64,000 nt of DNA, taken from assembly GCF_019391655.1 (NCBI RefSeq), contig NZ_JAHXPQ010000005.1:124001-188000 (forward strand), read 5' to 3'. This stretch comes from Mucilaginibacter rivuli (GTDB taxonomy: Bacteria; Bacteroidota; Bacteroidia; Sphingobacteriales; Sphingobacteriaceae). Position numbers and translations under genes: made by a program. The notes beneath the pieces are model-generated. The model ran no database searches. It saw only the letters and a program-made list of their open reading frames with translations, and was not told where the DNA came from. Below are positions 1 to 64,000 of the stretch, piece by piece. How positions within the stretch are numbered: the first letter of the stretch is position 1; every line of letters starts with the position of its first letter.

Positions 1-2
1 CA

Positions 3-890
3 AAAGAAACAGCAGACTCTATTGTTGCAACATTGAATGGCATTACACTTGCCGATGCTAAAACCAGGGTAAAATATTGCCTTGAAACTTTAGATAAAAG
101 CCCGCAAAACACCCATATATGGTTCAAAAAAGAGATTGTAATAGCATGGTATAACTTACTTGCGGCTGAACGGGTAAACAACCCTAATGTTGATGGAATC
201 CGTATCTACCTTGCGCGGACCCCTCCATCAAATTCGGCCCCTATCCACTATAATAATCAAGTAATTGTAGTTTCTACATACTACGATGGCATTTATAAAG
301 ATGCTCGTGGAGCTAAAACTTTGATACATCGTGATTATTTTAAACATCCTAAGTCTGCTGATTTATTCAATCTTACCAATATTTCAGGAGAAATAGGGCA
401 CAATAAAAATCCGGATAGCGGTGCACTATTGTATGAAAAGTGTCATTGCGATTTAAATTGCACCGCTACTTCCGATCATGAGATAACCAGAAGCGAAGCT
501 GAAAAAATGGTTCGACGTTTTCGTCGAATCCCGATTATCAGGCCCGGCCGCATAAACTCAACCGCCGAATGGTTCGATTTTGACATGATCGAGAAATTAG
601 TGGATGCAATAAAGGCCGATCCGCACTGTGATGGCATACGTATATATTTTGCCAGGAGCACCAGCAATGATTATACTAAAAAGAAGGTGAAATTTGTAAT
701 TGTCCCTACAACTTTAGTAAACGCAACAGTACATAAAGACCACTTTGACTGCCAAAGCTCAAGTGGAAAAGCCTTTATTAATAGAGTGAAAATGATTAGA
801 TTATTGACCGGTGACGGTGCTTACGATAATGGCGAATTATGCCCGGATCATTGCGAAGGAATAACTTTACCGGGAGATGAGCAACCCTGA
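3..890 (+). CDS. hypothetical protein with two repeat units, 5' end outside window
   Basis: I do not recognise this family. The frame is open to the left edge, so the true start is probably outside the window; a TTG at 33 is the only start-like codon before the conserved part. The protein contains two related units: each begins with an ITxxxA helix segment (residues about 4 and 151 counted from the TTG), continues with an aromatic-rich WF(K/D) stretch and reaches a DGIRIY(L/F)AR motif (about residues 53 and 204), followed by a short hydrophobic strand (VIVVST, KFVIVPTT). The second unit is therefore an internal duplication. No signal peptide or membrane segment is seen in the visible part. 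It lies 5 bp before the membrane-protein gene and so may share its transcript with the two-component genes downstream. Confidence 0.7.
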   Translation, partial: KETADSIVATLNGITLADAKTRVKYCLETLDKSPQNTHIWFKKEIVIAWYNLLAAERVNNPNVDGIRIYLARTPPSNSAPIHYNNQVIVVSTYYDGIYKDARGAKTLIHRDYFKHPKSADLFNLTNISGEIGHNKNPDSGALLYEKCHCDLNCTATSDHEITRSEAEKMVRRFRRIPIIRPGRINSTAEWFDFDMIEKLVDAIKADPHCDGIRIYFARSTSNDYTKKKVKFVIVPTTLVNATVHKDHFDCQSSSGKAFINRVKMIRLLTGDGAYDNGELCPDHCEGITLPGDEQP

Positions 891-895
891 TTTTT

Positions 896-1549
896 ATGCA
901 AAACTATTTTACAGTAAGTATCACAATTGAAGCTATTTGCCTGATATTTTCAATCATTTGTTTAGCTAATGATAAGAGTAACGTATGGCGTAGCTTGATA
1001 CTGTATCTCTTGATAACCTGTATCGCTGAGTGTACCGGTCTGTTTGTTTCGGGCATGCATCATAACAATCATTGGGTTTATAATATCTTCCTAGTATTTG
1101 AGGGTGGCTTTAGCCACCTGATGTTCGCATACTTATTCCGGAAATTTAACAGCAACAAGCCCATTTTTATTGGGCTTGTTGCATTTCTTTTAACTTACAC
1201 ATATGAAATTTTCAATCATGGTTTTTTCAGATATAATAATCTAACTTACACAATACTATCTATCGAGATCGTATTATACAGTTTGTATTTCTATTATTTA
1301 CTGCTTAAGGATAACCAATATATTGACTTAAAATATTCAGGAGAATTTTGGTGGGTTGGTGGTGCGCTTTTCTTTTACTTTGGGAACACAGCATGCAATA
1401 TTTTTGATGATAAATTATACTCCATTATGATTACTGATAAACAACATTTAAGCTATCTCATTTTCAAAGCATTAAATGTCATATTATATAGCTGTTGGTG
1501 TTATTCTTTTATTTGCAAAAAATGGATGCGAACGAGATCAAGAGTTTAA
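896..1549 (+). CDS. multi-pass integral membrane protein, possible sensor partner
   Basis: A 217-residue protein that is almost entirely hydrophobic, with about six or seven membrane segments starting at residue 5 and ending near residue 207, short polar loops and a basic C-terminus (KKWMRTRSR). No catalytic motif is visible and the family is not recognised with certainty. It starts 5 bp after the preceding gene, and its last 28 bp overlap the start of the histidine kinase gene, so translation is probably coupled. The kinase itself has a single membrane segment and no extracellular domain, so this protein could be the signal-sensing partner; that is inference from gene order only. Confidence 0.75.
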   Translation: MQNYFTVSITIEAICLIFSIICLANDKSNVWRSLILYLLITCIAECTGLFVSGMHHNNHWVYNIFLVFEGGFSHLMFAYLFRKFNSNKPIFIGLVAFLLTYTYEIFNHGFFRYNNLTYTILSIEIVLYSLYFYYLLLKDNQYIDLKYSGEFWWVGGALFFYFGNTACNIFDDKLYSIMITDKQHLSYLIFKALNVILYSCWCYSFICKKWMRTRSRV

Positions 1550-2304
1550 TCCTTATCATAACGCTTATTTTTTTGATAGCCCCGGCATCTATCATCCTGT
1601 ATGTTGCAATTTATAACCGGCGCAAAAAGCGGCATATTGAAGAAAAAGAGCAAATGAAATCAGCTTTTGATACCGAACTGATCAAAACGCAGCTTGAGAT
1701 ACAGGAACAAACTATGCAAACCATTGGGGCCGATCTGCACGATAACATCGGGCAACTGCTCAGCTTAACCTCGTTAACATTAAACTCGGTTGATGTTGAC
1801 AATAAAGATAAGGCTCAACAAAAAATTGATGCCGCGATAGACCTTACCCTACGCTCTATCAAAGAGATGCGCTTACTGGGTAAGTTATTGCAGGGCGACC
1901 AGCTAATGGCTCAGGGCTTGCCAGAAGCTATTAAACACGAAGTTAACTGGCTTGAAAAATCAGGGCAATATATAATAACTTACATATGCGGAACTGAAAT
2001 ACCCGAAAACAACAACCCCAATAAAGACCTTATACTTTTCAGGATATTACAGGAAGTATTGAACAACATTATCAAACATGCCCGTGCTACTAAAATAAAT
2101 ATAAAACTGGCATATCCGGAAAAGGCCATTTCACTCCAGATAGACGATAATGGTATCGGCTTTGATATAGATATGCCGACCGGCCAAAAGGGAATGGGCT
2201 TACAAAACATCAGTAAACGTGTTGCGATAGTTGGTGGCGAGGTAAGCATTACATCTCAACAGGGCCAGGGCACGGTTATCCTTATTTTTATCCCTTATCC
2301 TTAA
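1522..2304 (+). CDS. sensor histidine kinase, NarL/LiaS (HisKA_3) type
   Basis: I chose the ATG at 1522 (260 residues) over an upstream start at 1495, which would only add residues from inside the preceding gene. One membrane segment lies at residues 8-30, then a coiled-coil stretch, the phosphoacceptor H73 in DLHDNIGQ, and an HATPase_c domain with the N box (EVLNN, 178-182), the DDNGIGFD box (208-215) and the GMGLQNI G2 box (224-230). This is the short HisKA_3-type kinase that pairs with LuxR-type regulators. The response regulator starts 3 bp after its stop codon. There is no periplasmic sensor domain, so input must come through the membrane segment or a partner. Confidence 0.93.
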   Translation: MDANEIKSLILIITLIFLIAPASIILYVAIYNRRKKRHIEEKEQMKSAFDTELIKTQLEIQEQTMQTIGADLHDNIGQLLSLTSLTLNSVDVDNKDKAQQKIDAAIDLTLRSIKEMRLLGKLLQGDQLMAQGLPEAIKHEVNWLEKSGQYIITYICGTEIPENNNPNKDLILFRILQEVLNNIIKHARATKINIKLAYPEKAISLQIDDNGIGFDIDMPTGQKGMGLQNISKRVAIVGGEVSITSQQGQGTVILIFIPYP

Positions 2305-2307
2305 AAA

Positions 2308-2949
2308 ATGGAAACAGAGCAAATTTCAATAGCAATAGTTGACGATCATACCCTGTTCAGGAACGGTGTTGCCGCGCTGATGAGCGAGTTTGATGAACTG
2401 AAAGTAGTGTTTGAAGCAGAGAACGGTGAGCAGCTTAAACAAATGCTAACCAAACATCCTTTACCGCAGGTGATACTGATGGACATTAACATGCCTGTAA
2501 TGGATGGCTATGATACTACCAAATGGATAAAGACAAATTACCCGCAAATACGTGTGCTGGCCCTGAGCATGTTTGAAGATGATGCTGCCGTTTTAAAAAT
2601 GATTAAAAATGGTGCCAGTGGTTATGTTTTAAAAGAATCCCGACCAAAAGAATTATTGGAAGCTATTAAAACCATTTATAACAAAGGCGTTTATATTAAT
2701 GACCTGGTATCGGGCAAATTATTACGCTCGGTTGTTGATATAGCACCTGTTGTTGAACTGACTAAAAAAGAAGTGGAATTTTTAAAACTTTCATGCTCTG
2801 AGTTAACCTATAAAGAAATAGCCGACCAGATGTTTGTGAGTCCGCGTACGGTTGATAATTACCGCGAATCACTGTTTCAAAAACTGAATATAAAATCGAG
2901 AACAGGGCTGGTACTCTATGCTATTCAAAACGAAATATTTAAGTTTTAA
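2308..2949 (+). CDS. response regulator, NarL/LuxR family
   Basis: A 213-residue two-domain regulator. The receiver domain has the acidic pair D11/D12, phosphoacceptor D59 in ILMDINMP, a conserved S/T region (ALSM) and the lysine of YVLKES. The C-terminal LuxR-type helix-turn-helix spans about residues 148-208, with the typical LTYKEIADQM and SPRTVDNYR segments. It follows the kinase after 3 bp and is surely its cognate partner. A strong hairpin follows the gene. Targets are not indicated by the sequence; the VWA gene downstream converges on it and is not part of the operon. Confidence 0.95.
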   Translation: METEQISIAIVDDHTLFRNGVAALMSEFDELKVVFEAENGEQLKQMLTKHPLPQVILMDINMPVMDGYDTTKWIKTNYPQIRVLALSMFEDDAAVLKMIKNGASGYVLKESRPKELLEAIKTIYNKGVYINDLVSGKLLRSVVDIAPVVELTKKEVEFLKLSCSELTYKEIADQMFVSPRTVDNYRESLFQKLNIKSRTGLVLYAIQNEIFKF

Positions 2950-2950
2950 T

Positions 2951-2989
2951 AAAGCTGAGTGAGCCCATAACCAGGCTCACTCAACTTTA
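2951..2989. terminator. bidirectional hairpin terminator between convergent genes
   Basis: A perfect 10-bp stem (TGAGTGAGCC at 2956-2965 with its complement at 2974-2983) around an 8-base loop, flanked by AAAG and CTTT. It sits between the stop codons of the response regulator and the convergent VWA gene and could end both transcripts. The T tract is short. Confidence 0.6.
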
Positions 2990-2994
2990 ACAAA

Positions 2995-5025
2995 TCATTT
3001 CTTGCCGGCAACAACCAGGTTGCCGGTGTACATTAGCCCGGCACTTTCGGCTAATCTGATAAACTCGGCACGGTATCCTTCTTCATCTTTACCTTTTGCC
3101 CCTTTCGCCATAGCAATAACATCGGCAAAGTTTGCCTGCTGCTTAAATTCAGAACCGCGCAGCAATAGGCCCAACTCTGCAACCGAAGCCGCGAAACGCA
3201 TATCATCGCTTGTTTTTGCCAATGCAACAGGTTCATCTTTTACTGCAACCAGTTCCATTTTACTTTTGTCAGAATCGGGCTCCTTGTACCTGAATTTAAC
3301 CGTTACCATTTCAGCTGAATTATTCAATACCTGTTTCTGCTCAACTTTTTGATATTTAAGCGGGTCAACGCTATCAGTAAAACTATCCTTTACCCCTGCC
3401 GGGATGATCTCGTATAAAGCAGTAACCGTATGCCCAACTCCCATATCGCCACCTAATTTTTTATCATTATTAAAATCTTCCTTGTTCAGCAACCTGTCCT
3501 CATAACCTAACAGGCGATAAGCCTGCACCTTGGCGGGATTAAACTCTATTTGCATTTTAACATCTTTGGCAACAGTAAACAAGGTTCCGCCAAACTCGTT
3601 CACCATTGATTTTGTAGCTTCGGTAATATTATCAATATAGGCATAGTTGCCATGCCCTTTATCAGCCATGGTTTCCATCTTACTATCTTTCAGGTTATAC
3701 ATCCCAAAACCTAAGATAGATATGCTTACACCGCTTTCACGCTCTTCGGCTATCAATTGCTCCATATCTTTATCACTTGATGCTCCAACGTTAAAATCGC
3801 CATCGGTAGCTAAAATTATGCGGTTGTTACCGCCCTTTATAAATTTTTCGCGGGCAACCTTATAAGCAAGCATTAACCCTGCGCCGCCCGCAGTTCCGCC
3901 ACCGGCATTTAAAGCATCAATGGCGTCTTTTATCACTGTCTTTTGGTCGCCGGGTGTGCTTGGGAGTTTCAAACCGGCATCGCCTGCATATACCACAATG
4001 GCTACGTGGTCCACGGCCCTTAACTGGTCAACCAATAATTTCATCGAAGCTTTCACCAATGGCAATTTATTGGCATCGCTCATTGAGCCCGAAACATCCA
4101 ACAAAAATACCAGGTTGCTTGGCGGCAGTTTACTGGTTTCTACATTTTTGGCTTTAAGCCCTATGCGCAATAACCGGTGCTGCGCATTCCATGGTGCGGC
4201 GGTTAGCTCGGTATGTATAGCTACAGGCTCGCCATTGGTAGGTTGCGGCAGGTTATAATGGAAATAGTTGATCATCTCTTCAATGCGCACCGCGTTTTTG
4301 GGTGGCAGTTGCCCGCTGTTAACATACCTGCGGAAATTACCGTACGATGCCGCGTCAACATCAACCGCAAAAGTTGATAGCGGAGTATTTAAAGGGTTAA
4401 CAAACGGATTTTCTATAATTTGGTTGTACGATTCATTACCGGCGTTGCCGCGTATCTTTACCGTTTGCGATGTTACATTACCGTTGGCATCTACAACTAC
4501 ATCCGGCATGCTTTTCAATAGCTTGTCAGTTGTAGCGTTTTCTCTGACACGGTAAGCACTGGCTTTATACTCCACAACATCGGTTGCTATCCTACCCTGC
4601 AATGCCTGCCCGACAGATGTTGGCTGCAGTTCTTCAAGGTCTTTGGCGCTAACGGTACTTACCGAACCCATAGCCGTTCTTTGCTGCTTCGCTCTATAAC
4701 CGGTAATTGCAACCTCATTGAGTGATTGGGTAGATGCCCTTAACAAAACGTTAATTCTATTCGATTTTTCTATTTTAACTGTTTGGCCAACGTAACCGAT
4801 ATAACGGAATACCAGTTTATCTTTTCCTTCCGGGACGTTGATGGAATAATGCCCGCTCACATTGGTTGCCACCTCAATACTTGTACCTTCAACCTTAACC
4901 GACACGCCAACAAGCCCGGTTTTGTCGGCAGCATCGCTAACGGTGCCGGTAATGGTACGGCATGTGCTTATCCTGAACCCGGCCAGGCTGATCAGCATCA
5001 TCATTAAAATAAGTTTAGTTTTCAT
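2995..5025 (-). CDS. VWA-domain protein with CpD-reg domain and TonB-plug fragments
   Basis: A 676-residue exported protein. Order of parts: signal peptide (1 to about 22), CpD-reg beta-sandwich (about 24-98), a SusC-type plug beginning (SLNEVAITGY at 101-110, through ALQGRIA near 147), a second fragment resembling another receptor plug class (TTDKLLKSMP at 165-174), then the von Willebrand half. The VWA part has an N-terminal module near 205-290, the MIDAS DVSGS at 310-314, a GGGT stretch near 375, ATDGD at 406-410, and a C-terminal DUF3520-like region. No receptor barrel is present. The gene is divergent from the sigma/anti-sigma-like pair, whose second protein carries the same three modules in another order. 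A metal-dependent binding role at the cell envelope is inferred; the function is unknown. Confidence 0.88.
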   Translation of the reverse strand: MKTKLILMMMLISLAGFRISTCRTITGTVSDAADKTGLVGVSVKVEGTSIEVATNVSGHYSINVPEGKDKLVFRYIGYVGQTVKIEKSNRINVLLRASTQSLNEVAITGYRAKQQRTAMGSVSTVSAKDLEELQPTSVGQALQGRIATDVVEYKASAYRVRENATTDKLLKSMPDVVVDANGNVTSQTVKIRGNAGNESYNQIIENPFVNPLNTPLSTFAVDVDAASYGNFRRYVNSGQLPPKNAVRIEEMINYFHYNLPQPTNGEPVAIHTELTAAPWNAQHRLLRIGLKAKNVETSKLPPSNLVFLLDVSGSMSDANKLPLVKASMKLLVDQLRAVDHVAIVVYAGDAGLKLPSTPGDQKTVIKDAIDALNAGGGTAGGAGLMLAYKVAREKFIKGGNNRIILATDGDFNVGASSDKDMEQLIAEERESGVSISILGFGMYNLKDSKMETMADKGHGNYAYIDNITEATKSMVNEFGGTLFTVAKDVKMQIEFNPAKVQAYRLLGYEDRLLNKEDFNNDKKLGGDMGVGHTVTALYEIIPAGVKDSFTDSVDPLKYQKVEQKQVLNNSAEMVTVKFRYKEPDSDKSKMELVAVKDEPVALAKTSDDMRFAASVAELGLLLRGSEFKQQANFADVIAMAKGAKGKDEEGYRAEFIRLAESAGLMYTGNLVVAGKK

Positions 5026-5107
5026 AATTCATTGATTTTTGCCCTGAGGATGCAACATCAATTGAATTTCCATAAACCATAAATAAAATTTAATTTGATG
5101 CCGATAA

Positions 5108-5680
5108 ATGAATTGGTTTACTAACGCTAAGAAGCCGACCACGGACGAAGACGATACGCTGCTAAAACGCTACCGTGAAAGTGGCGATATGGCTGTGCTT
5201 GCGGAGTTATTTAAGCGCTATTCATCAATGGTGTATTATGTTTGTTTGCGTTATCTGACTGATGCGGATAAAAGCAAAGACGCCACAATGCAAATATTTG
5301 AGGAGCTGATAGAAAAAATAAATAAGCACGATATTAAACAATTTAGTAGCTGGCTTTACGTATTGAGCCGCAACCATTGCCTGATGCAGTTACGAGCCGA
5401 TAAAAAAATGCCATCAAGTCCGATAGATGGTTTTATGGAATTGCCTGCCGAATTGCATCAGGATGCTGAGCATAAAGAAAAGCAGCTCACCGCGTTGGAA
5501 CGCTGCATAGAAAAACTCCCGCAAGGGCAAAAACAAAGCATCGACCTTTTTTTTATAAATGAGAAATGCTATAAAGAAATAACCGTTATAACGGGGTACA
5601 CTTTAAACGAGGTAAAGAGTTATATACAAAACGGCAAACGTAACCTAAAAATTTGCATAGAGAAAAACAGTGAGCAGTAA
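5108..5680 (+). CDS. RNA polymerase sigma factor, ECF-like (sigma-70 family)
   Basis: A 190-residue protein with sigma region 2 at about 25-100 (LFKRYSSMVYYVC, then the SSWLYVLSRNHC segment) and region 4 at about 125-185, where KEITVITGYTLNEVKSYIQ is the helix-turn-helix. The size and two-domain plan fit extracytoplasmic-function sigma factors. The start codon is ATG at 5108, in the short divergent spacer shared with the VWA gene, so the two may be co-regulated. The stop codon overlaps the start of the anti-sigma-like gene by about 11 bp, which implies translational coupling and supports a sigma/anti-sigma pair. Region 2 is somewhat divergent from classic FecI-type sequences. Confidence 0.88.
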   Translation: MNWFTNAKKPTTDEDDTLLKRYRESGDMAVLAELFKRYSSMVYYVCLRYLTDADKSKDATMQIFEELIEKINKHDIKQFSSWLYVLSRNHCLMQLRADKKMPSSPIDGFMELPAELHQDAEHKEKQLTALERCIEKLPQGQKQSIDLFFINEKCYKEITVITGYTLNEVKSYIQNGKRNLKICIEKNSEQ

Positions 5681-7040
5681 AAAACCCGATATAGCGCAAA
5701 TACGGAAGTACCTTAACGGGGAGCTTGATGCCCCTGCTATGTTTGAGCTTGAAAGGCAAGCTGAGGCCGATCCGTTTTTGTGGGATATGATTAAGGGGAT
5801 AGAGAGCGGCAGTGAAAGCGACCTGCTTATACTCAGCGAGATTGAAGATCTGATAGATAAGCGGGTTGAAAAAGATAAAAAACGCATTATACCCATCTTT
5901 ACAATTGTATCTATCGCGGCATCACTTATTGTGGCTTTGGGTATAGGTGGCTGGATGTTTATCCATCAGCCCGAAAAGCCTGTTACAGCTTTTAATGCTG
6001 CTAAAAAAATAACGCCTGCCGAAAAAGAGAAGGCTATTGCTGATCCTGTACTTGCTAAACCTGTTTTACCTGCTGCTAAAAAACTTGTTATCGCCCGGTT
6101 AAAACACAGCAAATACCATCCTTCTGTCAGCATTAAAGCCGATACAACAGAATACATCGCCAGCGCATACAAGGTAAAACAGAACACAACGACCGACGAA
6201 TTGCTAAAAAAAATGCCGGGCTTAAATGTAGATGATAAAGGAACCATTACGGAGCAAAGTGTACAATTAGCAAAGAAAAAAAATATTGACAGTAATGCCC
6301 GTCGCCTTGCCGAAGTATCGATAAGGGGAAGAATTGCTGCACTTAAAAAAACAGAACTCGTAGGCTCAGTTTCTACAGTAAAGGCTAAAGACCTGGAAGA
6401 GCTACAGGCTACATCTGTTGATCAGGCATTACAAGGCCGGTTAGCGGGTGTTGATGTGAAAGAGGCTAAAGCTGTTGCAACCAACAGAACAATAACAGGC
6501 ATAGTAACTGATAAAAATGATAAAAGCCCACTTATAGGCGTATCCATACTGGCTAAAAATAAAGCCATAGGCACTGTAACCGATATTAATGGTAAATTCA
6601 GTATAACTGTTCCGTCAAATGTTCAAACTTTAAATATAGCTTATATAGGCTACCTAAGCCAACAGGTAAAAATTGATAAAACCGATAAGCTGACTATTTC
6701 ACTATCGCCAAATAGCCAATCTTTAAGCGAGGTTGTTGTTACACGCCCAGATGCTAACAACGAACATGTTTACAGGGTTGCTCAACCATCGGCAGGCTGG
6801 GATGATTACGACAAGTATATTAAAGAGAATGCCATTATGCCTAACGGGCAAACGGGTGTGGTACGCCTGGCATTTACGGTTGATGGCAAAGGCAACATCA
6901 GCAATATCATTATTAAAAAAGGCGAAACAACCGAAATGAACCAAAAAGCCATCGATATAATTAAAAACGGGCCAAAATGGTTGGGAAATGAAGACGGTGA
7001 GCCGGTAGTAAAACGCTTACGGATAAAGTTTCACAAATAG
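5670..7040 (+). CDS. anti-sigma-like membrane protein with plug fragments, CpD-reg and TonB C-terminal domain
   Basis: A 456-residue protein starting at a GTG that overlaps the sigma gene. Residues 1-70 are a charged cytoplasmic segment in the position of an anti-sigma domain. One membrane helix lies at about 73-98. The periplasmic part contains TTDELLKKMPGL (174-185), then a SusC-plug-like stretch (VGSVSTVKAKDLEELQ, 231-246, and DQALQGRLAG), then a CpD-reg domain (about 273-348, ending in SLSEVVV), and a TonB C-terminal-like domain (about 385-456). The same plug and CpD-reg pieces occur in the divergent VWA protein in reversed order. The anti-sigma role follows from position and topology; no zinc-binding HxxxCxxC motif is seen. 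Confidence 0.8.
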   Translation: MSSKKPDIAQIRKYLNGELDAPAMFELERQAEADPFLWDMIKGIESGSESDLLILSEIEDLIDKRVEKDKKRIIPIFTIVSIAASLIVALGIGGWMFIHQPEKPVTAFNAAKKITPAEKEKAIADPVLAKPVLPAAKKLVIARLKHSKYHPSVSIKADTTEYIASAYKVKQNTTTDELLKKMPGLNVDDKGTITEQSVQLAKKKNIDSNARRLAEVSIRGRIAALKKTELVGSVSTVKAKDLEELQATSVDQALQGRLAGVDVKEAKAVATNRTITGIVTDKNDKSPLIGVSILAKNKAIGTVTDINGKFSITVPSNVQTLNIAYIGYLSQQVKIDKTDKLTISLSPNSQSLSEVVVTRPDANNEHVYRVAQPSAGWDDYDKYIKENAIMPNGQTGVVRLAFTVDGKGNISNIIIKKGETTEMNQKAIDIIKNGPKWLGNEDGEPVVKRLRIKFHK

Positions 7041-7046
7041 TTTATT

Positions 7047-7598
7047 TTATTTTAGCAAGGCCTTTGTACCCAATACAGGGTCGGTATTATACAATGCCTG
7101 GTAAGTAGCCAATGTGGTGGCAAAAGCTGTCCATAACAACAAAGGCAAATAATATAATGATAGTTTCTTATCTCCCTTTAAAGCTAAAATAATGCTTGCT
7201 GTAGCAAGGGCCGCATCGCCCATGGTCCATATTGCGGCTAATACAGTGCTCCTTTTATTAAAATATACATAGCCGAAAGAGAAAAATATAGCCCATATTG
7301 CACCCTGCATTAATAAAAGCTTTTGCTTTTCATTAGTATCCGACCGGATGATACTTTGTAACCCCAGCAATAAAAAAATGTTGTTAAATGTCCATGCAGG
7401 GCCAAAAAGCCAAGCCGGTGGCGCCCATGGTGCCTGCTTTAATTTTACATTATAGAGTTTTTTCTCTTTCTTATCGTTGACACCGCTTGCAAGGCCCCCT
7501 ATTGCCGATGCGCCTACAGCTATCAATATTACCTGCCACCATTTTAATTGAGAAAATTTGGATAAGATCATTCTATTAAATTTTATGATGCTGCTCAA
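7047..7598 (-). CDS. tspO: TspO/MBR family membrane protein
   Basis: A 183-residue protein with about five membrane helices. The family signature is clear: KQAPWAPPAWLFGPAW followed by a helix with FNNIFLLLG, and further tryptophans in the later helices (WAIFF, WTMGDA, LLLWTAF). Family members bind porphyrins and other tetrapyrroles or tryptophan metabolites and take part in stress responses. The protein has about 25 extra N-terminal residues ahead of the first helix. It converges on the anti-sigma-like gene with only 6 bp between stop codons, and no related pathway gene is next to it. The symbol follows the family name. Confidence 0.9.
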   Translation of the reverse strand: MSSIIKFNRMILSKFSQLKWWQVILIAVGASAIGGLASGVNDKKEKKLYNVKLKQAPWAPPAWLFGPAWTFNNIFLLLGLQSIIRSDTNEKQKLLLMQGAIWAIFFSFGYVYFNKRSTVLAAIWTMGDAALATASIILALKGDKKLSLYYLPLLLWTAFATTLATYQALYNTDPVLGTKALLK

Positions 7599-7673
7599 AT
7601 AATCATGCCAAATAAAAAAAGCAGCATTATTTGTAATTAATCTAAATAAGAATAAATTTGTCGTGACTTAATA

Positions 7674-7709
7674 TCATACTATAGTTAGTATGACTTTAAA
7701 ACTATAGTT
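7674..7709. promoter_or_regulatory. pair of ACTATAGTT palindromic motifs upstream of tspO
   Basis: An inverted repeat TCATACTA-TAGT-TAGTATGA (7674-7693) is followed by the palindrome AACTATAGTT (7700-7709), 75-110 bp upstream of the tspO start. The ACTATAGTT core appears in both. A similar palindrome occurs upstream of the sulfatase-locus susC gene. It could be an operator; no regulator is identified. Confidence 0.35.
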
Positions 7710-7824
7710 GATTTGAAAGATATACGGCAAGGGCAACCGAGTCTAATTAAAATACAAAGACCTGCTTTTACCGGCTACCAGTTTTACTGACGGCGGTTAA
7801 GGCAGGCACCAATTTTTCAATACC

Positions 7825-8141
7825 ATGTGCGATGCTAAAATACTCAGTCAAAAAGGTTCGGCAATGATAAGCCGTTGTTCCGATTGTAAAGGGATATTTA
7901 TATGGACAACAATTTGGTAATGAACTTTACCGAAACCAATTTCAGCCATTTTAAAGACTTTACCGCCCAAATGGATGCGAATGAACACACGCTGCCTTTT
8001 CCCGATGGACAGGAAAGAATGGTAATGCGTACACCTGCAAACGACATTAATTTCACCTTTACTCCTGATGAATGGGATGACTTTTGTGATGCCATGGAAG
8101 AAGCCACACACATGCTGGCGGTATATTCCTTAATGGAATAA
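7825..8141 (+). pseudogene. small CxxC protein with apparent frameshift
   Basis: Two overlapping frames together look like one protein of about 105 residues. The first, from ATG at 7825, gives 31 codons with a CxxC pair (RCSDCKGIFIW) and stops at 7920. The second, open from ATG at 7902 to 8141, gives 79 residues (starting MDNNLVMNF) with acidic C-terminal helices (TPDEWDDFCDAMEEA). One extra base after 7905 would join them as IWHNNLVMNF. Small Bacteroidota proteins of this plan (N-terminal CxxC, then an IW.NN stretch), which I believe correspond to DUF6686, are normally continuous. This is either a real one-base deletion, an assembly error, or overlapping coupled frames; the 79-residue frame alone could still be translated from 7902. 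Function unknown. Confidence 0.55.
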
Positions 8142-8344
8142 TTTTATATCCCAACAATGCCGGTATTGATTAATTAACGGACAGGTTGACTTGATCTGTT
8201 TTTATCATTTCATAAAACTTCTGTAAATAAATTGTAACCAAATACAGTTTTTAGGGCAAGGTTGTTAACTGATGATTACCATTAGGTTATCGTTTCCCTC
8301 CTACTTCCTCCTCTCCTTTTATAAAAGTTCCTTTGCGCATTATT

Positions 8345-11116
8345 ATGAAAAAAGGACTTCTACTCATTCAATTCTTCTCCATGTTTCTTTGCCTCAGTTC
8401 GCAAGCTCAGCAGGCAAATGGCATTGTTGTAAAAGGCACAATTTTAGATGCCATTAATAAAGATCAGCTGGTGGGCGCCACCATTCAAATCATCAACCCT
8501 AAACTAAGCACCAGTGCCCGGTTGGATGGTACATTTAGCTTTAACCTACCCAAAGCAGGCACATACACAATGCATTTCCACTACGTTGGTTATGTTGATA
8601 AGGATACTACACTTGAGATAAATTCTTTTAAAAGGATTCACATTTTATTACGCCCTGCCTATTCGGAATTAAAGACCGTTAGCATAAGCGATAAACAAAG
8701 CCGCGAAACAGAATCGTCAGCAAAACGTACCGAGCAGTTATCGGCAAATATGCTCAATGTGGTTTCGGCAAAAGCCATCCAATTATCACCGGATATTACG
8801 GTTGCCAACGTTTTACAACGTGTATCGGGCGTATCTGTTGAGCGCAGCGGCAGCGGCGATGGCCGTTACGCCATTATACGTGGTATGGATAAACGTTATA
8901 ACTACACACTGGTAAACGGCATAAAAATACCAAGTCCCGATAGTAAAAATCGTTACGTTCCGTTGGATATCTTCCCTTCTGACCTTGTTGAACGCATCGA
9001 GATCAGCAAAACCCTAACACCTGATATGGAAGCCGATGCGATAGGCGGTGCTGTAAATATGGTAATGAAAAACGCACCTGAAAGGTTTTATTTTAACGCC
9101 AGCATTTCTACAGGCTTTAACCAAAACGTGGCCGACTACGGCTTTAACGCTTTTCCGGTAAACGCTATCAACAAGCAATCACCTTACGAACAAAACGGTG
9201 CCGCATATATTGCCAAACCTGCCGATTTTACCCGCGATAATTTAAACTACACCAATAAAAAAGTTACGCCTAATGCTATTGCCAATTTATCTATCGGCAA
9301 CAGGTTTTTTGATAAAAAATTAGGTGTGATGCTGGGTGGCTCATACCAAAACACCTACCGTACTTACAAAAATATTTTTGTACCCGGCGATCAGTACATT
9401 GATAAAACAAACGCTGTTGGGGTACTTCAAATTAAACATGCAAACTTCAGGGATTACTCAACACAGGTTACCCGTATAGGTTTGAACCTAAAATCTGACT
9501 ATCGCTTTAATGAAAATAATACAATTGGTGCTTATGCGTTGTACACCATTTTGGATGACGCACAATCCCGTTTAACCCGCGATACCATACAAACAGGTTC
9601 AACCCGTGCAGGATATGGCACAGGGCAAACATGGTACTACGGTCGCTCAAAATACCAGCACCAGTCTATTTTAAACACCACTTTAGATGGTAAACACACC
9701 CTGATGCCGGGATTGAAATTTAACTGGACAGGTGCTTACTCACTGGCCGAAAACAATATCCCGGATCTGGCCGAGTACCAATACAATACCGGCTTTTTTG
9801 CTGATGGAACAAACCCTACCCCTTACCAGCATGGCAATACTTTGGATGCGACTATGCACCGCGTATGGCAGGATAATACGGATAAGGACCTTTCGGGATA
9901 CGCTAACCTGGCTTTTACCAACAAGTTGCGCGATATTCCTTACACGATTACCGTTGGTGGTATGTACAGGGATAAACAAAGAGATAACAAATATCAGGAT
10001 TACCGGTTGAATACTGATGGCACAGCACAGCCGTGGATAGATATTTATCACTATAGCTGGTCGGTTAACAATGCCAATGGATCTCCCGCCAACTTTAATA
10101 CCTACCGCGCAACAGAAGATGTATCGGCAGGTTTTGGTATGATCAAATTCAAGATCAGGAAGCTTGAGACTGTGGCCGGCGCAAGGCTTGAAAACACCTC
10201 GTTAAGCTATGAAAGCGATGCGCTGGAAACTCAGGTGGGTAAAAGGGGCTCCATATCCTACTCGGATATATTACCAAGCGTAAACTTCAAATACATTTTA
10301 AACGAAAAGAATAATTTGCGTTTATCATACTTTGCATCAATAAACCGCCCTACATTTTATGAAATAGTACCCGGTGGTAACGTAGGCGATGAGTATAGCG
10401 AAACAGGTAACGTACTGATCAAGCATGCTACAGCAGACAACTTTGATTTAAGATACGAGCTTTTCCCGAAAGCTAATGAGCAAATACTGATAGGTGCTTT
10501 CTACAAAAAAATATACAACCCTATCGAATATGGCTTTACAGGCGTTAAGTTTGATACCTATTCGCCGCAAAACTTTGGCGATGCTACCAACTATGGTATT
10601 GAGGTAGTATTTGAAAAATATATGGGCAATTTTGGCCTGAGGGCAAATTACACCTATACCAATTCATCAATAACCACCACAAAGTTTCAAACCTTTAATA
10701 ACCAAACTGTAGCACAACTGCCATTGCAAACAAGGCCATTGCAAGGCCAATCAGCCAATATAGCTAACGCGGCACTATTGTATAAAAACACTAAAAAAGG
10801 TATTGATGTACAAATAGCCTGGCAGTTTACCGGTGAGCGTATTGCCCTGGTATCCCCGGTTTATGAGTTTGACCAATGGCAAAAAGGCTTAAATACCTTC
10901 GACCTATCGGCCGAAAAACGCTTCAAAAAGCACTTTGCAATTTTTGTCAAAGTACAAAACCTGTTAAACACGCCTGATGAGATATACATTAAGCAACCAA
11001 CTACGGGTAATGCAGCGCCGGTATCATACCAGGTGCCGGGCAGCAGCCAAACATTAGCCAGCAAAAGCCTTTACGGACAAAATTACCAATTAGGCTTGCG
11101 TTACAGTTTACAATAA
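8345..11116 (+). CDS. TonB-dependent outer-membrane receptor
   Basis: A 923-residue receptor from the ATG at 8345; an upstream TTG at 8333 would put four residues before the basic start of the signal peptide. Parts in order: signal peptide ending near SQAQQ (about 23), CpD-reg domain (about 28-105), plug (about 125-240, with GVSVERSG, YAIIRGMDKRYN and the DAIGGAVNM motif), and a barrel to the C-terminal LGLRYSLQ. It belongs to the class whose plug has a LTPDMEADAIGG segment rather than the SusC class, and there is no SusD partner. It imports a ligand across the outer membrane using TonB energy. Three lipoprotein genes follow at short spacing and probably process its ligand. Confidence 0.93.
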   Translation: MKKGLLLIQFFSMFLCLSSQAQQANGIVVKGTILDAINKDQLVGATIQIINPKLSTSARLDGTFSFNLPKAGTYTMHFHYVGYVDKDTTLEINSFKRIHILLRPAYSELKTVSISDKQSRETESSAKRTEQLSANMLNVVSAKAIQLSPDITVANVLQRVSGVSVERSGSGDGRYAIIRGMDKRYNYTLVNGIKIPSPDSKNRYVPLDIFPSDLVERIEISKTLTPDMEADAIGGAVNMVMKNAPERFYFNASISTGFNQNVADYGFNAFPVNAINKQSPYEQNGAAYIAKPADFTRDNLNYTNKKVTPNAIANLSIGNRFFDKKLGVMLGGSYQNTYRTYKNIFVPGDQYIDKTNAVGVLQIKHANFRDYSTQVTRIGLNLKSDYRFNENNTIGAYALYTILDDAQSRLTRDTIQTGSTRAGYGTGQTWYYGRSKYQHQSILNTTLDGKHTLMPGLKFNWTGAYSLAENNIPDLAEYQYNTGFFADGTNPTPYQHGNTLDATMHRVWQDNTDKDLSGYANLAFTNKLRDIPYTITVGGMYRDKQRDNKYQDYRLNTDGTAQPWIDIYHYSWSVNNANGSPANFNTYRATEDVSAGFGMIKFKIRKLETVAGARLENTSLSYESDALETQVGKRGSISYSDILPSVNFKYILNEKNNLRLSYFASINRPTFYEIVPGGNVGDEYSETGNVLIKHATADNFDLRYELFPKANEQILIGAFYKKIYNPIEYGFTGVKFDTYSPQNFGDATNYGIEVVFEKYMGNFGLRANYTYTNSSITTTKFQTFNNQTVAQLPLQTRPLQGQSANIANAALLYKNTKKGIDVQIAWQFTGERIALVSPVYEFDQWQKGLNTFDLSAEKRFKKHFAIFVKVQNLLNTPDEIYIKQPTTGNAAPVSYQVPGSSQTLASKSLYGQNYQLGLRYSLQ

Positions 11117-11154
11117 GCATATATACTTTCAAACTAATAACAATCAAAAAAACA

Positions 11155-12708
11155 ATGAAAAAACATTTCCTTAAAATTGGTTTAGCAGTAATTACTGCAT
11201 GCACCCTTTTTTCTTGTAAAAAAAGCAGTAATGAAACCGTTAATATTTCGGTACCGTTACGTGTTGTAGGTAAAGCCATCAGCACTACTACTTTACCTGA
11301 GAAAGACGCCCTTGGAAACCCCCTTCCGTTAAAAGGCACTATGCTTGCAGGTAAAACTTATGATATCATGTCTGACGTAACAGTTAACTCGGGCGATACT
11401 TTATACATACAACCCGGTGTTACTATTTTGGTGCATGGCGATGGCCTTACAGCCGCAAGCAGCCCTACTTTTTATGTGAACGGTACTTTGGTGAGCGATG
11501 GCAGCAAAGAAGCTCCAAACACTTTCACTGTTTTTGAAACCTCTACCATAAAAAAATCAAACCCGACCTTTAAAGATGATGCAGCTAACGACCCTGCATT
11601 TAAAGGTTACTGGGGTGGTTTTCAGTGCGGCCCGCTGGCTAAATTATTATTGTTAAGGTTTACCCACATTGAATATGTTGGTAGCCCTTGGGATGTTAAC
11701 GCTACAGATTATGGTGCTAAAGCAGGCGACCCTAAATTTGGTATCTACATGAATAGCGGTACTAATGCAAGAGCAAGCCTTATTGTTGAAGACTCATGGT
11801 TTTATGGCTCAAAAGATGATTGTATTGGTAAATGTGCCAACATTAATGTAAGCATTATGCGTAATACCTTTATCAAAACAGGCGGTACCGGTGGCGAAGG
11901 CGTTAACTTTAAAGATGGTGTATTTGGCGATATGGCTTATAACTTATCTTTCGGTGGTGCAACAAATGGTTTAAAAACAGCGTCGGTTGCCGGTAAAAGC
12001 ACTATTGTAAATATTTATAATAACACTTTGGTGCAATGCGGTTTCCGTCAAACCAAAGCAACCCGTAACGGTTCTATCAACACTGAAACCAATACAGGTG
12101 GTTTTATTTACAACAACATCATTGTAAACTGTAAACAAGGTTTACGTATCACCTATACATCAGAAAAAGGCAGCCCAAGCGATACTTTAAATACATCATA
12201 TGGTAACAGCTTAACCTGTATTGGCCGTGGCACCCCAATGGGTGGCACAGAGCAGTACATGGTATTTATTGAGCCTCACCAATATACTGTGAAAAAATCG
12301 ACCGATTTTAACGGGTATGTTAACGGTACAACAATTACAACCGGTGCTGATGCAGGTACTAATATTGGTACTAACACAGCAAGCGACTCATTAAAATACG
12401 ATCCGTTATTTGTTAACTACGATGTTGCTGCAAACAGTGTAGGTAGAAACTACCGCGTATCTGAATTACCTGCAGGGTATGATTTCCACTTAAAATCAAA
12501 CTCTCCTGCAATTGGTGCCGGTGTATATCCGGGTGGTACAGGCAAAAACGCTATGCCTGTTAAAGCAAACGCGCCTTTATTAGTTCAATACGGTTTCCCA
12601 ATGAAAGTTGTTACTGCAGGCGGAACTTTTGGTGCTACCATTACCCCTCCAAACAAAGATCTGGGTGCTTTCCCTACCGATGGTACCGGAAATCAGCACA
12701 AATATTAA
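11155..12708 (+). CDS. lipoprotein with right-handed beta-helix
   Basis: A 517-residue lipoprotein: signal peptide with lipobox LFSC, lipidated C21, and a KKSS segment suggesting outer-membrane sorting. The body has repeated short strands typical of a right-handed parallel beta-helix (for example DTLYIQPGVTILVHG near 80-95, then turns rich in N, G and T such as FIYNNIIVNCKQG). No pectate-lyase catalytic set can be assigned by eye. It starts 38 bp after the receptor and is likely surface-exposed or periplasmic, binding or cutting the ligand of that receptor. A perfect hairpin lies between it and the next gene. Confidence 0.8.
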   Translation: MKKHFLKIGLAVITACTLFSCKKSSNETVNISVPLRVVGKAISTTTLPEKDALGNPLPLKGTMLAGKTYDIMSDVTVNSGDTLYIQPGVTILVHGDGLTAASSPTFYVNGTLVSDGSKEAPNTFTVFETSTIKKSNPTFKDDAANDPAFKGYWGGFQCGPLAKLLLLRFTHIEYVGSPWDVNATDYGAKAGDPKFGIYMNSGTNARASLIVEDSWFYGSKDDCIGKCANINVSIMRNTFIKTGGTGGEGVNFKDGVFGDMAYNLSFGGATNGLKTASVAGKSTIVNIYNNTLVQCGFRQTKATRNGSINTETNTGGFIYNNIIVNCKQGLRITYTSEKGSPSDTLNTSYGNSLTCIGRGTPMGGTEQYMVFIEPHQYTVKKSTDFNGYVNGTTITTGADAGTNIGTNTASDSLKYDPLFVNYDVAANSVGRNYRVSELPAGYDFHLKSNSPAIGAGVYPGGTGKNAMPVKANAPLLVQYGFPMKVVTAGGTFGATITPPNKDLGAFPTDGTGNQHKY

Positions 12709-12727
12709 TATCAACGCAATACAAAAT

Positions 12728-12751
12728 CAAAGGGCAGGTAACTGCCCTTTG
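12728..12751 (+). terminator. intra-operon hairpin with GTAA tetraloop
   Basis: A perfect 10-bp stem (CAAAGGGCAG at 12728-12737, complement at 12742-12751) closed by GTAA, followed by TTATTT. It lies between the beta-helix gene and the propeller gene. The weak T tract suggests partial termination or mRNA stabilisation rather than a full stop. Confidence 0.55.
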
Positions 12752-12763
12752 TTATTTAATAAT

Positions 12764-13759
12764 ATGACAAAGTTAGGTTACCAATTGCTATTTATTTCAG
12801 CTGCTGTGGTTTTATTAAATGCCTGCTCAAAACAGGAAAGTAGTGATACGCAGCCGGGTAAAACTGATACCGTACCGGTTGTTAAACCGCCCGATGTAAT
12901 ACCTTCCGCTGTATATGACCTCTCGCAGCTAAGTGCATGCAACCTATTTAACAGCACCCCAACCGTAGCCAACATGGCAAGGCAGGATTATAACGAACTA
13001 TCCGGCATAGCCGAAAGCCATGCAACACCGGGGGTTTTATATGTGTTTGAAGATGGTGCAAAAACCAGCAACATTTACCTCACCAACAAACTGGGTGCTG
13101 ATCTTGGTAAAGTGGTTTTAGATGGCGTATCGCCACGCGACTGGGAAGATATGGTTGTTGGCCCCGGCCCCGATGCTACCAAAAACTATGTTTACATGGC
13201 CGATATTGGCGATAATAATGCAAGCTACACTTCGGTTTCTATTTACAGGTTTATTGAGCCAAATCTATCATCGGCAGCAGCAGGTAGCATAATACATGTA
13301 ACCGCTTTCGACAGGATACAGATCAGTTATTCGCGCGGGGCAACAAATGCCGAAACATTGATGATCGATCCTTTAACCCGTGACCTGCTTATCGCGACAA
13401 AAGAAAACTCGAAAAGTTATATATACCGCATACCCTACCCACAATCAACTACAACTGTTGCGGTAATTAAACCCTCGGCTTTATTGGGCTTTGATTTCCT
13501 TACATCAGGCGATATATCACCAGATGGTAAAGAGGTATTGTTGCGTAACAAAAGCCAGATATGGTATTGGAAGCGCAACGACGGTGAAGATATAGTTACC
13601 ACCCTGCTGCGCAAACCGCAAGATGCGCCTTATGCCGCTAACGAGCACCAGGGCGAAGGCATTTGCTTTGCAGCTGATGCTGGAGGTTATTATACCGATA
13701 CCGAAATACGCGATTACCCGGGCGCTGTAAGTACCATCAGTTTTTATAAACGAAAATAA
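12764..13759 (+). CDS. lipoprotein beta-propeller, phytase/esterase-like
   Basis: I start this gene at ATG 12764 (331 residues), which gives a clean lipoprotein signal (LLNAC, lipidated C21); the longer in-frame extension runs back into the previous gene. The sequence shows propeller features: LSGIAESHATPGVLYVFED, then SPRDWEDMVVGPGP, YVYMADIGDN, and later SGDISPDGKEVLLRN and NEHQGEGICF. The DWED and DIGDN motifs match secreted proteins annotated as esterase-like activity of phytase. Between a TonB receptor and a metallophosphoesterase, a role in organic phosphate release is plausible but not shown. Substrate residues cannot be assigned. Confidence 0.75.
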   Translation: MTKLGYQLLFISAAVVLLNACSKQESSDTQPGKTDTVPVVKPPDVIPSAVYDLSQLSACNLFNSTPTVANMARQDYNELSGIAESHATPGVLYVFEDGAKTSNIYLTNKLGADLGKVVLDGVSPRDWEDMVVGPGPDATKNYVYMADIGDNNASYTSVSIYRFIEPNLSSAAAGSIIHVTAFDRIQISYSRGATNAETLMIDPLTRDLLIATKENSKSYIYRIPYPQSTTTVAVIKPSALLGFDFLTSGDISPDGKEVLLRNKSQIWYWKRNDGEDIVTTLLRKPQDAPYAANEHQGEGICFAADAGGYYTDTEIRDYPGAVSTISFYKRK

Positions 13760-13782
13760 CATCACCACTAAAAAACGAAATT

Positions 13783-14952
13783 ATGCTTATTCAAAAACTT
13801 AAATATGCATGCATAGCCGCCCTGTTTTTATCGGCTTGCTCTAAAAAAAATGATACCGCTACAGAGCCTGAAATCACCTCGTACCAATTTGTATTCACTT
13901 CCGATTCGCATTATGGAATAACCCGCCCCGCGTTTCAAGGTGCTACCAATGTTGATGCGCATGTGGTTAACGCCGCCATGATAGCCCAAATGAATACGCT
14001 GCCTACTTTAACCATACCAGATGATGGTGGTGTTAACGCAGGTAAAAAAATAGGTTCGGTTGATTTTTTATTCCACGGGGGTGATATTGCCAACCGCATG
14101 GAAACCAGCGCGAATGTACAGTTGGCATCAAAATCATGGGATCAGTTCAATACCGATTTCCTGCAAGGCCTTACCTTGAAAAACAATACAGGTGGTAAAA
14201 CACAGCTTTTCCTGGTACCTGGTAACCACGATGTATCAAATACAATTGGGTATTATGCTGCTATGTCGCCATTAACCGATGCCACATCGTTAACCAACAT
14301 TTATAACCTGATGTTAAATCCGGCTACGCCTAAAACCCCGGCAACATTAAACTACGCTACCGACAGGGTAAATTACTCCAAAGACCTTGCGGGCATACAC
14401 TTCTGCTTTATACAAATGTGGCCCGATTCGGCAGTACGTATCTGGATGAATAAAGACTTGCAAAACGTTGCCGCAACTACCCCGGTAATTATTGTAGCGC
14501 ATGATCAGCCTGCGGTAGTATCAAACCACTTTACCAACCCTAACGGTACGTTCAACATCAACAATACCGATAAGTTTGATAACGTATTGGATGAGCATTT
14601 TAAAGATGGTAAAGTAACTTCAATAACCGCCGCTATTGAGCAGAGGGCTTTCGCGGCGTTTTTAAAGGCACATACCAACATCAAGGCATATTTCCACGGC
14701 CACGTGCACCAAAGCCAGTACTATACTTATGCAGGCCCTGATAATGACCTTGCATTACCTACTGTAGGTGCCGATTCGCCGATGAAAGGTTTGCAATCTA
14801 TGGCAGACGAAACTAAACTGACTTTCCACTTTGGCGCTATAGATACAAAGACCAAAACCATGACCATTAGGGAATGCTATTGGGATAGTACTCCTACTGC
14901 ACCATCAACACCAATAAAATGGGGTAATTTATTTACCATTAAGTTGAACTAA
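13783..14952 (+). CDS. calcineurin-like metallophosphoesterase lipoprotein
   Basis: A 389-residue lipoprotein (signal peptide with lipobox LSAC, C19). The dimetal phosphoesterase motifs are all present in order: TSDSHYG (first metal ligands), FHGGDIANR, VPGNHDVS, IIVAHDQPA and YFHGHVHQS. The enzyme should hydrolyse phosphoesters in the periplasm or at the surface. It begins 23 bp after the propeller gene and closes the operon; a strong terminator follows. With the receptor and the phytase-like propeller it supports a phosphate-acquisition reading of the operon. Confidence 0.9.
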   Translation: MLIQKLKYACIAALFLSACSKKNDTATEPEITSYQFVFTSDSHYGITRPAFQGATNVDAHVVNAAMIAQMNTLPTLTIPDDGGVNAGKKIGSVDFLFHGGDIANRMETSANVQLASKSWDQFNTDFLQGLTLKNNTGGKTQLFLVPGNHDVSNTIGYYAAMSPLTDATSLTNIYNLMLNPATPKTPATLNYATDRVNYSKDLAGIHFCFIQMWPDSAVRIWMNKDLQNVAATTPVIIVAHDQPAVVSNHFTNPNGTFNINNTDKFDNVLDEHFKDGKVTSITAAIEQRAFAAFLKAHTNIKAYFHGHVHQSQYYTYAGPDNDLALPTVGADSPMKGLQSMADETKLTFHFGAIDTKTKTMTIRECYWDSTPTAPSTPIKWGNLFTIKLN

Positions 14953-14956
14953 TATT

Positions 14957-14997
14957 AAAAGAACGGCTATATGTTGCATATAGCCGTTCTTTTTTTG
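14957..14997. terminator. strong rho-independent terminator, bidirectional
   Basis: The stem AGAACGGCTATA (14960-14971) pairs with TATAGCCGTTCT (14979-14990) around a short loop, followed by a run of seven T on the plus strand. It ends the receptor/phosphoesterase operon and may also serve the convergent histidine kinase gene. Confidence 0.85.
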
Positions 14998-15087
14998 ACT
15001 TTGAGTGGAAATTGTGCAGCACGCTTTAGCCCTGCCATATAAACATCTTTATTTTCAACCCGTAACCCCGAGTAATTTTGTTGGTGT

Positions 15088-17037
15088 TCAGGCTTGCGAT
15101 GGCAAGGCAAAATAAAAGGTTGTTCCGTTTCCTTCCATACTTTCCAACCATATCCGGCCGCGGTTGGCAATAATAAAGTCTTTAGTTAAGAGCAAACCAA
15201 GGCCGCTACCTTTTTCGCCTTTGGTGCCAAAGCTCACCTGAAGCCCTGTTTTCATAAATTCCTTTTGCCGTTCGGCGCTGATGCCGGTTCCGCTATCTTT
15301 TACTTCAAAAACAACTTCACGCTGATCTGCGGATGGTATAACCGCAACACTGATCTGCCCGCCCTCATAAGTGAATTTTATGGCATTTGATAATAGGTTA
15401 CGCACCACAAAATCCACATGGTCGGTATCGGCATAAACCAATAGCCCGGGGCGGATATCCGGGGTGATATTTATTTGTTTAAGCGCAGCCTGGGGTGCCA
15501 GCAGATCAATATTTCGGATCACGATCAATTCCGGGTCAAAGGTTTCCGGTTTAACCTTTACACCTTGCAGTTGCGCCCGTCCCCATTCAAACAAGGCGTT
15601 TAGCAATTCAAAAGAAGCGGTTGTTTGTTTACGGAGTTCGGCAATCATGCCGCGCATTTCCTCTTCAGTAAAATCTTCGGTCTCCATCATGGCGAACAAT
15701 TGCGCCGCACTGCCCGCGGGCCCTTTCAAATCATGGCCGATCACAGAAAAAAGTGTATCCTTTACACGATTAGATGTTTTTAGCTCTTCGTTCAGCCGAC
15801 GGGTTTTACGCAAATAAAACCATAGCAGGGTAAGGATAACCAAAATAGCCGCAATGATCAGCAGGCTACTGTCTAATTCCCACTTAGCTTCTTTGTTTAC
15901 AAGTTTCAGGTGGTCTATTTTTTCTCGTGAAGATTCCAGGGCATAACTGCTGTCCAGTGCGGCAATATCCTTACTCGTATCCGAGCCGAGGAGGCTGTCT
16001 ACCAGGCGGCGGTTTTCGTTTAAAGCAGACAGGGCCTCTTTATAATCTTTTTCTTGCTTGTAAACACCCGACATGGCATCATAAATACGGGCCTCTAACT
16101 GTGGCTCCTTTAGCTTTTTCGCAATTGCGAGCGCTTCGCGCAAATCTTTCAGGCTGGCTGCGGCATTGCTTTTTTCCAACACTCCTGCAATAGCAACCAG
16201 GGTTTGAGCTTCCTGTTCCGGACGGTTATATCTTTTCGCTTCTTGCAGCGCTTGCTTATAAACGGTCAATGCCTTCGCTTTATCACCTTCCTGCGCATAT
16301 ATACGTGCTTCTTCATCCAACAGGTTAATCTGGGTATCCCGCTGTTCCTGTTTCCCACTGCGCAAAACCCCTTGCTGTAAATACCTGATCGCGGTATTCT
16401 TGTCGCCTTTTTTCAGATATAGCTTGCCAATATGTTCCAGCAGTAAAAAATATGCCTCGGGTTCCTGTTTGCGGTGCTCATATTGAACAAGTTCTCGCAG
16501 GTAGTAACTCAAGGCTTTTTCGGTTTCCCCTTTTTCCTCATACACCGAGCCGAGGTTATGGTAGGTTTCCAGCACACCGCTGCTGTCATGCGCATCGTGC
16601 TGGTAGCGCAGGGCCTGCTCCAGATCTTGTTTAGCCAGCCCGGTATTTTGTTCACCATCAATAAGGGCAAGCTCATCATAGGCGCGGGCCATCCCGGCCC
16701 GATCATTCAGATTGCGGAAAACAGAGAGGGCCTCGTTCTCAAACCTACGTGCCAGATCAGTATGATGGTGCAATTGGTTAATTGTTCCAAGTTGTAATAA
16801 CAGCAATGCCTGCCCATGCCGGTCATTCCGTTTTTCGGCCAGCCGCATCCCGCGATTCGCATATTCTACAGCCGAATCAGGTTGGCTTTCGGCATAGCTA
16901 TTACTAATAGCTATGTATAGCCCTGTTTTTTCCGAATCGGGCGCGGTTTTCAGGCGTGCCTGTAAAGCCGGTACCGCCTGTTGGGCCAGAGCAGGAAAAT
17001 AAAGCAGGCAAGAAAATAAAAGTAGCTGTCGTTTCAT
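15088..17037 (-). CDS. TPR-repeat sensor histidine kinase
   Basis: A 649-residue protein from ATG at 17037; a TTG three codons upstream is less likely. A signal peptide (about 1-20) is followed by an exported region of tetratricopeptide repeats (about 25-340, with motifs such as ALRYQHDAHDSSGVLETY and KALSYYLREL), a membrane helix (LLIIAAILVILTLLWFYL, about 393-410), a dimerisation helix with H in SVIGHDLKGP, and an HATPase domain with NLLSNAIKF, DSGTGIS and GSGLGLLL. No response regulator is adjacent, so it is an orphan. It shares a 473-bp spacer with the divergent susC gene and may influence that pair; this is inference. Confidence 0.9.
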   Translation of the reverse strand: MKRQLLLFSCLLYFPALAQQAVPALQARLKTAPDSEKTGLYIAISNSYAESQPDSAVEYANRGMRLAEKRNDRHGQALLLLQLGTINQLHHHTDLARRFENEALSVFRNLNDRAGMARAYDELALIDGEQNTGLAKQDLEQALRYQHDAHDSSGVLETYHNLGSVYEEKGETEKALSYYLRELVQYEHRKQEPEAYFLLLEHIGKLYLKKGDKNTAIRYLQQGVLRSGKQEQRDTQINLLDEEARIYAQEGDKAKALTVYKQALQEAKRYNRPEQEAQTLVAIAGVLEKSNAAASLKDLREALAIAKKLKEPQLEARIYDAMSGVYKQEKDYKEALSALNENRRLVDSLLGSDTSKDIAALDSSYALESSREKIDHLKLVNKEAKWELDSSLLIIAAILVILTLLWFYLRKTRRLNEELKTSNRVKDTLFSVIGHDLKGPAGSAAQLFAMMETEDFTEEEMRGMIAELRKQTTASFELLNALFEWGRAQLQGVKVKPETFDPELIVIRNIDLLAPQAALKQINITPDIRPGLLVYADTDHVDFVVRNLLSNAIKFTYEGGQISVAVIPSADQREVVFEVKDSGTGISAERQKEFMKTGLQVSFGTKGEKGSGLGLLLTKDFIIANRGRIWLESMEGNGTTFYFALPSQA

Positions 17038-17510
17038 AACTAACAAAGTTAATTAAAAGCGGAATAATTGAATGATCCATACCTTATGGCCCTATAGGAA
17101 ATGATTTGGAATTATCCTGTTAAAAAGCGTGAGTAGGCATTGAACATTTATGCTATCAATTTGTCCAAATGTATCATGTTGGCATAAATTAAACAGGTCA
17201 AATTTGTAATGGTGCCGATATCCCCTTCGTTGCCGACCAATTAAAATTGCCGATACCGAATTAATATTCTTGTTTTTACAATGTACTGAGGATTCGTACG
17301 ATTAATTTATGCAACCGATTACAAAATACTTTTTCATTCACCTGCAGAGTTGAGATTGTATTTACAAATAATATAAACCTATATATACCAACCAATTATG
17401 ACCATAACCCCAAAAAAACAAAATGAAAAAGCTTCAAACCTAAATGGATACTAATCTGTGCCTGTCGGCAATGCTAAGCAAAGATCAAATTTTAACCAAA
17501 AAATCATTTT
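17038..17510. promoter_or_regulatory. 473-bp divergent spacer with repeated TGCCGA motifs
   Basis: AT-rich spacer between the TPR kinase and susC genes without a credible ORF. Three TGCCGA hexamers lie at 17213, 17231 and 17248, spaced 18 and 17 bp, within imperfect repeats that share CCAATTAA/CGAATTAA tails, and an inverted TCGGCA occurs at 17464-17469. They could be regulator half-sites for susC. No full TTG/TAnnTTTG promoter is clear. Confidence 0.4.
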
Positions 17511-20500
17511 ATGAGAAAAATCCAACATTCGAAAAAATGGAAATTCTATATGATAACAATGTTATCAACCTTATTTTCCATTGCGCTTTATGCACAAACA
17601 ACCACTTTTAACGGTAAAGTGGTGGATGATACCGGGCTACCATTACCCGGAGCATCAGTACGGGTAACCGGAACAACAACCGGTGTGACCACTAATATCA
17701 ACGGCGACTTTAGCTTAAATGCCTCGCCCGGCATTAAAAGTATCACTATTTCCTTTATCGGCTTTACAGATCAGCAAAAGGCGATCAGCCGGGGGGTAAC
17801 TAACCTGGGGACTATCACTTTACAAAAAAATGCCCGTGATCTTAATGAGGTAGTTGTTGTAGGTTATGGAACCGTAAAACGTGCTGATGTAACCGGAACG
17901 GTTGCTACTGTTGATGCTAAAGTATTGCAAGAGATCCCCGCATCTAACGTATTTGAGCAACTGAAGGGCCGGGTGGCTGGTCTTGATGTATCCAGTAATA
18001 CCAGCGGAACCCCGATCATTACGATAAGGGGTAACCGAACCATTGGTAGTGCTCCGGGCACAGACGGGCCATTGGTTGTTTTGGACGGGCAGCCTTATTA
18101 TAACTCGATCGAAAATATAGATCCGAATGACATTAAGAGTGTTGATGTGCTCAAAGGCGCATCTGCAACGGCTATTTATGGTTCGCGTGGCTCTGGCGGT
18201 GTTATTTTAATTACTACTAACAGGGGCCGGGTAGGGCAAACTATTACTACATACGATTCTTATGTAGGTATTAATAAATTGGAAGGGCAACTTAAGGTTT
18301 TAAACGGTACCGAATTTGCTCAATTACAAGCCGATGCATTGCAGGGCTCTGTTTTACAAGGCAATGGCGCTACCAACCCTTATGCACTTACTGCTATACA
18401 GTTGAAAGCCTTACAGGAAAACGTTAGCACCGATTATGCTAACCTGCTGGTTAAAAATGGTATGGTTTGGGACCAAAGCTTAAGAGTTTCGGGCGGAACC
18501 GAAAAAACTCAGTTCACTGTAGGTGCAGGATACCGTATCAATACGGGTATAGAGCCTAATAATTCTACAAAGAGAATTTCTTTGAATTTAACCTTAGATC
18601 ATAAAATAAACGACTACATTAAGTTTGGTTTAAGTTCGCAAACTTCGTTAAGATTAATTACCGCCGGCGGCGGTAGCCAGTTACAAAGTGCCCGGTATAT
18701 GAGCCCGCTCACCTACCCCTATAATGCTGACGGTAGTATAAATATCCTGCCACAATCTGATCAATTGGATGCAACAACGCTTAACCCGTTAGTGCCCGGC
18801 CGTAGCCCCGACCAGTTTTATAATGATACGCGTGGGTATGTAAGCAATAACATTTTATATGGCGAAGTTAGTCCGGTTAATCATTTAAAATACCGGTATA
18901 CTGTTGGTTACAATTTTTCACAGTCGCTTGCAGGTACTTATAACGGTATTAACGGTGCAGGTATTTTGAGTATCGCTCAAACCAATGCTTCTACTACCAA
19001 CAACTATAGTTACCGCCTTAACCAGGAGCATTTATTAACCTACGATAACACTTTTGCCAAAAAGCATGCTGTAAATTTTGTAGCGGGCTTCACAGTAGAA
19101 AATGCACATACTGAGAACTCAAGTATAAGCGGTACCGGTATTCCTCAAGATGCCGTTCGGAATGAAAACATGGCTTTGGCGGGTATTATTAGTGCTGTTA
19201 GTGGCAGCTATATCGAGCAAAGCATCATATCATACGTTGGTCGTTTAAACTATGCTTTTGACCACAGGTATGATCTAACGGCTACCTTCCGTTCTGATGC
19301 CAACTCAGCATTGGCGCAAGGTCATCAAACCACTACGTACCCTTCGGTGGGCTTAGGCTGGGTGATCAGTAACGAAAACTTTATGAAACGGTTTGCTTTT
19401 ATTGATAACCTGAAACTGCGCGCCGGTTATGGTCAAACCTCTACTATCGCATCAATTGCACCTTATGGCACGCTTGGACAATTAAGCCAATCCAAATACC
19501 AATACGGCGGTTCATCGGCAGGTAATGCACAAGGCGTGCTGGTAACACAGTTGCCAAACGTAGACCTGACCTGGCAGCGTACCGGTGAATATAACATCGC
19601 GTTAGATTTTGCTGTATTAAAAAACCGCATAACGGGCTCCGTAGAAGTATTCAAACAAAGAACAACAGGTATCATCCTGAATAATATTTTGCCGGGCACT
19701 ACAGGCGTACGTTCTCAAAACAGTAACCTTGGTACTTCAGAAGACAAAGGTTTGGAACTTACCCTGAGCAGCGTTAACCTGCAAAATGCAGGCGGTTTTA
19801 ACTGGGCAACTGACTTCAATATATCCTTTATTAGAGAACGTGTTGTAGAACTGCCAAATGGAGCACTATCTGCCACAGGTGTAGGAGAATTTGTGGGCCA
19901 ACCTTTAAGTACCATTTATGATTTAAAGAAAATAGGTATATGGCAAACCAGCGAAGCTACACAAGCAGCTGTTTATGGCCAAAAACCGGGGCAGATAAAA
20001 ATTGAAGACTACTTCCCTGATGGTAAAATTAACAGTGCTGATAATCAATTTATAGGCAATTTTCAGCCTCAATACACTTTTGGGCTTACAAACCGGTTTA
20101 ACTATAAAAATTTCGATTTAAACATCGTTATTCAAGCTAAAATGGATTTTACTACTATAGTACCTTACGTGTCGTCAAGTAATTCGGCCCTCACAGGCTG
20201 GCAATATCTTAACCTGGGGCGCCATAACCAGCCCGTTATTGATTATTGGACACCTAACAACCCAACAAACGCGTTCCCTGAGCCGAATGCTAATTTTCAG
20301 CCACCCTATTATTCTACCTTACAGTATTATGATGGCTCATTTATACGGGCTAAAAGTATTAACGTGGGATACAATGTACCGGCTAAGCTTACAAAGCATA
20401 TTGGTATGAGTTCATTGCGCATTTATGCCAACGTAACAAACCCCTTCTTTATTTATGCCCCGGTTCGAAATCACAGTTTCTCGGTTCCTGATGCCGAATC

Positions 20501-20672
20501 GGTTTACAATACCGTGGGAGCCAATACTGTGGCGCCAACAGGTGTATCAGCCACCGGAAACATTGCCGGCTTTGACCCTAATAATGCGTTTGGTTCTCCA
20601 TTTCGCGGCTTAGGCATTTATTCGGGCACGGCAACCCGCGATTTTATTATTGGTATCAATGCAAGATTTTAA
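17511..20672 (+). CDS. SusC/RagA-family TonB-linked outer-membrane transporter
   Basis: A 1053-residue transporter. Signal peptide (ending near ALYAQ, about residue 29), CpD-reg domain (about 33-110, VVDDTGLPLPGASV), the SusC linker DLNEVVVVGYGT (about 112-123), plug with GVILITTNRG, then the barrel with the C-terminal strand IIGINARF. It forms the membrane pore under a SusD lid and imports a glycan or other oligomer. The SusD gene follows after 12 bp. No glycosidase, sulfatase, sigma factor or anti-sigma gene accompanies this pair, so the substrate cannot be inferred. This copy is not close enough to the 30429-33566 transporter to be a recent duplicate. Confidence 0.95.
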   Translation: MRKIQHSKKWKFYMITMLSTLFSIALYAQTTTFNGKVVDDTGLPLPGASVRVTGTTTGVTTNINGDFSLNASPGIKSITISFIGFTDQQKAISRGVTNLGTITLQKNARDLNEVVVVGYGTVKRADVTGTVATVDAKVLQEIPASNVFEQLKGRVAGLDVSSNTSGTPIITIRGNRTIGSAPGTDGPLVVLDGQPYYNSIENIDPNDIKSVDVLKGASATAIYGSRGSGGVILITTNRGRVGQTITTYDSYVGINKLEGQLKVLNGTEFAQLQADALQGSVLQGNGATNPYALTAIQLKALQENVSTDYANLLVKNGMVWDQSLRVSGGTEKTQFTVGAGYRINTGIEPNNSTKRISLNLTLDHKINDYIKFGLSSQTSLRLITAGGGSQLQSARYMSPLTYPYNADGSINILPQSDQLDATTLNPLVPGRSPDQFYNDTRGYVSNNILYGEVSPVNHLKYRYTVGYNFSQSLAGTYNGINGAGILSIAQTNASTTNNYSYRLNQEHLLTYDNTFAKKHAVNFVAGFTVENAHTENSSISGTGIPQDAVRNENMALAGIISAVSGSYIEQSIISYVGRLNYAFDHRYDLTATFRSDANSALAQGHQTTTYPSVGLGWVISNENFMKRFAFIDNLKLRAGYGQTSTIASIAPYGTLGQLSQSKYQYGGSSAGNAQGVLVTQLPNVDLTWQRTGEYNIALDFAVLKNRITGSVEVFKQRTTGIILNNILPGTTGVRSQNSNLGTSEDKGLELTLSSVNLQNAGGFNWATDFNISFIRERVVELPNGALSATGVGEFVGQPLSTIYDLKKIGIWQTSEATQAAVYGQKPGQIKIEDYFPDGKINSADNQFIGNFQPQYTFGLTNRFNYKNFDLNIVIQAKMDFTTIVPYVSSSNSALTGWQYLNLGRHNQPVIDYWTPNNPTNAFPEPNANFQPPYYSTLQYYDGSFIRAKSINVGYNVPAKLTKHIGMSSLRIYANVTNPFFIYAPVRNHSFSVPDAESVYNTVGANTVAPTGVSATGNIAGFDPNNAFGSPFRGLGIYSGTATRDFIIGINARF

Positions 20673-20684
20673 TTGTAAGTATTT

Positions 20685-22622
20685 ATGAAAATATTAACTA
20701 AAACCAGTTTTATTGTTGCAGTGGCAGCAATACTAACCACAGCTACAGGCTGTAAAAAGCAATTGGAAGAAGTACCAAGGGCTAATCTCTATCCGGATTA
20801 TTTTGGTACAGCAGGTGGCGTGCAAGCAGCTGTTACCGGTGTTTATAATAATTTGCGAAGCAGTTTCGGTAACGAGGGCATTGTATATTACTATGATGGT
20901 ACAGACGAAAATATTGCAGGTGGCAGTTCGCAAACCAATCCTACCATCTGGAACTCTTATAATGGTATAAACTCGTCTAACGGGCCCGATCTGATAGGCT
21001 TATACACCAACATTAATACATTGAACGGAGTTTTGCAATATGCGCCTACCATAACAGACGCAACGGCCAGAACACAGTATGTAGCACAAGCTAAGTTTTT
21101 GCGCGGATGGTGTTATTTTTTATTAGTGCAAACTTACGGAGGAACAACAGCTACACAGCAAAGCGGTATACCCCTGCATACCACTTTTATTACACAAGCT
21201 ACAACAGCCGATGCACCGGCATCATTGGTTGATCTGTATAACCTTATCATCCAGGATTTTAAAGATGCCGCAGCAGCACTGCCACCTACCATGACCGGAA
21301 GCCCGTTTTCGGCAAACGGCATTGGTAAAACGGCTACTGCAGCCGTAGCAAATGCTTACCTGGCTAAGGCTTACCTTACCAGGGGCTACACAGAAGCTAA
21401 GCAAACCGGCGATTTTCAGCAAGCGGCTGATATTACTGCCGCGTTGATAGCCAACAAAGGTACCTATGGGCTAGACTTGTGGCAGGACTATTGGGATGCC
21501 CACAAGCCCGCGAATGATTATGGTAAAGAAAACATGTTTACTATTGATTTTGGGGTTACCGACCCATTATACTCAGGGAATGTGCAGCAAGGTGCAGGCG
21601 GGTTTGGCATTAATTTTATGAGTGTGATACAACGTTTTAATTATTTTACCAATACCGGTGTTAATAATGGAGTAGGTATTGATGCTGTACCTCAAAAGAT
21701 CACCGGAGGTGCAAGCATGTTAAGGGATGTTTATAACCACCGCCCTTATATACGCATAGCGCCGAATGGCCCTTATTTAACCACTGCCTTTGCAGATCAG
21801 ATACATGATACCCGATATGATGCCACTTTCCAAACGTATTGGATCTGTAATACTACTGTAGCTGCAGGTACCAATAGTACAGGTGGTTCAAAAGGGCAAC
21901 TTATTAAAACTTCAAATGTATCATTAACCTCATACCAAATACCTATAGATGGTGATACATCCATTTTGATGCCAAGCGCAGACGTTACCATGGCCCGCCG
22001 GGATGCCTTTAAGGGTTTGATCGTTACGCCTAAACAATTTAACAACAACGTTTTTCCGAACGTTAAGAAGTTTGATGACCCGAACCGGACAAGCATCCTC
22101 GATTTCAGCTTCCGTCCGCTTGTATTATTACGTTTTTCTGAGGTTTACCTGGTAAACGCTGAAGCCAATTATATGGCTGGCCACATACCAGAAGCGGCGG
22201 CATCACTCAATGTAATAAGGCAACGGTCGGCCTATCGTACGCCTGCCGATGGCGCTTTTACAGCTAAAAACCAATTTAGTGTTACAGCAGCTACCATGGG
22301 TGCGGCTAATGCCGCCAATGCCGCTGCAATGCTTTTAACACCGGCACAATTGGCACAATTAGCCATACCTAATACAACTACCGGATCTACGCTTTGTGGC
22401 ATGGATCTGATTCTTGAAGAGTATTCGCGGGAGTTTTGGGGAGACCCACGCAGGTGGTATGATCTGGTAAGAACAGGGCAGCTAACACGCAGGGTAAAAA
22501 TGTATAACCCTATTGGTGGCCCTAATATTCAGGATTATCATTCGCGCCGGCCAATCCCTCAAACCCTGATCGATGCTGTTCTTTCGGGGCCAAAATATCC
22601 ACAAAATAACCAGTATAACTAA
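20685..22622 (+). CDS. SusD/RagB-family surface nutrient-binding lipoprotein
   Basis: A 645-residue lipoprotein, signal peptide ending at TTATGC with lipidated C23. The N-terminal SusD region (VPRANLYPDYFGTAGGVQAAVTGVY in part) and TPR-like helices with AKFLRGWCYF (about 130) are typical, as are the C-terminal motifs DPNRTS, RPLVLLRFSEVYL, ANYMAG and RREFWGDPRRWYDLVRT-like ending (EFWGDPRRWYDL). At 645 residues it is longer than most SusD proteins (about 500-600). It caps the SusC pore encoded just upstream. A terminator follows, so the operon has two genes. Confidence 0.94.
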   Translation: MKILTKTSFIVAVAAILTTATGCKKQLEEVPRANLYPDYFGTAGGVQAAVTGVYNNLRSSFGNEGIVYYYDGTDENIAGGSSQTNPTIWNSYNGINSSNGPDLIGLYTNINTLNGVLQYAPTITDATARTQYVAQAKFLRGWCYFLLVQTYGGTTATQQSGIPLHTTFITQATTADAPASLVDLYNLIIQDFKDAAAALPPTMTGSPFSANGIGKTATAAVANAYLAKAYLTRGYTEAKQTGDFQQAADITAALIANKGTYGLDLWQDYWDAHKPANDYGKENMFTIDFGVTDPLYSGNVQQGAGGFGINFMSVIQRFNYFTNTGVNNGVGIDAVPQKITGGASMLRDVYNHRPYIRIAPNGPYLTTAFADQIHDTRYDATFQTYWICNTTVAAGTNSTGGSKGQLIKTSNVSLTSYQIPIDGDTSILMPSADVTMARRDAFKGLIVTPKQFNNNVFPNVKKFDDPNRTSILDFSFRPLVLLRFSEVYLVNAEANYMAGHIPEAAASLNVIRQRSAYRTPADGAFTAKNQFSVTAATMGAANAANAAAMLLTPAQLAQLAIPNTTTGSTLCGMDLILEEYSREFWGDPRRWYDLVRTGQLTRRVKMYNPIGGPNIQDYHSRRPIPQTLIDAVLSGPKYPQNNQYN

Positions 22623-22706
22623 CCATCGGCTCCTATTCAATTAATTGACCGAACATTAATCATAATATCAATCGTCTTACTTCTGATTTTTAAATGAGAT
22701 GTATGC

Positions 22707-22738
22707 AAAGAGTGTTGGATAACCAACACTCTTTTTTT
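22707..22738 (+). terminator. rho-independent terminator after SusCD pair
   Basis: AAAGAGTGTTGG (22708-22719) pairs with CCAACACTCTTT (22723-22734 region) around a short ATAA-type loop and is followed by TTTTTTT. It ends the two-gene susC-susD operon. Confidence 0.88.
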
Positions 22739-22834
22739 GTTCAGCTTAAAGAACTAATTCGTGTTGCGTAATTACCTGATTTTCGATTTAAACAGAAGTA
22801 TAATATTGGTTTTAAATGAATCTCATTTAAGTTT

Positions 22835-23797
22835 TTAAATATAGACAGTTTCATTGTCGATCTTGTTACCTATCTGCTGAGACTCATGAAAGTTTCTGAA
22901 ATTACTATCTTCCTTTGGCTCAACTTTATTAATATCTACCCTAACCATCGGCCCGTCGGCCGCGAGTTCACTGCCAGCGACGTTTGATTTAAAGATCGGC
23001 CAGGCCAGTTGTGCATACCATGGATCAGCTTCGTAATGTGATATGCCATAGGCTTCCGGGTACTGCCTTGAGATATGCGCTGTTCCGAAAATAATATCCC
23101 AAATAAAGAACATGTTACCAAAATTACCTTTGTAGTATCCTACCCCATCATCGGTTGTAGCAGCGTGATGCGCATGGTGTGTTGCCGGAGTTGATATGGT
23201 ACGCTCCAATACCCAGGCTATTGGGTGAAGCACCTTATACTGATAAAAAGGCTTATCCCATGGAATACTGGAATGCGCCAAGGTGGTAATAACACTTTTA
23301 ATACCCTTAACAATAACAGCCGGAACACCCAAGCCCAAATAAACCAATGTAGAGGTTACATAGGTTTGCGAAAAGAACAGCGAATAGATCACATTTTGCC
23401 TACTGGCCATGGCCATACCCATGTAGTTGGCCGAGTGATGGGTACGGTGAAAACGCCATAACCAGGGTAACTCGTGGTGCAGGCGGTGATACCAGTATTG
23501 GGTCAGATCATCAGTAATGGCAATAATGAGCGCGCCCCAGAAAAACGGCACCCAGTTAAAACTGCCCTTAAGGCCGGGCAACGCGTATGGTAAAAACCTT
23601 AAAGTAAAATAAGCTACCGCAGGTTTGATAACCAGCTTTGGTAAGGTATAGCAGGCAATATCCACCCATTTTTCATTTTTATTCCAGCGCTTTTTATACA
23701 AGCCGAACGAAAATTCTAACGCGCCAAGCGTCCACACAAAAATAACAAACCCATAGCCATCGGCTCCCAGGAATGTTTGTCTTAAAAATTCAAGCAT
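22835..23797 (-). CDS. sterol desaturase / fatty acid hydroxylase family membrane protein
   Basis: A 320-residue di-iron membrane enzyme. The histidine boxes are intact: HRLHH (in YWYHRLHHELPW), HRTHHS and THHAHHA. About four to six hydrophobic segments surround them. Family members hydroxylate or desaturate lipids, carotenoids or sterols using oxygen. The gene is last in a minus-strand series that begins with a SusCD pair and contains two sulfatases, and two tiny membrane-protein genes lie just upstream (5 bp before its start). The last 50 residues are a polar tail. An actual sterol substrate is not implied; a lipid released from a sulfated ester is one possibility. Confidence 0.9.
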   Translation of the reverse strand: MLEFLRQTFLGADGYGFVIFVWTLGALEFSFGLYKKRWNKNEKWVDIACYTLPKLVIKPAVAYFTLRFLPYALPGLKGSFNWVPFFWGALIIAITDDLTQYWYHRLHHELPWLWRFHRTHHSANYMGMAMASRQNVIYSLFFSQTYVTSTLVYLGLGVPAVIVKGIKSVITTLAHSSIPWDKPFYQYKVLHPIAWVLERTISTPATHHAHHAATTDDGVGYYKGNFGNMFFIWDIIFGTAHISRQYPEAYGISHYEADPWYAQLAWPIFKSNVAGSELAADGPMVRVDINKVEPKEDSNFRNFHESQQIGNKIDNETVYI

Positions 23798-23802
23798 AGT
23801 CT

Positions 23803-23982
23803 TTAGTTTTTATGATTTACAGTTGATTGATCTACTTTCTTAGTATTCTGGTTCTTTAACCAGGGGCGCTGACCGGTTACATAAAAAGTGAGGATCATTA
23901 AGATCACCGGCAGCGTATAGATGAACAAACTCAGGATAGCATTCCTGATGATCCTTTTTTTAACAGGTTCTTCCAGTTTCAT
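23803..23982 (-). CDS. small single-pass membrane protein, 59 aa
   Basis: This short gene encodes a basic N-terminus (MKLEEPVKKRIIRN), one hydrophobic helix (about 15-38, LSLFIYTLPVILMILTFYV) and a polar tail. Its ATG overlaps the stop of the 57-residue gene upstream (ATGA), and its stop is 5 bp from the sterol desaturase start, so all three are probably translated together. No family is recognised. The size and position suggest an accessory or regulatory subunit of the neighbouring membrane enzyme. Confidence 0.7.
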   Translation of the reverse strand: MKLEEPVKKRIIRNAILSLFIYTLPVILMILTFYVTGQRPWLKNQNTKKVDQSTVNHKN

Positions 23983-24152
23983 TTTTGTTGATTTTGAGGG
24001 TGTGTATTCGATATTTGAATTTTAGCAGCCTCATCCGTAAACAATTTACGGATGAGGGTTAAGCCGCCAACGGTAATGGTGAGCGGGATGATGGAAATAA
24101 CGATACCAAGAAGTATCTTTTTTCCCAATAAGTTTACATCGTTTAGTGTCAT
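23979..24152 (-). CDS. small single-pass membrane protein, 57 aa
   Basis: A 57-residue frame beginning MTLNDVNLLGKK, with one hydrophobic helix (about 13-36, containing GIVISIIPLTITVGG) and a polar, glutamine-rich tail. It starts 24 bp after the sulfatase stop and ends in an ATGA overlap with the next small gene. That tight packing, the coherent membrane topology and the absence of a competing frame support a real gene. No family recognised. Confidence 0.68.
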   Translation of the reverse strand: MTLNDVNLLGKKILLGIVISIIPLTITVGGLTLIRKLFTDEAAKIQISNTHPQNQQK

Positions 24153-24175
24153 AAGTAATATTTAAATAGTTAACA

Positions 24176-25783
24176 TCATTCAGCTTTTTTAGCGGCTTTA
24201 CTCAATTCATCCCAATTTCTTACGCCTACTTTGGCTGCCCAGGCAAGGTATTCCGTTTCTAAAGCTTTTACCTTGCCGGGATATTTTGCGGCGAGGTTAT
24301 TGGTTTCCGAACGGTCATTGGTCAAATCATATAATTCCCATTCGGCATGGTTTTCGGCAACGAGTTTCCATTGGCCCTTGCGGATAGCACGACTGCCTTC
24401 ATGTTCCCAAAACAAAGCATCGTGATCTTTAAATGGCTTGCCATTAAAGGCATTTACCAAACTCACACCTTGCGCCGTTGTAAGCTTCCGGCCATTATAT
24501 TGTTCAGGATAGTTCACACCTGCCAAATTGAGGCAGGTAGGCAAAATATCAATAAAATGAGCGGGTTGCCTGTTCACCGCTCCCGGCTTGATAACACCCG
24601 GATAGTACGCGATGAAGGGTGTTGCAATACCGCCTTCGTGCGTATTCTTCTTAAATCCTTTAAAGGGCGTATTGCTTACATTGGCCCAGGGCGTTTCATA
24701 ACTGTCGATAGATGCTACCGAACCGGGGCCACCTGCTTTTTGGATCACATTCGTCCAGTTCTTTACGTCATCGGCACTGCCGCCATTGTCTGATAGGAAT
24801 AGAACCACCGTATTCTTGTCCTTTTTAATTTCTTTTAGCTTAGCCAGTATCTCACCTACTCCCGCATCCATTCGGTCTATCATAGCGGCATAAATAGCCA
24901 TGCGGGTATCCCATTTGTCTTTTTCTTCAGCGCTAAGCTTATCCCAATCGGGCACCTTTTCATAGCGTGGCGATAGCTTCCAATCATTTTTGATAATGCC
25001 GAGCACACGCAGTTTTTGATAACGTTGTGCACGCAGCTTATCCCAGCCATTCAAATACTTGCCTTTGTATTTGGCAATATCCTGTGGCAATGCTTGTATG
25101 GGCCAGTGCGGGGCATTATATGCCACGTATAAAAAGAAAGGCTTTTGCTCGTTTTTGATTTGATGTAATGATCGGATAGCAAAATGTGTGATTGCCTGCG
25201 TTAAATACTCGGAAGTATCATTCCTGAATACCTGCTTATCATTCAGCATAAAGGTTATTTTGCTGCCATCATTAAACAACGGATCAGAATTAAAATAGCT
25301 GCTCGCATTATTAAGCATGGTGAACGACTGGTCGAACCCGCGGTTATACGCTAATGCCGATGGTACTAAGCCCACGTGCCACTTACCCGAAACAATGGTA
25401 TTGTAACCCGCTTCGGCTTTCAGCAACTCGGCTATGGTGGCGCAGTTATCGTTCAGGTAACCCCGGTATGCCGGATCGCCCCAGTCTTTTACCATATCGC
25501 CAACCCCAGCCTGGTGTGGGTATAACCCGGTAAGCAATGCCGTGCGCGACGGGCAGCACCTGCCCGCGTTATAAAACTGGGTTAGTTTTAAACCTTGAGC
25601 AGCAAGGCGGTCAATGTTAGGCGTATGTATTTCTGAGCCAAAACTTCCCAGGTCGGCAAAGCCCATATCGTCAGCTAAAATGATAACAATGTTGGGCTTA
25701 GTTTTATGAGCCTGCGCTAAAGCAGTGCTGCCGGTAAACAGCAGCACTGCCATGATAAATAAATGGAGCTTAGTTAACTGCAC
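24176..25783 (-). CDS. arylsulfatase, FGly-dependent, secreted
   Basis: A 535-residue sulfatase. The best start is a GTG at 25783 inside the end of the upstream gene, giving a basic-then-hydrophobic signal peptide ending ALAQ (24); an internal ATG (M11) is the alternative. Sulfatase hallmarks: NIVIILADDMG (metal ligands D38/D39), the formylglycine motif C76-C-P-S-R80 followed by TALLTG, SGKWHVG, and LFLSDNGG. The cysteine must be converted to formylglycine by an anaerobic-type or other maturase; none is encoded nearby. It cleaves sulfate esters in the periplasm. It shares its cluster with a second sulfatase of a different length and sequence, so the two probably act on different bonds. Confidence 0.94.
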   Translation of the reverse strand: MQLTKLHLFIMAVLLFTGSTALAQAHKTKPNIVIILADDMGFADLGSFGSEIHTPNIDRLAAQGLKLTQFYNAGRCCPSRTALLTGLYPHQAGVGDMVKDWGDPAYRGYLNDNCATIAELLKAEAGYNTIVSGKWHVGLVPSALAYNRGFDQSFTMLNNASSYFNSDPLFNDGSKITFMLNDKQVFRNDTSEYLTQAITHFAIRSLHQIKNEQKPFFLYVAYNAPHWPIQALPQDIAKYKGKYLNGWDKLRAQRYQKLRVLGIIKNDWKLSPRYEKVPDWDKLSAEEKDKWDTRMAIYAAMIDRMDAGVGEILAKLKEIKKDKNTVVLFLSDNGGSADDVKNWTNVIQKAGGPGSVASIDSYETPWANVSNTPFKGFKKNTHEGGIATPFIAYYPGVIKPGAVNRQPAHFIDILPTCLNLAGVNYPEQYNGRKLTTAQGVSLVNAFNGKPFKDHDALFWEHEGSRAIRKGQWKLVAENHAEWELYDLTNDRSETNNLAAKYPGKVKALETEYLAWAAKVGVRNWDELSKAAKKAE

Positions 25784-26504
25784 TTGCCAGTTTGGTTTTA
25801 TTGCTGTTTACAGCCTGCTCAATTTGTACAGTGGATGAAAAGCCTGATTTTTTCCATACCTCTTTTTTACCGCGGTAAAGCACCAGCGTTGGCAAAACAT
25901 TTATTTTAAGCTGTTTGGCCAAAACAGTATTGTCATACTGTTCAATGCTGATCACTTTAGCGGCAAAGCCTGGTTTGCTTTTCAGCGAATCCAATACAGG
26001 GATTAACTTTTTGCAGGCACCACAGTATTTCGAACCAAAATCCACCAGTACAAGGTCTGCAGAGCCAGTTAATGCCTGGTATTGTGCAAACGATAAGGAA
26101 ACGCCCTTTTTAGTGGTTGAAATAATAGGATAACCTGAGCCTACCCAGTTAGCTAAACCTCCCGGAAGTTCGTAAACTGCTTTAAAGCCTTTTTCACGCA
26201 GTTGTGCAGATAATACCGAACTGCGGCCATTGGCGATAGAATATACAAAGGTTGGCTTATCTTTATTTAAACCATCAAGAACCTGCTGGTAGTTAGCCGA
26301 TTTTTGATCCACATTTACAGCGCCTTTAATATGGTTTTGTAAAAACTCCTCATTGCCACGGGCATCCAGAATTTGCGCGTTGCTACCGGCTTGCTTTAAA
26401 TTGGCACTGAACTGCTCAAGGCTTATACCGCTTTTGTTTTGAGCGTGAACTGCCGCCCCCGTAAGGGCAAGCAGGCCAACAATAATCGATTTAATTTTTT
26501 TCAT
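25770..26504 (-). CDS. exported rhodanese-thioredoxin fusion; rhodanese cysteine missing
   Basis: A 244-residue exported protein (signal peptide to about A21-Q22). Residues 25-130 form a rhodanese-like domain (ILDARGNEEFLQNHIKGAVN, then ELPGGLANW), but the active-site loop reads S89-IANG-R94 where an active enzyme has cysteine. Residues 140-240 form a thioredoxin-like domain with C161-GA-C164 and the cis-proline region NVLPTLVLY. So the rhodanese half should be catalytically dead as a sulfurtransferase, while the thioredoxin half can do disulfide exchange. It lies between two sulfatase genes, overlapping the downstream one by 14 bp. A role in folding or redox protection of sulfatases, or in handling released sulfur compounds, is inference. 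Confidence 0.87.
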   Translation of the reverse strand: MKKIKSIIVGLLALTGAAVHAQNKSGISLEQFSANLKQAGSNAQILDARGNEEFLQNHIKGAVNVDQKSANYQQVLDGLNKDKPTFVYSIANGRSSVLSAQLREKGFKAVYELPGGLANWVGSGYPIISTTKKGVSLSFAQYQALTGSADLVLVDFGSKYCGACKKLIPVLDSLKSKPGFAAKVISIEQYDNTVLAKQLKINVLPTLVLYRGKKEVWKKSGFSSTVQIEQAVNSNKTKLASAVN

Positions 26505-26521
26505 GGTTTTGTACGATTTAC

Positions 26522-28375
26522 TTAGTTGTTGTTTTCTAAATGATGGATGCGTTTACTGTTCACATCGTCGCGATCGATGAACGGGTAGATGTGGTTTTTC
26601 CAGGCTTCGGCTTCAAAAGCTGCTTTTAATTCCTTTAGTTTTTCAGGATATTTTGCTGCCAGGTCTACGCGTTCGTTAAAATCTTCGTTCAGGTTATATA
26701 GTTTCCATACATCCTTTTCATAATCCGGTGGGGTTGCTGGTTTTAATCCTGGATAGATCAACAGGTCAATGTTATCCGGGCGGTGTGCCGCCTCTGCCTT
26801 CCAGCCATCTTTGTAAATAGCGCGCGAAGTAAAAATGTAGTAGTACTGCGTGGTATGTAACGATGCAGCCTTTGCGTTATTGAATGAACTGAACAACGAC
26901 TTGCCTTGTAAGGTATCCTGTTTAATCCCTTTAATGTATTCAGGCAATTTCAATCCTGCCGCCTCAATGGTGGTAGGGAAAATATCCGATACGTGCCCGT
27001 ATTGTGTACGTATCCCTTTTTCTTTAATTAGTTTAGGATAGTAAACGATCAAAGGATTGTGCGTACCGCCTTCGGCATCCGCGTCAGATTTCCATTGCTT
27101 GAATGGTGTATTGGCGGCTTGTGCCCAGCCTAAGGGGTAATTGGTGCTGGCTTCAGGCGTACCTATAGCTTCCAGTTCGGCCTCGTTATTTTTTATGTAT
27201 TGCTCGGCAGTATTAGTTAAAGCTGAATTTGATGGTTTGATTACACCGCTGTAAGTACCTTCTTTACTGGCGCCGTTATCTCCTATCATCACAAATACTA
27301 ATGTATTATCAAACTGCCCGGTTTTCTTTAAATGCGTGATCACACGGCCAACCTGGTCATCAATATAAGTGAGGTAACCGGCATAAACCTCCATAAAGCG
27401 GGCATACAGTTTCTGCTGATCGGCAGGCAGGCTGTTCCAGGCTTTTACCCTTTCATTACGTTCTGGCAGTTGGGCATAAGCAGGTATGTAACCTAATTTC
27501 TTTTGGTTAGCAAATACCTCTTCGCGGTAAGCGTCCCAGCCTTTATCAAACTTGCCTTTGTACAGATCGCTCCATTCTTTGGCTACCTGGTGTGGTGCAT
27601 GTGTAGCAGCGGGTGCGTAATACAAAAAGAAAGGTTTATCGGGTGCTGCTTTGTATGCACGGTCAATATAAGCGATAGCCTTATCTGTAATCTGCTCGTT
27701 CAGGTTACGGCCATCAGGTTTTACGTGGAAGTTATCTTCAACCAAATGCGGCGGGTGGTATTGGTCTGTCGCCGATTCAAGGAATCCAAAATGGTGATCG
27801 AAACCTTTACCTGTGGGCCAGCGGTCAAACGGGCCAACATCGGTGGTATCTTCATCCGGCGTTACGCCCCATTTACCTACCGCAAAGGTACTGTATCCGT
27901 TGTAGCGTAAGGCCTGTGCTATAGTCCCTTTATCTTCAGGGATACGGCCATCATATCCTGGGAAACCGGCAGCAGTACTGGCATGGGCAAAATTACCCAT
28001 GTGTACATAATGGTGGTTGCGGCCTGTTAACAAAGATGATCGAGTTGGCGCGCAAATACCGGCTGTATGGAAATTGGTATAACGCAAGCCATTATTGGCC
28101 AGCGCATCAAAATTTGGTGTGTTGATCAAACCTCCAAACGTGGCTGAAGCGCCAAAGCCAACGTCGTCCAATAATATCCAAACAATGTTGGGTGAACCTG
28201 CCGGTGCATGCTGCGGCTTAGGCCACCATTCTTTCGATTCAGCCAGTGTTTTTTTAACTACGCCTTTGTAAGTTTCGGGTGTTGAGGGTGGGATATTTTG
28301 TTGCGCGCTCGCGCTCCATCCTAAAACTGAGAACAAGCCTAACAATGCAGCTTTATATAATCTGTAAGTTTTCAT
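26522..28375 (-). CDS. arylsulfatase, FGly-dependent, secreted (AtsA-like)
   Basis: A 617-residue sulfatase with signal peptide (ending SASAQQ, about 26), metal ligands in WILLDDVGFG (D70/D71), formylglycine motif C108-A-P-T-R112 followed by SSLLTGR, VGKWG and VMIGDNGASKEG. The length and the insertions after the NHHYVHMG segment resemble the Pseudomonas AtsA-type arylsulfatases. It acts on sulfate esters and needs cysteine-to-formylglycine maturation. It starts 43 bp after the rhodanese gene and belongs to the same minus-strand cluster as the SusCD pair. Confidence 0.94.
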   Translation of the reverse strand: MKTYRLYKAALLGLFSVLGWSASAQQNIPPSTPETYKGVVKKTLAESKEWWPKPQHAPAGSPNIVWILLDDVGFGASATFGGLINTPNFDALANNGLRYTNFHTAGICAPTRSSLLTGRNHHYVHMGNFAHASTAAGFPGYDGRIPEDKGTIAQALRYNGYSTFAVGKWGVTPDEDTTDVGPFDRWPTGKGFDHHFGFLESATDQYHPPHLVEDNFHVKPDGRNLNEQITDKAIAYIDRAYKAAPDKPFFLYYAPAATHAPHQVAKEWSDLYKGKFDKGWDAYREEVFANQKKLGYIPAYAQLPERNERVKAWNSLPADQQKLYARFMEVYAGYLTYIDDQVGRVITHLKKTGQFDNTLVFVMIGDNGASKEGTYSGVIKPSNSALTNTAEQYIKNNEAELEAIGTPEASTNYPLGWAQAANTPFKQWKSDADAEGGTHNPLIVYYPKLIKEKGIRTQYGHVSDIFPTTIEAAGLKLPEYIKGIKQDTLQGKSLFSSFNNAKAASLHTTQYYYIFTSRAIYKDGWKAEAAHRPDNIDLLIYPGLKPATPPDYEKDVWKLYNLNEDFNERVDLAAKYPEKLKELKAAFEAEAWKNHIYPFIDRDDVNSKRIHHLENNN

Positions 28376-28417
28376 GTTGTTATTTTATTTTTATTGAATT
28401 TAACGTTGCGTAAATTG

Positions 28418-28834
28418 TTATTGCGCCGGGAAACCGGCTTTAATTAAACTATCAATACCGCCAATGTTATAGCTATGGGTGTAACCCAGGGTTTGCAGGC
28501 TATCGGTAGCTTTACCGCTTCGGTTACCTGAATGACAGTACAGGTACACTTTCTTATCCTTACCCAACTTTTTTACCTGTGTGCCAAAATCAGCCGACCG
28601 GATATTAATATTTTGCGCATATTTCAAATGCTGCTTATCATATTCTTCGGGCGTACGTACATCCACCAGGTAGGCTTTGCCTTGCGCTATTTCGGCGAGC
28701 AGGTTGGCACTGATTTTTGTATTTACTACAATCTTATTGGGGCTTTTTTGTACATAAGGCACATGAGCCTCCTGGGCCTTTATGCCTAGTGTTGCTATAA
28801 GTAACACTAGAGTTATGATATTTTTCTTTTTCAT
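28418..28834 (-). CDS. exported single-domain rhodanese
   Basis: I use ATG 28834 (138 residues), 2 bp after the susD stop; the upstream TTG start would overlap susD. A signal peptide ends near GIKAQ (21). The rhodanese domain has YLVDVRTPEEYDKQHL (55-70) and the active-site loop C100-HSGN-R105, intact. Rhodaneses move sulfane sulfur from thiosulfate or persulfides to a thiol acceptor. Its place between susD and a sulfatase suggests a periplasmic job in sulfur handling during organosulfate use. It is distinct from the inactive rhodanese half encoded two genes later. Confidence 0.9.
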   Translation of the reverse strand: MKKKNIITLVLLIATLGIKAQEAHVPYVQKSPNKIVVNTKISANLLAEIAQGKAYLVDVRTPEEYDKQHLKYAQNINIRSADFGTQVKKLGKDKKVYLYCHSGNRSGKATDSLQTLGYTHSYNIGGIDSLIKAGFPAQ

Positions 28835-28836
28835 GA

Positions 28837-30414
28837 TTACCAACCTGGGTTTTGAGTGAGTTTACCGTTACTGTTATCTATTTCTTGTTGTGGGATAGGG
28901 AAAAGGTAAAATTTGCCGAATACACCTTTGCTCACGTTGGTTTTACCTACCTTTAATAAGGAAGCTTCGAGTATCCCGTGGTTATAACCAGTTCCTGCCG
29001 GATCTTTTTCGCGAATCAGATCGAACCAGCGCTGGTATTCAAATACAAACTCTAACCTGCGCTCCAGGTAAACCGCCTGCCTGAACTGGTCTTGCGTTAA
29101 GCCCGGTGTAATTACACCGCCCGGTATAGCGCGCGATCTTACCTGGTTAATTGCCGTATAAGCTTTAAGCGTTGGGCCATTGAGTTCGTTCTCTGCTTCA
29201 GCAGCTATCAGCAATACTTCGGCATAACGGATGATCGGTACATTTGCACCCGATTCGCTCAGGTTACCTACTATGCTCGGATCCCAATATTTATTGAAAA
29301 ATGGTACAGAGTCGCCCAATATCTTCGGGTCATTCAGTTTACCGTAATAAGTTCCGGTAGATGGGCTTAAAAAACGTGTAACAAAAGTTTCGGTTTTCCG
29401 CTTATCGCCGGCAGGGTATAATTTATATACGCTGAAAAAATGATCTATACCGTCAGGCTTCGTAGCATCAGCAACATTGTAAAACACGGTTTGATCGGCA
29501 TAAGAAGCTACGATACCCGGTATACCTGTTAACACAGAGCGTGGTGCCTGGTTATTACCCTGCCCTAATGAGTTTGATTTGAACTGGGCCGAAAATATAT
29601 GTTCAACCCCGTTTTTAGTAGCCGGTAAAAACACATCGGGATAGTTGGTAAATAACTTATAGGTACCGCTCGCGATAACTGCATCTGCAGCTGTAATTGC
29701 GCTTTGCCATTTACCTTCGGTTAAATAAACCTTTGATAAAAGTGATTTCGCGGCGCCTGATGTTGCCCTGCCAATATCGGCACTGCCATAGCTTACCGGT
29801 AAAACTGTAAAGGCTTCGTTTAGGTCTTTCTCTATTTGTGTGTATACGGCAGCTGCCGGTGTACGGCCAACCTGCAGATCGGAAAGGTTTACCGAGGTTT
29901 GATCGTGCAGTACCAAAGGCACATCGCCATATAACCTTACCAGGTTAAAATAATATAGTGCCCTCAAAAATTTGGCCTCTCCAATTAAACGGGCTTTCAA
30001 CGTTGATTCAAATGCTATTGATGGAATAGTATCGATAGCGATATTAGCCTTTTTAATGGCTGCATAATGTTGCTGCCATATCTGCAATACACGCAAGCCT
30101 GTCGAGGAATGGCCCAATACCGCTTGCGAGCGTACATCGGCATTGGTAGCGCCCGGTCCGGGACCCTCATCATCACCCATAAAATTCATCCCTGTATTAA
30201 AAAGGGTGTTATATGGTGTTTGAACGGTATTTGAGCCGGCGTTAAGTAATGAGTATGCTGCTGTAACAGCGGCAACTGCATCGGCCTGTGTTCTGTAAAA
30301 TTGACTGGCCGGGATAAATGACTGCGGTGTTTCTGATAATTTAGCGCAGGAAGACGCGCCAAAACCAACAGCCAGCAATAACAGGTATTTTATTTTATTC
30401 ATGATGTTTTGCAT
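28837..30414 (-). CDS. SusD/RagB-family surface lipoprotein of the sulfatase locus
   Basis: A 525-residue lipoprotein. The signal peptide is best read from either M1 or M5 (ATG at 30414 or 30402) and ends in GASSC, lipidated C23. SusD features: ETPQSFIPASQFYRT, an AKFLRALYYFNLVRLYGDVPL helix, RYAEVLLIAAEAENE, and the C-terminal YLERRLEFVFEYQRWFDLIR segment. It starts 14 bp after susC and ends 2 bp before the rhodanese gene. It should bind the locus substrate at the surface. Confidence 0.95.
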   Translation of the reverse strand: MQNIMNKIKYLLLLAVGFGASSCAKLSETPQSFIPASQFYRTQADAVAAVTAAYSLLNAGSNTVQTPYNTLFNTGMNFMGDDEGPGPGATNADVRSQAVLGHSSTGLRVLQIWQQHYAAIKKANIAIDTIPSIAFESTLKARLIGEAKFLRALYYFNLVRLYGDVPLVLHDQTSVNLSDLQVGRTPAAAVYTQIEKDLNEAFTVLPVSYGSADIGRATSGAAKSLLSKVYLTEGKWQSAITAADAVIASGTYKLFTNYPDVFLPATKNGVEHIFSAQFKSNSLGQGNNQAPRSVLTGIPGIVASYADQTVFYNVADATKPDGIDHFFSVYKLYPAGDKRKTETFVTRFLSPSTGTYYGKLNDPKILGDSVPFFNKYWDPSIVGNLSESGANVPIIRYAEVLLIAAEAENELNGPTLKAYTAINQVRSRAIPGGVITPGLTQDQFRQAVYLERRLEFVFEYQRWFDLIREKDPAGTGYNHGILEASLLKVGKTNVSKGVFGKFYLFPIPQQEIDNSNGKLTQNPGW

Positions 30415-30428
30415 TAGTTGTATTTAAA

Positions 30429-33400
30429 TTAAAGGGTTATAGAAACACCCGCTATAATTGATTTAGCATTTGGATATGCCCCGTTATCAACACCCGAGCT
30501 GATGGCATTTTGCCCGTTGGTGCTTACTTCAGGATCATAACCTGTATAGTTTGTCCAGGTGGCCAGGTTAACTCCGGTTACATAAACACGTATTTTTTGA
30601 ACAGGCGATTTTGACAGGATAGATTTGGGAATGGTATACCCTATGCTCAGGTTTTTTAACCGCAGGTAAGATCCATCCGCAATAAAACGATCAGATACGG
30701 TAGCTGCAGGGTCCTGGAACGCGCTGTGTACATCGGTATTTGTATTTGTTGGTGTCCACCTGTTCAACAGTGTAGTAATGGCGTTGGTGTAACCGGTACC
30801 CAGTTCAAGTACTGCCCTTTGCTGGTTATAGATCTTGTTACCATAAGACGTTTGAAAAAAGATGCTCAAGTCAATACCTTTATAGTTAAAAGTATTAGTA
30901 ATGCCACCGGTAAATTTGGCTTGCGAGTTACCAAGAATCACCCTGTCGCCGGCTTGTGTGATCTTATTATCGTTATTAACATCAACATAAGCCTGGCCAC
31001 CCGGCGAAGTATTTGCCGCAGGTGTTAATGCTGTACCGCCGGCTTGTATCAAACCATTGGTTTTGTAACCAATGAACGAACCTATTGGCTCACCAACTTT
31101 TAAGATAGAAGGCAATGATGAGTCGGGAATGAACTGATCAACACCATTCCCGCCAAGGCTTAATACCTTGTTACGGTTAACGGCGAATACGATACCTGTG
31201 TTCCATTTAAAGTTGCCAACAAGGTTGCGGGTATTTAAACTTAATTCAAATCCTTTGTTCTCAACCGAGCCTACGTTCTCAAATTGTTGCGGGTTGGTAA
31301 TAGCGGTATTGGTAATAATTGTTAACCCGCTTGTTGCCGGTAATGGCAGGTATATTAACAGGTTGCTTGTTTTTTTGTAATACACATCAGCCACCAGGCT
31401 AATGCGGTCTTTTAACAAACCTAAATCGAAACCAAAATCATATTGAGCTGTTTTTTCCCAGGTTAAATTTTGATTGTACAAAGTATTTGGTGCGAAGCCA
31501 ATACTTGTAGTATTACCGAAATTGTAACGGTATGAGCCTAACTGAGAGAATGACTGGTAAGGCGGGATATCGCTATTACCTGTTAAACCTGCGCTTAGCC
31601 TCAATTTTAATTGACTGATGGCATCAACATTCTTTAAAAAATCTTCGCTTGATGCATTCCAGGCAATGGCTGCCGAAGGGAAGCTTGCCCACTGGTGGCC
31701 ATCAGCAAACTTTGATGAACCATCGGCACGAATGGTTAAGGTTAACAGGTATTTATCATTGAACCCGTAATTGATACGGCCCAGGTATGATTTTAAGGCC
31801 CATGCATTGTATGATGACGAAGGCGCTATAGCAAAGCCGCTACCTGTAATTGATGTTACACTACCGGAACCGATATTGTTGTATGTGCTCAGATCGCTCA
31901 CAAAACCTGATGATCCGGCTACTGATCCTTCCGCGCTAAAGGCTTGCTGGGTAAAGCCTGCCAACACATTAAGCGAATGTTTGCCGAACTTTTTAACATA
32001 GGTTACTGTATTTTCATTCAGCCAGTTGGTAGAGTAAAGTGTCCCGGTTTCTGCAAGTCCGCCAAAACCAGAGCCTTCATATACTGTTGAAGGCAGGTAA
32101 CGGTTTTGTTTATTATCAATAATATCAATACCCAACAGTACCCTGGCCGTTAAATCCTTTGTTAATTTATAATCACCGGATATGTTGGATAATATCCTGT
32201 TGGTAGTTGTATTGTTGATCTGGTTATACAGTGTATTGATTGGATTACCATATACGCCCTCAAATGCATTTTTAAGGAAGAAAGTACCATCAGTATTGTA
32301 AACCGGAGTGGTAGGTGTCATCAATAGTATTGCGGGTACCACGCTATTTGGCGCTACCTGTGCCACTGTATGGCCGCCTGCAACGTATGCTGAGATCTTT
32401 AACTTATCATTATAATCATGCTCTACATTCAACCTTCCACCATAGCGCTGAAAGTTAGTATTTTGCAGTATACCGTCCTGGGCAGAGTAATTCCCCGAAA
32501 AGGCGATGCGTGTGCGGTCTGTACCAGTTAAAACCGATAGCGTATGACTTTGTATACCTGCCTGGCGGAAAGCGGCATCCTGCCAATCTGTATTGATATT
32601 GCCATAAGGGAAAAGCGCTGCCGTAGTTGGTGCAGCTTTACCCGAATTGATAAATGCATCTGTACGTAAAGATGCCCATTGATCGCTGTTTAACAGGTCG
32701 ATCTTTTTGGTGACTTTTTGTAAGCCATAGCTACCGTCATAGGTAATTGACGACTGGCCTGCTTTGCCCTTTTTAGTGGAAATAATGATAACCCCATTTG
32801 CACCGCGGGTACCATATATGGCTGTTGCCGAAGCGTCTTTTAATACGTCAATACTCTCTATATCACCCGGATTGATAGATGCCAAAGGGTTAATTGCCGT
32901 GCCACCGGTTACACCGGCATCTGTTAACGAATTACTGTTGGATGTAGGGAAACCATCAATAACGTAAAGCGGTTCGGCTACTGCGTTTACCGAGTTGATA
33001 CCGCGTATTTGCACCGTAGTACCGGCTCCCGGCTGGCCGCTGGCCTGCGTGAACTGAACGCCGGATATGGTTCCTTGTAAGGCGCGATCGAAGGATAAAG
33101 AAGGCTGTGCCAATGCCAACGCCGGTACAGAAGCCACAGCTCCCGTAATGTCTTTACGTTTTTGCGTACCGTATCCTACAACTACTACATCATTAAGCTG
33201 ATTAACAATTTCTTTTAATGAAATTTCGATAGGGCTACCGTTAGCAGTGATTTTAGCTTGTTCGTACCCGATAAATGTAACTGTAAGGTTATACGGGAAT
33301 TTTTGACCTGTAACAAAGCTGAATTTACCATCCAGATCTGTTGAAACCGCATGTGTGGTACCTTCAATGCGCACAACAGCGCCGGGTAATGGTTCTTTTG

Positions 33401-33566
33401 TGATGGCATCAACAACACGTCCAACTAATTTGGAGTTTATTGTTGGTTGATTTTGAGCAGATGCCGCTAATGTGATAAATATCAGGATGATACCCGTAAA
33501 GTAACGGAGGGGTATCCGGGATAAGGAAAGGATATACCTGTTCCTTATATGTGCAATATTTTGCAT
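30429..33566 (-). CDS. SusC/RagA-family transporter of the sulfatase locus
   Basis: A 1045-residue TonB-linked transporter: signal peptide ending SAQ (about 38), CpD-reg domain (about 45-125, VVDAITKEPLPGAVV), QLNDVVVVGYGTQKRKD linker (about 127-142), plug with SIDVLKDASATAIYGTRGAN and GVIIISTKKG, and a barrel ending in AGVSITL. It starts the minus-strand sulfatase cluster and likely imports the sulfated or desulfated product. The long leader upstream carries a perfect hairpin and palindromes. Confidence 0.95.
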   Translation of the reverse strand: MQNIAHIRNRYILSLSRIPLRYFTGIILIFITLAASAQNQPTINSKLVGRVVDAITKEPLPGAVVRIEGTTHAVSTDLDGKFSFVTGQKFPYNLTVTFIGYEQAKITANGSPIEISLKEIVNQLNDVVVVGYGTQKRKDITGAVASVPALALAQPSLSFDRALQGTISGVQFTQASGQPGAGTTVQIRGINSVNAVAEPLYVIDGFPTSNSNSLTDAGVTGGTAINPLASINPGDIESIDVLKDASATAIYGTRGANGVIIISTKKGKAGQSSITYDGSYGLQKVTKKIDLLNSDQWASLRTDAFINSGKAAPTTAALFPYGNINTDWQDAAFRQAGIQSHTLSVLTGTDRTRIAFSGNYSAQDGILQNTNFQRYGGRLNVEHDYNDKLKISAYVAGGHTVAQVAPNSVVPAILLMTPTTPVYNTDGTFFLKNAFEGVYGNPINTLYNQINNTTTNRILSNISGDYKLTKDLTARVLLGIDIIDNKQNRYLPSTVYEGSGFGGLAETGTLYSTNWLNENTVTYVKKFGKHSLNVLAGFTQQAFSAEGSVAGSSGFVSDLSTYNNIGSGSVTSITGSGFAIAPSSSYNAWALKSYLGRINYGFNDKYLLTLTIRADGSSKFADGHQWASFPSAAIAWNASSEDFLKNVDAISQLKLRLSAGLTGNSDIPPYQSFSQLGSYRYNFGNTTSIGFAPNTLYNQNLTWEKTAQYDFGFDLGLLKDRISLVADVYYKKTSNLLIYLPLPATSGLTIITNTAITNPQQFENVGSVENKGFELSLNTRNLVGNFKWNTGIVFAVNRNKVLSLGGNGVDQFIPDSSLPSILKVGEPIGSFIGYKTNGLIQAGGTALTPAANTSPGGQAYVDVNNDNKITQAGDRVILGNSQAKFTGGITNTFNYKGIDLSIFFQTSYGNKIYNQQRAVLELGTGYTNAITTLLNRWTPTNTNTDVHSAFQDPAATVSDRFIADGSYLRLKNLSIGYTIPKSILSKSPVQKIRVYVTGVNLATWTNYTGYDPEVSTNGQNAISSGVDNGAYPNAKSIIAGVSITL

Positions 33567-34205
33567 AATTTTGAATTAGTTTAAAATGACATAAATGAAG
33601 CAGGCTCAACGCCAATCGATTTCTGCTTCGTTGTTTTAGATTCGCAGGGAAAGGGTTAATACCCTTTCCCTATTTTTGCACCGGGTATTATATTTTCATA
33701 ATTTTCTTCCTCCTTGTAAGTGTGTTTACGACCAGTTCCTGCTCGCTAAAAAATTTTATTAAGTTGATGGATGTACCAGTAGAAACGGTACCGGTGAAGT
33801 GTTTGCCGTTGCGTGTTTAGCAACAGCAACATGGCATACACATTCGGGTGCTGAAGCCAACTCCCGTTAATTTGAATGTAAGATTGATGATTTGTGTATT
33901 CATTCTTATTAAAATCTACTAAGTCTATAGATTTACTGCAATATTAAGTAAAACTATAGTTTGTTACAAAATTTATTTTAAAAAAATTGGTAATCAGGTT
34001 GCTATTTAATTGTGGAAGGTTTTTAAATATGGCGTACCTAAAGCTTATTCTATTTTGAACGGAATGATTAGAAATAAGTATTTATTTTTTTTCAGTGAGG
34101 ATAGAGGCCAAAAAATGCGGCTTAAAAATGTATTTTAAAACAAAAAAGGCGCAATTTCTTGCGCCTTTTGTACCTTAAAACGGAACCGTATGTTGGGTGT
34201 TTTAG
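33567..34205. promoter_or_regulatory. 639-bp upstream region of the sulfatase-locus susC
   Basis: AT-rich region without a credible ORF. Besides the hairpin at 33646-33671 it holds the palindrome AAACTATAGTTT (33951-33962) and a nearby CTATAG (33925 region), 360-390 bp upstream of susC. The same ACTATAGTT core appears upstream of tspO. I could not fix a promoter for susC. Confidence 0.4.
33646..33671 (-). promoter_or_regulatory. perfect 11-bp hairpin in the susC leader
   Basis: AGGGAAAGGGT (33646-33656) and its exact complement (33661-33671) enclose the loop TAAT, about 80 bp upstream of the susC start. On the plus strand the stem is followed by ATTTTTG, which is terminator-like, while on the minus strand no T run follows. 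It may be a leader regulatory structure or the terminator of an antisense transcript. Confidence 0.5.
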
Positions 34206-34278
34206 TGATCCCGCTGGGATTCGAACCCAGGACCCCAACATTAAAAGTGTTATGCTCTACCAGCTGAGCTACGGAATC
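34206..34278 (-). tRNA. tRNA-Lys (anticodon TTT)
   Basis: On the minus strand a 73-nt cloverleaf: acceptor GATTCCG pairs with CGGGATC, the D arm contains AGCTCAGCTGGTAGAGC, the anticodon loop is CTTTTAA (anticodon TTT), and the T arm has GGGTTCGAATCCC. CCA is not encoded. A good promoter lies just upstream. Confidence 0.97.
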
Positions 34279-34304
34279 GTTCACCGTTCCCGTTTTTGGT
34301 GGTG

Positions 34305-34335
34305 CAAATATAGAAGTATTGCATATATACTGCAA
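34305..34335 (-). promoter_or_regulatory. Bacteroidota-type promoter for tRNA-Lys
   Basis: Read on the minus strand: TTG (34335-34333), 20 bp, TATATTTG (34312-34305). This matches the Bacteroidota primary sigma consensus TTTG / TAnnTTTG. The tRNA 5' end is 27 bp downstream, so transcription would begin near 34298. Confidence 0.75.
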
Positions 34336-34534
34336 GCTATTTTTCAATATATTTTAAGATAGAAATTAACCTCTTCATAAACAGCAATTTGAAATGGCTT
34401 TTTTTTCTCATTAACTGCTGTAAACATAAATCAGTTATTAAAAAGGAGTCGATTGATAAGGTTTTTATTTTTTTCCTCTCTCAATTAAAAACCGAAACAA
34501 GCACTTATTATAACAGCATGTAGCCCCTTATCCA
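34336..34534. other. AT-rich intergenic stretch
   Basis: Between the tRNA-Lys promoter and the YceH terminator I see no ORF, repeat or RNA structure worth naming. Confidence 0.6.
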
Positions 34535-34568
34535 TAAAAAAGCCCGGCTGCAACAACACAGCCGGGCT
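34535..34568 (-). terminator. rho-independent terminator of the YceH gene
   Basis: AGCCCGGCTG (34541-34550) pairs with CAGCCGGGCT (34559-34568) around an 8-base loop. On the minus strand the stem is followed by six T (34540-34535). It lies 70 bp after the YceH stop codon. Confidence 0.88.
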
Positions 34569-34637
34569 AACCTTAATCCTTGTTTATCAAATAAACTTCC
34601 TTCTATATACGAAAGAGATTTCGTTCCGGATTTTAAA

Positions 34638-35288
34638 TCAGGTTAATTCCTTCATTAATTTATCAAATGCCTCTTTCAGCTCTGCCAGCTCTGTTTCTAC
34701 CTTTACCAGGCGGGCTTCCAGGTCGCTAACATTTCGGCGGGCAGGCTCGTTAGGCTCGTCATCTTCGGTGATAACAGGTTCGCCACCCAACAGGTGTACA
34801 TAACGCACTTCTTTCTGTCCGGCACGTTTTGGCAATTGCTGCACAAAGGGCGCTTCAGGTTGCGCTAACTTTTCTAAAACCTCCTGTACCTCATCCAATG
34901 TTTCAAATTCGTACAAACGGCCCGAATTGGTGTTCAGTTCGCCCGGCGTTTGGGGGCCACGTAATATCAGCAAACAAATAATTGCCACCTCTGCCGGTAC
35001 TACAGGGAACACAATAGCAAAGTTATGCTTGTACTTTATCGCACGGCTTGAGCCACCGGTAGCTGTTGATATCAACCCGCGTTTTTTTAATGAATCCAGG
35101 GCCAATATCACCGTTTCTTCATCATACTCCACCACCGGTCTGCGCGATGTTTTTTGGTTACAGGCCGTAGTTAGCCCATTTAATGTCATGGGGTAATAAT
35201 CGGGCGTGGTTTTACATTTTTCCATAAGCGCGCCTAAAACACGCAGTTCGGTATCGTCAAGTACGGGGATAGTTATCGGTGAATCCAT
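34638..35288 (-). CDS. YceH family (UPF0502/DUF480) protein
   Basis: A 216-residue cytoplasmic protein that begins with the family's conserved opening (LDDTELRVLGALMEKCKTTP, then DYYPMTLNGL and ACNQKTSR) and has two winged-helix-like halves, LLILRGPQTPGELN marking the second. The C-terminal 40 residues are a coiled coil (DLEARLVKVETELAELKEAF). Family members are DNA-binding-like proteins without an agreed function. It has its own terminator; its leader contains an 8-bp tandem repeat 16 bp upstream of the start. Confidence 0.9.
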   Translation of the reverse strand: MDSPITIPVLDDTELRVLGALMEKCKTTPDYYPMTLNGLTTACNQKTSRRPVVEYDEETVILALDSLKKRGLISTATGGSSRAIKYKHNFAIVFPVVPAEVAIICLLILRGPQTPGELNTNSGRLYEFETLDEVQEVLEKLAQPEAPFVQQLPKRAGQKEVRYVHLLGGEPVITEDDEPNEPARRNVSDLEARLVKVETELAELKEAFDKLMKELT

Positions 35289-35303
35289 GCGGCTAATATA
35301 AAA

Positions 35304-35350
35304 AATGATTGAATGATTGAATGATTGAATGATTGAATGATTGAATGATT
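35304..35350. repeat. 8-bp tandem repeat, five full GAATGATT copies
   Basis: Five exact copies of GAATGATT (35311-35350) preceded by a partial copy. It is located 16-62 bp upstream of the YceH start codon, so changes in copy number would alter the leader or promoter spacing. Confidence 0.9.
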
Positions 35351-35416
35351 ATGCCATAGAAATCCCTAACGCAAAATATCCTGCTTCAAATATCTGTTTT
35401 CCAATCTCAACTTCCT

Positions 35417-35809
35417 TTAATCAAAAAAATCATCTGTGAGGTTACCTATATCGCGGCGGTCTTTTTTGGTAGGGCGGCCGGTGCCTCGGTCCCGCTGTAA
35501 CAGCGGGGCGTGGAACATACTTTTAAATGCCGGGGTTTGCTCAACAGGGGTAACATCTTCATAAAAGTTAACGGCGGTTTTGGCATCAACCCTGCTCTCC
35601 AGCAGGCCGGTTACTTTTATTACCCGGCGATCGGGCCCTTTTGATATTTGGTACACTTCGCCCAGGCGTACCTCGCGCGATGGTTTAACATTATCACCGT
35701 TAAGTTTTACACGGCCGGCCTTGCAGGCATCGGTTGCCAGTGAGCGGGTTTTAAAGGCCCTGATTGACCATAGGTATTTATCAATACGTAGTTTTTCTTT
35801 TTCAGCCAT
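35417..35809 (-). CDS. hslR: S4-domain RNA-binding protein, Hsp15-like
   Basis: A 130-residue basic protein. Residues 6-70 form an S4 domain (LRIDKYLWSIRAFKTRSLA, GRVKLNGDNVKPSREVRLGE), and the basic C-terminus (LLQRDRGTGRPTKKDRRDI) fits Hsp15. Hsp15 binds 50S subunits carrying a peptidyl-tRNA after stalled or aborted translation. It starts 9 bp after the YCF48-like gene, in a three-gene minus-strand run. The symbol reflects family resemblance. Confidence 0.85.
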   Translation of the reverse strand: MAEKEKLRIDKYLWSIRAFKTRSLATDACKAGRVKLNGDNVKPSREVRLGEVYQISKGPDRRVIKVTGLLESRVDAKTAVNFYEDVTPVEQTPAFKSMFHAPLLQRDRGTGRPTKKDRRDIGNLTDDFFD

Positions 35810-35818
35810 TGTACAACA

Positions 35819-36856
35819 TCACTTTAAACTGAACGTGGCTATTTTACCACCGTTACCGGCCAGTAAGGTTAATTTGCCATGCTGCGTTTTTATACAAACA
35901 TTATAACTGCCGGCATCAATTTTTGTCCAGGTAATACCTTCGTCTTTACTAAGGTAAGTACCCGCAGTACCGGTAGAAAGATATATTTTACCTTCAATAT
36001 GCTGAACGCATGATTGAAAACCCGGACCCGCTTTTGCTATTTTCCAGGTTTTACCTGCATCAAAAGAGTAACAGGCTGTAGAATCGGTACGCGAATCGCG
36101 CTGATAATCACCACCTACAGCAACCCAATGTTTACCATTGGTAGCTATAGAAAATGCTCCCGCGCTTGGCCGCCCCTGCGAAATCGGTAAAGGCTGCATT
36201 ACCCATTTTTTTGCCGAAATGGGCGCCATATACAAGTTAGCCACGCTACCCCCCGATACCATTAATAAGGAATTTGATTTGATCAGGCCGTTATCAAAAA
36301 CATGCAGGCATGTGCCGCTTGCAGCAAAGCAGGCCTCGCCGGGTATACCTGCCGGTGATTTTAGAATATCCCGTTCTTTCCAGTTCTTACCTTTATCGGT
36401 GGTTTCAAAAAGCACAAAATGATTACCCAACGGATCGCCCATTACGCAGCCGTATTTGCCCAGAAAATCCATCGCATCTAAAAAAACAGAGGTATCACGG
36501 TTATGATATTTTACCTGCCATGTGGAGCCGCCATCAAGGGTTTTTAAAATAAGCGCGGGCGTGCCCGAGCTCATCATAACAGCTTCCTTATCCGAAAAAG
36601 CCTCCACATCCCTAAAATCGGATGTTTCAAAGCCTTTAACCTGCTGCCAGCTCCATGTTTTACCGGCATCTTTAGTAACAGCAAAAGAGCCCTTACTGCT
36701 GCTTACCCAGGCAATTTTATCATTAACTACAGATAGGCCACGAATACTAACCGGTTTGCTCTGCTGTAGCACGGTTACTTTTTGGGCAGCCGCGCTATTT
36801 ACATAAAGAAGAAACAGCCCCGCAAGGCTGATGGCGGTTAGTAGTTTTTTTATCAT
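35819..36856 (-). CDS. exported BNR/YCF48-like beta-propeller protein
   Basis: A 345-residue protein with signal peptide (cleavage near AAAQ, 25). Repeated sialidase-type motifs mark propeller blades: FAVTKDAGKTWSWQQ, LKTLDGGSTWQV, FETTDKGKNWKE, YSFDAGKTWKI, LSKDEGITWTK. Such proteins are annotated as YCF48-like or photosystem II assembly-like, but here the fold is only a scaffold and no function is known. Its ATG overlaps the stop of the DUF2147 gene by 4 bp, so the two are coupled. Confidence 0.85.
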   Translation of the reverse strand: MIKKLLTAISLAGLFLLYVNSAAAQKVTVLQQSKPVSIRGLSVVNDKIAWVSSSKGSFAVTKDAGKTWSWQQVKGFETSDFRDVEAFSDKEAVMMSSGTPALILKTLDGGSTWQVKYHNRDTSVFLDAMDFLGKYGCVMGDPLGNHFVLFETTDKGKNWKERDILKSPAGIPGEACFAASGTCLHVFDNGLIKSNSLLMVSGGSVANLYMAPISAKKWVMQPLPISQGRPSAGAFSIATNGKHWVAVGGDYQRDSRTDSTACYSFDAGKTWKIAKAGPGFQSCVQHIEGKIYLSTGTAGTYLSKDEGITWTKIDAGSYNVCIKTQHGKLTLLAGNGGKIATFSLK

Positions 36857-37284
36857 TTAACTCTCGTCAGCACCTCGGTACGGCCCAATAGCGATATACC
36901 GATGTATCCTCTTATTTTTAAGGTGTTATTATCCTTCAATGTCATTTTACAACTGTAGGTTTTACCGCTCTTGGGGTCGTAAATTGTACCGTCTTCCCAG
37001 GTTTCGCCGTTAAAGGTAAAATTCTGCAGCAACTCCAAGTTCAGATCGGGGCGTGTCCTTAGTTTTGGATCAGGATTGTTTTCGTCCATTTTAGGTTTAC
37101 CGTTCTTATCAGGCACCTTTATCCAACCCAATTTACCAAAGTACTTATCCCCTTTTTTATATATCCATATCTGGTCTTCGCCCGCCGCATTTAACCATTT
37201 GCCTATGATGGCATCGCCATTTTGCGCTAATACAGTTAATGATGCTACTAAGAACAGCATTAACACACTTGCTTTCTTTATCAT
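36853..37284 (-). CDS. exported DUF2147 protein
   Basis: A 143-residue protein with a signal peptide (ending LAQ, 21) and the DUF2147 pattern: IIGKWLNAAGEDQIWIYK, YFGKLGWIKVPD, DPKLRTRPD, GETWEDGTIYDPKSGKTYSC and LKIRGYIGISLLGRTEVL. It is probably a small lipocalin-like periplasmic beta-barrel; function unknown. First of three genes (DUF2147, YCF48-like, Hsp15-like). Confidence 0.9.
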   Translation of the reverse strand: MIKKASVLMLFLVASLTVLAQNGDAIIGKWLNAAGEDQIWIYKKGDKYFGKLGWIKVPDKNGKPKMDENNPDPKLRTRPDLNLELLQNFTFNGETWEDGTIYDPKSGKTYSCKMTLKDNNTLKIRGYIGISLLGRTEVLTRVK

Positions 37285-37385
37285 AATACGATTTAATTAA
37301 TTGGTAGCCTAAAATTAGCCTTTCGGCAACGATATAACAAACTTTATCAATTTTATATTTATTTTAAGGCATTGCAATAATCTGT

Positions 37386-37393
37386 TATATTTG
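37386..37393 (+). promoter_or_regulatory. -7 box TATATTTG for the tRNA-Leu pair
   Basis: TATATTTG, the Bacteroidota TAnnTTTG element, lies 48 bp upstream of the first tRNA-Leu. A -33 TTG at a proper distance is not obvious. Confidence 0.55.
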
Positions 37394-37441
37394 CACCCCG
37401 TTGATTTATTAAACGATAAATCAGCGCAGTTCTTACAACAT

Positions 37442-37525
37442 GCCCGGATGGCGAAATTGGTAAACGTTGCGGTCTCAGAAGCCGTTGAGAATTGTCTCTT
37501 GAGAGTTCGAGTCTCTCTTCGGGCA
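37442..37525 (+). tRNA. tRNA-Leu (anticodon CAG)
   Basis: An 84-nt class II tRNA: acceptor GCCCGGA with TTCGGGC, D arm with TGGCGAAATTGGTAAAC, anticodon loop CTCAGAA (CAG), long variable arm, T arm AGAGTTCGAGTCTCT. CCA not encoded. Confidence 0.95.
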
Positions 37526-37540
37526 CATCCTTTTAGTTTA

Positions 37541-37629
37541 TTGGTTCATCGGTTCATTAGTTTATTGGTACTGTCGCTATGAGATAGCCGCAGGAAAATC
37601 ACCAATCAACCAGTGAACTGATGAACCAA
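37541..37629. repeat. imperfect inverted repeat between the tRNA-Leu genes
   Basis: TTGGTTCATCGGTTCAT (37541-37557) is matched by the near-exact complement at 37613-37629 with two mismatches. The pair brackets the spacer between two tRNAs and could form a long hairpin in a joint precursor. Confidence 0.7.
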
Positions 37630-37645
37630 TGAAGTTTTTAAAAAA

Positions 37646-37732
37646 GCCCAGGTGGCGAAATTGGTAGACGCACCATCTTGAGGGGGTGGCACTCGTAAGG
37701 GTGTGGCAGTTCGAATCTGCTCCTGGGCACCA
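37646..37732 (+). tRNA. tRNA-Leu (anticodon GAG)
   Basis: Class II tRNA: acceptor GCCCAGG with CCTGGGC, anticodon stem CCATC/GGTGG with loop TTGAGGG (GAG), long variable arm, T arm CAGTTCGAATCTG. CCA follows the discriminator A in the DNA (37730-37732), unlike the other two tRNAs here. Confidence 0.95.
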
Positions 37733-38042
37733 AAATCAAATATTAACTCCCAAACGGCAAATCAGCCGGACATTTATAACCGCACCGTTTTTATCTTTCT
37801 TAGCTTAAAAAGACGTATTCACCTCTTTTGACCATTTAACAGGAAAAAGTCCTTTGTAGCATACAAACTTATATAGCTGTAAAATATCTACCAGAGATTA
37901 CTGTTACTCTGCCGCGATCATATAAAAACACTCATAGCTGCATAATAAAGCAATTTTAAGTTTACCCCAAACCATGCAAAACATTAGCTGGCTAACCCTG
38001 CATGGTTTTTGCCAGTAAGTTGTTGTATTAAAAAAATCTGCT
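37733..38042. other. 310-bp intergenic region
   Basis: Between the tRNA-Leu and the lipoprotein gene nothing could be assigned beyond the presumed promoter of the latter. Confidence 0.5.
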
Positions 38043-38783
38043 ATGAAAAAGTTAAATTTTATTAAAGTGCCTGCCTTTATACTGTTGTTAGCAGTTGGCG
38101 CATGTTCAAAAACCAATAATGATGTTGTAGATACATCTGTAACAACGGACGATGCGGCTACAATAATGGCCAGTTCCATGTCGTCAAACTCAGGCGGTAT
38201 GGTCAGCGCTTCGGCTGATGTTACGGTTAACGCGCAACTTACTTTTAACGCCAATCCGGGTTGCGGAGGCACTAAAACCTATCAGTTTAGTCGTCAAAGC
38301 CCGCAGGGTGCATCAATATCTTACAGTTATGCCTTTAGCTATACCCATACACTTAACTGCGTAAATAACTTACCCGATAATGTTAGCAGCACCGCTACCA
38401 GCACCGGCTCGTTCGATGGGCCAAGCCTGAGCAGTAATGACTCTGGTACATCTACCTTTACCGTAGGCGGATTAGCATCGGCCGCCACTGCATATAACCT
38501 GAGCGGTTCATACAAACGTGCAGGTAGCTTTGCCAAAAAAACAGGTAACATGAACCAGGGCAACAGCAGTGTAGATATAACTGTAAGCAGCCTGGTTATA
38601 CCTAAAGCCAGCGGTACCATTGCATCGGGCAATGCTACCTTTAACCTGAGCGGCAGCAGTAACAAAGGCTCGTTCAATTTTAGCGGCACAGTTACCTTTA
38701 CAGGCAATAACCAGGCAAACCTTGTGGTAAACGGAACCGCTTATGTGGTTAACCTGTTAAACGGTAACGCAACACGATCTTAA
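38043..38783 (+). CDS. hypothetical lipoprotein, serine/threonine/asparagine-rich
   Basis: A 246-residue lipoprotein (lipobox VGAC, C21). The mature part is low in charge and rich in S, T, N and G, with alternating short strands (ASADVTVNAQLTFNANPGCGG, NLSGSYKRAG, FNFSGTVTFTGNN), which suggests a beta-sandwich or beta-solenoid exported to the surface. Two cysteine-containing strands (NPGCGG, LNCVNN) could form a disulfide. No family recognised. It stands alone between the tRNA genes and a convergent hydrolase gene, and has its own terminator. Confidence 0.8.
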   Translation: MKKLNFIKVPAFILLLAVGACSKTNNDVVDTSVTTDDAATIMASSMSSNSGGMVSASADVTVNAQLTFNANPGCGGTKTYQFSRQSPQGASISYSYAFSYTHTLNCVNNLPDNVSSTATSTGSFDGPSLSSNDSGTSTFTVGGLASAATAYNLSGSYKRAGSFAKKTGNMNQGNSSVDITVSSLVIPKASGTIASGNATFNLSGSSNKGSFNFSGTVTFTGNNQANLVVNGTAYVVNLLNGNATRS

Positions 38784-38807
38784 TTATTGATTGAAACCCA
38801 ATTTTTG

Positions 38808-38832
38808 AAAAGCCCCAACCGGGGCTTTTTTT
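38808..38832. terminator. rho-independent terminator
   Basis: AAAAGCCCC-AA-CCGGGGCTTTT followed by further T. GC-rich stem with a short loop between convergent genes; it may act in both directions. Confidence 0.85.
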
Positions 38833-38850
38833 ATGATGTATAACTTGGTG

Positions 38851-39612
38851 CTATATATCCAGTTGAAGCCCGTCATAAGCCAGATGAATACCTGAAGGTA
38901 GTTCTGCCGATACATCAGCATGTTTGCCCAGGCGGTGACTGATGTGAGTAAAGTAAGTGGTTTCGGCACCCATTTCTTTGGCGAAGGCAACAGCTTCATC
39001 CAAAGTAAAATGGGAGATGTGGGTTTCACGCTGTAAAGCGTTTACCACTAAGATCTTCGATCCCTTTATCTTTTCCTTTTCGTTATCCGATATGGTTTTG
39101 GCATCGGTGATGTAAGTAAAATCACCGATGCGGTAGCCCATTATTGGTAATTTGTAGTGCATTACCTCGATCGGGATAATCTCTACTCCATCAATATCGA
39201 AAGGCTCATTAGTAATTACCTGCGGTCTGATATCCGGGATACCGGGGTACTTAAACTCGTGAAATATGTAGGCAAACTCGCGCTTTAAAGCGGCTTGCAC
39301 ACGTTCGGTACCGTATACATCAATAGCTGCCTTCTGGCGATAGTTAAAGGCACGGATATCATCCATACCCGCTACGTGATCTTTATGCTCATGGGTAAAA
39401 AGCAGGGCGGTTAGGTGCTTTACATGCGCACGCAGCATCTGGTACCTAAAATCGGGGCCCGAATCAATAACGATAAGCTTATCCCCTACCTCCACCATCA
39501 CAGATGAACGCAGTCGCTTATCCTTAGGGTCGGCCGAGGTGCATACCTCGCAATCGCAGGCAATAACAGGTACGCCCTGCGAAGTTCCGGTTCCTAAAAA
39601 TGTGATGGTCAC
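38851..39612 (-). CDS. MBL-fold metallohydrolase, PhnP-like
   Basis: A 253-residue enzyme of the PhnP-like metallo-beta-lactamase group. It opens with TFLGTGTSQGVPVIACDCEVC, a stretch holding the cysteines seen in PhnP-type proteins, and has the metal motif HEHKDH in LLFTHEHKDHVAGMDD, with later ligands in ITDAKT and THISHRLG. Family members act as phosphodiesterases on cyclic or nucleotide-type substrates. The start overlaps the stop of the 95-residue gene upstream by 4 bp. No phosphonate genes are present, so a phn role should not be assumed. Confidence 0.88.
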   Translation of the reverse strand: MTITFLGTGTSQGVPVIACDCEVCTSADPKDKRLRSSVMVEVGDKLIVIDSGPDFRYQMLRAHVKHLTALLFTHEHKDHVAGMDDIRAFNYRQKAAIDVYGTERVQAALKREFAYIFHEFKYPGIPDIRPQVITNEPFDIDGVEIIPIEVMHYKLPIMGYRIGDFTYITDAKTISDNEKEKIKGSKILVVNALQRETHISHFTLDEAVAFAKEMGAETTYFTHISHRLGKHADVSAELPSGIHLAYDGLQLDI

Positions 39613-39896
39613 AGTTGTAGTTTTGTTTGTTTTATTTGATGTAACAGCGCTATCTGCTTATCGTCGAGCAGTTGGGGATCCAGCTCGAGTTCCAAGAACA
39701 GTTCAAGTATGGATTGTATCTTACTCTCCAGGTTCGAAAACTTATTGATCACCACTATTTTGCTGCTTTGCAGCAAACAGGCACCGGTTTTAAAGTTCCC
39801 CTTCTCATACCTTACCCTATAACCACCCGCCCGCAACAAAAGCTCAAGCTTTTCGAGCGTATGATTGGTGAGGGTGATAGTTGGAACCTGGGACAT
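39609..39896 (-). CDS. conserved small hypothetical protein, 95 aa
   Basis: A soluble 95-residue protein beginning TITLTNHTLEKLELLLRAGGYRV in part, with YEKGNFKTGACLL, KIVVINKF and a C-terminal helical segment (ILELFLELELDPQLLD). No known domain recognised. Four-base overlap (ATGA) with the MBL hydrolase gene suggests that the two act together. Confidence 0.75.
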   Translation of the reverse strand: MSQVPTITLTNHTLEKLELLLRAGGYRVRYEKGNFKTGACLLQSSKIVVINKFSNLESKIQSILELFLELELDPQLLDDKQIALLHQIKQTKLQL

Positions 39897-39906
39897 TATA
39901 CTTATA

Positions 39907-39997
39907 TGTAAGATGGAAGACGTAAGATGGAAGATGTGATTATCTCCATCTTACGTTTCCCATTAATTTTTAAACCTCTTCCATTTTCCATCTTACA
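39907..39997. repeat. nested inverted repeats built on TAAGATGGAAGA
   Basis: TGTAAGATGGA (39907) pairs with TCCATCTTACA (39987), and inside it ACGTAAGATGGA (39920) pairs with TCCATCTTACGT (39945). The same 12-mer theme therefore occurs four times, two per strand, just after the LolA-like gene stop codon. Confidence 0.75.
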
Positions 39998-40004
39998 TCT
40001 TCCA

Positions 40005-40715
40005 TTATCGTAAATCTACCACCTCTACCCCCGGGTGTGCCTTTACATCAAAAGCAAAAACGGCATCGGGTACATTGGCATTTGGCGAAAAGCTTTGCAT
40101 GGCATAGGTGTATTTATTACCATTTTTATCAAATATCAACGCGCTGTATATCTGTTTCTTTACTTTATCTATCATTAAACGCACCTTAAAAAAGGTTTTC
40201 TTATCATCAGTAGGTGTAAGATCGATATTTTGGTAAGTAACGCCACCAACTTTGCTTTCTCCGGTGTAGAGGTATTTAAAGCCCTTTTCGTAAATGGTAA
40301 AAATGTGCGCGGGGTTCAATGCATCATCGCTATTGTTCACATCGTTTACCTGCACTTCGTTATCCTTTTTCAGATAGGTCCATTGCTCTTTACCATTGCT
40401 TATCAGCTCCTGTGCTATGGTTTGTGTTTTGGTGCCTCCTTTTGTATACAATGTAACCTTAAACTTATTAGTTTTTGATTTGGCTATCAGCGTGCCGCTT
40501 TGTGTTTCTTTAAGGTTGGCCTGCGGGCTTTCCAATGTGTAAGTAAAACTTGTTTTTACAACATCGTAAGTTCTGTATTTTTTGCTCACCTGGCTTAAAA
40601 TGGCTTTCGCCTGGTCGTCTTTTTGTGCTAAGGCACCTGTTACAGTACCGGCGGTTATTAACAACAATAGTATCGCGCTCTTCATTATTCTCATCTGTCT
40701 GTTTTTCATTATCAT
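40005..40715 (-). CDS. LolA-like outer-membrane lipoprotein carrier
   Basis: A 236-residue exported protein; the signal peptide is best read from the internal M11 (KSAILLLLITAGTVTGALAQ) although an upstream ATG precedes it. The mature part has the LolA fold pattern: KAILSQVSKKYRTYDVVKTSFTYT, ETQSGTLIAKSKTNKFKV, LISNGKEQWTYLKKDNEVQV and a C-terminal FSPNANVPDAVFAFD. LolA carries lipoproteins from the inner-membrane Lol complex across the periplasm. It lies 24 bp downstream of ftsK, an arrangement seen widely, so it is part of that operon. Confidence 0.87.
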   Translation of the reverse strand: MIMKNRQMRIMKSAILLLLITAGTVTGALAQKDDQAKAILSQVSKKYRTYDVVKTSFTYTLESPQANLKETQSGTLIAKSKTNKFKVTLYTKGGTKTQTIAQELISNGKEQWTYLKKDNEVQVNDVNNSDDALNPAHIFTIYEKGFKYLYTGESKVGGVTYQNIDLTPTDDKKTFFKVRLMIDKVKKQIYSALIFDKNGNKYTYAMQSFSPNANVPDAVFAFDVKAHPGVEVVDLR

Positions 40716-40739
40716 AGCTTATATATGATAAGACGATTA

Positions 40740-43358
40740 TTACCCTCTTTGGTTTTGTATCTCTTCTAAATATTGGTTAAAATGGCTATCGTCCTGGTAT
40801 AAAACCTCGCGGGCCTTGCTCCCTTCAAACGGACCAACAATACCGGCTGCTTCCAACTGGTCGATAATACGACCTGCACGGTTATACCCCAATTTCAGCT
40901 TTCGCTGGATAAGCGATGTTGAGCCCTGCTGGTGCATCACGATAAGGCGCGCGGCTTCTTCAAACATCGGGTCGCGGTTATCCGGGTCAAATTCTTTTGG
41001 CGATGATGATTCGCCTTCGCCAACATACTCTGGCAGAGCGTAAGCGCCTGCATAACCGCGCTGGCCACCAATAAAGTCTGATATCCTGTCCACCTCCGGT
41101 GTATCCACAAAGGCGCACTGCAAACGTATCAGGTCGTTACCGGTAGAGAACAGCATATCTCCGCGGCCAATCAGCTGATCGGCACCACCGGAATCAAGGA
41201 TGGTACGCGAATCGATCTTGGATTGTACCCTGAAAGCAAGCCTTGCCGGAAAGTTAGCCTTAATGGTACCCGTAATAATATTAACCGATGGCCTTTGCGT
41301 AGCAATAACCAGGTGTATACCTATGGCGCGGGCCAACTGTGCCAAACGCGCTATCGGAGTTTCTACCTCTTTACCTGCCGTCATCATCAAATCGGCAAAC
41401 TCATCCACTACCAACACTATAAATGGCAGGTAACGGTGCCCTTCAGTAGGTAACAGCTTGCGGTGGACAAATTTGGCATTGTATTCTTTTAAATTACGTA
41501 CCTGAGCATCTTTCAACAGATCATACCGCTGATCCATTTCGATACACAGCGAGTTTAACGTATTAATTACCTTTTTAGTGTCGGTAATGATCGCGTCGGC
41601 CTCATCGGGCAGCTTGGCTAAAAAGTGGCGTTCTATTTTCTGGAATAGCGTTAATTCCACCTTTTTAGGATCCACCAGCACAAACTTCAGCTCGGCGGGG
41701 TGCTTTTTGTAGAGTAGTGAAACCAGGATGGCATTAATACCAACCGACTTACCCTGGCCCGTAGCACCCGCTACCAATAAGTGAGGCATTTTGGCCAGAT
41801 CGGCAACAAAAACCTCGTTTGATATGGTCTTACCCAAAGCGATAGGCAGATCCATCGTAGTATTCTGAAACTTATCGCTGCTCATTACGGTGCGCATGGC
41901 CACCATTTCGGGGTGCTGGTTTGGCACCTCGATACCAATGGTGCCTTTACCCGGCATTGGCGCAATGATACGGATACCTAATGCCGCGAGGCTTAGCGCG
42001 ATATCATCTTCAAGGTTTTTAATTTTAGAGATACGCACACCGGGCGCGGGTATAATTTCGTAAAGGGTTACGGTTGGCCCGATAGTAGCTTTTATCTTAT
42101 CAATCTCGATATTATAATGATTAAGCGTTTCAACAATTTTATTTTTGTTGGCTTCCAGTTCTTCGGCACTTACGCTTATTTTGTTGACACCATAATCTTC
42201 CAGCAAATCAAGGCCGGGGAATTTGTATGATGAGAGATCCAACCTCGGGTCGAACTCGCCAAACTGCTCTACCAGGCTGCCTGCTGTAACTTCGTCATCC
42301 TTTTCAACATTGGTTTCAGCAGTGGGGCGTTCTTCGCTGATAGTTAAGGGGATGTCCGTATCACTGCTTGGCCCGGGCATCAAAGTAACCGGCTCATGAA
42401 AGGTAGCGGCTGTAAATGCCGCTGCTACTGCAGTTTCGGGCTCCGGCTCGGGCATATCATAGGTTAGCGCAATATCTTTTACCTTATTGGCCGATGGATC
42501 GGCATCGCGGCGCGGGAGTTCAGGCTCGGGGATGATAATATCTTCATCATCGGCAGGTTCATGGTAGTTTTCAAAAGTGCTGGTCTGTTTTATGCGTTCG
42601 GCATTTTCGGCAATAGCCTCTTCTTCGGCAACAAGCAACTCATCTTTATATGCTGCCTTTTTCCTTTCGGGAAGTTTAAAATCAATATTATAAACGATGA
42701 TGAGGAAGGTAAGCGCCGCGAATACGACCAACAAACCAACGCCTGCCTGCCCTATCTGGGCATCCATCAACTTGTTGCTCCAATAACCAAACTCGCCCTC
42801 TAAAAAGTGAGGGTAATCGATAATAAAGCCATGTACAAACCCTATTGCAACCGACAAGAAAATAATGCCAAATACCGCGTAAGCCAAAGTTTTATTTACC
42901 GCGAACAGGCGTACCTTAAACAACATGCGATAACCGATAATGAAGAACACTGCCACAAAAATATAGGATGCCACGCCAAACCACTCGTACATAAACTGGT
43001 TTGACAGCAGCGCACCAAATTTACCCAGCCAATTTTCAACCACCGGATTTTTAACGCCATTATCTATCAGTTCCTGCTGGGTTTTAAACAGGTTATGCCA
43101 TCCGCCGTTAGCGGGTGATACATAGCTCTGGTCTTCCTGCCAGGTAAACAGGTACGAGGTAAATGCGATAAGAAAGTAAAGCGACAGGATAAGGCAAAAC
43201 AAACCCGCTACTTTAGTTATGCGCCCATCTTTCAAATCGAAAGATGGCATAGCCTCAACTTTTTGTTTTAGGGGTTTTTCTGCTTTGGAAGATGATTGCC
43301 CGGGGGCATTATCTTCTTTAAAACTATTTGATCTGAACTGGTTTCCTTTTACCGCCAT
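40740..43358 (-). CDS. ftsK: DNA translocase FtsK/SpoIIIE
   Basis: An 872-residue septal DNA pump. N-terminal membrane helices lie at about 50-70, 130-150, 160-180 and 200-220, followed by an acidic linker and a complete motor. Motor landmarks are the IGPTVTLYEIIPAPGVR region, Walker A GATGQGKS, Walker B VLVVDEFADLMM, and RAIGIHLVIATQRPS. The C-terminal winged-helix gamma domain begins at TSLIQRKLKLGYNRAGRI. It moves chromosome ends past the closing septum towards dif. The linker is much shorter than in E. coli. A TATATTTG promoter element lies 25 bp upstream. Confidence 0.97.
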   Translation of the reverse strand: MAVKGNQFRSNSFKEDNAPGQSSSKAEKPLKQKVEAMPSFDLKDGRITKVAGLFCLILSLYFLIAFTSYLFTWQEDQSYVSPANGGWHNLFKTQQELIDNGVKNPVVENWLGKFGALLSNQFMYEWFGVASYIFVAVFFIIGYRMLFKVRLFAVNKTLAYAVFGIIFLSVAIGFVHGFIIDYPHFLEGEFGYWSNKLMDAQIGQAGVGLLVVFAALTFLIIVYNIDFKLPERKKAAYKDELLVAEEEAIAENAERIKQTSTFENYHEPADDEDIIIPEPELPRRDADPSANKVKDIALTYDMPEPEPETAVAAAFTAATFHEPVTLMPGPSSDTDIPLTISEERPTAETNVEKDDEVTAGSLVEQFGEFDPRLDLSSYKFPGLDLLEDYGVNKISVSAEELEANKNKIVETLNHYNIEIDKIKATIGPTVTLYEIIPAPGVRISKIKNLEDDIALSLAALGIRIIAPMPGKGTIGIEVPNQHPEMVAMRTVMSSDKFQNTTMDLPIALGKTISNEVFVADLAKMPHLLVAGATGQGKSVGINAILVSLLYKKHPAELKFVLVDPKKVELTLFQKIERHFLAKLPDEADAIITDTKKVINTLNSLCIEMDQRYDLLKDAQVRNLKEYNAKFVHRKLLPTEGHRYLPFIVLVVDEFADLMMTAGKEVETPIARLAQLARAIGIHLVIATQRPSVNIITGTIKANFPARLAFRVQSKIDSRTILDSGGADQLIGRGDMLFSTGNDLIRLQCAFVDTPEVDRISDFIGGQRGYAGAYALPEYVGEGESSSPKEFDPDNRDPMFEEAARLIVMHQQGSTSLIQRKLKLGYNRAGRIIDQLEAAGIVGPFEGSKAREVLYQDDSHFNQYLEEIQNQRG

Positions 43359-43382
43359 TATTAATTTGAAAGCGTTTTAGCG

Positions 43383-43390
43383 CAAATATA
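43383..43390 (-). promoter_or_regulatory. -7 promoter element of ftsK
   Basis: TATATTTG read on the minus strand, with a TTG about 16 bp further upstream, 25 bp before the ftsK start codon. Fits the Bacteroidota consensus, spacing slightly short. Confidence 0.6.
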
Positions 43391-43452
43391 AAGTTAATAG
43401 ATAAAACAACTTATTTGTGAGGATTTTTAATTTTTAGTATAATTGGATAAAA

Positions 43453-44103
43453 ATGAGTTTAGATTCCCTCGAACAATTTATCCAGGAAGGCGACCTGCAG
43501 GGCCTTAAGCAATTGCTTGATAAAAACCCGGAGCTTGCCAAAAGTATAACCAGCTACCGTGTGTCGGCAGTTATGCTGGCTTGCTATTACAAAAAACCCG
43601 CTGTAACCGAAGTTTTATTAAAGTATATAGATGAACTTAGCCTGTTTGAAGCTGCCGCCATTGGCAAGTTTGACGTGGTTGCCCACCTGGTTTACATGCA
43701 CCCGGATCTGGTAAATGAGTTTTCGGACGATGGTTTTACACCGTTGGGTTTGGCCTGCTATTTTAGTCAGCCCGAGATTGCACGTTTTTTAGTTTTAAAG
43801 GGTGCCGATGTTAACCTCGCATCGCGTAATGGTTTCCATGTTGCGCCAATACATTCGGCCGTTGCCGCCAACCAAACCGAAATTACCCGTATGCTGATAG
43901 AGCATGGGGCAATGGTAAATGTAAAACAGCAATCGGGCGTTACACCGCTACACTCAGCCGCTCAAAACGGCAACCTTGAGATACTGATACTCTTGCTCGA
44001 GAACGGCGCTCAGGTAAATGTGCGTATGGAAGGCGGCAAACTGCCCGCCGACCTGGCCGAAGAAAAAGGCTTTATGGAAATTGCCGCCATATTAACGGAT
44101 TAA
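43453..44103 (+). CDS. ankyrin-repeat protein
   Basis: A 216-residue cytoplasmic protein without signal peptide. Five or six ankyrin repeats can be seen, for example GFTPLGLACYFSQPEIARFL, VAPIHSAVAANQTEITRML and GVTPLHSAAQNGNLEILILL. It is a protein-protein interaction scaffold; partners are unknown. It is divergent from ftsK across a 94-bp spacer. Confidence 0.9.
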   Translation: MSLDSLEQFIQEGDLQGLKQLLDKNPELAKSITSYRVSAVMLACYYKKPAVTEVLLKYIDELSLFEAAAIGKFDVVAHLVYMHPDLVNEFSDDGFTPLGLACYFSQPEIARFLVLKGADVNLASRNGFHVAPIHSAVAANQTEITRMLIEHGAMVNVKQQSGVTPLHSAAQNGNLEILILLLENGAQVNVRMEGGKLPADLAEEKGFMEIAAILTD

Positions 44104-44119
44104 GGCCTTATCAAATGAC

Positions 44120-45151
44120 TTATACTTTTTTATAATACAACCCGTCGTCAGTAGCTATAAAAAACACGTTGCTTATTTTACGCATAGCATAAGCTTTTCC
44201 TGTTAACTGCAAAAACTCATCATTTGCTGCCCATGTTGTACCGCTTGGTGAAGCCCAATCACGCTGTTGTATCCAGGCACCACCTGTTGGCAAGTTAGAG
44301 AGCACATAAAACTTATTGCTTGCTGCATACAACACCCTTGCCCTTAACGTAAAGTTTGCATTACTGAGTTTTTTAAGCCCTATGGTATCATAACTCCAGG
44401 TAGTGCCAAAATTAGTACTATTAAATAATGTTTTCCCTGCCGAGGCCAATAAAGTACCCTGATCTGAAATAAGATCCTGCATTTTTATTTGGGGTGTACC
44501 TGGTAAATAAGCAGTTGTATTCCAGTTGCCTGTTGTGGTATTATAAGAAAAGAAAAAACCGTTCACACCCCGAATAGCTGCCAAAGTATTGTTAGCGACA
44601 ACAATTTTATAAACATCAAAATCGTGATTAGTTGGCAATCCATTTGTGGAAAAAGTTGTCCAGGTGTTAAGCGATTGATTTAACACAAAAACAGTGCCTG
44701 GTGAAATTCCATCTAATGATGAAGCATACAAATTGTTGTTCCAAACAACAAACGAACTGATATACTGATTAAGCGATTGGTTTACCCAGCTTGTACCATT
44801 ATTATCGCTCACAAATATGCCGTCAGTTTCGGTACCTACATAAATCCTATTATTAAACAATGTTAAAGCAGTTATAACTGTACCTTGCTTTACTATAGCT
44901 GATGAAGACCATGTTGCTCCAAGGTTTGTGCTGCTATAAACTATACCCGATGCTGCCGCCGCATAGATGGTATTGTCAAGCGTTTCAAGTACAATAAATT
45001 TCTCGTTAATGGGGAGGCTTAAAATTTTGGAATAGGTTGCCGGAATAGACGGAGTTGGAGAATTATTATCGTTACATTTATGACACGATGTAAGGCACAA
45101 CAAAGCGCTAAAGCCAATGTAAAGGCTAAATAGGGTAGTCTTTTTTTTCAT
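44120..45151 (-). CDS. hypothetical lipoprotein with BNR-like propeller repeats
   Basis: A 343-residue lipoprotein (lipobox LTSC, C23, followed by HKCND). Several SS(T)NLGATWSS-type motifs (GIVYSSTNLGATWSS, VSDNNGTSWVNQ, FNSTNFGTTWSYD) indicate beta-propeller blades similar to those of sialidase-type BNR repeats. No catalytic residues of a sialidase are evident. Codon use is a little more AT-rich than its neighbours. Function unknown; it may be a surface-binding protein. Confidence 0.8.
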   Translation of the reverse strand: MKKKTTLFSLYIGFSALLCLTSCHKCNDNNSPTPSIPATYSKILSLPINEKFIVLETLDNTIYAAAASGIVYSSTNLGATWSSSAIVKQGTVITALTLFNNRIYVGTETDGIFVSDNNGTSWVNQSLNQYISSFVVWNNNLYASSLDGISPGTVFVLNQSLNTWTTFSTNGLPTNHDFDVYKIVVANNTLAAIRGVNGFFFSYNTTTGNWNTTAYLPGTPQIKMQDLISDQGTLLASAGKTLFNSTNFGTTWSYDTIGLKKLSNANFTLRARVLYAASNKFYVLSNLPTGGAWIQQRDWASPSGTTWAANDEFLQLTGKAYAMRKISNVFFIATDDGLYYKKV

Positions 45152-45533
45152 TTTAAATAAGTTTCTTTTAGATTAACTGGTAGCGTAAACCATATCTTAA
45201 CCTGTTAAAATATTAGTGAATACCGATGCCGGGAAAGTGCATCTTTCAGATCAAGCAGTTTGATTTGCTTTATGTTTTATAGAATGGTGGTCAGCCCATT
45301 CATTTCGGTTACATAGTGGGTAAGCTATAAGCCAAGTGTGTTTTTACCCGGTCTGTTTTCAAATAAGATGCAAAAATCAGCTTATTGTTACACCTGTTGT
45401 ACTAAAAACAACAAAATTACAACAATCTGCTAATTTTATAGGGTTGCTACTTTACGATAAATATTTTTTGGCGAAAAATAATTTCTGTGCCTAGGCATAA
45501 ATATCTTAAATGTATTTTCTTCGCCCAGCCCGT
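45152..45533. other. 382-bp intergenic region
   Basis: AT-rich spacer upstream of the lipoprotein gene. I see no ORF, repeat, terminator or RNA in it; it presumably carries the promoter of that gene. Confidence 0.5.
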
Positions 45534-45899
45534 TTATTGAACCCTCAATATCTTTTCCATCTTTCGGCCTTTGGCCAGTTCATCAACCAGCTTATCCAGG
45601 TAGCGTACCTGCCGCGTTAAAGCATTTTCAATTTCTTCAATACGGTAGCCGCATATCATTCCTGTAATGAGGTGGGCATTGGGATTAAGCGAAGCTTGCT
45701 CAAAGAATATTTGAAAGGTTGCTTTTTGCGTTATCAGGATATCAATTTGTTGATCGTTAAAGCCTGTAAGCCATGTGATCACCTTATTCAATTCTTCTTT
45801 TGTGCGGCCCTTCTTTTCTATTTTGGTGAGATATAAAGGATACACCGAGCCAAACACCATTTTTGCCATACGCTCGTTATGTACATCGAGATTATTCAT
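45534..45899 (-). CDS. DUF2200 family protein
   Basis: I use ATG 45899 (121 residues); a TTG six codons upstream is less likely. The family pattern is clear: MVFGSVYPLYLTKIEKKGRTKEEL, then VITWLTGF and the IEENALTRQVRYLDKLVDELAKG-like end (EIENALTRQVRYLDKLVDEL). It is small, soluble and all-helical. Function is unknown. It starts 25 bp after the PspC-like gene stop. Confidence 0.88.
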   Translation of the reverse strand: MNNLDVHNERMAKMVFGSVYPLYLTKIEKKGRTKEELNKVITWLTGFNDQQIDILITQKATFQIFFEQASLNPNAHLITGMICGYRIEEIENALTRQVRYLDKLVDELAKGRKMEKILRVQ

Positions 45900-45923
45900 G
45901 GTGATCATTACCGGCAACAGGAT

Positions 45924-46145
45924 CTACTGATCGGTTATTTTTGTATGGATACGTTTTACATAATTACGGATATCCAATACGATACCTGCAAAAAAATAAA
46001 AAAACAGCGGGAAGCCTACTGCTAAAAATGATGAGTAAATAAAGAAAAGGCGAATTTTAGAAATAGAAATATTAAAGCGCTCACCTAAATAGGTACACAC
46101 CCCAAAGGAGTGTTTTTCGAAGAAGGTTAATATACGCTGTAACAT
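45924..46145 (-). CDS. small PspC-domain-like membrane protein
   Basis: A 73-residue protein with a hydrophobic helix at about 33-58. The FGVCTYLGERFNISISKIRL segment matches the start of PspC domains (FGVC.gla..f.i). PspC proteins help in envelope-stress responses. It is tightly packed after the DUF2851 gene (1 bp between stop and start), which suggests co-translation. Confidence 0.75.
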   Translation of the reverse strand: MLQRILTFFEKHSFGVCTYLGERFNISISKIRLFFIYSSFLAVGFPLFFYFFAGIVLDIRNYVKRIHTKITDQ

Positions 46146-46146
46146 A

Positions 46147-47433
46147 TTATGCTATTTTTAATATTTTATTGCCAACGCCGCATTGTAGACATTTCTTATG
46201 GTTACAATAGAAATTTCTTAATTCAAGCAGCGCCTGTGTTTCGTAAGCTGTTTTTGCCTTTAGTCCCATATTAACAAAATCAGTTATGATGTTGTTTTGT
46301 TCTGCCGGGATAGCTTCCAGCAATTGCAAGCTGCGGTCAACGTAACGCTCTAATTGTAAACTATTTCCGTAAGCGAATAAAATTACCACTAAACTATTTA
46401 ATATCAAAACATCAACCGACGATTTACCTAAATTTTTAGAACCGGGCTTCGCTTCCTTATCAAATTGATAATGATTCTCCCAATACGGGTTCACCTCAAT
46501 ATCAACAAAAAGTTCTCTTAATTTCTTCGCATCAGTAATATCCAGCACTTTCGAAAACAGGTGGTTGGAACGGTTAATAAGCGCCGCAAACTGCGCCAGC
46601 CTGATGGTAGGAAAATTTGAAGGCCGCATCCGCAGGAACTTCCATAAATGCCTGTCGATAGGTATTAGCTTATATTTCTTTTGCAAAAATTGATATTCTT
46701 TTTGCAGGGATAACGGGTAATCATCAACCAACTCTCCTTCCAAAAATCCGGCCTGACCGAATATCAGCGCCTCAATTTGCAGCGGGTTATTTTTATGCTT
46801 TGCCAGGATGAGTTGCGGCAGTGAGCGGGCCAGTAACTCGAAAGGCAAAGCATTGGTTTTAAAGCCAAAATTGGCGGCAAGGTATTGGTAAAAGGTTTCC
46901 TCCCAATCGCCACGGTTATTGTCGAGGGTTTTGAGTACGGCTATGGAACGCTTCTGTAGCCGCTCTACCAGCACACGGGTAAGCCAGTTGTGGATCACCA
47001 TGCCATCCAATGTACCAATCGTCTTCTCGCAGGCGATGACTTGTTGTTCACCAAAAATGAGGTTTTGGTATCGTTGCTGCAACTCGGGAGCTATCCTGTC
47101 AAGCAAAACAATGGTGGGGATGCGGCTGCCATCTGTACGGGTAACGGGTTCGTCATCACGGTAAACAACGTGTAGCACAACATTCTCATAAGCCTTATCT
47201 GCAGGATGCCCGTGGCGTTGCCAGTCGGACGATACCAGGTGCACCTCGGCATTACCGGCCCAAAGGGTATCTCCTATTTTGATCTTGACATTCTGAAAAT
47301 CGGGACCGGCATCTGTGTTTTGTAATCCCGGCGATATGATCTCAACGTTTTCACCATCAGTAGTTTGCAGATTATTCCAGTCGAACAACCGGAATTTCCA
47401 AACGTATTGGAGGAAGTCTTCGTTGAAAAACAT
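46147..47433 (-). CDS. DUF2851 family protein
   Basis: A 428-residue cytoplasmic protein with the DUF2851 opening (FNEDFLQYVWKFRLFD) and conserved DAGPDFQNVKIKIGDTLWAGNAEVHL and DWQRHGH segments. A C-terminal CNHKKCLQCGVGNKIL stretch carries cysteine pairs that could bind zinc. The N-terminal DxGPDF and (E)xHxxxSDW residues recall nuclease-like metal sites, but no activity is established. First gene of a three-gene run (DUF2851, PspC-like, DUF2200). Confidence 0.88.
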   Translation of the reverse strand: MFFNEDFLQYVWKFRLFDWNNLQTTDGENVEIISPGLQNTDAGPDFQNVKIKIGDTLWAGNAEVHLVSSDWQRHGHPADKAYENVVLHVVYRDDEPVTRTDGSRIPTIVLLDRIAPELQQRYQNLIFGEQQVIACEKTIGTLDGMVIHNWLTRVLVERLQKRSIAVLKTLDNNRGDWEETFYQYLAANFGFKTNALPFELLARSLPQLILAKHKNNPLQIEALIFGQAGFLEGELVDDYPLSLQKEYQFLQKKYKLIPIDRHLWKFLRMRPSNFPTIRLAQFAALINRSNHLFSKVLDITDAKKLRELFVDIEVNPYWENHYQFDKEAKPGSKNLGKSSVDVLILNSLVVILFAYGNSLQLERYVDRSLQLLEAIPAEQNNIITDFVNMGLKAKTAYETQALLELRNFYCNHKKCLQCGVGNKILKIA

Positions 47434-47501
47434 ATTAGTTGAGTTGCCTGTTGTGAGTTGCGGGTTATAAGTTAGACAAAGGCAAGATAGTAATTAATCA
47501 T

Positions 47502-47532
47502 TTGCACATCTGCACATTTACTCAGTTGCACA
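47502..47532. repeat. GCACATCTGCACAT-type dispersed repeat, copy 1
   Basis: TTTGCACATCTGCACATTTA followed by CAGTTGCACATT, between the DUF2851 and pyrF genes. A similar run of GCACATCTGCACAT occurs at 55838-55872. Confidence 0.7.
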
Positions 47533-48366
47533 TTAAATTATCCCTGCCTTCTCCAACTCCAGTTCCATTTCTTGTTGAATGCTCAATGCCTCGGCACGTG
47601 CGGCTTCAGCAAAATCTTTTCCGTTTGATGCGAAAATAATGGAGCGCGAGGAGTTGACCAGCAGCCCGCAATCTTTATTCATGCCGTATTCGCATACCTC
47701 GGCCAGGCTGCCGCCTTGCGCGCCTATGCCGGGCACTAATAAAAAGTGGTCGGGCGCGTGTTTGCGGATATCAATAAAGCTGGCGCCTTTGGTGGCGCCT
47801 ACTACGTACATCATTTGGTCGTCGCCGGCCCAGGTGTTGGCTTTTTTTATTACTTCTTCAAACAGGTAATTATCGCCAACAGGCAAAAACTGGAAATCTT
47901 TACTGCTTTCGTTTGATGTAAGTGCCAGCAGGATAACCCATTTGCCCTCATATTTAAGGTATGATGTTACGCTGTCTTTACCCATATAAGGCGCAACGGT
48001 AATAGCATCGAAGCTCATCCCGGAGGCTGCTTCATCAAAAAAAGATTTGGCGTACATATCGGATGTGTTACCGATATCGCCGCGCTTGGCATCTATAATA
48101 TTAAGGTGTTCTTTGGGTAAATATTGCCATGTTTTGATGAGGCTTTCCCATCCCTTAATTCCACGGCTTTCATAAAAAGCGGCGTTAGGTTTGTAGCTTA
48201 CGCAGAGGTCTTTAGTCGCATCTATGATCTGTCTGTTGAACTCAAAAACAGGGTCGGCATGGTCTAATAAATGGGTTGGTATCTTTTCGACGTCCGAATC
48301 GAGGCCTACACATAAAAACGACCTTTTCTGTTTAATCTGCTGAATGAGTTGCTGGCGCGATGGCAT
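47533..48366 (-). CDS. pyrF: orotidine-5'-phosphate decarboxylase
   Basis: A 277-residue type 2 OMP decarboxylase, the last step of UMP synthesis. The phosphate and orotate-binding sequence CVGLDSD (about 18-24), the catalytic [14 protein letters not shown] (about 93-106), and the C-terminal GIGAQGG phosphate loop are all present. The protein has the longer form typical of Bacteroidota. It is monocistronic here, divergent from rho. Confidence 0.95.
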
Positions 48367-48629
48367 AATTTTTTAGGTATGATTATTGCACGAAATAATG
48401 AAAAATTGAATAATTATTGCCCCCGCGGATTGAATATTTTTAAAAAAATTTGATTATTTAAATAAATTGACTAAAATTGTATCGTTTTCCTGAATTTCTT
48501 GCACCAAAGAATCAGTTTAAGTTTCCGGAACATTTATTAATAATAACACATTTTCTAAATATTCTCTCGCTGGTGTTGCAAGTTAATTCCTACCCATAAA
48601 AATTTCCTTTTGAAATATTATTCTCAAAA

Positions 48630-50267
48630 ATGTCTAATACAAACGAACTAAACGACAAACTCGTTTCTGAGTTACGCACAATGGCTAAAGCTTTCGGAAT
48701 TGCCGATGCTGATAGCCTAAGAAAAGCAGACCTGATCACTCAAATTGTTGGCCAACAACAATTAATTGAAGCCGCCCGGTCGCAACAAGAAACAGTTACA
48801 AACAACTATACAGAACAAAATACTCCTTCAGCCGAAACTGCGGCCGTAGCAGAAGATGCAGCACAGCCACGTAAAAGGCTGCGCACACTCAAATCCAAAT
48901 CGAACGAAAGGGTTGAAGTACGTGTAGATGATACCAATCTTTTTCACCAGGAACCCGAAGAAGAAGCACAGCCGCAGGGCGCACAAGGCGAAAGCTCAGT
49001 ATCTGAAGCGGTTACACCTGATGAAACCAAGCCACAAGCGGCCCAGCCCGAAGTTGCAGAAGCACGCCCTCAAAAATTTGAGCGTAAGTTTAACAACACA
49101 GGCAACGGCACTCCTACTCAAAAAAGCCAGGACCCTGCCATTAACCTTGATTTTGACAATGTTATTGTTAACGAAGGTGTTTTAGAAATTATGCCCGATG
49201 GTTACGGTTTTTTACGCTCATCGGATTATAACTACCTCACATCACCGGATGATATTTATGTATCGCAATCGCAAATTAAACTGTTTGGTTTAAAAACCGG
49301 CGATACCGTTCGCGGAAGCATACGCCCGCCTAAAGAAGGCGAGAAATATTTCCCGCTCGTACGTGTTGAGGCCATAAACGGCCGTATGCCTGCCGAAGTG
49401 CGCGACCGTGTTCCATTTGACCACTTAACACCGCTTTTCCCATCGGAAAGATTGAACCTGTTTACCGAATCGGGTAATTACTCTACCCGTATAATGGACC
49501 TGTTCTCGCCAATTGGTAAAGGCCAGCGTGGTTTGATCGTAGCACAGCCAAAAACAGGTAAAACCATGTTGTTAAAGGATGTGGCAAACGCCATAGCCCG
49601 TAATCACCCCGAAGTATACCTGATTATATTATTGATTGACGAACGCCCTGAAGAGGTAACAGATATGGCCCGGAGCGTACGCGCCGAGGTAGTATCATCA
49701 ACCTTTGATGAGCCTGCTGAGCGCCACGTAAAGATAGCCAACATTGTGTTAGAAAAAGCGAAACGTATGGTGGAGTGCGGGCATGATGTAGTTATCCTGC
49801 TGGATTCTATCACCCGTTTGGCACGTGCTTATAACACCGTTGCCCCTGCATCCGGTAAAATACTATCGGGTGGTGTGGATGCTAACGCGTTGCATAAACC
49901 AAAACGTTTCTTCGGCGCGGCCCGTAAAATTGAGGATGGCGGATCGTTAACTATCATCGCTACAGCATTAACCGAAACCGGATCGAAAATGGATGAGGTT
50001 ATTTTTGAAGAGTTTAAGGGCACCGGTAACATGGAGTTGCAGTTGGATAGAAAATTATCTAACAAACGTATTTTCCCTGCTATTGATCTTACTGCATCGA
50101 GCACACGCCGTGATGATCTGTTGCTTGACCGCGATACGTTACAACGTATTTGGATACTACGTAACCACTTAGCGGATATGAACTCGCAGGAATCGATGGA
50201 GTTTTTACAGGCGCAAATGCGTGGTACAAAAACCAACGAAGAGTTTTTGATATCGATGAACTCGTAA
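48630..50267 (+). CDS. rho: transcription termination factor Rho
   Basis: A 545-residue hexameric RNA helicase. N-terminal Rho_N domain (residues 1-45, [20 protein letters not shown]); a disordered, Q/E/A-rich insert (about 46-165); an RNA-binding OSB/Csd-like domain ([19 protein letters not shown]); and the motor with Walker [26 protein letters not shown], Walker [17 protein letters not shown], and the [12 protein letters not shown] loop. The insert makes it about 125 residues longer than E. coli Rho, which is common in Bacteroidota. It is monocistronic with its own terminator. Confidence 0.97.
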
Positions 50268-50284
50268 CAGAAAAGTAAAAGAAT

Positions 50285-50326
50285 AAAAAAATACCCGGTA
50301 AAACATTTTGCCGGGTATTTTTTTTG
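50285..50326 (+). terminator. rho-independent terminator after rho
   Basis: ATACCCGG (50291-50298) pairs with CCGGGTAT (50311-50318), a 12-base loop, followed by eight or more T. It separates rho from pssA. Confidence 0.85.
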
Positions 50327-50354
50327 GATAAATCACGATATATTCGCAGCCTGA

Positions 50355-51062
50355 ATGTTGAGCATAAAAAAACACATCCCAAATGCCATTACCTGCCTAA
50401 ACCTGTTTAGTGGGTGCATTGGGGTTGTATTTGCATTTCAGCATAACTTATTGTTCGGAGCATACGCGTTGTTTCTGGCTGCGATATTTGATTTTTTTGA
50501 TGGCTTTGCCGCACGTTTGTTAAAGGCGTACTCTGCTATAGGCAAAGAATTGGATTCGTTGGCGGATATGGTGAGTTTTGGTTTGCTGCCCGCTGTTATA
50601 GTTTACCAGTTGTTTTTACAGGCCCCGCAAATTGATGGGGTGAGCCAGTATCTCAACTACATTGCGTTTTTGATCTCCGTATTTTCGGCATTGCGCCTGG
50701 CTAACTTTAATATAGATACCCGGCAGGCCGAAATTTTTATTGGCTTACCCACACCGGCCAATGCCATACTTATCGCTTCGTTCCCACTTATCCTGCAACA
50801 GCATAATAGTTTTTACACGGCATATATTTTAAATCCTTTCTTTTTGGCCTGTTTTGTGCTCATTATGTGTTCTTTACTTGTTGCCGAAATACCACTCATG
50901 TCGCTTAAGTTTAAGGGCACTGATGTTAAAGAAAATATTTACCGCTATTTATTGATACTGATAGCAGTCATTCTGCTTGTATTTTTTAAATTTGCGGCAG
51001 TTCCGATGGTGATATTTGTATATATCGCCATTTCTATATTTCAATTCAAATTTACCAAATAA
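50355..51062 (+). CDS. pssA: CDP-diacylglycerol-serine O-phosphatidyltransferase
   Basis: A 235-residue membrane enzyme that makes phosphatidylserine, the precursor of phosphatidylethanolamine. The CDP-alcohol phosphatidyltransferase motif DGFAAR...GKELDSLAD is present at about residues 48-75 (D-G-x2-A-R-x8-G-x3-D-x3-D). Six to seven hydrophobic helices follow. Its stop codon shares one base with the start of purS (TAATG), so the two are coupled. Confidence 0.93.
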   Translation: MLSIKKHIPNAITCLNLFSGCIGVVFAFQHNLLFGAYALFLAAIFDFFDGFAARLLKAYSAIGKELDSLADMVSFGLLPAVIVYQLFLQAPQIDGVSQYLNYIAFLISVFSALRLANFNIDTRQAEIFIGLPTPANAILIASFPLILQQHNSFYTAYILNPFFLACFVLIMCSLLVAEIPLMSLKFKGTDVKENIYRYLLILIAVILLVFFKFAAVPMVIFVYIAISIFQFKFTK

Positions 51063-51313
51063 TGAAGTTTCAAGCAGAAATTGATGTAATGCCAAAAAAA
51101 GAAATACTTGACCCACAAGGAAAAGCAGTAACCGGCAGCATGAAAAATTTAGGATTATCTGAGATCCAGAATGTGCGCATAGGCAAACACATCACGCTTG
51201 AAATTGAAGCAGCAACAGAAAGCGCTGCCAGCCAAAAAGTTGACGAGGCTTGTAAAAGTTTATTGGCTAACTTAATTATGGAAAGCTATACTTTTAAGCT
51301 GGTACAGCTTTAA
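51062..51313 (+). CDS. purS: phosphoribosylformylglycinamidine synthase subunit PurS
   Basis: An 83-residue subunit of the three-protein FGAM synthase, which works with PurL and PurQ in purine synthesis. It matches throughout: ILDPQGKAV, SMKNLGL, VRIGKHITLEI and the C-terminal CKSLLANLIMESYTF. Neither purQ nor purL is in the window. It begins at the last base of the pssA stop, and its final 4 bp overlap the end of the Hpt gene on the other strand. Confidence 0.93.
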   Translation: MKFQAEIDVMPKKEILDPQGKAVTGSMKNLGLSEIQNVRIGKHITLEIEAATESAASQKVDEACKSLLANLIMESYTFKLVQL

Positions 51314-51687
51314 ACACCGGCTTGCCTTTCATCGCGAATTAGCTTTAACTTATCAAGCGTAGGCTTTATCATACCTGCAACCTGGTAGTATTTTGATTTT
51401 ATCTCATCAAAGCTACCATCGGTTTTGGTTAGTATTTCTATTTCAACCATCATGGCCTGCGCGGTTAGCATACCAAAGAAACCAAGGTTAGGCTTTAGTT
51501 TATGTGCCGATTTTGCTAAAACTTCACGATCTTGCTCCTGCAATGCGGTGTAAATGGCTGTCATTAGCTCGGGGGTTTGCACCAGGAACATATCTATCGA
51601 TTCTACCAGAAATTCATCACTTCCATCCGCAATTTCTAATAATAATGAGAGATCAAAGTTTTGATCAGAGGTTTCTAATTGTGCCAT
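51310..51687 (-). CDS. orphan histidine phosphotransfer (Hpt) protein
   Basis: A 125-residue four-helix protein with the Hpt signature: phosphoacceptor histidine in AHKLKPNLGFFG (about residue 62), preceded by the acidic IADGSDEFLVESIDMFL segment. Hpt proteins pass phosphate between receiver domains in phosphorelays. No kinase or receiver gene is adjacent, so its partners are elsewhere. Its last 4 bp overlap the end of purS. Confidence 0.9.
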   Translation of the reverse strand: MAQLETSDQNFDLSLLLEIADGSDEFLVESIDMFLVQTPELMTAIYTALQEQDREVLAKSAHKLKPNLGFFGMLTAQAMMVEIEILTKTDGSFDEIKSKYYQVAGMIKPTLDKLKLIRDERQAGV

Positions 51688-51795
51688 AATAATACAGTGC
51701 GTAAAATTACTAATTATTTATAATACCAATATATGTGTTTTACAAATACGAAATATTGGCTAATACGATTTTTAATATCAAATAATTATTAACAC

Positions 51796-52260
51796 CTATG
51801 CCCTATCATCAACCACGTGGTTCAATTCTTCAAAAGTACGGTTAAAAATAGGGTGAACCAGCTTAGGTGCTATTTCAATTAAAGGCTCCATAGCAAATTT
51901 ACGTTTATGTAGTTGCGGGTGGGGCACTATCAGGCCCGGTTCGCTTATGATCTCATCACCATACAGCAAAATATCAATATCTATTGTGCGGGAACCCCAT
52001 TTTTCCTTTCGCTCGCGCCCCATCAACAACTCAATAACTAAAATGGTTTGTAAAATATCCTGCGCGGGCATATCGGTTTTGAGCATCAACACCTGGTTAA
52101 GGTAATCAGGTTCGTCGGTTTTTCCCCATGCCGCGGTTTGGTGTATGGATGAGCTTTTTGCTATCGGGGCAATAGCGGCGGCAATCTCATCGGCAGCCTT
52201 TTGCAAATAGGTTTCGCGGTTACCCAAATTGCTGCCTAACAGTAAATAAACGTTGTTCAT
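51796..52260 (-). CDS. folK: 2-amino-4-hydroxy-6-hydroxymethyldihydropteridine pyrophosphokinase
   Basis: A 154-residue HPPK of folate synthesis, attaching pyrophosphate to the pterin from ATP. It has the LLGSNLGNRETYLQ start, the RKEKWGSRTIDIDILLYGDE catalytic core (magnesium-binding DxD) and VPHPQLHKRKFAMEPL. It is divergent from sppA. No other folate gene is near. Confidence 0.95.
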   Translation of the reverse strand: MNNVYLLLGSNLGNRETYLQKAADEIAAAIAPIAKSSSIHQTAAWGKTDEPDYLNQVLMLKTDMPAQDILQTILVIELLMGRERKEKWGSRTIDIDILLYGDEIISEPGLIVPHPQLHKRKFAMEPLIEIAPKLVHPIFNRTFEELNHVVDDRA

Positions 52261-52311
52261 GTTGTAACAATTATAATTCGCAGCGCTCTTAATGTTACCG
52301 CTATGAATTAG

Positions 52312-52319
52312 TAGTTTTG
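52312..52319 (+). promoter_or_regulatory. -7 promoter element of sppA
   Basis: TAGTTTTG, a match to TAnnTTTG, 25 bp upstream of the sppA start. The -33 element is weak. Confidence 0.5.
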
Positions 52320-52344
52320 CATAGTTAAGTTTTTAAAATAGTAA

Positions 52345-54102
52345 ATGAAACAATTCTTTAAATTTGTTTTTGCCACAATAGTAGGCATTGTATTAACCAC
52401 TGTACTTTTCTTAATTGTTTGTATAGGAATTATAGCTGCAGCCAGTGGCGATAAAACAGTTGATGTATCGTCAAACTCAGTATTGCATATCGCTTTTAAG
52501 CTGCCTATAGCCGACCGTACACCCGATAACCCTTTAGCCGGACTAAACATTTTAGGTTACGATGATAAAACCATTGGCCTGAATGATATACTCGCTAATA
52601 TAAAAAAGGCCAAAACAGACGACCATATAAAAGGTATATTTTTAGACGAAAGTTATATACAGGCCGGGCAGGCTACCACCGAAGAAATACGCAACGCGCT
52701 TATCGATTTTAAAACATCGGGCAAGTTTGTTGTGGCTTATGCCGAAATATATACCCAAAGCTTTTATTACCTAGCATCCGTTGCCGATAAGATATACATT
52801 AACCCCAAGGGAATATTTGACCTGCATGGCTTTAGCTCACAGGTTACTTTTTTAAAGGGAGCTTTGGATAAACTGGGTGTTGATATGCAGATCATCAAAG
52901 TAGGCACCTACAAAAGTGCTGTTGAGCCATATTTTTTAACCAAAATGAGCCCCGCCAACCGCGAGCAGGTAACATCCTACCTGGGTTCTATGTATAATTT
53001 CTTTTTAACCAATATCAGCAAGAGTCGCAAGATTAACAAAGATTCGTTATTCAACATTGCTGATAATATGCTGGTACGCAGCCCCGAAGACGCGTTGAAA
53101 TACAAACTTGTTGACGGCATTAAATATAAGGACGAACTGCTTGACGAACTGCGCAGCCGTACCGGAACAGATAAAAAAGCGAATGTAAAATCAATAGATA
53201 TTGCTAAGTATACCAAAACAGAAGCCAATAAGGATACCACAGGCAACAGCCGTATCGCTATTGTGTATGCTTCGGGCGAGATCAGCGGCGGCGAGGGTGG
53301 TGATAATAGCATTGGTTCTGATAAAATATCGGCAACGCTGCGTAAGGTGCGTATGGACGATAAGGTTAAGGCCGTTGTATTACGTGTTAACTCTCCCGGA
53401 GGCAGCTCATTAGCCAGCGATGTGATATGGCGCGAGGTAGCACTCACTAAAAAAGTAAAACCCATTATGGTATCTATGGGCGATGTAGCGGCATCGGGTG
53501 GTTATTATATCAGCTGCGCGGCCGATTCTATATTCGCACAGCCAAATACCATTACCGGTTCGATAGGTATTTTTGCCGTGCTGCCTAACATGCAAAAACT
53601 ATTGAATGATAAGCTGGGCATCACCTTTGATGGTGTAAAAACCGGTAAATATGCTGATCTGGGTAATGTATCGCGCCCTTTAACTACCGACGAAAAAGCT
53701 ATACTGCAAACACAGGTTAACCGTGGTTACGATGAATTTACCAAAGCCGTAGCTGATGGCCGACATAAAACGCAGGCCTATATCAACACTATTGGCCAGG
53801 GCCGTGTGTGGACAGGCGAACAAGCCCTGAAAATTGGCCTGGTTGACCGCCTGGGCAGCATAAATGACGCTATAGTATGTGCAGCAAAAAAAGCGAAAGT
53901 TAAAAGTTACAACATCGTACCTTACCCGGAGCAGGATAACTCCATATTTAAAAGCCTTACCCGCGGCGCTACAGCGCAAACACGTGTGTACATGCTAAAA
54001 TCGGAATTGGGCGAAAACTATAAATACTATGAGCAGGTAAAAGCCGCATCGCAATTGAGCGGTATGCAAATGCGTATGGATTATGAGGTTGAGGTGAAGT
54101 AA
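52345..54102 (+). CDS. sppA: signal peptide peptidase SppA, 67K type
   Basis: A 585-residue membrane-anchored serine protease with one N-terminal membrane helix (about 5-30) and two homologous domains. The catalytic dyad is visible: K190 in VGTYKSAVEPY of the N-terminal domain and S384 in GDVAASGGYYISC of the C-terminal domain, with FAVLPNMQKL following. It degrades cleaved signal peptides in the membrane. The C-terminus ends 6 bp from the convergent SIR2-like gene. Confidence 0.95.
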   Translation: MKQFFKFVFATIVGIVLTTVLFLIVCIGIIAAASGDKTVDVSSNSVLHIAFKLPIADRTPDNPLAGLNILGYDDKTIGLNDILANIKKAKTDDHIKGIFLDESYIQAGQATTEEIRNALIDFKTSGKFVVAYAEIYTQSFYYLASVADKIYINPKGIFDLHGFSSQVTFLKGALDKLGVDMQIIKVGTYKSAVEPYFLTKMSPANREQVTSYLGSMYNFFLTNISKSRKINKDSLFNIADNMLVRSPEDALKYKLVDGIKYKDELLDELRSRTGTDKKANVKSIDIAKYTKTEANKDTTGNSRIAIVYASGEISGGEGGDNSIGSDKISATLRKVRMDDKVKAVVLRVNSPGGSSLASDVIWREVALTKKVKPIMVSMGDVAASGGYYISCAADSIFAQPNTITGSIGIFAVLPNMQKLLNDKLGITFDGVKTGKYADLGNVSRPLTTDEKAILQTQVNRGYDEFTKAVADGRHKTQAYINTIGQGRVWTGEQALKIGLVDRLGSINDAIVCAAKKAKVKSYNIVPYPEQDNSIFKSLTRGATAQTRVYMLKSELGENYKYYEQVKAASQLSGMQMRMDYEVEVK

Positions 54103-54108
54103 GAATTG

Positions 54109-55263
54109 TCAATGAAGATCGGTAAGTTCGTCGATTGTTAAATCTTCGAACTTCTTTTCAATAAATCTTATTTTAGGATGAATTGAATTTTCATTGATAA
54201 AGTTATTTCTAAAATTCCCGCGCGAATATTTTATTAAATCAATTTTGCTTGGATGAATAATAATCATCTGAACTGCGCTGTCTAAGTTCAACCATAATGA
54301 TAATTTGGAATTAATTCCTTTGTCCCCAAATCCATAGCCAGATACAATTAATTTCGAAGATTGAGTCAGGGTTTTTCTATATTCATCATATAAAGATTCA
54401 AACACACCTCCTAAATAACCTATCATTTTATTAAAACTTCCTATTAATAAATGTCGAGCACCATTATTTGGTCCAATTAATTGATCGTCGTAATCTCTTA
54501 TCCTTTGAATATATATGCCAGAATTAGAAGGAATTTTGAAAACTTCATTATCCTCATAATCCTTTGTACAGATATGTAAATCATACCAATCTATGCTCCC
54601 ATGTATCTTACATACTTTTAACATCGAGTTATCAAAATCATTAAAGCCTTTCCAGTTTTGAAATTTATATTTATCTAAAAAAAATCCGTCAAAATATTTC
54701 AAATTATTAGCTTCCAAATATTTATCTAAAACTAAATCATGGTTTAACGTAATTATGTTTTTTAAATTAACTTGATCTATTAATTCCGGTATCAAGTTAT
54801 ATTGTTCCAAAGTCTTTATTTTATAGTTCGCCATTTGACCAACTACACACTGTATATATTTGATTGTTTCTCTCACAATTTTGAGCAAGTTTTTATCTTT
54901 TATAGACTCATGGTTTTTTAAATAATCTATAAAAGGAAAAATAGCTGGATTTTCATATTCAAAATATATTGAATCTAGAATTTGATTTATCGCATAATAA
55001 ATATCTTCGTAATTTATTTCGTGCTTCACGTTTACTATGTCAAAAAAACGTGTAATAACTTCGCTTACGATATTTATAAGCAAAATATTTTCACTTACAT
55101 GGTTTTTAAGATAGGGTTGACCTTGACCGAAATAGTAATTACCATCAGCCGCCCGTCCAATATTTTCACCACTCATTATTTCCGAGGTAATTTCCTTTAT
55201 TCCAGGTATACCTGAAACGTATGAAACACCCGAACCCACTATAAGTGTTGTTTCCATCTGCAT
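54109..55263 (-). CDS. SIR2-like domain protein, likely horizontally acquired
   Basis: A 384-residue protein with a SIR2-type nucleotide-binding core: GSGVSYVSGIPG (about 8-19), TLNHDLVLDKYL (about 183-194), KICKIHGSIDWYDLH-like VCKIHGSIDWYDL (about 223-235) and VSGYGFGDKGIN (about 317-328). SIR2-like domains bind NAD, and many stand-alone forms act in phage defence by consuming NAD; this function is inferred, not shown. No TPR, TIR or effector partner is fused. The gene is clearly more AT-rich and uses AT-ending codons more than both neighbours, a sign of transfer. Confidence 0.8.
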   Translation of the reverse strand: MQMETTLIVGSGVSYVSGIPGIKEITSEIMSGENIGRAADGNYYFGQGQPYLKNHVSENILLINIVSEVITRFFDIVNVKHEINYEDIYYAINQILDSIYFEYENPAIFPFIDYLKNHESIKDKNLLKIVRETIKYIQCVVGQMANYKIKTLEQYNLIPELIDQVNLKNIITLNHDLVLDKYLEANNLKYFDGFFLDKYKFQNWKGFNDFDNSMLKVCKIHGSIDWYDLHICTKDYEDNEVFKIPSNSGIYIQRIRDYDDQLIGPNNGARHLLIGSFNKMIGYLGGVFESLYDEYRKTLTQSSKLIVSGYGFGDKGINSKLSLWLNLDSAVQMIIIHPSKIDLIKYSRGNFRNNFINENSIHPKIRFIEKKFEDLTIDELTDLH

Positions 55264-55345
55264 CTTATAATTTTAAGCAAAACTATGCACTCTAAAAATA
55301 AATAAAGGTACTTAGGAATAATTGATAAACAGGTATATTTAACTT

Positions 55346-55498
55346 ATGAACTTACAAACGGAAAAACAAGACTGGTTCGACGATCTAAGTGAAGAAAACC
55401 AAAAGATCATTTTAGAAGGCTTGGCTCAAGCAGACAATGGCGAAGTTATTTCTCATGAAGTAGCGATAAAGATATTTGGAAAATATGGCTTGGAATAA
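55346..55498 (+). CDS. 50-aa antitoxin-like orphan
   Basis: A short frame starting at ATG 55346, 83 bp after the SIR2-like gene on the opposite strand. It reads W-F-D-D-L-S-E-E-N-Q followed by helices and GEVISHEVAIKIFGKYG. The (G)xxISHEV ending resembles the C-terminal part of small toxin-neutralising proteins, but it is short and no toxin frame follows within 300 bp. It may be an orphan or decayed antitoxin. Confidence 0.45.
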   Translation: MNLQTEKQDWFDDLSEENQKIILEGLAQADNGEVISHEVAIKIFGKYGLE

Positions 55499-55904
55499 CC
55501 ATCGTGACGGTTTCATTTTCAAATCCTCACAAATTTTCGCTATATTGTATGGAATGAAACCATATAAATAGCGATGTAAAGCAAGTCCTAAAAACTTATT
55601 ACTTTATCCCCCCTTTGAAGAAAGAGGCAAGAATCGAGAATCAAGAGGCAAGATACAGGATGGTGTAGAAGTCTTACTTTATCCCCCTTTTTTAATCTCT
55701 GTGTAACTCCGTATTTTTATCTCCGTGCACTTTGCGGTAAAAAATTAACCACATAGAACACCGAGAAAGAATACACAGAGATTCACAGAGGCTGAGAGTA
55801 CCCATAAGTTTTATCCTTGCTCCTTAGGGCATTTTAATTTGCACATCTGCACATTTACACATCTGCACATAGAATAATTTGTATTTTTATGGCTCATCAC
55901 AAAC
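55499..55904. repeat. intergenic repeat-rich region (CACAGAG and GCACATCTG families)
   Basis: No ORF. Two copies of CTTACTTTATCC(C) occur near 55600 and 55675. The region 55695-55795 contains CTCTGTGTAACTC and, inverted, ACACAGAGATTCACAGAG, a widespread intergenic hairpin-type repeat. GCACATCTGCACATTTAC follows at 55841-55872 and matches the repeat near pyrF. This looks like an accretion site for small repeats. Confidence 0.65.
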
Positions 55905-57587
55905 ATGGAAAATAAACCTGTAGCCCGTACCCTTCGCCTGTTGTCGCAATTGATGGAGTTGCACGAGGTGAACCCTTTTAAGATCAAATCGATAGCCAAC
56001 GCGGCTTTTAAGGTGGATAAACTGCCGTTTAAAATAGCTGGCAAATCGGTTGAAGAACTGGAGAAGATAGACGGCATCGGTAAAAGCATTGCCGCGAAGG
56101 TAGCGGAGTTGCTTGCTACAGGCACCATGACCGAGCTGCAGGAACTATTGGACCTTACTCCGCCGGGTATTGTTGAGATGCTGGGCATAAAAGGCATCGG
56201 GCCAAAAAAGATCGGCATTATCTGGCACGATCTGGGTATTGAAAACGTAGGCGAATTGTATTATGCCTGTAACGAGAACCGTTTGGTTGAGGCTAAAGGT
56301 TTCGGACTAAAAACACAGGAAGAGATACGCAAGGTAATTGAGTTTAAGATGACCAGCAGCGGGAAGTTTTTATACGCGCAGGTTGAGCCCATTGCGGCGC
56401 ATTTGGAAAAACACCTGGAAAAACTATTCCCGAAAGGTAATATAACCATATGTGGCGAGTTTCGCCGCAGGCTGGATATCATTACCGGGCTATGTTTTGT
56501 ACTCAACAGCGACCCGGATACTGCCATTGCCGCTTTGCAGGATAACGAGTTATTAAGTAATACAACTGTAGTTGGAAATACCATAACAGGAGATACCGAA
56601 CATGGCGTTAAGGTAAGTATTGTAGTAGAAGATACCGACTATTACAAGCAGGTATTTATCCAAACCGGTGATGATGAGCATGTGAAGGCTGTATTAGCGA
56701 TGATAAATGAGCCGTCCTTTAAACCGGAAAGCGAGGAAGCCATTTACGCCAAAGCCAATCTGCAATACATTGAACCTGAATTGCGTGAAGGTGCGGATAT
56801 TATCGCGAAAGCAGCTAAAAAAGAATTACCCGAATTAATAGCATTTACCGATCTGAAAGGTACATTGCACAACCACAGTACCTGGAGCGATGGCGTAAAC
56901 AGCATTGAAGAAATGGCACTATTTTGCCGCGATGAGCTTAAACTGGAATACTTAGGCATGTGCGACCATAGCAAAAGTGCCTTTTATGCCAAAGGGCTCA
57001 GTATTGAGCAAGTTTTGCAGCAACACGAAGAAATTGACAGTCTGAACAAGAAACTGGATGGCTTTAAAATATTTAAAGGAATCGAATCGGATATATTGAA
57101 TGATGGTTCGCTGGATTACCCGGACGAGATATTACAGCGGTTTGATTTTATTGTGGCATCAGTACACAGCAACCTGAAAATGACCGAGGATAAAGCTACC
57201 GCAAGGTTAATAAAAGCGATAGAAAATCCATACACTACCATATTGGGGCACCCTACAGGCAGACTGCTATTAAGCCGTAACGGATATCCTATTGATCATA
57301 AAAAGGTGATAGACGCCTGCGCGGCTAATAACGTGGTGATAGAAATAAATGCCAACCCACTACGTTTGGATATGGACTGGCGCTGGCACCAATATGCTTT
57401 AGATAAAGGCTGCTGGTTATCCATTAACCCCGATGCTCACCGTGTTGAGGGCTTTTTGGATATGCATTACGGCACCCTGGTTGCACGCAAAGGCGGTTTG
57501 TATAAAGAGCGTTGCCTTAATGCTTTATCTGCAGAGCAAATTAACAGGGCTTTTGAAAGCCGGAAAGCTAAAATAGCGACAGCATAA
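55905..57587 (+). CDS. PolX-PHP family protein with degenerate polymerase palm
   Basis: A 560-residue protein with helix-hairpin-helix N-terminal region (IDGIGKSIAAKVAEL; GIKGIGPKKI), a PolX-like palm, and a C-terminal PHP domain (about 315-560). The PHP metal motifs are complete (H322-N-H324, CDHS, ESDIL, SVHSNL, GHPTGR, NPDAHR). In the palm, the GSxRR...DxD site reads GEFRRR then TGLCF, so G195 and C197 stand where the two catalytic aspartates should be, and S238 (VKVSIVVE) replaces the third. Polymerase activity should be absent while PHP phosphoesterase or exonuclease activity may remain. Confident as PolX family, not as a working polymerase. Confidence 0.92.
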   Translation: MENKPVARTLRLLSQLMELHEVNPFKIKSIANAAFKVDKLPFKIAGKSVEELEKIDGIGKSIAAKVAELLATGTMTELQELLDLTPPGIVEMLGIKGIGPKKIGIIWHDLGIENVGELYYACNENRLVEAKGFGLKTQEEIRKVIEFKMTSSGKFLYAQVEPIAAHLEKHLEKLFPKGNITICGEFRRRLDIITGLCFVLNSDPDTAIAALQDNELLSNTTVVGNTITGDTEHGVKVSIVVEDTDYYKQVFIQTGDDEHVKAVLAMINEPSFKPESEEAIYAKANLQYIEPELREGADIIAKAAKKELPELIAFTDLKGTLHNHSTWSDGVNSIEEMALFCRDELKLEYLGMCDHSKSAFYAKGLSIEQVLQQHEEIDSLNKKLDGFKIFKGIESDILNDGSLDYPDEILQRFDFIVASVHSNLKMTEDKATARLIKAIENPYTTILGHPTGRLLLSRNGYPIDHKKVIDACAANNVVIEINANPLRLDMDWRWHQYALDKGCWLSINPDAHRVEGFLDMHYGTLVARKGGLYKERCLNALSAEQINRAFESRKAKIATA

Positions 57588-57597
57588 ACATACCCTA

Positions 57598-58578
57598 TTG
57601 AAAAAAGGCCTTAAAATACTGGTGATACGCTTTAGCTCGATGGGTGATATTATTTATACCACACCCATTGTGCGGTGTTTAAAGCAACAACTGCCCGGTG
57701 CCGAAATTCATTTTTTAACTAAACCTGCTTTTAAATATATTTATGATGATAACCCTTACGTTGATAAGGTACTCCTGTTAAAAGACAAATTATCAGATAC
57801 CATACAAGAGATAAAGAGCGGCCAATATGATCATATCATCGACCTGCATAATAACCTGCGTACGGCTATTATTAAGTTTAAAACGGGTATCAGGTCGTCA
57901 ACATTTCCTAAATATACGGTACGCAAATGGCTGTCATTAAAGCTCCGGAAAAACCTGGTTCCACATACTCATATTGTTGAACGGTATATGCAGGCTGTAC
58001 ACTTTTTAGGTGTAATTAATGATGATAAACCGATAGATTACTTCATAAAAAACAATTATCTGTTAAGTGATCTGCTGCCGTTATCGCACCAAAATGGCTA
58101 TATCGTTTTTGTTATTGGCGCTACTCATTTTACCAAGCGCATGCCCAATAAAAAGATCATCAGCATTTGCCAACAAATTGCTGCACCCGTGGTTTTATTA
58201 GGGGGCAACGATGTAAAAAGCAATGCCGACGAAATAAATTTAGCCTTAGGCGATAAAATTTATAATGCCTGTGGTAAAACTACGTTAGATGAATCAGTGT
58301 TCATTGTATCAAAGGCGCTAAAGGTTATTGGTTTTGATACCGGGCTGACCCATATTGCCGAGGCATTTAATGTGCCCATCGCATCAATATGGGGAGGTAC
58401 GGCACCTGAGTTATTGGGTGTGCAGCCTTATAAAGTAAAAGATGCCGAAGTAATAGGTATTGAATTGCCATGCAGGCCCTGCTCAAAGTTTGGCTTAGAA
58501 AAATGCCCTTTAGGCCATTTTAAATGCATGAACGAAATACCCGAAAGCGTGGTTGTTAGCTTTGCTAATAATACGTAA
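57598..58578 (+). CDS. glycosyltransferase family 9 (heptosyltransferase-like)
   Basis: A 326-residue GT-B enzyme. The only start candidate in the right place is the TTG at 57598, 10 bp after the PolX stop. Landmarks: VIRFSSMGDIIYTTPIVRCL (N-terminal acceptor-side loop), LHNNLRT, and GFDTGLTHIAEAFNVPIASIWGGT (nucleotide-binding motif). It adds a heptose-like or other sugar to a lipopolysaccharide core. A cysteine-rich C-terminus (CRPCSKFGLEKCPLGH) may bind metal. It follows polX directly. Confidence 0.9.
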   Translation: MKKGLKILVIRFSSMGDIIYTTPIVRCLKQQLPGAEIHFLTKPAFKYIYDDNPYVDKVLLLKDKLSDTIQEIKSGQYDHIIDLHNNLRTAIIKFKTGIRSSTFPKYTVRKWLSLKLRKNLVPHTHIVERYMQAVHFLGVINDDKPIDYFIKNNYLLSDLLPLSHQNGYIVFVIGATHFTKRMPNKKIISICQQIAAPVVLLGGNDVKSNADEINLALGDKIYNACGKTTLDESVFIVSKALKVIGFDTGLTHIAEAFNVPIASIWGGTAPELLGVQPYKVKDAEVIGIELPCRPCSKFGLEKCPLGHFKCMNEIPESVVVSFANNT

Positions 58579-58608
58579 TATAGTAGATTGATTTATTGTT
58601 AATTTTAC

Positions 58609-59235
58609 ATGAAAAAGTTTCTGATTTTCCCCATCTTTTTTGTGCTGATATGTAATTATGCTGTTTGCCAGGATTTAAAATATGGCATCCGGGCCGGATT
58701 ATGTTTTTCATCTCAAAGCATTGAAAACCCCGATATTTTATCAACCACATCCATCAATTCCTTAAAAGTTACCGCTTTTGTTGATAAAGCACTCGGTAAT
58801 GATTTTTATATTGAACCGGGTATCAGCCTTGTTGGTAAAGGTGTTAAATTATATCAAAACGCACAAACAGATATCATATCGTTAACCTACCTTGATGTTC
58901 CGTTGAACCTGATCTATAAATTTAATGTTAAACGTTTTGGGAAACTGTTTGTAGGCGGAGGGCCATACGTAGGTGTAGGGTTGAGTGGTAATGATGAAAC
59001 GCAGAGCACCAACACCACATCAGGCCAGAGCGTAACATTTAGCGGTAGCGAAGATTATAAAAAAATTGAATTGGGCGGCAATATTAACGGTGGTGCTGAG
59101 CTAAATAACCACCTCACGTTTTATCTCAATTACGAGTTTGGTTTAAACAATATTGCCGGCGACCAGATCAAAACAGCAGGAACGCTGAGCGCAAAGAACA
59201 GGGTGTTTTCGGTAGGATTGGGGTTTCTTTTTTAA
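58609..59235 (+). CDS. PorT-like outer-membrane beta-barrel protein
   Basis: A 208-residue protein with signal peptide (ending CQ, about 20) and eight or so alternating hydrophobic strands (DFYIEPGISLVGKGVKL, LTYLDVPLNLIYKF, LFVGGGPYVGVGLSG, RVFSVGLGFLF). It resembles the small PorT/OmpA-type barrels of Bacteroidota. The C-terminal FLF agrees with a barrel signal. Specific role unknown. It starts 30 bp after the glycosyltransferase gene. Confidence 0.85.
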   Translation: MKKFLIFPIFFVLICNYAVCQDLKYGIRAGLCFSSQSIENPDILSTTSINSLKVTAFVDKALGNDFYIEPGISLVGKGVKLYQNAQTDIISLTYLDVPLNLIYKFNVKRFGKLFVGGGPYVGVGLSGNDETQSTNTTSGQSVTFSGSEDYKKIELGGNINGGAELNNHLTFYLNYEFGLNNIAGDQIKTAGTLSAKNRVFSVGLGFLF

Positions 59236-59242
59236 CAGGGAT

Positions 59243-59728
59243 ATGAAGAAATTAATGTTGGTAAGGCATGCCAAATCAGACTGGGGCGATGCATTTTTAG
59301 ATGATTTTGACCGGCCATTGAACAATCGCGGTTTACAAAGTGCTCCAGAAATGGCCTCGCGCTTATTAAAAAAACACATCATTCCGCAATACTCCATATC
59401 AAGCCCGGCATTGAGGGCTAAAACTACAGCAAACATTTTTGCAGATAAATTAGGGCTTGCAGAGCCTACCTATAACAGATCAATATACGAAGCAAAGTAC
59501 GCCGACCTATTACGCCTGATTAACGAATTGCCCGATGCTTATGATTTTGTGGCCTTATACGGGCATAACCCCGGTTTAAGCGATTTGCTTTATGGCCTTA
59601 CAGGCGATATGAATGATATGCCTACCTGTGCTGTTGCCATCATTAATTTTAATTTACCCGAGTGGAAAATGATATCGGGTGATACCGGCCGGGTTGAATA
59701 CTATGATTACCCCAAAAGCGGCGATTAG
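59243..59728 (+). CDS. sixA: SixA-like histidine phosphatase
   Basis: A 161-residue histidine-phosphatase-fold enzyme with the RHG signature VRHAKSDWGDAF, catalytic histidine H9, and the later YGHNPGLSD histidine motif. SixA-type enzymes remove phosphate from phosphohistidine proteins. It starts 7 bp after the barrel gene and overlaps the end of dprA by 4 bp on the other strand. Confidence 0.88.
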   Translation: MKKLMLVRHAKSDWGDAFLDDFDRPLNNRGLQSAPEMASRLLKKHIIPQYSISSPALRAKTTANIFADKLGLAEPTYNRSIYEAKYADLLRLINELPDAYDFVALYGHNPGLSDLLYGLTGDMNDMPTCAVAIINFNLPEWKMISGDTGRVEYYDYPKSGD

Positions 59729-60831
59729 TGATTTATACTATACGTTTTCCCGGGCAATGAGCGCACAAAGCCCATCATTTCCATATTCAACAAACTCATA
59801 GCTAACTGACTGATTGGCAGGCTTGTTTTAATAGCCAGATCATCAATACCCAATTGTCCTGCATTTTGCTGTATGGTTTCAAATATCAACCGTTCGTTGC
59901 CGCTCAAATCAATAGGTAAACTAAGTTGGGCTTTGGTTTGCGATGCCCCATCAATTTTTTCCCAACCTAAAATATAGGCCAGATCGGCCCCGGAGGTTAA
60001 CAATGCCGCTTTATTGTTGCGGATAAGAAAGTTACAACCTGTTGAGTATTCATCATTGATGCGCCCCGGGAAGGCAAACACATCGCGGTTGTATGAGTTG
60101 GCAATTTCGGCTGTGATGAGCGCGCCGCCTTTTATACTTGCTTCAACCACAATGGTAGCATCGGCAATACCGGCAACAATGCGGTTCCTTTTCGGGAAGT
60201 TTTCCCTATCGGGCACCGTACCCGATGGGAAATCGGTTAGCCAGCCACCATTCTGCAGCATTTTATCGGCTGTAGGCCGGTTTTGTGCCGGATATATGCG
60301 ATCAAGCCCATGCGCAAAAACACCAATGGTTGGTATATCCATACGCAGGCTTTCTTTATGAGCACAAACATCTATGCCATAAGCAAGTCCGCTGATGATG
60401 AGCACATCGTAGGCTTTAAGGTCTTCGATGAGATCGCGGCAAAGTTGTTTGCCGTATTCTGTGGCATTACGCGTACCCACAATGCTGATAACGCGTGGCT
60501 GATTCAGATCGGCAGTACCTTTATAATATAACAAAGCCGGCGCATCGGTGCAGGCTTTCAAACGCCTGGGGTATGCCGCATCAGTATAAAACAAAACCTT
60601 GATACCGTTCTTTTCAATAAATTTCAGCTCCTCTTCGGCCCTTTCAAAGGCTTCACCAGGTAATTTTAAAGCTTCGATAACCTTAGTACCTATCCCCGGT
60701 ATTTGCAAGAGCTTTTTTGGCGATGCTTCAAATACAGCTTCGGCACTGCCGCAATAGCTCACCAGTACTTTTGCAAGGTGATCGCCTACGTGGCGTGTAA
60801 AAGTAAGTGCGAGCTGATGGAGAGTTGACAT
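59725..60831 (-). CDS. dprA: DNA-processing protein DprA
   Basis: A 368-residue protein needed to load RecA on incoming single-stranded DNA in transformation. N-terminal HhH-like region (IPGIGTKVIEAL), then the Rossmann-type core ISIVGTRNATEYGKQL, ISGLAYGIDVCAHKESL, VFAHGLDRIYPAQN, PKRNRIVAGI, EASIKGGALITAEIA and FAFPGRINDEYSTGCNFLI; a winged-helix C-terminal domain ends the protein. All family hallmarks are present. No other competence gene is in the window. Confidence 0.96.
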   Translation of the reverse strand: MSTLHQLALTFTRHVGDHLAKVLVSYCGSAEAVFEASPKKLLQIPGIGTKVIEALKLPGEAFERAEEELKFIEKNGIKVLFYTDAAYPRRLKACTDAPALLYYKGTADLNQPRVISIVGTRNATEYGKQLCRDLIEDLKAYDVLIISGLAYGIDVCAHKESLRMDIPTIGVFAHGLDRIYPAQNRPTADKMLQNGGWLTDFPSGTVPDRENFPKRNRIVAGIADATIVVEASIKGGALITAEIANSYNRDVFAFPGRINDEYSTGCNFLIRNNKAALLTSGADLAYILGWEKIDGASQTKAQLSLPIDLSGNERLIFETIQQNAGQLGIDDLAIKTSLPISQLAMSLLNMEMMGFVRSLPGKTYSINH

Positions 60832-60981
60832 ATATACCCGGCTAATTTATAAATTTTACTAATAAAAATAGCATTTGGTTTAAATAGCATTACTAATTTT
60901 TACTTACAACACCTCATCATCAATTAAACACACTCATTTACAGTAATTTATGTTAAAACAGGGCTAAAATTACACCAATAA

Positions 60982-61007
60982 TTACAAACTAAATAAATAG
61001 TTTATAA
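60982..61007. promoter_or_regulatory. candidate BlaI operator
   Basis: Inverted repeat TTACAAACTA (60982-60991) and TAGTTTATAA (60998-61007) around AATAAA, 9 of 10 matches, 32 bp upstream of the BlaI-family gene. The position fits autoregulation of the BlaI/M56 operon. Confidence 0.5.
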
Positions 61008-61039
61008 CTTTAATCATCAATTAGTTATTACTGACACAC

Positions 61040-61420
61040 ATGAAACAGATCAAAGAGTTAACAAAAGCCGAAGAGCAGGTGATGCGTATTTTATGGCAGT
61101 TAAATGAAGCCATAGTAAAAGATGTATTAGAGCAAATGCCCGAGCCAAAACCCGCATATAATACGGTATCAACCGTGATAAGGGTATTGGAAACCAAAGG
61201 TTTTATTGATCATAAAGCATACGGTAACTCTTACGTGTATTTCCCTACCGTAGCCGAAGAAGATTATAAAAAATTCGCATTTGATAAGGTAATGAATAAT
61301 TACTTCAGCAACTCGTACCAAAGCCTGGTATCATTCCTGGTAACAGAAAAAAACCTGAGCATTAACGAGTTGGAAGAAATAACCAAACTGGCCGAAAAAC
61401 TTAAAAGCAACAAAAAATGA
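61040..61420 (+). CDS. BlaI/MecI/CopY family transcriptional repressor
   Basis: A 126-residue winged-helix repressor: LTKAEEQVMRILWQLNEAIV, then PAYNTVSTVIRVLETKGFIDH (recognition helix region) and a C-terminal dimerisation helix (LSINELEEITKLAEKL). Family members repress their own operon until a sensor protease cleaves them. The M56 sensor gene follows and overlaps by 4 bp, and a dyad lies upstream. No beta-lactamase is nearby, so the regulon is unknown. Confidence 0.93.
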   Translation: MKQIKELTKAEEQVMRILWQLNEAIVKDVLEQMPEPKPAYNTVSTVIRVLETKGFIDHKAYGNSYVYFPTVAEEDYKKFAFDKVMNNYFSNSYQSLVSFLVTEKNLSINELEEITKLAEKLKSNKK

Positions 61421-63498
61421 ACCTGATGCGCTACCTGTTAGAAGCCAACCTGTACCTGGTGACTTTCTATTTGCTGTATTTGTTATTGTTGCAAAAAGAA
61501 ACTTATTACCAGCTAAGCCGCGTTTATTTATTAACGGCAAGCACGCTGGCTTTTATTATCCCATTAGTACAATTGGGTTTCTTAAAACCGCATAATGATA
61601 CCGTAGCCACGGTTATAGCCGCTCCCGGCAACATTACAATTAGCAATGTACAGGCAATACAACAGGTAGCAATAGCGCCGCAGGTACCGACCTGGAGTGT
61701 TACAGACTATTTATTTATGGTTTATGTTATTATTACCATAGGCTTTATCATCAACTTAAGCATCAAAATTTTCAGGCTGGTGATGTTATCAAAAAAGAAT
61801 ACCATCCATGCCACAACCGATTTTAAGTTAGTTGAGATAGAAAGCGAGAACGCGGCATTCTCGTTTTTCAGCTACCTTTTTATTGATACAAAGCTGGCTT
61901 CTTCATCTACCATTATTCAGCATGAGCAGGTGCATATTCGCCAAAAGCATTCGTGGGATATCATTTACCTCGAGCTTATTAAAATAGTAAATTGGTTTAA
62001 TCCCTTTGTTTACCTGCTCCAAAACAGCATTAAAGAGCTGCATGAGTTTATTGCCGATGAGCAAACCGCACAATTGGAAAACAGTAACGATACCTATGCC
62101 GATTTTTTAATAAGTAATGCGTACGGCATGGCCCAAGGGGCATTGACCAATTCATTTTCGGGCAAAAGCATGTTGCGTAAACGCATTACTATGTTGTACC
62201 AAAAACGTTCTGGAAAAATGGCTGTGTTAAAATATATGCTTGCATTGCCGCTGATAGGCGGTTTACTGTGTCTGTCAACCATGGCATTTACCGATAAAAG
62301 CTATGGTATTGTTGATATTTTACCACAACATAAACAGGCAGCGGCACATGGGGTAAGTACCTCGTTTTCTTATAAAAACAGTTCTCGTGCAACTGCAAAA
62401 CAAAATACCTTGCAATTGCAAAAAGCAATGGATGTATTGAACGATGCCGGTGATGATGCAGGCGATATCAGCGCACAACAAGGTGTAAATGATACTGTTA
62501 TTGTAGCGAATAAAAAGCCACCATTAATAGTGCTGGATGGAAAGGTTTTAAACCCTAAGGGTAACGACAAGTTCAATTTTAACACTGCAGAGCAAAAAAA
62601 TTATACGGAGTTACTGGGAGGCATATCGCCAAATGATATTAAAGATATTACTGTGTTAAAAGACAGCTCGGCTACTGCGTTGTATGGTTCGGCCGGTGTA
62701 AATGGCGTATTAATTATTAATACCAAGAAAAGAGTTGATGTAGCCACGCTTAATGAAATTGTTGTAGCTTCAAAAAGAGAAACGAACGATGCTGTTAAGC
62801 GCGACACCACTAAAGGCGCTGTTTTTTTAGCTGTTGAAGTGGAACCATCGCCTAAAGAGGGATTGGACAACTTTTATAAGTTTTTGGCATCAAATATCCA
62901 CTATCCTGAACAAGACAAAAAGAATATGATACAGGGCCGTGCCATCGTTCAATTTATAGTTGAGAAAGATGGCAGTTTTTCGGATGTCACGGTATTACGG
63001 AAACCTTCGGAAACTATAGCAGATGAAGCATTGAGGGTGATGAGCCTTGCACCAAAATGGAACCCCGGTGTACAGAATGGAAGGCCGGTACGGGTAAAGT
63101 ACACTGTGCCAATCAATTTCTCGCTAAGTAATGATGATTACAAAGCGGTTGCTGCTGTAAATATTAGAAGTGACGACGCCATTTATAATACAGCAGAAAC
63201 GCCGCCTTCGCCAAAAGGTGGCCTTGATGCCTTTTACAACTTTTTAAGCGCTAATATTAAATACCCTGCAGAAGACAAAAAGAATAACATTCAGGGCCGC
63301 GTAATTGTACAGTTTGTTATTGAAAAAGATGGCAGCCTGTCAAGTTTTAATGTAAAACGCAGGCCATCAGGCACATTGGGTAATGAAGCGTTGCGTGTAC
63401 TACAACTGGCACCAAACTGGGTTCCTGCAACACAGGCAGGCAAACCCGTAAGAGTACTGTACACAATTCCTATAAATTTTTCACTTGGAAATAATTAA
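61417..63498 (+). CDS. M56 sensor peptidase with TonB plug fragment and two TonB C-terminal domains
   Basis: A 693-residue BlaR1-like protein. Membrane helices at about 8-25, 35-53, 98-122 and 266-290 surround a zinc-peptidase site HEQVH (169-173) with a later ELHEFIADEQT (about 207-217). The exported half adds a plug-like region (365-437, LKDSSATALYGSAGVNGVLI), then two TonB C-terminal domains (about 470-570 and 590-693) whose cores EKDGSFSD / EKDGSLSS and PVRVKYTVPINF / PVRVLYTIPINF show recent duplication. It probably senses an envelope signal and cleaves the BlaI repressor; the TonB pieces suggest contact with outer-membrane receptors. Confidence 0.92.
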   Translation: MNLMRYLLEANLYLVTFYLLYLLLLQKETYYQLSRVYLLTASTLAFIIPLVQLGFLKPHNDTVATVIAAPGNITISNVQAIQQVAIAPQVPTWSVTDYLFMVYVIITIGFIINLSIKIFRLVMLSKKNTIHATTDFKLVEIESENAAFSFFSYLFIDTKLASSSTIIQHEQVHIRQKHSWDIIYLELIKIVNWFNPFVYLLQNSIKELHEFIADEQTAQLENSNDTYADFLISNAYGMAQGALTNSFSGKSMLRKRITMLYQKRSGKMAVLKYMLALPLIGGLLCLSTMAFTDKSYGIVDILPQHKQAAAHGVSTSFSYKNSSRATAKQNTLQLQKAMDVLNDAGDDAGDISAQQGVNDTVIVANKKPPLIVLDGKVLNPKGNDKFNFNTAEQKNYTELLGGISPNDIKDITVLKDSSATALYGSAGVNGVLIINTKKRVDVATLNEIVVASKRETNDAVKRDTTKGAVFLAVEVEPSPKEGLDNFYKFLASNIHYPEQDKKNMIQGRAIVQFIVEKDGSFSDVTVLRKPSETIADEALRVMSLAPKWNPGVQNGRPVRVKYTVPINFSLSNDDYKAVAAVNIRSDDAIYNTAETPPSPKGGLDAFYNFLSANIKYPAEDKKNNIQGRVIVQFVIEKDGSLSSFNVKRRPSGTLGNEALRVLQLAPNWVPATQAGKPVRVLYTIPINFSLGNN

Positions 63499-63520
63499 AG
63501 GTCAGTTTAATTATAGTAGC

Positions 63521-63557
63521 AAAGCCGGCTTGATTACCAGGGCCGGCTTGCTTTTTA
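63521..63557 (+). terminator. rho-independent terminator
   Basis: AAGCCGGC (63522-63529) pairs with GCCGGCTT (63542-63549) around a 12-base loop, then GCTTTTT. It lies between the M56 gene and the following partial gene. Confidence 0.7.
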
Positions 63558-63596
63558 TAGTATTATATGTATCTTCAAGGCATATAAACTCCCATC

Positions 63597-64000
63597 GTGA
63601 AAATACCTGAATCTAAAGTAGCTTACTTAATTACCTTATTTATAACCTTTGTTTGCCTATCTGCAAAGGCGCAAAATACAAGAATTGTAGCATCTTCGGA
63701 TACATCAATATTTACCGCTGTAGAGGTTGAACCCGTACCTGCGGCAGGGCTTAACGCCTATTATGCATTTATAAGTAAAACTATCCGCTACCCTGCCCAG
63801 GATAAAGAAAGTAATATACAAGGAAGGGTAATCGTTCAGTTTATTGTTGAAAAAGATGGTTCATTAAGTAATATTAAGGTATTGCGCCAGCCGTCAGCAT
63901 CGTTAGGCAATGAGGCAGTAAGGGTAATTAAACTTGCCCCTAACTGGATACCGGGCACACAAGGTGGCAAGCCTGTGCGTGTTCAATATATTATCCCTGT
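63597..64000 (+). CDS. exported TonB C-terminal domain protein, 3' end outside window
   Basis: The frame begins at GTG 63597, is open to the window end, and has no stop. A signal peptide (ending SAKAQ, about 26) precedes VEVEPVPAAGLNAYYAFISK and a TonB C-terminal-like domain (IQGRVIVQFIVEKDGSLSN-type core, LGNEAVRVIKLAPNW, KPVRVQYIIP). It is a third copy of the domain that ends the M56 protein, now on its own exported protein. It probably arose by duplication from the neighbouring gene. Confidence 0.8.
   Translation, partial: MKIPESKVAYLITLFITFVCLSAKAQNTRIVASSDTSIFTAVEVEPVPAAGLNAYYAFISKTIRYPAQDKESNIQGRVIVQFIVEKDGSLSNIKVLRQPSASLGNEAVRVIKLAPNWIPGTQGGKPVRVQYIIP

Follow-up and report, generated by a model that had tools for sequence, protein, structure and literature searches.

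The locus that occupies positions 22835-33566 of the window, the whole stretch of 64,000 nucleotides of Mucilaginibacter rivuli DNA analysed here, is very probably an operon with which a Mucilaginibacter-like soil bacterium scavenges sulfur under the control of its cysteine supply. Judged from its genes and upstream sequence, it looks like a cysteine-starvation operon and not a glycan locus. The first-pass annotation had suggested a sulfated lipid or other organosulfate rather than a polysaccharide as the substrate, or a role in sulfur scavenging. Sulfur scavenging is strongly supported by a poly-Cys leader, an operator common to other poly-Cys operons and an FGE-like gene with the same kind of leader, and further by sulfur-related genes beside some relatives; the non-polysaccharide reading is likewise supported. 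All nine ORFs are on the minus strand, at the positions and in the order given by that annotation:

30429-33566, minus strand: SusC-type TonB-dependent transporter, TonB Plug (Pfam)
28837-30414, minus strand: SusD-type surface lipoprotein, SusD_RagB (Pfam)
28418-28843, minus strand: rhodanese (Rhd), Rhodanese (Pfam), signal peptide by eye
26522-28375, minus strand: sulfatase A (SulA), Sulfatase (Pfam), CAPTR, signal peptide by eye
25770-26504, minus strand: rhodanese-thioredoxin fusion (RhdTrx), Rhodanese and Thioredoxin (Pfam), signal peptide by eye
24176-25783, minus strand: sulfatase B (SulB), Sulfatase (Pfam), CCPSR, signal peptide by eye
23979-24152, minus strand: microprotein sm2, apparently with a single membrane span (by eye), conserved beside the hydroxylase
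23803-23982, minus strand: microprotein sm1, apparently with a single membrane span (by eye), TGxRPW motif, conserved beside the hydroxylase
22835-23797, minus strand: membrane di-iron oxygenase HYD (PF04116 hydroxylase), FA_hydroxylase 2.6e-23 (Pfam)

The ORFs of sm2 (57 codons) and sm1 (59 codons) overlap by 4 bases. Both sulfatases belong to the S1 (FGly) type, as they combine an intact C-x-P-S/T-R motif, already read as intact in the first-pass annotation, with a Sulfatase domain far above the cut-off of 25 bits (8.5e-59 and 1.3e-63; 199.7 and 215.6 bits). The closest solved chains are PAS structures such as 1hdh, and 7all, an arylsulfatase that is the closest solved relative of SulB and that we take to be a Bacteroides sugar sulfatase; the PAS-like subfamily is presumably S1_4. 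The locus has the SusC and SusD pair of a polysaccharide utilization locus (PUL) and no glycoside hydrolase or lyase. Its description as free of glycosidases held when all 12 proteins encoded between 15088 and 33566, SusC and SusD included, were scanned with Pfam.

Upstream of SusC lies a leader ORF of 28 codons that ends in MCMPCCCC-stop and is located downstream of an operator-like palindrome. The first-pass annotation missed the interval 33597-33934, which holds this ORF, the operator and two hairpins. The elements are as follows:

33939-33970, minus strand: likely promoter, TTTG, 20 bases, TAATATTG, by eye, with one mismatch to the -7 box
33912-33934, minus strand: operator-like palindrome AAATCTATAGACTTAGTAGATTT, core TCTATAGACTTAGTAG at 33916-33931
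33817-33903, minus strand: poly-Cys leader ORF MNTQIINLTFKLTGVGFSTRMCMPCCCC-stop, from the leader scan, ending 250 nt before SusC
33647-33670, minus strand: hairpin 1, GGGAAAGGG-loop-CCCTTTCCC, between leader and SusC, a candidate attenuator without a U-tract
33597-33629, minus strand: hairpin 2, loop sequence GATTGGCGTTG, upstream of SusC

The Bacteroidota -7 box has the consensus TAnnTTTG. The short upstream ORF with its run of Cys codons is one feature of a cysteine-responsive leader-peptide attenuator; no U-tract was seen with the two hairpins, so that a terminator there is at most putative. A Leu-rich reading of the leader (LLLL frame) was rejected because the recurrent ATG-started frame runs in Cys codons to the stop. 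At Rfam gathering thresholds, the window and seven relatives gave no riboswitch at the leader, the matches being tRNAs and Flavo-1.

Comparable poly-Cys leaders occur at 74 of 89 loci, window included (94 loci minus 5 with less than 250 nt upstream), against 6 of 445 dinucleotide shuffles, under a rule that was chosen after examples were known and that allows GTG and TTG starts; an operator site with at most three mismatches to the seed occurs in 48 of 90 upstream regions against 5 of 450 shuffles, and both controls overstate independence because the loci are related and both the leader rule and the seed were chosen post hoc. Some accepted leaders are doubtful, for example that of locus L134. 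A later scan with longer reach and other first genes as the start recovered a leader at 6 of the 15 leader-less loci, leaving 9 of 89 without one in both scans, and no operator with fewer than four mismatches was seen in 42 of the 90 regions. No comparable leader stands upstream of the 21 other SusC genes examined in this genome. The Cys runs mix both codons, with 226 TGT and 90 TGC in the 72 ATG-started leaders.

Across the whole genome, the operator has 19 matches at two or fewer mismatches, against 12 for a reversed-pattern control. Three operators are exact, each followed by a poly-Cys leader (two of these read by eye), and they precede the nine-gene operon, a TonB receptor, and an AhpC/TSA-like gene with a PF04116 gene that resembles alkylglycerol monooxygenase (AGMO-like). 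An automatic filter for CCC-stop endings caught just 2 of 4 leaders. A fourth operon, which encodes an FGE-like (sulfatase-maturing) lipoprotein whose identity was upheld by a second check, has the leader MRMSRSPRVMCSCCC and an operator site with two mismatches in reverse orientation. A further two-mismatch site is found 84 nt upstream of the Rrf2 gene that opens the sulfate-assimilation operon; both sites fall within the genome background of 19 versus 12 and were examined because of the hypothesis. The Rrf2 gene is followed by a sulfite reductase, a siroheme-synthase-like/TauE fusion, two PAPS-reductase-family genes and a CysN-like GTPase. Its product exceeds the cut-off of the Rrf2 superfamily profile (117.3 versus 73.3 bits); CymR is its best-scoring NCBIfam equivalog, though below cut-off at 83.7 versus 195 bits.

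Comparison of related loci indicates that HYD, sm1, sm2 and SusCD are a conserved core scattered over Bacteroidota. Among 38 matches of the same family, that of the window counted, the best 30 all have sm1 next to the hydroxylase and 29 have sm2 there, and the SusC and SusD families are each present in 34 of the 38 wider loci. Among SusCs counted as HYD-linked, 80 of 91 fall in one clade that includes the SusC of the operon. By the first-pass annotation's own criterion, an unlinked hydroxylase in neighbouring genomes would have refuted its reading; the linkage to SusCD proved conserved. Few genomes have HYD, 15 of the 395 drawn across the phylum, and the core is distributed over Sphingobacteriaceae, Chitinophagaceae, Cytophagales and one further genus of the class. 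Hydroxylase and SulA occur together in 29 of 301 genomes, with 7 having HYD alone, 5 SulA alone and 260 neither.

Frequent partners of the core are sulfatases, FGE, rhodanese-thioredoxin and YeiH-like genes; YeiH-like, CysK-like, CysE-like, FGE-like and alkyl sulfatase genes lie beside some relatives. An MBL alkyl sulfatase lies inside one related run, L170, and was rejected as a general partner, PF14863 being found in 1 of 47 genomes and 1 of 94 runs. The related runs comprise 672 genes, 49 of them unlabelled; the four of these that were scanned encode a methyltransferase, an oxidoreductase, a trehalase that closes run L136, and a 2-hydroxyacid dehydrogenase in run L159. In two Mucilaginibacter genomes (G219 and G270), SusCD, sm2, sm1 and HYD stand behind an operator and a poly-Cys leader, and neither genome has a clear S1 sulfatase or an MBL alkyl sulfatase.

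In the proposed mechanism, when cysteine runs short a repressor, probably the Rrf2 protein that heads the sulfate-assimilation operon, would leave the operator, and ribosomes stalling at the leader's Cys codons would let transcription or translation continue into the operon. SusCD would import an organosulfur compound, probably small or amphipathic and not a polysaccharide. Both S1 sulfatases are presumably exported and would release sulfate after maturation by the FGE-like lipoprotein, which comes from a sister operon with a similar leader. Rhd and RhdTrx, presumably exported as well, may handle sulfane sulfur or keep the enzymes reduced, and the imported compound would be oxidised at the inner membrane by HYD with sm1 and sm2. 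Sulfate or sulfite would then enter the assimilation route encoded in the genome (CysDN-like, CysH-like, sulfite reductase).

HYD, a protein of about 320 aa, belongs to the PF04116 superfamily (83.3 bits, cut-off 31), its sole Pfam match at E 0.001. Nine histidines are invariant across 58 sequences. AGMO hydroxylates the carbon adjacent to an ether oxygen, and His 104, 108, 117, 120, 121, 175, 207, 210 and 211 of HYD match His 132, 136, 145, 148, 149, 201, 221, 224 and 225 of human AGMO. HYD also has equivalents of AGMO N235, W243 and D244, aligned through the AGMO-like paralogue of its own genome, and of Q162, by spacing only. In contrast, where AGMO has its essential D233 and Y236, HYD has K223 and F226, again bridged by that paralogue and not aligned to human AGMO directly, and HYD is without the AGMO C-terminal domain PF24858, for which the paralogue behind the operator scores 25.1 against a cut-off of 28.3. 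Searches of the HYD sequence against solved structures gave no relative (none in one, four chance matches in another). A first AlphaFold model was poor (pLDDT 62.4) and a second good (82.5); with the second, Foldseek found nothing below E 0.001 and VIA-align, on 8 chains, gave a single row at Z 3.2, so structure does not inform on the substrate of HYD.

Since core, operator and leader are kept where no clear sulfatase is found, the oxygenase may itself serve sulfur metabolism in some way. A tentative suggestion is that HYD, with sm1 and sm2, itself frees sulfur by hydroxylating the carbon next to a sulfate or sulfonate, the product breaking down to an aldehyde and sulfate or sulfite. Such an activity would explain both why the core of G219 and G270 is kept behind operator and leader without a clear sulfatase, and why a second, AGMO-like PF04116 gene stands behind another operator and poly-Cys leader. 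If true, SusCD and HYD would make up a minimal organosulfur-scavenging machine.

A somewhat doubtful alternative is that HYD hydroxylates a lipid of the cell's own membrane under sulfur starvation, merely co-regulated with the scavenging genes and releasing no sulfur. The ornithine lipid hydroxylase OlsE acts on a membrane lipid of the cell, and it is the only NCBIfam match of HYD (NF052566), far below cut-off at 52.2 versus 475 bits; an AGMO-like PF04116 gene behind operator and poly-Cys leader is expected here as well. However, HYD is tied to one SusC clade and stays with SusCD even where a clear sulfatase is lacking, which suggests an imported substrate. Catabolism of a sulfated lipid or sterol, in which the sulfatases free an alcohol and HYD begins its breakdown as a carbon source, is very improbable. 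It would fit sulfatases alongside a membrane oxygenase, the alkyl sulfatase of L170 and the 2-hydroxyacid dehydrogenase of L159, whereas no aldehyde or alcohol dehydrogenase or beta-oxidation gene was seen among the labelled run genes, and a carbon pathway is ill-matched to cysteine-type regulation. For a sulfated lipid as the substrate, the first-pass suggestion, the evidence is neutral: the hydroxylase is a fixed core member, but no lipid-catabolic gene recurred among the labelled run genes and the four unlabelled ones scanned.

A sulfated-glycan locus, in which SusCD imports a sulfated oligosaccharide that the sulfatases open for glycosidases encoded elsewhere, would account for the SusCD pair with S1 sulfatases, the 7all likeness of SulB and the trehalase of L136. 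It is very improbable and was rejected, given a locus without glycosidase, a poly-Cys leader and operator common to other poly-Cys operons, a membrane oxygenase as the conserved enzyme, and a core that persists where a clear S1 sulfatase is lacking, as in two genomes. Small ORFs rich in Cys are able to bind metals, and the peptide might sense metal or thiol stress instead of cysteine supply. This is very improbable, as the Cys codons end a short leader before the operon, like the mycobacterial cys leaders (PMC1262725), and the partner genes indicate sulfur.

On the sulfur-scavenging reading, a conserved class of SusCD would appear to serve sulfur nutrition and to be governed by a poly-Cys leader. 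It gives a testable substrate class for the SusC clade and a testable function for the PF04116 oxygenase and its two microproteins, and operator plus poly-Cys leader provide a cis signature for mapping sulfur regulons across soil Bacteroidota.

SusCD systems are almost automatically interpreted as glycan importers. As in SusCD PULs, a SusC and SusD pair heads the operon; unlike them, the window's locus has a poly-Cys leader and no glycosidase. Pseudomonas under sulfate starvation scavenges organosulfur with the arylsulfatase AtsA, AtsK and SdsA1. The present locus shares arylsulfatases of the same kind and, by our reading, control by sulfur supply, but differs in its TonB-linked SusCD import, FGE-like lipoprotein, exported rhodaneses and membrane di-iron oxygenase. 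No report of a poly-Cys leader in Bacteroidota was found in the part of the open-licence literature covered. Cysteine-responsive attenuation in mycobacteria is reportedly the subject of Canestrari et al. 2020, going by its title. Polycysteine leader ORFs stand upstream of actinobacterial cys operons (PMC1262725). Like the present leader, these are short ORFs that precede sulfur genes and have consecutive Cys codons close to their stop; the leader described here differs in its Bacteroidota host, the operator-like palindrome ahead of it, and the SusCD, sulfatase and oxygenase genes behind it.

The nine-gene operon described in the first-pass annotation was recovered in full, with all nine open reading frames in the order given and the named domains confirmed. 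Both of its S1 sulfatases, SulA and SulB, carry the intact FGly motif attributed to them, and the claimed absence of glycosidases holds for the 12 proteins scanned between positions 15088 and 33566. The features of the locus are as follows.

22835-33566, minus strand: operon of SusC, SusD, rhodanese, SulA, rhodanese-thioredoxin, SulB, the microproteins sm2 and sm1, and HYD, a predicted PF04116 membrane di-iron oxygenase.
17511-22622, plus strand: second SusCD pair facing the operon, with no adjoining enzymes and no leader.
33597-33629: hairpin with loop sequence GATTGGCGTTG, upstream of the operon's SusC.

The nearest solved structures to SulA and SulB are the Pseudomonas arylsulfatase PAS and 7all. 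The enzymes are presumably exported, to judge by signal peptides assessed by eye. Elsewhere in the Mucilaginibacter rivuli genome (contig C8, L330:4020-8992), a further S1 sulfatase (CCPTR) adjoins a 1096-aa protein that appears glycosidase-like by eye.

The distribution of HYD is patchy: it is present in 36 of 301 same-family genomes and in 15 of 395 drawn from across the phylum; of those 15, 12 belong to a single genus (g29). Where it occurs, HYD is strongly conserved. Among the best 30 of 38 same-family matches, window included, sm1 adjoins HYD in all 30 and sm2 in 29; neither microprotein was seen at the two most distant loci, L072 and L073. The linkage of HYD to SusCD proposed in the first-pass annotation is retained in neighboring genomes, with the SusC and SusD families each found in 34 of 38 wider loci (the window and 37 others), alongside sulfatases (26), a sulfatase-maturing-enzyme-like (FGE-like) lipoprotein (18), rhodanese-thioredoxin (11), and rhodanese (7). 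A set of 94 loci comprises the best 80 of 315 related stretches, 13 further loci, and the window; the genera among the best 80 include Mucilaginibacter, Pedobacter, Hufsiella, Olivibacter, Segetibacter, Chryseolinea, Larkinella, Spirosoma, Dyadobacter, Terrimonas, and others. Strict same-strand runs around HYD in this set contain SusC with SusD in 68 loci, sm1 in 72, sm2 in 82, a sulfatase in 57, the FGE-like lipoprotein in 36, rhodanese-thioredoxin in 27, and a YeiH-like gene in 12 (ten in g29), while a looser rule (same strand, at most nine genes away) places SusC in 84 of 94. The five other PF04116 genes of the M. rivuli genome, examined as a control, have no homologues of the remaining operon genes within ∼1.5 kb.

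The FGE-like family was first recognized by eye; its profile scores 631 bits on the M. rivuli member, which matches PF03781 at 271.7 bits and in NCBIfam reaches GldK alone, at 156 bits, below the cut-off. The YeiH label is based on PF03601; the score of 101 bits on the NCBIfam YeiH model falls short of that model's cut-off, 232.6. In one related run an MBL-class alkyl sulfatase is inserted between HYD and rhodanese-thioredoxin (L170:10370-12322), and another ends in a trehalase gene (L136:14287-15921), the only glycosidase seen among the run genes scanned. A metagenome-assembled genome from another phylum, labelled Candidatus Sulfotelmatobacter (L151), has HYD, SulA, and FGE-like genes side by side, reflecting either transfer or a binning error.

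The transporters linked to HYD largely group together: when linkage is scored by a loose rule, 80 of the 91 linked SusCs fall into a single clade (SH-aLRT 90, quick method) of a SusC tree with 123 rows. The remaining 11 are nine second SusCs near HYD and the L154/L157 pair, and none of the 22 M. rivuli SusC rows included in the tree falls within the clade. The 15 mini operons, defined as runs with neither sulfatase nor FGE, are nested within groups of operons carrying such genes, a pattern suggesting that the substrate class of mini and full operons is the same or similar.

HYD and SulA co-occur across one draw of 301 genomes (E-value cut-offs of 1e-20 and 1e-180, respectively): 29 genomes have both, seven HYD alone, five SulA alone, and 260 neither (Fisher p ∼1e-28, nominal as the species are related). 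In four of the five SulA-only genomes the homologues are only 54-57% identical, in frames of 774-786 codons, and the fifth (G085) is an assembly of 360 contigs with 87% completeness. SulA is located away from the HYD locus in G089, G285, and G300. Of the seven HYD-only genomes, five contain further PF00884 matches, between 6 and 14 in each. The other two, G219 and G270, retain SusC, SusD, sm2, sm1, and HYD. G219 has a single weak PF00884 match (29.9 bits) and G270 has three (30.2, 25.5, and 20.5 bits); all but the weakest of these four lie above the Pfam cut-off of 25. Since HYD-free genomes have PF00884 matches of equal size and frame length, those in G219 and G270 are read as other alkaline-phosphatase-superfamily enzymes, and both genomes as having no clear S1 sulfatase. 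The MBL alkyl sulfatase is likewise absent from both.

A short open reading frame ending in a run of cysteine codons (the leader) precedes SusC, with an operator-like palindrome ahead of it. Words enriched upstream of SusC revealed the frame, and a systematic search then found a poly-Cys leader in 74 of 89 loci vs 6 of 445 shuffles. Six of the 15 misses (L127, L138, L140, L143, L145, and L150) show a leader in a later scan, in five of them before an extra periplasmic binding-protein-like gene. By comparison, none of 21 other M. rivuli SusC genes examined, including the facing one, has a leader. The operator, at up to three mismatches to the seed, occurs in 48 of 90 upstreams vs 5 of 450 shuffles. 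G219 and G270 retain the operator (one and two mismatches) and leaders (MNIFHPTQGSKFLLNMVSLPMFACTRCCCC and MNITYPPKGSNFLQSMALMPVCACTCCCCC, respectively). The leader would respond to cysteine, and a regulator of presumptive identity would act at the operator. The hairpin loop GATTGGCGTTG and its reverse complement AACGCCAATC, the latter in other relatives, occur in 7 and 17 of 95 upstreams.

Operator and leader pairs also precede separate SusC operons in relatives (L120, L123, and L144) and genes of other families. A carbonic-anhydrase-family gene has its own operator and poly-Cys leader (L097:6837-7672; also L102, by identical protein start); COS and CS2 hydrolases belong to the same family. 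A PhyH-type 2-oxoglutarate oxygenase gene on the strand opposite HYD (L157:7927-8835) has the leader MYCCCRQATY and a two-mismatch operator. No paper listed in the literature searches was seen to report that SusCD or sulfatase genes of Bacteroidota are preceded by a cysteine leader. Leader-peptide attenuation is mentioned at amino-acid operons in a Flavobacterium transcriptome (PMC9723704), cys leaders of Actinobacteria are described (PMC1262725), and a 2010 survey adds Firmicutes to leader peptides previously known from Proteobacteria and Actinobacteria only (PMC2965389).

Three exact operators are present in the M. rivuli genome, at this operon, C7:792508, and C10:55319. The C7 site, in reverse orientation, precedes the leader MHYSAACCCYC and an 890-aa TonB-dependent receptor (L358:500-3350), a candidate second sulfur importer. 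The C10 site is followed by the leader MIMCCCS, an AhpC/TSA-like gene, and a PF04116 gene resembling alkylglycerol monooxygenase (AGMO; L351:7195-9335). Two-mismatch sites lie at the FGE-like operon (C1:481954, leader MRMSRSPRVMCSCCC) and upstream of an Rrf2 gene heading a sulfate-assimilation operon (L361:4537-11791), whose putative CysH, CysD, and CysN are named from family and gene order. Operator matches with up to two mismatches number 19 vs 12 on the reversed pattern, and the two-mismatch class shows no clear overall enrichment, so that these two assignments rest on position. Among 56 genome matches to a CCC-stop pattern, the only two intergenic ATG-started leaders are those of this operon and the FGE-like operon. 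The sulfate-assimilation operon also encodes a fusion protein that joins a siroheme-synthase-like domain and a TauE sulfite exporter.

The reaction of HYD, like the substrate of the operon, is putative. Structure comparison with an AlphaFold model of HYD (pLDDT 82.5) found no solved relative. HYD shares nine histidines with AGMO, with spacings of 4, 9, 3, 1, 54, 32, 3, and 1 compared with 4, 9, 3, 1, 52, 20, 3, and 1 in AGMO. However, D233 and Y236 of AGMO (residues from PMC7911779) are unmatched in HYD, as judged via the AGMO-like paralogue of the same genome. HYD thus represents a separate kind of PF04116 oxygenase, distinct from both AGMO and OlsE.
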